A stretch of 23,781 bases of DNA from a virus. This document shows, one piece after another, positions 1 through 23,781 of the stretch; positions within the stretch are counted from its first letter, which is position 1; each line of letters begins with the position of its first letter. The notes beneath the pieces were generated by a model that saw only the letters and a program-made list of their open reading frames with translations, was not told where the DNA came from and did no database searches. Location: IMG/VR virus record IMGVR_UViG_3300010885_009880, positions 1-23,781 of that record. One strand, written 5' to 3'. The translations under genes were made by a program, and so were the position numbers.

Positions 1-3
1 CAC

Positions 4-21
4 TTAGCCCTGGCGGGCTAA
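4..21. other. Perfect 7-bp hairpin at window edge
   Basis: TTAGCCC (4-10) and GGGCTAA (15-21) are perfect inverted repeats around a TGGC loop (GCCA on the minus strand). No T-run follows the stem on either strand: the plus strand continues AAAT and the minus strand AGTG. It is therefore not a standard intrinsic terminator, and it more likely belongs to a larger folded element that may continue left of the window. Confidence 0.5.
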
Positions 22-124
22 AAATGAACATTATCTGAGTTGAGCAGTTCACTTAACGTTACAGCATTACAGTGGCGGTTGTCCGGTACCACGAGCTGAG
101 TCTTATACAACGGCGGGTCTCTAC

Positions 125-142
125 GCATACGTTAACATACGC
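125..142 (-). other. Hairpin with G-U wobbles, minus-strand RNA
   Basis: Read on the minus strand, GCGUAUG, a UUAA loop and CGUAUGC form a 7-bp stem with two G-U wobbles. Read on the plus strand, the same positions give two A-C mismatches. This asymmetry favours an RNA transcribed leftward. Confidence 0.4.
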
Positions 143-348
143 AAATCCGTGGGTATTTCTCCCTCTTTTAGCCTTTAAAAATTGTCTTTTTACTAGTCAA
201 ACGGGTTTACATTTATGTAAGGCATATCCCATCATCGTCCTGTAAAGGATAGTGATCTAGCTACTCTACGCCAATTAGAGTTCCTTGCCGCCACACATCA
301 GAGCGGATTCAGGGCACAATACTATCGCCTGTGCGGGCTTATTTGGCT

Positions 349-792
349 TTATTTTGCCTGGTTTTCTTGAAGTTTGCGAATATGTGAACCGTGTACACGC
401 ACTTGAATATGACCGTTATAATAGTCATTTGATTCTAAAACTCTGCGTGAAAACTGTTCTCTAGCCTCTATATAACTACATTCTGCCTTACTAGAACAGT
501 AGTAAAGTATCTCTCTTGTAAAATTTTCTGTACCTAACTGCGTAACATCTTCGGTTAATGCGGGTGAACTACCATAGTATTCACGCCAATCACTGTCAAT
601 TTTGCTACGGAATCGCTTCTTTTTCTTTGTGCCGTTTTTTAATTTTACTGTCTTGTATGTTGTTTTGGAGAATTTAGCTAGTTTTTTGCCTATATACATG
701 CGGCCAGAAATTGTATTTGTTATTAAGTATACAAACCCAATACAGTCTTCTGGTAATGTTTCGATTATTTGTGATTGATAAGTCCAAGACAT
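349..792 (-). CDS. GIY-YIG nuclease-fold protein
   Basis: The 147-residue protein carries a GIY-YIG type N-terminus: GFVYLI at residues 19-24 and MYIGKK at 32-37 form the two short beta-strand motifs. Basic stretches (KLKNGTKKKKRFRSK) follow, then a conserved-looking SDWREYYGS segment and the helix YIEAREQF, whose Glu could be the metal-binding catalytic residue. The size and the MSWTYQ start resemble stand-alone proteins of this type that I recall from many T4-like phages. It is the last gene of the leftward operon, 12 bp after the small gene before it. No good ribosome binding site precedes the start, so translation may depend on the upstream gene. A role in DNA cleavage (homing-like or host DNA attack) is inferred from the family only. 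Confidence 0.75.
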   Translation of the reverse strand: MSWTYQSQIIETLPEDCIGFVYLITNTISGRMYIGKKLAKFSKTTYKTVKLKNGTKKKKRFRSKIDSDWREYYGSSPALTEDVTQLGTENFTREILYYCSSKAECSYIEAREQFSRRVLESNDYYNGHIQVRVHGSHIRKLQENQAK

Positions 793-804
793 AAACTATG
801 TAGT

Positions 805-1074
805 TTATTCTGTCTCGTCCCCCTCGTTCTTTTGGCCTGCTTTACGTTGTGCCTTGGTTTGATCTAAATGTGTGCGATATTGTTGTACTCTTGCCCTGCG
901 TTCACGGGCTATAATTCGAATTTGTGCTAGCCAGTAGCGCATTTCTTCACCCGCTCGGCGTGTGCCTTTGTTAATCCATTTTTGGTTTGCCTTAAAATAT
1001 GCCTGAAACGCCCGCATGAGTTGATCATGTGTTTCTTCATCTTGGTACGGTGTTGGTTCAACGTGTTTTGACAT
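805..1074 (-). CDS. Small charged helical protein of unknown function
   Basis: This is an 89-residue, highly charged protein. The middle part (about residues 15-75) is rich in Arg, Lys, Glu and Gln with few beta-formers, so it is probably mostly helical. One segment reads KANQKWINKGTRRAG and another RIIARERRARVQQYR. There are no Cys pairs, signal peptide or membrane segment. Its start lies inside the end of the nucleotidyltransferase gene (17-bp overlap), which implies translational coupling. I recall similar small Arg/Lys-rich proteins near gp46/gp47 in other T4-like phages, but no function. Nucleic-acid binding is a guess from charge alone. Confidence 0.7.
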   Translation of the reverse strand: MSKHVEPTPYQDEETHDQLMRAFQAYFKANQKWINKGTRRAGEEMRYWLAQIRIIARERRARVQQYRTHLDQTKAQRKAGQKNEGDETE

Positions 1075-1471
1075 TGGCGTCGATTACTCTTTGTCTAAGT
1101 TCAGTGGTGCTGAAACTGTGTTTTCTTTTATTATAATAAAATCTCATGCCCACTATATCACTACCAGTAAAGTCTTTACCTTCATACTCCTCTCCTAGTA
1201 TTCTAACATTAATAGGATAAGAAAGCAAGATATCTTTTAATTCTTTTTCAGTGGCATAAACTATAACTTGATCTACATGCTTACAAGCGTCTAGCTGTAC
1301 ATAGCGTTCAAACACTGTTTGCACTGGTTTATTTTTTGTTGGGCGGTCAATAGATGGATCTGTTTGTAATCCAACTATTAAATGATCGCATTGTCGCTTT
1401 GCTTCTTCAAGCATGATAACATGTCCTGCATGAAACAAGTCAAACGTACTGCAAGTAAATCCTACTCTCAT
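1058..1471 (-). CDS. Cytidylyltransferase-like protein (TagD / glycerol-3-phosphate cytidylyltransferase family)
   Basis: The 137-residue product matches the small nucleotidyltransferase fold. GFTCSTFDLFHAGH opens the chain, with the HxGH motif at residues 14-17 that binds the nucleotide phosphates. The C-terminal HSFSTTELRQR matches the ISSTxLR-type motif. The length fits TagD (about 130 residues). Family members join CTP or ATP to a phosphorylated small molecule such as glycerol-3-phosphate, ethanolamine phosphate or a sugar phosphate; the substrate cannot be read from the sequence. The start overlaps the gp46 stop as ATGA, and AGAGGT lies 6 nt upstream. Such genes occur in marine T4-like phages as host-derived metabolic genes, perhaps acting in surface-polymer or lipid precursor metabolism. 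Confidence 0.85.
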   Translation of the reverse strand: MRVGFTCSTFDLFHAGHVIMLEEAKRQCDHLIVGLQTDPSIDRPTKNKPVQTVFERYVQLDACKHVDQVIVYATEKELKDILLSYPINVRILGEEYEGKDFTGSDIVGMRFYYNKRKHSFSTTELRQRVIDANVKTR

Positions 1472-3246
1472 TCAGTTACCTCTAAATCATTTGCATAACT
1501 TGTATAACCGTTTTCCTTAATAACTTTCAGCACATTGTTTACACGGCCTATTAATTCATCCTTGTGCGAGATTAAGAAAATGTTTTTCTTACGTTCACGT
1601 GCCATTTTCTTTAGCAATGCCAATGCGCCTTCAACGCCCGCGGCATCTAATCCGTTGTCAATTAGCTCATCCACAAACAGCAAGTTAATCTGCTGATATA
1701 AACTTTCCCACACGTCACGGAAGGCAAAGCTCAAGCCAAGAATTAGCCTATTGCGTTCACCACGTGACAAGTTATCAAAATCTAAGTCTTGTCCTAGCTG
1801 GGTGATTAGCACAGTCAAATCGTTTTGAAACATTACTTGATGCGGCAAGCCCATTTTGTCAAGATAGTAAGTTAAACGGTTGTTTAAGTATGCCAAATTT
1901 TGATCAATAATCTTCTTACGGATAAACGAATCTTTACTAGTCAGTAGTTTAAGCAAGAACTCTTGATGGTCCTTAAGACGGGTCAAGTCGTTAACGCCGT
2001 TCCAGTTAATATCCTGTATGGCAGTATGACGCAGTTCGTCAATTTGTTCTTGATAAGGATCGCTTTCTCCAGCTTTGATTTCCAACTGGCTTTCCATAGT
2101 TTTTAAATTGTTCTGATGCTTTAGTGCTTGTTCAACAGTATCGTAATAGGTGTTAGGCTTACCCGGTACCTCACCGATAGGGTCGATTTCTTTTTGTATC
2201 TTAGTGCGGTCGGCTGTGACCTTGTTGAAATATTTTTGGGCTTCGTCAAGGTGCCCTTGTGCTGAGGCTGTCATTTCCTCATGTTTGTGATCATGCAATT
2301 CTTGTTCACAAGCGTGACAGGTCTTGTTTGCCAGTTTGGCGAGCTCGCTGTCATACTTCGTGACGCTTCGCTCCGCTTGCGCTATCGCGCTGTCTAACGT
2401 AGCCCGTTCCTTATTCAGGCTTTTCAGCTTTGCTGTCTTTTCTTCGAAAAGTTTTAGCTCGCTGTGCTTGGCAAGCTCAGCTTCAATATCTACACTTTCA
2501 AGTTCAATGATAGCCCGGCCTATTTTTTCTATCTCTGTATCATGCTGGCTATTCCAAGCTGTTTGCCTTGTTAGCAAACTGTCAATACTTTTTTGTATTC
2601 CTTCGTTAGCTTTTTTAGTAGCTTCAATGTCCGCCGACTCTTGTGTAATGGCTTCTTTAGTCTGTCGAATATGTTCTTTAAGAGCTTCTGCTTTTTCAGA
2701 CAAGATAGTTATACCTAATAACTGTTCGATGATTACCCGTTGATCATTGGCTCGCATACTTAAGAACGGCTCTGTGTATGTGTTCAATGCAACAATGTGC
2801 TTGAACATATCGTGACTCATTCCCAGTAGTTCATCTAAGTCCTTCTGGGTTTCACGCATATCGCCTTGTGCGTCATCGGTTTCTTCGCCTTCTTGTTCTA
2901 TATCGTCAACAAAGAATCTCATTAAGGTAGGCTTTCGCCCTCGTTCAACACGATAGTTAACACCGTCTTTTTCGAATGCCAACGTGACCAACATATTTTT
3001 ATTGTTAATTTTGTTGATTAAGTTGTCTTTCTTAATGTTAGTAAGTGCAGTACCAAACAGCGCAAAGCTCAAGGCATTTACAATAGTCGTTTTACCAGTA
3101 CCGTTGCGTGATCCGTTATCGTCCCCGCCTTGATCCAAATTTTCACCTAGTACAAGTGTTAAATTTTCCTGTGCAAAGTTTACAGCTTGGGTTTGATTAC
3201 CCACACTCATAAAGTTTTTTACTGTTAAATCTTTAAGTTTAATCAT
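1468..3246 (-). CDS. gp46: Recombination endonuclease subunit gp46 (SbcC/Rad50-like ATPase)
   Basis: This is the 592-residue SMC-like ATPase partner of gp47. In T4 the pair resects DNA ends for recombination-dependent replication and host DNA degradation. An N-terminal ATPase half holds the P-loop NGTGKTT at residues 48-54, preceded by a Gly/Asp-rich stretch. Long charged coiled-coil arms follow (about 180-480), with a zinc-hook CHAC at 310-313 at their apex. The C-terminal half has the ABC signature LSRGERNRL (493-501), Walker B LLFVDE ending at 527, and the switch His in LISHKDE (561). T4 gp46 is 560 residues, so length is normal. Its ATG overlaps the gp47 stop (ATGA), consistent with coupled synthesis of the two subunits. 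Confidence 0.96.
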   Translation of the reverse strand: MIKLKDLTVKNFMSVGNQTQAVNFAQENLTLVLGENLDQGGDDNGSRNGTGKTTIVNALSFALFGTALTNIKKDNLINKINNKNMLVTLAFEKDGVNYRVERGRKPTLMRFFVDDIEQEGEETDDAQGDMRETQKDLDELLGMSHDMFKHIVALNTYTEPFLSMRANDQRVIIEQLLGITILSEKAEALKEHIRQTKEAITQESADIEATKKANEGIQKSIDSLLTRQTAWNSQHDTEIEKIGRAIIELESVDIEAELAKHSELKLFEEKTAKLKSLNKERATLDSAIAQAERSVTKYDSELAKLANKTCHACEQELHDHKHEEMTASAQGHLDEAQKYFNKVTADRTKIQKEIDPIGEVPGKPNTYYDTVEQALKHQNNLKTMESQLEIKAGESDPYQEQIDELRHTAIQDINWNGVNDLTRLKDHQEFLLKLLTSKDSFIRKKIIDQNLAYLNNRLTYYLDKMGLPHQVMFQNDLTVLITQLGQDLDFDNLSRGERNRLILGLSFAFRDVWESLYQQINLLFVDELIDNGLDAAGVEGALALLKKMARERKKNIFLISHKDELIGRVNNVLKVIKENGYTSYANDLEVTE

Positions 3247-4283
3247 AAGCTGTTATAAATTTCCAACAAGGTATTTTTGTCATATGTATCGCTGTCAATG
3301 CTAATAATTTGACTGCTAACAATTTGATCCACGCTTTCAAATGCTTGGATATCGATGTTAGTATTCATTTCAAGGTCTTTCTTTTCAGCTATCAAAGTAA
3401 GCTCGCGAATATCATAATCCGCAATAAATTTTTCTTTAATAAAACTTGCTTCTTCATAGCTGATGTCTATATCTAGTGTAACACGTAAATGTTGCTTGGG
3501 CAAGATTAATGTGTCCGCTTCGTCGATTAATTGGCTTAATTTAACTGTACGGAATGTAGGCTGGCCCGGCCAAGTATGATACTCGGGTTGCCCGCCCCAT
3601 TCTAATACCATCATGCCCCTGGCATCATCCCATGCGTCTGCATAGTTGTGCGGGAAAGCATTGCCAATATAAATCATGTTCTTTTGTTGCTGGCGTTTGT
3701 GAAAGTGTCCGCTAAAACCTAACTCGTAACTTTGAAATGCATCTAGTTGTATCTCACCATGATCAGGCATTTGTATCATAGCGTTCATAAAGAAGCTAGG
3801 TAATTCAAAGTGCCCGAAGATATATTTTCCGCCTTTTTTACTTATTGACCGCCATTCGTCTCCGACGAGCCACGGACAAAGCGTAACATCGCCAATGGTA
3901 GTAGGCTCATGTACAACAGTGATACCGGGAATGTATTTTCCAAATTCCACAGAGTGGATGTCCCGTTTATCTTTATAATACAAATCATGATTACCGGGAA
4001 AAAAGTAAAATTGATCAAACGCCTTACCGAGCTTTTCCAAGGCCCTAAGGCTATAGTCCATAGTAGTGATATTAAGACTATTGCGATTGTGATGCCAGTC
4101 GCCCATAAAAATTCCAGTATCACAGCCTTCCTCCTTTGCTTTTGCAATATACCAATCTACGAAATCTTCACAGTCTTGGTTGTGTACTGAGCTGTTAGAT
4201 TTTAACCCAAAGTGAATGTCTGTGAAACAGGCAACCTTATTAAACAGTTGGGGTTTCACTTGGAGTTTCTGTGGTTGTGTCAT
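3243..4283 (-). CDS. gp47: Recombination endonuclease subunit gp47 (SbcD/Mre11-like phosphoesterase)
   Basis: The 346-residue calcineurin-like metallophosphoesterase is close to T4 gp47 (339). The five metal-binding motifs are visible: DIH (22-24), GDWHHN (61-66), GNHD (97-100), GHFE (157-160) and GHFH (192-195). It forms the nuclease part of the gp46/gp47 complex that processes double-strand ends. The ATG at 4283 is supported by AGAGGA at 4292-4297 on the minus strand with an 8-nt spacer. This places the first 44 bp inside the end of the gp55 gene. The C-terminal 100 residues are less distinctive and probably contact gp46. Confidence 0.96.
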   Translation of the reverse strand: MTQPQKLQVKPQLFNKVACFTDIHFGLKSNSSVHNQDCEDFVDWYIAKAKEEGCDTGIFMGDWHHNRNSLNITTMDYSLRALEKLGKAFDQFYFFPGNHDLYYKDKRDIHSVEFGKYIPGITVVHEPTTIGDVTLCPWLVGDEWRSISKKGGKYIFGHFELPSFFMNAMIQMPDHGEIQLDAFQSYELGFSGHFHKRQQQKNMIYIGNAFPHNYADAWDDARGMMVLEWGGQPEYHTWPGQPTFRTVKLSQLIDEADTLILPKQHLRVTLDIDISYEEASFIKEKFIADYDIRELTLIAEKKDLEMNTNIDIQAFESVDQIVSSQIISIDSDTYDKNTLLEIYNSL

Positions 4284-5109
4284 TAGTAGTGTCCTCTGCG
4301 TGTCGTTTTAATGCGGCTTCGTGTTCGCCTTGTCCAGTACGGCTGTAACTTGGATTCATACCGTTCATTTCTAAAATATCATCACGGATATTCTGATTGC
4401 GTTTTTCGATATTAATCACCCTAACAAAACTGTTAGTAACAGCGGCAGTAAAATAGGCAAATGGATTATCGCTTTTACTTTCGTCAAATTGAAGTCCTAC
4501 TTGTGTTAGTTGTAATATAGCTTGCCCACGCATTTCATCATTATAAGTATAGCCACGAACGTTGCCGCGAGTAGCATATCTCTCACATAACTTAATCATC
4601 ATGCGGGCTAGCGTATTAGTAATTTGTCCAGCGTCTTTATCAAATTTTCCTTTTTCTAAAGTGCCTTTCCAATGGCTTTTGCCCACACATTCTAGTACAT
4701 CTTCTTCATTAAATTTCCAATGTTGGAATGGCGGAAAGTTTACTTTGTCTCTATGATCTGCTAGACTTTTTGGATTTTTCTTACGAGTATTATTCAGCGG
4801 AATATGATCAAATGTCATAACTCTAAATATTAATTCTTGTTTAGTAATTTTTTTATAGTCTACTTCGCAGTCTGCTTGTTTAACTTTTTCTCCTGCTTTT
4901 TTTCGTGTAGAATAATCTAAATCACCGAGCCTTTTAGCTTTATTGCGTTTAGCTTCGGCTATTGTACGTATGTTAATTTTGTCCAAATTGGGAATAATTA
5001 AGTCATATTGGTGATATTCTGGTTTAGTAAAGCTACAATAAGACGTCTTGCTACGGTGTATTTCCAATAGCATATCTTTATTGTTTAGATAGTTAACTTT
5101 TGCTGTCAT
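4240..5109 (-). CDS. gp55: Late-transcription sigma factor gp55
   Basis: In T4, gp55 replaces the host sigma factor on RNA polymerase and recognises the TATAAATA late promoter. This copy has 289 residues against 185 in T4. The sigma region-2-like core is at about 162-259: YATRGNVRGYTYNDEM, QVGLQFDESKSDNPFAYFTA and INIEKRNQNIRDDILEMNG. The N-terminal ~160 residues contain conserved-looking pieces (YLNNKDMLLEIHRSK, FRVMTFDHIPL, KVNFPPF) with no known role. The C-terminus is a Thr/Pro/Glu tail. I chose the ATG at 5109 because GAGG lies 8 nt upstream and a sigma70 promoter ends just before it. A TTG at 5184 in the same frame would run through the promoters. The gene is first in the leftward operon. 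Confidence 0.92.
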   Translation of the reverse strand: MTAKVNYLNNKDMLLEIHRSKTSYCSFTKPEYHQYDLIIPNLDKINIRTIAEAKRNKAKRLGDLDYSTRKKAGEKVKQADCEVDYKKITKQELIFRVMTFDHIPLNNTRKKNPKSLADHRDKVNFPPFQHWKFNEEDVLECVGKSHWKGTLEKGKFDKDAGQITNTLARMMIKLCERYATRGNVRGYTYNDEMRGQAILQLTQVGLQFDESKSDNPFAYFTAAVTNSFVRVINIEKRNQNIRDDILEMNGMNPSYSRTGQGEHEAALKRHAEDTTNDTTTETPSETPTV

Positions 5110-5117
5110 TAAAGGTT

Positions 5118-5121
5118 CCTC
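5118..5121 (-). promoter_or_regulatory. Ribosome binding site of gp55, decides the start
   Basis: On the minus strand GAGG precedes the ATG at 5109 with an 8-nt spacer. The frame is open back to a TTG at 5184, but this site and the promoter position select 5109. Confidence 0.65.
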
Positions 5122-5130
5122 GTAAAGTAT

Positions 5131-5159
5131 ATTATAAACTACGCACTTATTAAAGTCAA
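5131..5159 (-). promoter_or_regulatory. Sigma70-type early promoter for the gp55-gp47-gp46 operon
   Basis: On the minus strand TTGACT (plus 5154-5159) is followed by exactly 17 bp and then TATAAT (plus 5131-5136). This is a near-perfect host sigma70 promoter. The expected start is near 5124, giving a leader of about 15 nt before gp55. Early expression by unmodified host polymerase follows from known phage biology. Confidence 0.8.
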
Positions 5160-5166
5160 ATAAATA
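5159..5166 (+). promoter_or_regulatory. T4-type late promoter for the baseplate operon
   Basis: AATAAATA matches the late-promoter octamer (TATAAATA in T4; cyanophages use NATAAATA). It lies 20 bp before the start codon of the first rightward structural gene and shares one base pair with the leftward -35 box. The AGGAGA ribosome binding site (5174-5179) follows. The product that should read it, gp55, is encoded directly on the other side of the spacer. Confidence 0.75.
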
Positions 5167-5186
5167 GAGTATCAGGAGAACCAAAT

Positions 5187-6146
5187 ATGGGTCTATTTAA
5201 TTCAGTTGGCGGTTTAAACCAAACTGTCGGAGCAGTACAAAGTGCATTTGGTGCAATAGGCGCGGCATCCACATTAGCAAGCAATCTTTCAAGTGCGCTC
5301 GACACAGCCGGGCGACTTGCTGATATTAGTTTGCCAGCGTCTGGAGAAGCTGTGGGCGATGTTATGAGTGCAGTTGCAATGTTTGGTGGAGGTGATGCTC
5401 CTAGTAACGATTGGCGGTGCAGGTTAAGTCTCCCATTTTGGCCTAGCTTTAGAAAAAGTCCAGTGTTAGCACCGTTAAAAGATGCTGGAGGATTGATATT
5501 TCCGTATACGCCAACTATTAATATTTCAGAAACAGCCACATATAGTCCAATTAACACTGTGCATAGCAATTATGGTTTTAATGCTTATAAAGCAAGCGAT
5601 CCAGGAATAATTTCTATCGTTGCGCCTATGTATTGCGAAGATGCAACACAAGCATTATACTGGATCGCGGCACTACATTATTTAAGATCTGCTACCAAAA
5701 GTTTTGGTGGAAATGATCCGAAAGCCGGCAATCCACCGCCTGTTGTAAAATTTAATGCCTATGGTAATTATGTTTTTAAAAATGTTCCGGTTGTTATTAC
5801 AAGTATTGCAGTAGCATTACCAAACGATTGCGATTATATTGGATGTAATGTTGTAGGAAGTGCGGCCGGACAAGTTGCAGGTATGCTAGATAGTCTGGGC
5901 GGATTAGCCGGCGATCTAGGCGGTGACGGTATATCGGATGTATTAGGCGGCATTGGACAAATTGCCGGACTACTTGGAACGTTTGGGGTAGGCGGGTCGG
6001 TTAACGGCGGCGTAACGCATGTACCTACAAAAAGTACATTTACTGTTACATTAAAAACCGCGTACAGCAGAACTAGTGTACGTAAGTTTAGTTTAGATCA
6101 ATTTGTAACAGGCGGATATATGAACGGTTCAACAGGATTTATTTAA
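5187..6146 (+). CDS. gp48: Baseplate tail-tube cap/junction protein (gp48/gp54-like)
   Basis: This 319-residue protein is the first gene of the rightward operon. The N-terminal 70 residues are Ala/Gly/Ser-rich and probably helical. Recognisable parts are FPYTPTINISETATYSP, VHSNYGFNAYKASDP, ALYWIAALHYLRSATKSFGG and FKNVPVVITSIAVALPNDCDYI. I recall these from marine T4-like proteins annotated as baseplate tail-tube cap. In T4, gp48 (364 residues) and gp54 (320) close the hub and start tube growth, and I see only one such gene here. A Gly-rich stretch lies at about 230-275. AGGAGA stands 7 nt before the ATG. Assignment to gp48 rather than gp54 is tentative, as the two are structurally similar tube-like proteins. 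Confidence 0.72.
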   Translation: MGLFNSVGGLNQTVGAVQSAFGAIGAASTLASNLSSALDTAGRLADISLPASGEAVGDVMSAVAMFGGGDAPSNDWRCRLSLPFWPSFRKSPVLAPLKDAGGLIFPYTPTINISETATYSPINTVHSNYGFNAYKASDPGIISIVAPMYCEDATQALYWIAALHYLRSATKSFGGNDPKAGNPPPVVKFNAYGNYVFKNVPVVITSIAVALPNDCDYIGCNVVGSAAGQVAGMLDSLGGLAGDLGGDGISDVLGGIGQIAGLLGTFGVGGSVNGGVTHVPTKSTFTVTLKTAYSRTSVRKFSLDQFVTGGYMNGSTGFI

Positions 6147-6147
6147 T

Positions 6148-6450
6148 ATGACAGCTAGATACAGCGACTTTAGTCCGTGGTCATTAACTACAACTACAGA
6201 AAATTATCTTGATTTATTAACGATAAGACCTGTACCAGCGGCCTCTGACGATATTTTATATACAATAGCTTCGCAATACAATATGCGTCCAGATTTATTA
6301 GCATTTGATTTATACGGCAATGCTCAACTATGGTGGGTCTTTATTCAACGCAATATGGATGTATTGCAAGATCCAATATTTGATTTTATTCCTGGAACTA
6401 AGATTTATATCCCTAAAGGATCTAATTTAACTAGTGTGTTAGGCATCTAA
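6148..6450 (+). CDS. gp53: Baseplate wedge protein gp53-like (LysM-type, short)
   Basis: A 100-residue protein begins one base after the previous stop, with AGGA 10 nt upstream. The region ILYTIASQYNMRPDLLAFDLYG, then QLWWVFIQRN, then FDFIPGTKIYIP is the gp53/LysM-like pattern, in which a repeat-like helix pair ends in a Gly-x-x-(I/L)-x-(I/V)-P strand. T4 gp53 has 196 residues, so this is about half length and appears reduced to the LysM-like core. In T4 it joins neighbouring wedges into the hexagonal baseplate. The short tail protein X of P2-like phages is a similar alternative. The position between cap and hub genes supports a baseplate role. Confidence 0.75.
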   Translation: MTARYSDFSPWSLTTTTENYLDLLTIRPVPAASDDILYTIASQYNMRPDLLAFDLYGNAQLWWVFIQRNMDVLQDPIFDFIPGTKIYIPKGSNLTSVLGI

Positions 6451-6451
6451 T

Positions 6452-8695
6452 ATGGCAGAATCTCTTAAAGTTACTGGCAACATTGAAGTACGCACATCGC
6501 CTACAATAACAACAACCATTCCAGATATTCCCGTGGTATCATCGCTTGCTTCGGGTTTATCGTCTCTTGCGACCGGTTTTAAAAATGCAATCACAGGCAA
6601 AGCCAATGTCGGCAAATTAAACTTGCCTATGCCAAACCAATTTTGGAAATATTCAAGTTATAACTATGTGTTTACGATGTTTGCTATCAATACATTTGCA
6701 TATAATAACCCCGGCGATACTTATATGCAAGGTAAAGGCGACCACACTTCGGTTGTATTATCGGGTGCAGGAAAACCTAATACCCGAGTTAAAACAGATC
6801 TTGGCAAATTTGAGTTTTATATAGACGATGTTATAATTGACTGCACATACAGCTTTGACGGTAAAACAGGAAACTCGCATGTACAGACACTAAAATTCAC
6901 AATATATGAACCTTACAGCATGGGAACATTTATGTTGGCATTACAGTCTGCGGCTTTTAAAATGGGATATCCAAGTTACACAGCTTGTAACTTTGTATTA
7001 GCCATTCAATTTATGGGGCAAGATCAATCGGGCTCTATGTCGTCTATTCCAAATACAACAAAATATTTTACATTTCAGTGGACCGGCAAAACAGAAGTAG
7101 ATCTTGATCAAGGCGGATCAAAATATATGTGTACAGCCAAGTCGTCGGCTGAAAGTGCATTGTTACATTCTAATATTAACATAACTCGTGAAATATCATT
7201 TGCTGGCCGAACAGTGTCGGAAGTATTGCAAACCCACCCACAAAGTTTTGCGGCAATGTATAATAAACAATTAAAAGAAATTGCCGAAGCTAACGGGTAT
7301 TATCCTGACGAAATAGCAATATTATTTCCAGCAGATATTGGCAGCGCATCAGCACCACCGGCAGTTGCCGCATCTTCTAATTATGCACCAACAGTTGCTT
7401 TTTACGGTGCAAAAGCAGGTGCAACTTTCCTCGCGCCAGATTTGTTAACTATCGTAGGAGTATCTCGTAACGGCCAAACTAAAAATTTAATTCAACAGTC
7501 TGCTTTAAATGAATTAGGATCATCACCTATTGGTGTTGGGCCAAGCCGTGAGTCATTACCTGAAAGTTTTGGTGCAAAAATATATGACGAAACAACTAGA
7601 AAGTGGGATGAAGCTTTAATTAAAAAAGATATAACAGTTGCCACATACGAGATGCAACAAAACTCTACTGTTATTAATGCAATTAACCAGGTACTATTAT
7701 CTAGCGAATATTCAGCTAAGGTATTAAAAACTAAGCCTGACGAAATGGGTATGCGTAAAATGTGGAATATTGTTCCAAGCGAATATCATGTTGAAGATAA
7801 AGCAACTGTTGACGCTCGAGGCCGCAAGCCAAAATTATTAGTATATCGAGTAGTACCGTATCAAGTGTTAGCAGCCTCGCTTATAGCAATACCTGGTGCA
7901 AGTGTAGCTGCCAACAAGTATAAAAATTTATTAGCTCAGATTCCTAAAGCATACGATTATTTTTATACTGGAAAAAATACAGATATTATTAATTTACAAA
8001 TAAAATTTAATCAAAATTTTGCTTCATATCTATCTAATGACAATTGGCGAAGAAGTCTTGAACTTGCGACCGAAGAAGGTAGATTGCGCACTAAACAAAC
8101 TGACATTGTATTTGAAAAAGCTCATCCTGTTTACACTCCAGCTAAGGGTTTACAAAGTATTCTTAATTTTATTGGAACATCTTCTGAAACTAATAAAAAA
8201 GGCGGCGGCCCGAACGATACAGAAGATCATCGTGCAACACGTTCTTTATTTGATGCTATGCTGTATGGTGCAGCCATGATGCAAATTGAAATGGAAATAC
8301 ATGGTGATCCGTTCTGGCTTGCTAGTAGTGGCTCCGGCAATTACATAGCTAAAGAAACACAGTATGCAAATGTAAACAGCGATTTAAGTGTTAATATTCA
8401 TAACGGTCAAGTAGATATGATAGTAAGGTTTAAAACACCAACTGATATTAACGATTCTACAGGATTATACAATTTAAATGGTAGTCAGGCCCTGCTACAA
8501 TACAGCGGAATATACAAAGTACTAAAAGTAGAACATCGATTCGTAGACGGTAAATTTACACAACGTATCTTTGCAAACAAACATCAAATCGAAGGCGGCA
8601 TACCTGAGGGTGTTGATTATAGCCCTAAGAAAACAATACCAAGAGTACCGGATACTTCGGCAACGGTCCCAACACAATACCCTGCTAGCAAATAA
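6452..8695 (+). CDS. Large baseplate hub-like structural protein
   Basis: This is a 747-residue protein. After an Ala/Ser/Thr-rich start (residues 1-60), QFWKYSSYNYVFTMFAINTF opens a folded region. KFTIYEPYSMGTFMLALQSAA follows and resembles segments of hub or tube-associated proteins. The C-terminus has SGIYKVLKVEHRFVDGKFTQRI (685-706), the strand pattern that closes gp27/gpD-type hub proteins and other tail-hub proteins bound to a spike. It lies directly before gp5, where a hub carrier of the spike would be expected. T4 gp27 has 391 residues, so this is almost double. Neighbouring genes in related phages are sometimes annotated VrlC. Hub function is an inference from position and the C-terminal pattern. 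Confidence 0.65.
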   Translation: MAESLKVTGNIEVRTSPTITTTIPDIPVVSSLASGLSSLATGFKNAITGKANVGKLNLPMPNQFWKYSSYNYVFTMFAINTFAYNNPGDTYMQGKGDHTSVVLSGAGKPNTRVKTDLGKFEFYIDDVIIDCTYSFDGKTGNSHVQTLKFTIYEPYSMGTFMLALQSAAFKMGYPSYTACNFVLAIQFMGQDQSGSMSSIPNTTKYFTFQWTGKTEVDLDQGGSKYMCTAKSSAESALLHSNINITREISFAGRTVSEVLQTHPQSFAAMYNKQLKEIAEANGYYPDEIAILFPADIGSASAPPAVAASSNYAPTVAFYGAKAGATFLAPDLLTIVGVSRNGQTKNLIQQSALNELGSSPIGVGPSRESLPESFGAKIYDETTRKWDEALIKKDITVATYEMQQNSTVINAINQVLLSSEYSAKVLKTKPDEMGMRKMWNIVPSEYHVEDKATVDARGRKPKLLVYRVVPYQVLAASLIAIPGASVAANKYKNLLAQIPKAYDYFYTGKNTDIINLQIKFNQNFASYLSNDNWRRSLELATEEGRLRTKQTDIVFEKAHPVYTPAKGLQSILNFIGTSSETNKKGGGPNDTEDHRATRSLFDAMLYGAAMMQIEMEIHGDPFWLASSGSGNYIAKETQYANVNSDLSVNIHNGQVDMIVRFKTPTDINDSTGLYNLNGSQALLQYSGIYKVLKVEHRFVDGKFTQRIFANKHQIEGGIPEGVDYSPKKTIPRVPDTSATVPTQYPASK

Positions 8696-8698
8696 CAA

Positions 8699-8706
8699 CT
8701 ATAAAC
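8699..8706 (+). promoter_or_regulatory. Possible weak late promoter before gp5
   Basis: TATAAAC appears within CTATAAAC in the 29-bp gap before gp5 and matches six bases of the late octamer TATAAATA before diverging. It lies 19 bp before the start codon, much like the two better sites. The ribosome binding site here is poor, with GGA about 15 nt upstream. Confidence 0.25.
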
Positions 8707-8724
8707 GGATAATAAAAAATAAGT

Positions 8725-10263
8725 ATGTCAAATAATAGAAATCCAAGTATCGATAGAAGACGCCCCGCCAACGAGTTGCCTGACGGAAAATCCGGCCCAT
8801 TTTTAGCTAAAGTAATACATGTAGTTGATCCTGAATATATGGGGAAAATCCGTGTGCAAATTTTGCACGTTGGATCTAATGGAAGTACTACTAACGGAGA
8901 ACTAGCCTGGGCAACCTACATGAGTCCGTTTTTTGGAACGACCAATGTTGACTATTTAGGTCAGGCTACAAAAGGTAAAGCGGCGTTTGATGATACACAA
9001 AAAAGTTACGGAATGTGGGTACCAACTCCTGATATAGGAACTACTGTTATTGTAATGTTTATAGAAGGCATGGCAAACAAAGGTTATTGGTTTGGATGTG
9101 TTCCAGAAAAATACAAAAATTTTATGGTGCCTGGTATAGCATCGACAAGTTTAAATGCGGATTATGTAGCAGAACAAGGTAGAGTTCCGGTAGCAGAATT
9201 TAATGCAGTATTAAACGACAAATCGGCAGATTCTCCGACCAGTGTTATTAAGCCTGTACATCCTTTTATTTTTAACTCGTTAAAAAAACAGGGATTAATT
9301 TATGATGATATACGCGGTATAACATCGTCTAGTGCTAGGCGAGAAAGTCCTAGCAGAGTATGGGGTATTAGCACTGCCGGCCCGGTAGACAAAGACGGCC
9401 CAACCGGAACAATTGGATCTCCTGAAGAAACAGCTAGTGCCGCCCATAGTAGACTAGGCGGAAGTAGTTTTGTTATGGATGATGGTGATGAAAAATTTAT
9501 CCGGGATAAACCGGCATCGTCAGCACCTCCAAAGTACAATTATGTAAAGCCTAAAACTCCGCCAATCGGTGATAAAACAATTCCGCATAATGAATTAATT
9601 CGTCTAAGAACTAGGACCGGGCATCAGATACTTTTACATAACAGCGAAGATTTAATTTATATCGGCAATGCAAAAGGAACTGCATGGATAGAATTAACTA
9701 GCAATGGAAAAATTGATATTTTTGCGGATGACAGCATTAGTATACACACATCACAAGATTTAAACATTAGAGCTGACAGAGATATTAATTTAGAAGCAGG
9801 CCGAAACGTTAATATAAAATCTGTTAAAAAAACACATATTGAATCTGCTGATGATTTTGAACTAGTTCTTGGATATGACGGATATATTACAACCAAGGGT
9901 AATTTATACGTTAAGACAAAAGGAGACAACACATTTTCGGCTGGCGGAAACACTAGTTTGAAAAGTGTCGGAACTCATGCTGAAACTGCTGATAAAATTT
10001 ATATGAATAGTAGTGTTTCAGCACCTGAAGCAAAGTCTGCTTTAGAGTTAACTACTACACTCGTTCCTAATGCTTATTACAGCACAAAGTCAATACTAAG
10101 ACGTATTCCATCTAAAGAGCCGTGGGTACACCATGAAAATTTAGACCCTATGCAATTTAAACCAGATAATACTGATAGAGACGTAACAACAGAACTAACG
10201 GTTCCTGATTATTATCAAAATTATACAGCGCCGTTAGATACATTTAAACAAGGTGGAGGATAA
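8725..10263 (+). CDS. gp5: Baseplate central spike gp5 (no lysozyme domain)
   Basis: The 512-residue spike has two recognisable parts. Residues 25-135 form an OB-fold (GPFLAKVIHVVDPEYMGKIRV, then GTTVIVMFIEGMANKGYWFG). From about 290 there is a beta-helix-type region: LRTRTGHQILLHNSEDLIYIGN, KIDIFADDSISIHT, LNIRADRDINLEAGRNVNIKS. Such repeats wind into a trimeric needle. The middle part (135-290; IRGITSSSARRESPSRVWGIS, SRLGGSSFVMDDGD) holds no lysozyme-like motif, unlike T4 gp5 (575 residues). The tail PWVHHENLDPMQF is a recognisable C-terminal mark of marine versions. It should pierce the outer envelope mechanically, and wall digestion must come from elsewhere. The C-terminal Gly codons contain the gp25 ribosome binding site. 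Confidence 0.93.
   Translation: MSNNRNPSIDRRRPANELPDGKSGPFLAKVIHVVDPEYMGKIRVQILHVGSNGSTTNGELAWATYMSPFFGTTNVDYLGQATKGKAAFDDTQKSYGMWVPTPDIGTTVIVMFIEGMANKGYWFGCVPEKYKNFMVPGIASTSLNADYVAEQGRVPVAEFNAVLNDKSADSPTSVIKPVHPFIFNSLKKQGLIYDDIRGITSSSARRESPSRVWGISTAGPVDKDGPTGTIGSPEETASAAHSRLGGSSFVMDDGDEKFIRDKPASSAPPKYNYVKPKTPPIGDKTIPHNELIRLRTRTGHQILLHNSEDLIYIGNAKGTAWIELTSNGKIDIFADDSISIHTSQDLNIRADRDINLEAGRNVNIKSVKKTHIESADDFELVLGYDGYITTKGNLYVKTKGDNTFSAGGNTSLKSVGTHAETADKIYMNSSVSAPEAKSALELTTTLVPNAYYSTKSILRRIPSKEPWVHHENLDPMQFKPDNTDRDVTTELTVPDYYQNYTAPLDTFKQGGG
10255..10260 (+). promoter_or_regulatory. Strong ribosome binding site of gp25 inside the gp5 end
   Basis: GGAGGA encodes the last two Gly of gp5 and stands 5 nt before the gp25 ATG. 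This ties gp25 translation to that of gp5. Confidence 0.7.
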
Positions 10264-10265
10264 TA

Positions 10266-10715
10266 ATGGCAACCGATTTGTACAATAAAATTTCAATCCC
10301 AGCTGTGCCGGTTACAAAAATTCCGTCACCTAAAGCATACAAGGGATTTAGCACTATTAATTCAGCCAGCGAAAATTTTGCATTATATGATTTTGAATTA
10401 ATCAAACAAGATTTAATTAATTATTTTCACATCCGCAAAGGCGAACGTTTAATGAATCCAGACTGGGGAACAATCATATGGGATAGTTTATTTGAACCTA
10501 TGACTGAACAGTTAAAAGAACAGATTGTTTCTAATGTCAATGACATTATTAACTCGGATCCTCGGTTAGTGGCAAAAAACATACTTGTTACTACTTATGA
10601 AAGCGGAATACAAATAGAGTGTACGTTAACCTATTTGCCTTACAATATTACTCAAAGTATGCAATTAAAATTTGACCAAGATAACGGTATTGCAAACAAT
10701 AGAATTGGGTCTTAA
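10266..10715 (+). CDS. gp25: Baseplate wedge protein gp25
   Basis: The 149-residue product belongs to the gp25/GPW family (T4 gp25, 132 residues; related to TssE of type VI secretion). The conserved core is at 40-80: LYDFELIKQDLINYFHIRKGERLMNPDWGTIIWDSLFEP, where GERLMNPDWG is the equivalent of the family's EPR-type motif. It forms the inner wedge core that helps start sheath assembly. The gene follows gp5 after a 2-bp gap and precedes gp6, its partner in the wedge. The C-terminal strand pattern (IQIECTLTYLPYN) fits the family. Despite old names, no lysozyme activity is expected. Confidence 0.93.
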   Translation: MATDLYNKISIPAVPVTKIPSPKAYKGFSTINSASENFALYDFELIKQDLINYFHIRKGERLMNPDWGTIIWDSLFEPMTEQLKEQIVSNVNDIINSDPRLVAKNILVTTYESGIQIECTLTYLPYNITQSMQLKFDQDNGIANNRIGS

Positions 10716-10741
10716 CATTAAGTACGCACATAATAAAAAAC

Positions 10742-10749
10742 AATAAATA
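10742..10749 (+). promoter_or_regulatory. T4-type late promoter before gp6
   Basis: AATAAATA is identical to the octamer at 5159-5166 and lies 19 bp before the gp6 start, in a 53-bp gap between genes. TAGGA follows as ribosome binding site. It should start an extra late transcript for gp6 and the giant gene. Confidence 0.7.
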
Positions 10750-10768
10750 CGATTACTAGGATATATTC

Positions 10769-13700
10769 ATGAGCTCAACCGATAGACAAAATAGACTGTT
10801 AATAAACCAGGATTGGACTAAAGTTTACCAGTCTTTCCGTAATGCGGACTTTCAAAGTTATGACTTTGAAAATTTACGCCGCACAATGGTTGACTATATC
10901 CGTCAAAATTTCCCCGAAGATTTCAACGATTATATTGAGTCAAGTGAGTACTTGGCCCTTATCGACCTTATTGCATATATTGGTCAAAGCATAGCTTTCC
11001 GCGTTGACTTAAATGCCCGTGAAAACTTTTTAGAGCTTGCTAGCCGTCGTGATAGTGTATTAAGGCTAGCAAGATTGTTGGGCTACAATGCAAAACGTAA
11101 TATTCCTAGCAAAGGTTTATTAAAATTTACTAACGTTACAACAACGGAAACTGTTATCGATAGCAACGGCCGCAATTTAGCCAATCAAGTTATTACATGG
11201 AACGACACCACAAATAGTAATTGGTATGAACAATTTATCAGCGTTTTAAATGCGGCATTTAATACAACGCAACAGTTTGGAAATCCAAGTGATAGTGCAA
11301 CTATTAATGGAATCCCTACAGAACAATACAGATTTAATGCCAACAATGCCAATGTTCCAGTTTACGGATTTACTAAAGCGGTAAATGGTACTAGTATGGA
11401 TTTTGAAGTTACTAGCACTACATTTAGTAATCAAACGTATATCTATGAAGAAGCACCAAAAATTTCTAACCGTATAGCTTGCGTTTATAGAAATGACGGA
11501 CAGGGCAATGGTAGTACAAATACTGGATTCTTTTTTAATTTTACTCAAGGTAATTTAAATCAAGGCACATTTACAATTACACAGCCGACTACAAACCAAA
11601 GTATCGATTTTAACAGTACAGATATTAATAATACAGATATTTGGTTGTATAAATTAGACACTGCTGGAGCAGAAGGCGGATTATGGACACAAGTTCCTGC
11701 TTTGACTGGAAACAATATTGTTTATAATAGTTTAAACAAAGCTATTAAAGATATCTATTCTGTTACTACAAAAGCAAGTGATCAGATTAGTATTAATTTT
11801 AGTGACGGCACATTTGGAACATTACCACTTGGAACTTTTAGATCTTATTATAGAATTAGTAATGGGGAAACTTATACAATTAATCCTCAAGATATAAGAG
11901 GTGTTACCTTAAATATTCCTTATATCAGTTCTACTAATCAAGCACATACATTAACTGTTACATTAGCATTACAAACAAGCGTAACTAATGCCAGTGCTAG
12001 TGAAACAAATGCTGAAGTAAAACAAAATGCTCCAGCAACATACTACACTCAGAATCGTATGATTACCGGCGAGGACTATAATATCAGTCCATTGTCAGTT
12101 ACACAAGAAATTGCAAAAGTAAAAGCAGTAAACCGTTCAAGTAGCGGTATAAGTCGATATTTTGATCTAGTTGACCCAACAGGAAAATACAGCAGTACTA
12201 ATTTATTTGCTGACGATGGCATACTTTATCAACAAGATTTTACTACAAATTTTAATTTTACCTACTCTAATAGAACACAAGCTTCAAACATAATTTATAA
12301 TCAAATATTTGAAATATTAGACGATCCAAACCTTCGTAATTTTTATTACAGCAAGTATAACGGAGTTAATACCACTAGTTTAGGAATTGCGTGGTATCAG
12401 AAATCTAAAGATAGTAATCATTCAACAGGATATGTTGGAAGCTCATCAATAGATGCGAAACCGTATCAAGTAGGTAGTACTACCAGTACCGATTTACAAT
12501 TTTTAGTAGTAGGATCTTTAATTAAATTTGTTGCACCTACAGGAACATATTTTAATCTTAATAATAAAAATGCATTAGTCACAGGTACTCCGACTACTTC
12601 AAATACTAGCACTTATATATGGACAGAAGTTACAGGTATAGTAGGCGATGGTACTGCTAGCGGCACTGGGGTGTTATCAACTGGCCTCGGCCCGTTATCA
12701 TTAAATGATATTATACCAACTGGTGCTTCAATTGCACAGATTATTCCTGCTTGGAAAACAATTATTAGTACTAGTGTAGTATCTACAATGATCGATTTAA
12801 TAGCAAATAGCAGTCCATTTGGTCTGCGCTACGACCTTGCAACACAAAGTTGGCAAATTGTTTTTCAATCTAACTTAGATTCAATGGAAAAATTTAGTTT
12901 AAACCACCAGGGCGATACTACAAATTTAAAATTAGATTCTAGTTGGTTGTTATTATTTGTTACCGACACTATAACATATACTGTTACAACAAGAAAATTA
13001 CAATATATCTTTGAAAGCAACGAACAATTACGTTTTTACTTTGATTCAACACAGCGTATCTATGATAGCACAATGAAACAAGTTATTAACGACGAAGTTA
13101 AGGTACTAGGAATTAATACACAGCCCGGTAGTGTAAATCCATTTACTTTCGATCAGCGATTTAAAATTGTATCAACTTTTGTTGGGTTAGACGGATACAT
13201 TGATACTAAAAAGATCATAATTACGTTTGGAGATAAGAGCGGAACAACAGTTGTGCAAGATCCCGATGCATTTAACAACATTGTTTATAATAACACTACT
13301 CCTAGCTATATTGTGTTGGAGTTATATACTGTTGAACAAGGCCAGCAAGATTACAAATATATTGATAATACAAATAATATTGTGTTAATATTTGCTAATG
13401 CAAGCCAACTGTCATCGTATTCTAATTATACCGACGGTCAATATTTCTATTTTACTGATTCTGATACTGTTTTACAATTAAATCAGACTACTAGTACATT
13501 AATACCAAGTTTAAACTACAAAGTTTTTGTTGGTAGAGATAAGTTAAAATTTCAATACACTCATAGTGCCGACGACCAAAGTCGAATTGATCCAGGAGTA
13601 AGTAATATTATTGATATTTTTGTATTAACTAAAGGATATGATATTGTTTTTAGACAGTGGTTATCAAACGCAATCGCCACAAAACCTTTACCTCCAAGCA

Positions 13701-14230
13701 GTGATGAATTATACAATGTAATTGCTCCTGACTTAAATTTAATTAAATCTATAAGTGATGAAATTATATATCATCCGGTAAAATATAAAATATTATTTGG
13801 ATCAAAAGCAGACTCTCAATATAAAGCACAATTTAAAGTTATTGTAAATCCGTCAATTGTTATTAGTACGAATGATATTAAAACACAAATCCTTGCGGCC
13901 ATAAATGCATTTTTTGAATTAGGTAATTTTGATTTTGGGGATACATTTTATTTTTCAGAACTAGCAACTTATGTTATGAACATACTATCGCCGAACATTA
14001 CTAATTTTGTAATTGTACCTACCGGTAATACATTATCGTTCGGCGGCCTATTTGAAATCACAGCCGGGCCTGATGAAGTATTCATCAGCGCCGCAACAGT
14101 AGACAACATAGATGTTGTAACAGCAATAACACCGACAACCATTAATAGTCTTGGTAGCGTAACGTCTTCGACAAACGTGTTATCTAACCAATCATTAACA
14201 AGCTCATCATACGGATCAACTAATGTCTGA
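10769..14230 (+). CDS. gp6: Baseplate wedge protein gp6 (long form)
   Basis: The 1153-residue product carries the clear gp6 N-terminus: NQDWTKVYQSFRNADFQSYDFENLRR, then DYIRQNFPEDFNDYIESSEYLALIDLIAYIGQSIAFRVDLNARENFLELASRRDSVLRLARLLGYN (residues 13-107). A C-terminal region (about 951-1110) has the J-like pattern of baseplate wedge proteins: QAKFKVIVNPS-like strands, INAFFELGNFDFGDTFYFSELATYVMNIL. T4 gp6 has 660 residues. The ~500 additional residues are Asn/Thr/Ser-rich and lie in the middle (about 200-900), which suggests inserted surface domains. In T4, gp6 dimers form the ring that clamps the wedges and opens on contraction. The gene overlaps the next by 8 bp. Confidence 0.92.
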   Translation: MSSTDRQNRLLINQDWTKVYQSFRNADFQSYDFENLRRTMVDYIRQNFPEDFNDYIESSEYLALIDLIAYIGQSIAFRVDLNARENFLELASRRDSVLRLARLLGYNAKRNIPSKGLLKFTNVTTTETVIDSNGRNLANQVITWNDTTNSNWYEQFISVLNAAFNTTQQFGNPSDSATINGIPTEQYRFNANNANVPVYGFTKAVNGTSMDFEVTSTTFSNQTYIYEEAPKISNRIACVYRNDGQGNGSTNTGFFFNFTQGNLNQGTFTITQPTTNQSIDFNSTDINNTDIWLYKLDTAGAEGGLWTQVPALTGNNIVYNSLNKAIKDIYSVTTKASDQISINFSDGTFGTLPLGTFRSYYRISNGETYTINPQDIRGVTLNIPYISSTNQAHTLTVTLALQTSVTNASASETNAEVKQNAPATYYTQNRMITGEDYNISPLSVTQEIAKVKAVNRSSSGISRYFDLVDPTGKYSSTNLFADDGILYQQDFTTNFNFTYSNRTQASNIIYNQIFEILDDPNLRNFYYSKYNGVNTTSLGIAWYQKSKDSNHSTGYVGSSSIDAKPYQVGSTTSTDLQFLVVGSLIKFVAPTGTYFNLNNKNALVTGTPTTSNTSTYIWTEVTGIVGDGTASGTGVLSTGLGPLSLNDIIPTGASIAQIIPAWKTIISTSVVSTMIDLIANSSPFGLRYDLATQSWQIVFQSNLDSMEKFSLNHQGDTTNLKLDSSWLLLFVTDTITYTVTTRKLQYIFESNEQLRFYFDSTQRIYDSTMKQVINDEVKVLGINTQPGSVNPFTFDQRFKIVSTFVGLDGYIDTKKIIITFGDKSGTTVVQDPDAFNNIVYNNTTPSYIVLELYTVEQGQQDYKYIDNTNNIVLIFANASQLSSYSNYTDGQYFYFTDSDTVLQLNQTTSTLIPSLNYKVFVGRDKLKFQYTHSADDQSRIDPGVSNIIDIFVLTKGYDIVFRQWLSNAIATKPLPPSSDELYNVIAPDLNLIKSISDEIIYHPVKYKILFGSKADSQYKAQFKVIVNPSIVISTNDIKTQILAAINAFFELGNFDFGDTFYFSELATYVMNILSPNITNFVIVPTGNTLSFGGLFEITAGPDEVFISAATVDNIDVVTAITPTTINSLGSVTSSTNVLSNQSLTSSSYGSTNV

Positions 14231-17200
14231 TAAAATCAATCCAACCGGATCAAGTTCACAAACCGCTGTAGATTTAGTTCCTAAATTTTACCAAACTCGA
14301 GACAACGTAAAATTTATACAATCTACAATTGACCAGTTAGTTCAGAAAGGAACTACTAAAAAAATTAGCGGATATATTGGACGAGAAAATGCTAAATCTG
14401 CCGCAGGCACTGATACTTTTATCGATGCAATCGACACTACACGACAGAACTATCAACTTGAGCCCGGTGTAGTAGTAAATGATCGTTTAGGAAATACGAC
14501 ATTTTTTAAAGATTATATTGATTATATTAATCAACTAACTGTCTTTGGCGGCAATACAGACAACCATGAACGTATTAATAAACAAGAATTTTATAGCTGG
14601 AGTCCGCATATCGATTGGGATAAATTTGTAAATTTCCAACAATATTACTGGCTTCCATACGGCCCTGAAACAATTACTGTTTATGGACAACAAAAAAATA
14701 TTGTTAGTACATATACAGTTGTTGTAGAAACCGAATTAAGCAATAAGGAATATTTGTTTACTCCTAACGGATTAACACGGAATCCAAGCCTGATATTATA
14801 CAGAGGACAAACTTATCATTTTGATATTACAAGCATAGGCGAACCGTTCAGTATTAAAACTGCTAGGACTCTTGGTAATCAAGATCGATACATTGATGAT
14901 GCAAAATCAGTTGATAATTTTGCCGTTACTACCGGAAAGGTAACATTTACAGTTCCTACTAATGCTCCGGATTTGCTTTATTATGTAAGTGAAAATGATC
15001 CTAATTTAGGCGGAATTTTTAAAATACTCGACGTTAACGAAAATAGTTCTATCGATGTCGATGCTGATTTTTTAGGAAAGAAAACATATACGTTAGCTTC
15101 TGGGGATTCGATTAGCAACGGCATGAAAATATCTTTTGGCGGCAATGTTACACCTACAAAATATTCAACAGGGGAGTATTATGTTGAAGGAGTTGGCACA
15201 GCAATTACATTAATACCAACTACTGTATTAGAAGTAATTGGCGCATATACTGAAACAAAAATATTAAATTACGACGAAACCCCGTTTGATCAATACCCAC
15301 TTGATCAAACAAGCACGTATGCAAACTCCCAAGATTACATTGTAATTAATAGAAGCGCAATCGATAAAAATGCCTGGAGCCGATATAACCGTTGGTTCCA
15401 CAAGGATGTTGTTGCAACTAGCGCAAAATTAAATGGTACAAGTTTAGATTTAAATCAAACAGTGAGAGCAACACGGCCCATTATTGAATTTGAAGCAGGA
15501 TTAAGATTATTTAATTTTGGTAGCATTGCTATCAACGATGTAGATGTAGTTGATAATTTTACAATAGATGCATTTAATACCATCGAAGGATCGGCTGGAT
15601 ATAATATAGACGGAACACAATTAACAGAAGGAATGAAAGTTGTTTTCCTAGCTGAAAAAGATCCGCTAATACAAAATAACATTTACCTAGTTCGTTTTAT
15701 CAATATACAAAATGCAGGCAGTGGAAAACCGCAAATACACTTAGAATTAGTTGGAACACCGGCCAAGGACAATACTATATTAGTTAAACAGGGCAAATCT
15801 TATCAAGGTTATATGTTTTGGTTTAACGGAACAAGTTGGGTTTACGGACAGCAAAAAACTAAAGTAAATCAGCCTCCGTTATTTGATTTAGTTGACAATG
15901 ATAAGACTTTGTTGTCTAGTTATTCGGGTAGTACATTCTCGGGAACAAAGATATTTTCATATAAAGTTGGAACCGGCGTAAATGATACTGTTTTGGGATT
16001 TCCGTTAAGTTATCAAAATATTAATAATATCGGAGATATTAAATTTGAATTTAATTTATTAACAGATACTTTCAATTATAAAGAAAGTGATTTACTAATC
16101 ACTAAAAGTATTAACATTGGATTTTTGAAACAATTAAATTACGTTAATAATGTATCTTATACAAACGGTTGGCAAACAAGTGCAGTTACAAAATATCAAG
16201 CTGGTATTAGAATTTATAAAAATTCCAACCTAGTTAATAATTTTCCGTTGGACATTTATGATAATAAAACTGACCTTGCAGACTTAGAAGTTAGAATTTA
16301 TATTAACGGAATACGACTAGATAAACATAAATGGTCGTTATTAGATGCGGCAAATTATAAAGTAATTAAACTGTCATCTAACATTGCTTTGACTGATGTT
16401 TTAACAATTAGAGCTTTTGCTAAACAATCAATTAATAAAAATGGTTACTACGAAATACCAATAAACTTACAAAATAATCCACTAAACGAAGACATGACTA
16501 TGTTTACATTGGGAGAAGTAAGTGATCATGTTAATAGTATTATTGATAATTTGCAAACAACTTTCACTGGATCGTTTCCTGGAAACAATAATTTAAGAGA
16601 CTTGGGTAATATTACTCCTTACGGAACAAAATTTGTACAGCATAGTAGTCCCGCAAGTCTTAGTTTATTCCATATTGCATCAGAAGATAGTAATGTTGTA
16701 AAATCTTTAGAACAAGCAAGCAACGACTACGGTAAATTTAAACGAAATTTTATTGCTAAATCACAAACCCTAGGAACTCACGGTGATGCGGTATCTCAAG
16801 TAGATTCAATTTTACTTAAACTAACATCAAATAAATCTAAGCTAACACCTTATTACTTTAGCGATATGATACCATTTGGCGCTAAGAAAATTAGTAATTA
16901 TACTGTTGTCGATCCTAGAATTACAACATATCCGTTAACTAATATATTTGATAATACTGTGTTATCAAACAAAGCAGTTGGAGTATACATTGGTACAAAT
17001 CAATTACTATACGGATTAGACTATACATTTACAACAGATGGATATGTAAACATTAGTGCCGCTTTAGTTAAAAATCAAATAATTACCGTTTACGAATATG
17101 ACAGTACTGACGGATGTTATGTTCCTGCGACGCCTTCTAAACTAGGATTATGGCCAAAATATACTCCTGAGATATTCTTAGATACATCGTTTATAAACCC

Positions 17201-20200
17201 AGTTAAAATGATTCGAGGACATGACGGTAGTTTAACTTTAGCATACAACGACTATCGAGACGAATTAATTTTAGAGTTAGAAAAACGAATTTACAATAAT
17301 ATTAAAGTATCTTATGATATTAATATATTTGATGTTGGATCTGTAATCCCAGGATATTCGAGAGATACCGAATATACATTGTCTGAGTTTAATCAAACTC
17401 TTGCTCCAAACTTTTATAGTTGGGTTACAATGGTAGGCGCCAATTTTACAAAACCAATATCTTTTGATTTAGCTAATGCATTCACATATAATTTTAAAGG
17501 ACATAGCGCCCCTGATGGCAGAGGTGTACCGGGATACTGGAGAGGTATATACCAATGGGTATATGACACTGATAGGCCTCATTTGTTTCCGTGGGAAATG
17601 TTAGGGTTTTCAGAAAAACCAAGTTGGTGGACAAGTTTATACGGCCCCGCTCCGTATACTAATGATAATTTAGTCATGTGGACTGACATAAGTTTAGGCG
17701 CCATTCGTGAGCCTGGCATGCCAACTACATATAGACCTAATTATGCAAAACCTTTTCTACTAGATCACTTACCAGTAGACGGGTCTGGAAATTTAATCAA
17801 TCCAGTACAAGTTAACATAGCACTAGGCCCTGAAACATTAGATGTTAGTTCTAATTTTGTGTTCGGTGATAATAGTCCTGCCGAAGCCGCGTGGAGAAAA
17901 AGTAGTTATTATCCTTTCAGTGTAATCTCAACAGCGATGATTTTAAAACCATCGAAAACATTTGGATTAACACTTGATAAATCTAGAATTAAACGAAATC
18001 TTTCAGGACAATTAGTTAATACTGATACTCATTTGCGTATCCGTCCAATGGATATAGCTATACCTAGCATTTATTCTAGCACTGATCGTATTCAAACTAG
18101 CGGTATTATAAATTATATTATTGATGACCTAGTACATGAAAATTTAAATTTTTATAATCAATACCAATATGCTTTACAGAATTTAGAAGTGAAATTGAGT
18201 TATCGAATTGGATCTTTTACAACAAAAACAAATTTTAATTTATTATTAGATAGTAAAAATCCTGCGGCGACTGGTAGTTTATTTGTTCCTCCGGAAGACT
18301 ATTCTATTATTTTTAATAGTTCTAGTCCTGTTAAAAAATTATCCTATAGTGGTGTAATTATAACTAAAACAGATACTGGATACGAAGTACAAGGTTACAG
18401 TTTATCAACACCTTACTTTAATTATTATAACTGGACACAGAGTTCTGGTGCGGTAACTATTGGCGGCATTAGTGCGCCTTATGCTCAATGGCAAGCTAGC
18501 CAACAATATACTACTGGACAGGTTGTATTTTATAACGGAATTTATTACAGAACTATAGCTAATACTAATTCCGGTGATACATTTAATCCACGATCTTTTG
18601 TTAAATTAGCCGAACTACCTATATCCGGCGGAGTAACTGCTAGTTTTAGAAAAACATGGGACAGAACAGATGCAGTAACAATTCCATACGGAACCATATT
18701 AAATTCAATACAAGAAGTTGTTGATTTTTTAACTGGATACGGAGAATGGTTAAAAGATCAAGGATTTGTATTCGAAGAATTTAACGACAAACTAAGTGCA
18801 GTTAGCAACTGGGAAACTAGTGCAAAAGAATTTATGTTTTGGACTACACAGAACTGGTCTACTTCTTTAAATTGGTCAGACTGGTTGCCTAATAAATTAA
18901 TTCCAGCAGGCACTATTGTAAAATATAATGGTGTTTATTATAAAGCATTAGATGTACAAGCGGCATCAGCAGTTTTTATAGCTAGCGATTTTTCAAAGAT
19001 TGCAGATATCAATAGTAGCGGAAATGCTGTTATCAGTTTAAGCCCGGCGGCAAATAGTTTAACATTTACTGCTGAAATGGCAGTTGTTGACGATGTTAAT
19101 AATTCGTTTAATCAATATGAGATTTTTAAAGTTGATGGCACCAGCTTACAGCCGGCCGATTTAAATAGCATACGACAAGGAAATACTATAAATTATGTTC
19201 CGAGAGAAAACGGAACAATTTATAATGCTAGTTTTTATCTAATACAAAAAGAACAAGTAGTAATTTTAAACAATACTACTATGTTTAATGATGTAATTTA
19301 TAATCCTGCAAGTGGTTATAGACAAGAACGCATTAAAGTAAACGGTTTTGTTGCAAGCCAGTGGTTTGGAGGATTTGAAGTTCCTGGCTTTATATTTGAT
19401 AGAGCTGAAATTACAGAATGGAAACCTTATACAACATATTATCCTGGTGACATAGTTAAACAGGGACAGTTTTATCTTCAAGCAGATCCTACCGGTAATG
19501 CTGTACAAGGTACTGCAACTATAGATACTAATCAATGGTTTTTATTAACTAAGAAACCAGAATCTAAACTAATACCTAACTGGACTTATAAAGCCAGCCA
19601 GTTTACCGATTTTTATAATTTAGACGAAGATAACTTTGACACAGGGCAACAGCAAATTGCACAGCATTTAATCGGATATCAGGATCGTCAATATCTTGAC
19701 AATATTATTCAAGATAAAGTTAGCGAATTTCAATTTTATCAAGGCTTTATTAAAGAAAAAGGCACACAAAATAGTCTTAATAAACTATTTGATGTTCTAA
19801 GTACTGACAATAAAGAAAGTTTAAATTTTTATGAAGAGTGGGCAATACGAGTAGGCCAATACGGAGCCAGTTCTGCGTTTGATACTGTTGAATTTATTTT
19901 AGATGAAACAAGTTCTACTATTAATCCTCAAGGATTTTATTTAGTAAATCAGCCAGAAGAAACTCCAACTAATTTTAATATAAATTTATTACCTAAGGAT
20001 TTATATCTTGCACCGCTAGGGTACAATTCAAATCCGTTTCCTTATAATAAGGAGTTTGCACCATTTTTAAGATCAGGCGGATATGTACAAGTTGATTCAA
20101 CAGTTATACAACTTCCGTCTATAGATACTTTAGAAACAGAAGATATTTCTAAATACGCAGATGGCATGTTTATCTGGACACCGTTTTATCAGACAAGCTG

Positions 20201-23200
20201 GAATATTTTTAGATTTACTAATAGTTTATTTAAAATTTCTGATGTAGTACAGGCATCTGACGAGTTAATGATATACTTAGAAAAAACTCCTGTGGGGTTA
20301 AGTGTCGGCAATTATATAGGTATATCTCAAGTATCATTTGCTGGATTTTTTAAAATATCTAATATATCAAAAAACGTTATTACAGTAATTGCACCTACGG
20401 TTAAATTATCTGGAACTTTTACCCAACAATCTCAAGCTGTACTTTTCTTTTTATTACCAGCAAAAACATCTACCATTGATAATGCTAATGAGTTAATTAG
20501 ATCTTTTATAACACCAGGTGATAAAATTTGGACAGATGATGACGGTACGGATCACTGGGCTACTTGGCAATTACAACAAGCATATACAAAAAAAGAAATT
20601 GTAAATCAAGATAACATTTTAACCGAATTCAAATATGCTGTAGTTTGGAAACCTAACACAACGTATACATTAGGCACTATCATTAACAATGGTGGATTAT
20701 ATTACTACACAATACATTGGTTTACTTCTGGCGCGACATTTGCTAATAATGTTTCTTTATTATCTTATGCATTGGGTAGTACTGGAAATACTATAACAGC
20801 GACTTCTACAAATCAGCTTAATAGTTTAGCTATGCGTAGTATTACTCCTGATACATTATCTTCGTTTGGACAAACAGTTGCTATTACTAATGCTGGAAAT
20901 TTAGCAGTGGTGTATACAGCGAAAGGTCATATTGGGACTTATAATAAAGTTAGTGGCTCTCAACCTTGGGAATTAAAACAAGTAATTCCCCAACCGTTTA
21001 TTGCACAATCAAGTCCGCTGAATATTAACCCAAATAGTTTAACTACATTTGGCGAATCATTAGCAATAGCGAATGATGGATCGTATCTTGCCATAGGTAG
21101 TCCTAATGCAGGATATGCCAGTATTAAGACTGACAGTACTACTGGAAATAAAATTTGTGATCTTTCCGGAGTAGCATCAAGCAACGGCGCTACTGGTGTA
21201 ATTAGTTTATATAAACAAGATGCCTACGGTGATTATAGTTTAATTTTTAGCTTTGTAACAGGAAATGACAGAGCTGGCGAGCAATTTGGCGGAACACTAG
21301 CGTTTGCTAAAGATACATTATTTGCATCAGCCCGCGCCGCCGACGGCAGTTCACGAGTTTATGTAACTAGGTTAATTAACGATAAGTGGATATTTAATTC
21401 TTCTCCTATCACAGCAAGTTCTTATTCTACAGATTTTGGTAAACTAATAGTTGTATCTGATGATAATTCAACAGTGGCAATTTCGAGTCCTAGTACTGGA
21501 TCTGTGTATGTATACACATTAGCTGTTTCCGGTTTGTATGTTTTAAGTAAAACCGTTACAGATCCTAATGCGTTACAAACTGTAAATAATTTTGCATTGA
21601 CAATTATTAATGGCGGATACGGATTTAAGAATAATATTACAGATGTATATGATAACCAACTTCAAAGTATTTCGACTATTAATGGGACCGGCACCGGAAT
21701 AACATTCAATCTTGGAGTAGATACTAATGGTGTTATGAACTCGGTAATAACACAAACTACCGGAGTAAATTATCAAAATAATGATCGGGTAACAGTTATA
21801 AATCCGTTAGGAACAGGTGCTGTATTACAAGCAAACTTATTAACTGGCGGTACTGGTTATACAACATCGACTAACGTGCCTGTTGGATATGCCCCGCAAG
21901 TAGCAACGTCAACAACTGGATTAATACAAGGTAATGTATTCATTCCTAGCGGAACTATTTCTGGAACATTTGTTAGTGGTATGTCGTTATCGGGGAAAAA
22001 TCTGCCAACTAGCACTTCTATATCAAGCGTTGATACCGTTACCGTTACTGGTGTATCGATCTCAGGATTTAATTTAAGTGTAGGCGGCCAAACATCGTCT
22101 GCCAAAGGTAATTTAGCCATAGGTATGGTTATTACAGGTTCTGGAATTTCTGCGAATACGTATATTACCGACCAGCAATCAGGAACTTGGATTGTTAATA
22201 ACAGCCATAGCGTGTCTAATATTACTGTCACTGGTAAAAAATATGATTTGAACCGTGATTATACAATTCAGTACAAAGGATATGTGACTGTTACTTCGCT
22301 AACAGTACCGGTTATAGTTTCTCCAAACACCGACGGCATAACTTCTACGTTATCGTTAACTGATTTCGCCACATCTCCAATTGTAGTTGGTACACGGTTA
22401 TCGGGAACCGGCACCGGAATAGCATCAGTTTCAACACCGCAAGGAAATGTAGCGACTCAGCAACAAGTTATTAGTACAATAGGTACGATAGGTACAATAA
22501 CTGGAACCGGACCGTTAAGCACATTTACTACATTTACAAACATTTCTGGAACTGCTCCAGTGGTGACGGCAACTCAGACTAACACACAAACATTTGTGTC
22601 GACATCATCGATTAATGGAAATATACTAACTGTAGTATCTGTGGCTTCTGGAACAGTTGATGTCGGATATGTATTAACAGGAACTGGCATTATAGCAGGC
22701 ACTTATATTGTTGCCAAATTATCAGCTTCTTCTACAGGTTCTACTTGGACTGTTAGCCAAGAACACATTAATAGACAATCAAATGCCGGTGATGTTACAG
22801 GTACATTAAATGCTATCACGGTTGGAAATACAAATTCAATGGCAGTAGGATTACCTATTATATTTGCGACAAGTTTTGGCGGAATTACAGCATCCACTAC
22901 TTATTACATTGTAAGGATAATTGATCCTACCCATATTTCAATTGGCACAACATCCAGTGCAACTTCTGATGTGACACTAACTATTGCTAACGGCGCATCA
23001 ACCTTTACAGTTAACGGTAGTGTGGTTCCGGTAGTTGGAACTTATCAAAGTGTTACACAACGTTACACAAGTGGTTCTGGCACCGGCGCAACATTTATTG
23101 TTACACGATCTGGATTAACACCTCTATATGCCGATAACGATGCTACAGGCATTAGCTTACTGGCTCCAGGTACTGGTTATAAAATCGGAGACACTATCAC

Positions 23201-23781
23201 TATCGGCGGAAACGCATTAGGCGGTGTACTTACAACAAATGATTTAACATTTACTATTACCCGGTCATTAAATGCTACAATGACTGCAAAAATTACAGGG
23301 ATGACTTCGTTTAGTAGCACAGCATTTCCGTTAGGATCAAAATTTACGGCTTTAAATTTAACCGGCCAGTTGTATCAAGACACTCCAACATCGGTTACCA
23401 TTACTAATTATTTGGATAACAGTGGAAATCCTACAAGCTCAGCAGGTACATATACCGGAATTCAATATTCGGTAGTTGGCGGAAGTACACCAGTTGCAGG
23501 CACTATTGCTGATATTACTACACAAAATATAGGAACTATTACTTACAATAACGTAGTACAAGATACAACGTCTGGTATTGGAACCAATGCAGTGTTTAAT
23601 GTTGCAATTACTGGCACTACTGCGGTATATCAAGGATTTACTACAATTAGTATTGTAAGCCAAGGTGGAAACTATGTTGTTGGAGATAGTATTGTAATTG
23701 CCGGTACTAGTCTTGGCGGCACTAGCCCAATAAATGATTTACGATTTATAGTTGCATCCAATCCATCGTTACCTGCAGGTA
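14223..23781 (+). CDS. Giant modular baseplate/adhesin protein, possibly gp7-like, cut by the window end
   Basis: The frame opens with ATG at 14223 and stays open to the window edge: 3186 codons with no stop. The N-terminus (residues 17-148) is distinctive: LVPKFYQTRDNVKFIQSTIDQL, SGYIGRENAKS, DTTRQNYQLEPGV, TTFFKDYIDYINQLTVFGG, HIDWDKFVNFQQYYWLPYGP. I recall this start from proteins called baseplate wedge initiator (gp7) in marine T4-like phages; T4 gp7 has only 1032 residues. A long region rich in Asn, Thr and Tyr follows, then carbohydrate-binding-like modules (about 1423-2175), an FG-GAP-like propeller (about 2213-2440) and repeated Gly/Thr beta modules to the end. Position after gp6 fits gp7. 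The adhesin role is inferred from the modules. Start context is GGAT 8 nt upstream, with an 8-bp overlap with gp6. Confidence 0.8.
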   Translation, partial: MSDKINPTGSSSQTAVDLVPKFYQTRDNVKFIQSTIDQLVQKGTTKKISGYIGRENAKSAAGTDTFIDAIDTTRQNYQLEPGVVVNDRLGNTTFFKDYIDYINQLTVFGGNTDNHERINKQEFYSWSPHIDWDKFVNFQQYYWLPYGPETITVYGQQKNIVSTYTVVVETELSNKEYLFTPNGLTRNPSLILYRGQTYHFDITSIGEPFSIKTARTLGNQDRYIDDAKSVDNFAVTTGKVTFTVPTNAPDLLYYVSENDPNLGGIFKILDVNENSSIDVDADFLGKKTYTLASGDSISNGMKISFGGNVTPTKYSTGEYYVEGVGTAITLIPTTVLEVIGAYTETKILNYDETPFDQYPLDQTSTYANSQDYIVINRSAIDKNAWSRYNRWFHKDVVATSAKLNGTSLDLNQTVRATRPIIEFEAGLRLFNFGSIAINDVDVVDNFTIDAFNTIEGSAGYNIDGTQLTEGMKVVFLAEKDPLIQNNIYLVRFINIQNAGSGKPQIHLELVGTPAKDNTILVKQGKSYQGYMFWFNGTSWVYGQQKTKVNQPPLFDLVDNDKTLLSSYSGSTFSGTKIFSYKVGTGVNDTVLGFPLSYQNINNIGDIKFEFNLLTDTFNYKESDLLITKSINIGFLKQLNYVNNVSYTNGWQTSAVTKYQAGIRIYKNSNLVNNFPLDIYDNKTDLADLEVRIYINGIRLDKHKWSLLDAANYKVIKLSSNIALTDVLTIRAFAKQSINKNGYYEIPINLQNNPLNEDMTMFTLGEVSDHVNSIIDNLQTTFTGSFPGNNNLRDLGNITPYGTKFVQHSSPASLSLFHIASEDSNVVKSLEQASNDYGKFKRNFIAKSQTLGTHGDAVSQVDSILLKLTSNKSKLTPYYFSDMIPFGAKKISNYTVVDPRITTYPLTNIFDNTVLSNKAVGVYIGTNQLLYGLDYTFTTDGYVNISAALVKNQIITVYEYDSTDGCYVPATPSKLGLWPKYTPEIFLDTSFINPVKMIRGHDGSLTLAYNDYRDELILELEKRIYNNIKVSYDINIFDVGSVIPGYSRDTEYTLSEFNQTLAPNFYSWVTMVGANFTKPISFDLANAFTYNFKGHSAPDGRGVPGYWRGIYQWVYDTDRPHLFPWEMLGFSEKPSWWTSLYGPAPYTNDNLVMWTDISLGAIREPGMPTTYRPNYAKPFLLDHLPVDGSGNLINPVQVNIALGPETLDVSSNFVFGDNSPAEAAWRKSSYYPFSVISTAMILKPSKTFGLTLDKSRIKRNLSGQLVNTDTHLRIRPMDIAIPSIYSSTDRIQTSGIINYIIDDLVHENLNFYNQYQYALQNLEVKLSYRIGSFTTKTNFNLLLDSKNPAATGSLFVPPEDYSIIFNSSSPVKKLSYSGVIITKTDTGYEVQGYSLSTPYFNYYNWTQSSGAVTIGGISAPYAQWQASQQYTTGQVVFYNGIYYRTIANTNSGDTFNPRSFVKLAELPISGGVTASFRKTWDRTDAVTIPYGTILNSIQEVVDFLTGYGEWLKDQGFVFEEFNDKLSAVSNWETSAKEFMFWTTQNWSTSLNWSDWLPNKLIPAGTIVKYNGVYYKALDVQAASAVFIASDFSKIADINSSGNAVISLSPAANSLTFTAEMAVVDDVNNSFNQYEIFKVDGTSLQPADLNSIRQGNTINYVPRENGTIYNASFYLIQKEQVVILNNTTMFNDVIYNPASGYRQERIKVNGFVASQWFGGFEVPGFIFDRAEITEWKPYTTYYPGDIVKQGQFYLQADPTGNAVQGTATIDTNQWFLLTKKPESKLIPNWTYKASQFTDFYNLDEDNFDTGQQQIAQHLIGYQDRQYLDNIIQDKVSEFQFYQGFIKEKGTQNSLNKLFDVLSTDNKESLNFYEEWAIRVGQYGASSAFDTVEFILDETSSTINPQGFYLVNQPEETPTNFNINLLPKDLYLAPLGYNSNPFPYNKEFAPFLRSGGYVQVDSTVIQLPSIDTLETEDISKYADGMFIWTPFYQTSWNIFRFTNSLFKISDVVQASDELMIYLEKTPVGLSVGNYIGISQVSFAGFFKISNISKNVITVIAPTVKLSGTFTQQSQAVLFFLLPAKTSTIDNANELIRSFITPGDKIWTDDDGTDHWATWQLQQAYTKKEIVNQDNILTEFKYAVVWKPNTTYTLGTIINNGGLYYYTIHWFTSGATFANNVSLLSYALGSTGNTITATSTNQLNSLAMRSITPDTLSSFGQTVAITNAGNLAVVYTAKGHIGTYNKVSGSQPWELKQVIPQPFIAQSSPLNINPNSLTTFGESLAIANDGSYLAIGSPNAGYASIKTDSTTGNKICDLSGVASSNGATGVISLYKQDAYGDYSLIFSFVTGNDRAGEQFGGTLAFAKDTLFASARAADGSSRVYVTRLINDKWIFNSSPITASSYSTDFGKLIVVSDDNSTVAISSPSTGSVYVYTLAVSGLYVLSKTVTDPNALQTVNNFALTIINGGYGFKNNITDVYDNQLQSISTINGTGTGITFNLGVDTNGVMNSVITQTTGVNYQNNDRVTVINPLGTGAVLQANLLTGGTGYTTSTNVPVGYAPQVATSTTGLIQGNVFIPSGTISGTFVSGMSLSGKNLPTSTSISSVDTVTVTGVSISGFNLSVGGQTSSAKGNLAIGMVITGSGISANTYITDQQSGTWIVNNSHSVSNITVTGKKYDLNRDYTIQYKGYVTVTSLTVPVIVSPNTDGITSTLSLTDFATSPIVVGTRLSGTGTGIASVSTPQGNVATQQQVISTIGTIGTITGTGPLSTFTTFTNISGTAPVVTATQTNTQTFVSTSSINGNILTVVSVASGTVDVGYVLTGTGIIAGTYIVAKLSASSTGSTWTVSQEHINRQSNAGDVTGTLNAITVGNTNSMAVGLPIIFATSFGGITASTTYYIVRIIDPTHISIGTTSSATSDVTLTIANGASTFTVNGSVVPVVGTYQSVTQRYTSGSGTGATFIVTRSGLTPLYADNDATGISLLAPGTGYKIGDTITIGGNALGGVLTTNDLTFTITRSLNATMTAKITGMTSFSSTAFPLGSKFTALNLTGQLYQDTPTSVTITNYLDNSGNPTSSAGTYTGIQYSVVGGSTPVAGTIADITTQNIGTITYNNVVQDTTSGIGTNAVFNVAITGTTAVYQGFTTISIVSQGGNYVVGDSIVIAGTSLGGTSPINDLRFIVASNPSLPAG
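18480..20755 (+). repeat. Four CBM5/12-like carbohydrate-binding motifs in the giant protein
   Basis: The pattern W-x(5)-Y-x-x-G-x-(I/V)-V-x-(Y)NG-x-(Y)Y recurs in one frame. The copies start near 18489 (WQASQQYTTGQVVFYNGIYY), 18893 (partial: PAGTIVKYNGVYYKAL), 19419 (WKPYTTYYPGDIVKQGQFYL) and 20646 (WKPNTTYTLGTIINNGGLYYY). Such aromatic-lined modules bind chitin or other polysaccharides in other proteins. The copies are too diverged to be recent duplications. Confidence 0.55.
20859..21530 (+). repeat. FG-GAP-type beta-propeller repeats in the giant protein
   Basis: Four FG-starting repeats are seen: SSFGQTVAITNAGNLAVV (Phe at residue 2215), TTFGESLAIANDGSYLAIGSPNAG (2276), EQFGGTLAFAKDTLFASA (2355) and TDFGKLIVVSDDNSTVAISSPSTGSVYVYT (2405). 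The spacings of 50-79 residues and the FG, GSP and GxVxVY marks fit integrin-alpha-like propeller blades. The segment may be incomplete or have further diverged blades. Confidence 0.6.
21600..23775 (+). repeat. Repeated Gly/Thr-rich beta modules at the end of the giant protein
   Basis: Two repeat types alternate. Type A has GTGATF, then GY..GD.I.IGG..LGG...NDL.F: copies start near 23070 and 23571, with a diverged copy from 21678. Type B has VG..L.GTGI..GTYI followed by a W(T/I)V strand and a VTG end: copies start near 22119 and 22662, with degenerate copies near 21975 and 22386. The 15-mer ACCGGCACCGGAATA occurs at both 21687 and 22407. Such modules are common in long tail fibre and surface proteins of marine phages. 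Confidence 0.6.

Follow-up and report, generated by a model that had tools for sequence, protein, structure and literature searches.

When a phage makes its late sigma factor from an early operon, the question arises of how the synthesis of that factor is coupled to the genes that it is to transcribe. T4 late transcription depends on gp55, gp33 and the sliding clamp, and is the standard example of a promoter reduced to its -10 element, which is selected only by the phage sigma factor and the clamp. The DNA analysed here (23,781 nucleotides, positions 1 to 23,781 of IMG/VR record IMGVR_UViG_3300010885_009880; hereafter the window) carries a gp55-type sigma factor gene and a baseplate operon that diverge from one short spacer, in which a host-type early promoter and a T4-type late promoter can be recognized. 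A preliminary description of this sequence proposed that host sigma70 polymerase and gp55 polymerase exclude each other at the spacer, so that gp55 could shut off its own early operon as it turns on the baseplate operon.

Organization of the gp55/gp48 spacer

The spacer comprises 77 bp (5110–5186), and is bounded by the start of gp55 on the minus strand (5109) and by the start of the gp48-like ORF on the plus strand (5187; Table 1). The two hexamers of the leftward promoter, TTGACT and TATAAT, are separated by a 17-nt gap on the minus strand, and base 5159 is common to the leftward -35 element and the rightward late element AATAAATA, as had been described. The leftward promoter also precedes gp55, and the rightward one the gp48 baseplate operon, in agreement with the genes that the preliminary description had named. 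Transcription is predicted from standard spacing to start at about 5124 leftward and about 5172 rightward, leaving leaders of about 15 nt on each side, each of which contains a Shine-Dalgarno sequence.

The leftward unit forms a tight operon, as gp55 overlaps gp47 and gp47 overlaps gp46. The identities of gp47, gp46, gp53, the gp5-like protein and gp25 were upheld, while the label gp48 for 5187–6146 reflects only its position and a PHROG match to a structural protein. The gp6 gene comes after gp25, downstream of the rightward baseplate operon, and is followed by an ORF (14223–23781) for a very large virion protein, 3186 aa or longer, which continues past the end of the window. At the other end of the window, a near-perfect 18-bp palindrome, ATAAACTATGTAGTTTAT (791–808), is situated at the start codon of the gene for a SegE-like GIY-YIG endonuclease, is kept in two relatives (G001 and G014) and has no late box; it is a candidate operator, or a candidate RNA hairpin over the start site.

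Table 1. Features of the gp55/gp48 region and of the gp6 promoter, in window coordinates.
Feature	Position	Strand	Basis or remark
gp46 (SbcC-like)	1468..3246	-	
gp47 (SbcD-like)	3243..4283	-	Overlaps the end of gp55
gp55, predicted late sigma factor, 289 aa	4240..5109	-	First gene of leftward operon gp55-gp47-gp46
Early -10 of leftward gp55 promoter, TATAAT	5131..5136	-	Sequence match and conservation
18-bp imperfect dyad ATAAACTACGCACTTATT, proposed operator	5134..5151		Overlaps early -10 and spacer
Early -35 of leftward gp55 promoter, TTGACT	5154..5159	-	Sequence match and conservation
Late -10 element AATAAATA of gp48-53-5-25 baseplate operon	5159..5166	+	[AC]TAAATA conservation
gp48-position virion structural protein	5187..6146	+	First gene of rightward late operon
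Remaining late baseplate operon: gp53 (6148), structural protein (6452), gp5-like hub (8725), gp25 (10266)	6148..10715	+	
Second dyad copy ATTAAGTACGCACATAAT, upstream of gp6 late promoter	10717..10734		48 loci, same spacing
Late -10 ATAAATA of gp6-like gene (ORF 10769–14230)	10743..10749	+	Only other ATAAATA of the window

Conservation and chance expectation of the two promoters

Conservation was assessed in 80 viral contigs with a related gp55 (73–98% identity), one of which is incomplete, the other 79 and the window giving 80 full-length sequences. [AC]TAAATA stands beside GTCAA in all 80 of these (ATCAA in one), and the leftward promoter reaches at least 10/12 in 67 of 67 non-redundant sequences, with a mean score of 11.15 in the 67 relatives versus 8.10 in shuffled sequences under the criterion TTGACA-16/18-TATAAT, by which the window scores 11/12. 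The register is identical in 65/67 non-redundant sequences, the T of TAAATA being placed exactly 2 bp from the first T of the -35 element, and stays fixed while the leaders on either side vary in length; the two exceptions probably reflect the choice of another match by the scanner. Both TTGACT and TTGACA are present among the relatives as -35 versions. Per-column conservation amounts to 94–100% for ATTATA of the early -10 element (66 non-redundant relatives) and to 98–100% for GTCAA of the early -35 element in this spacer. When the whole viral collection was scanned with the correct spacing, 63 of the 80 matches adjoined gp55, versus 0 of 80 in a negative control with the spacing one base short. 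This conservation is decisive for both predicted promoter elements being real, and close relatives, to which the preliminary description had looked for confirmation, keep both of them. In this group of large T4-like phages, the predicted early promoter of gp55 and late promoter of the baseplate operon are back to back within the same 36 bp.

Within the first 12 kb of the window, the leftward match (11/12) scores highest among sigma70-like sequences. Such matches are no commoner than expected as a class (40 observed versus 40.2 expected in 12 kb), about one site of at least 11/12 being expected per window, so a lone match of this kind would be unremarkable. ATAAATA is strongly depleted in the window (2 copies versus 17 expected), and both copies stand 19–20 nt before baseplate start codons. 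In simulated sequence of the same composition, an ATAAATA that is overlapped by a divergent sigma70 match of 11/12 or better turns up about 0.006 times per window.

A conserved dyad associated with the late promoter

The 17-nt 'spacer' between the early hexamers is itself conserved; its commonest form is ATAAACTACGCACTTAAT, from which window positions 5134–5151 differ by one change. In the gp48 and gp6 sets, independently, the strongest palindromy has an identical centre 18.5 bp upstream of TAAATA, which corresponds to about -29.5 of the late start if the late box is assumed to lie at -13 to -6, as it does in T4 (PMC1524935). The dyad is imperfect, with about 64% of the pairs complementary at gp48 and 53% at gp6, and a perfect version, ATTAACTACGTAGTTAAT, is found upstream of a tail-tube-like gene in one relative.

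A dyad profile derived from the gp48 sites, and scored 8–10 nt upstream of TAAATA, matched 31 of the 216 TAAATA sites preceding an ORF versus none of the 679 other TAAATA sites, and each of three control offsets gave 1/1506 matches. More than half of the 31 sites precede genes outside the profile set, namely gp6, the gene of a tail-tube-like protein (PHROG 4542) and that of a phrog_11259 protein; two further genes carry the dyad as well, while most late promoters in the same contigs go without it. A universal element of late promoters was thus rejected, only 31/216 gene-proximal sites having the dyad. At gp6 the dyad and the late -10 element are present, and TTGAC (with it GTCAA of the early -35) and the first three bases of ATTATA are not conserved, so that the predicted early promoter is specific to the gp55 spacer. 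GTCAA as a general part of late promoters was likewise rejected, as it is absent at gp6 and at other late promoters. Conservation of the spacer for reasons of sigma70 recognition was also rejected, since the block recurs at late promoters and follows the late promoter where the two promoters are separated.

By these comparisons, the dyad belongs to the predicted late promoter and is not neutral spacer of the early one. It appears to be a previously unrecognised element, which also marks a few other late promoters of tail genes; a literature search among papers accessible without subscription returned no description of the promoter arrangement or of the dyad. Since the stretch between the early hexamers holds a conserved dyad that goes with the late promoter, a third participant is likely. 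The two-player switch of the preliminary description is sound as to its two promoter elements, which are real by conservation; its mechanism is plausible, and incomplete in that it missed this third element. Searches of this clade with MotA (PF09114) and HTH_3 gave no match and did not identify a dyad-binding protein, the MotA search being uninformative because its control was equally silent.

The late sigma factor

The gp55 of the window (PHROG 12791) aligns by sequence with T4 gp55 over residues 134–237. Its structural model (pLDDT 81.5) superimposes on T4 gp55 (7d7c_F) with a Z score of 14.0 and an rmsd of 2.4, the 119 aligned residues spanning model residues 6–269. By sequence and predicted fold it is a T4-type late sigma factor. 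The protein has about 120–130 residues more than T4 gp55, ahead of the part matching T4; this extra region (residues ~25–145) is confidently folded in the model and was found by tblastn only in gp55 of this jumbo-phage group. The structural comparison suggests that the extra residues are inserted between the first helix and sigma domain 2, and that they are not purely N-terminal. A fused gp33 was considered for this region and rejected, as hhalign against T4 gp33 was without match.

Variation in a sister clade

In the sister clade D, whose gp55 is 61–64% identical to that of the window over the aligned rows, the distance from the early -35 element to the late box is bimodal (1–2 bp, n=8; 27–38 bp, n=24; others, n=2). 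Where the promoters are separated, the early promoter lies about 30 bp off and the dyad accompanies the late one (79% overall). The single shared base pair of the preliminary description is a lineage-specific trait, and a tight overlap is not required for viability, as the sister clade tolerates a separation of 27–38 bp. Mapped onto a tree of 98 gp55 sequences, overlap versus separation requires only two changes, which may be two gains or a gain and a loss.

A leftward (A/T)TAAATA stands beside the rightward TAAATA in 20 of the 28 distinct late segments of clade D (L471–L529), versus 0/39 in the window clade, and is a candidate late promoter of gp55 itself in clade D, which may provide positive feedback. 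The shutoff of the gp55 operon by its own product, as proposed for the window, is possible there, and the window has no leftward ATAAATA by which late transcription of that operon could continue. In clade D, the leftward box suggests that gp55 is also transcribed late, which would be the opposite of such a shutoff.

A predicted early-to-late node

The reading that we prefer, and in which our confidence is about even, is that the spacer is a compact early-to-late node of three superposed elements, with the dyad as the operator of a dimer in the manner of phi29. Early in infection, host sigma70 polymerase would read the leftward promoter, leading to gp55, gp47 and gp46, and would cover the late promoter. 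Later, gp55-polymerase would read the rightward late element and start the baseplate operon, with a footprint covering the early promoter. Mutual exclusion would follow from each polymerase covering the core elements of the other, and the two footprints must collide if both predicted promoters are in fact used. The dyad would serve as operator for a putative dimeric DNA-binding factor at a few tail and baseplate late promoters. Bound over the -10 element and spacer of the early promoter, this factor would block that promoter, as phi29 p4 does at A2b/A3, and would act, with either sign, on the late one. More tentatively, a dimeric regulator, either phage-encoded or hijacked from the host, might read the -30 dyad, time tail initiation separately and shut off gp55 synthesis, which is possible but somewhat doubtful.

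If this more tentative reading is true, a phi29-style switch would have been built onto the T4 late system, together with a dedicated sub-class of late promoters for baseplate and tail-tube-like genes. The late genes would come under a further level of control, exerted through a conserved -30 element on a defined subset of their promoters, and the position of this element inside the early promoter of gp55 would explain how the onset of tail assembly is coupled to the cessation of gp55 synthesis. The phage group concerned is abundant and environmental, and the prediction is precise to the base.

Exclusion between sigma70- and gp55-polymerase could also operate with two players, the dyad being an extra contact of the gp55 holoenzyme that strengthens a few late promoters. 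The fixed distance between the dyad and the late -10 element is as expected of a polymerase contact, and the additional gp55 residues described above, confined to the jumbo group, are a possible contact region. However, the symmetry of the dyad points to a dimer rather than to a sigma contact, most late promoters of the same genomes do without it, and the 121Q-type clade has the long gp55 and no dyad at this promoter; a purely two-player exclusion is for us unlikely, if still a serious contender. It is quite improbable that genome compaction alone is at work, a short spacer forcing an overlap of promoters that are used at different times, with no effect that matters. Sigma70 transcription is shut off in other ways in T4-like phages, and sister clades function with promoters 27–38 bp apart; compaction alone, however, would let the spacing drift, whereas the exact register persists in 65 of 67 non-redundant relatives despite their variable leaders. 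That one or both promoters are non-functional chance matches, as the lack of enrichment of sigma70-like matches in the window might allow, is scarcely credible in view of the conservation, the spacing control and the low expectation per window.

Comparison with known systems

The rightward promoter resembles T4 late promoters in its TATAAATA-like box (ATAAATA/CTAAATA), which precedes late structural genes by about one turn, and in the gp55 homologue encoded next door, while it differs in that a subset of the late promoters carries the 18-bp dyad near -30. For T4 late promoters the literature describes no upstream or -35 element (PMC2988020), so the dyad is a real difference from T4. T4 DsbA, which is non-essential, binds weakly to AT-rich sites and has sites overlapping two late promoters (PMC2988020), is a DNA-binding protein acting at a subset of late promoters; it is not known to be linked to the window dyad.

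The closest system in its manner of working would be phi29, the comparison being one of working likeness only. There, a p4 dimer at site 3 overlaps the -35 element of A2b and activates the late promoter A3 (PMC3100819), and both systems have divergent, overlapping early and late promoters. In phi29 an inverted repeat overlaps the early promoter and precedes the late one; here an imperfect dyad occupies that place, and its binding is a prediction. The phi29 late promoter uses host polymerase and p4, whereas the late promoter of the window would use a phage sigma factor from the early operon.

Early and late promoters are also found together in the T4-like phages RB49 and S-PM2, where they are apparently combined at one gene and are described as replacing the middle mode (PMC2984593); both promoters serve the same gene there, whereas they are divergent here. 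CBB and GAP32 share the gene order around gp55, an ATAAATA late motif and a gp55 gene behind a predicted promoter (PMC5259590). The gp55 promoter there has TGAAACG in place of TTGACA and is without a dyad, and the passages covered here do not discuss its divergence from the late promoter.

More distant relatives and other divergent late promoters

The gene order is retained in PA5oct-like and 121Q-like phages, usually together with both types of promoter, while the exact node of the window is absent. The nearest cultured phages, PA5oct, Paride, 121Q and CBB, likewise share the gene order and lack the node in this form. The PA5oct genome has a dyad at the right offset at one site (49613) among 611, which is not significant alone. 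In Atu_ph07 (L085, 2890–2998), which has a gp55 of only about 40% identity, the corresponding spacer contains GTCAACTAAATA and the dyad-like ATTAAATTAGTAGTTAAT, so the promoter node may predate the window clade, but no clear leftward -10 element was seen in this spacer.

In both Phosso and Atu_ph07 (L084 and L085), an adenylyltransferase gene is the first divergent late gene, ahead of the gp48-like gene; in the window, a cytidylyltransferase-like gene (1058–1471) is instead located at the distal end of the operon that gp55 begins. The late promoters of a 275-aa gene (G003:36465, G004:66378, G007:78865, G013:58416 and similar sites) have TGCGTATATAAATA facing TTTATC (leftward GATAAATA) about 12–20 bp further on, and are possibly paired divergent late promoters.
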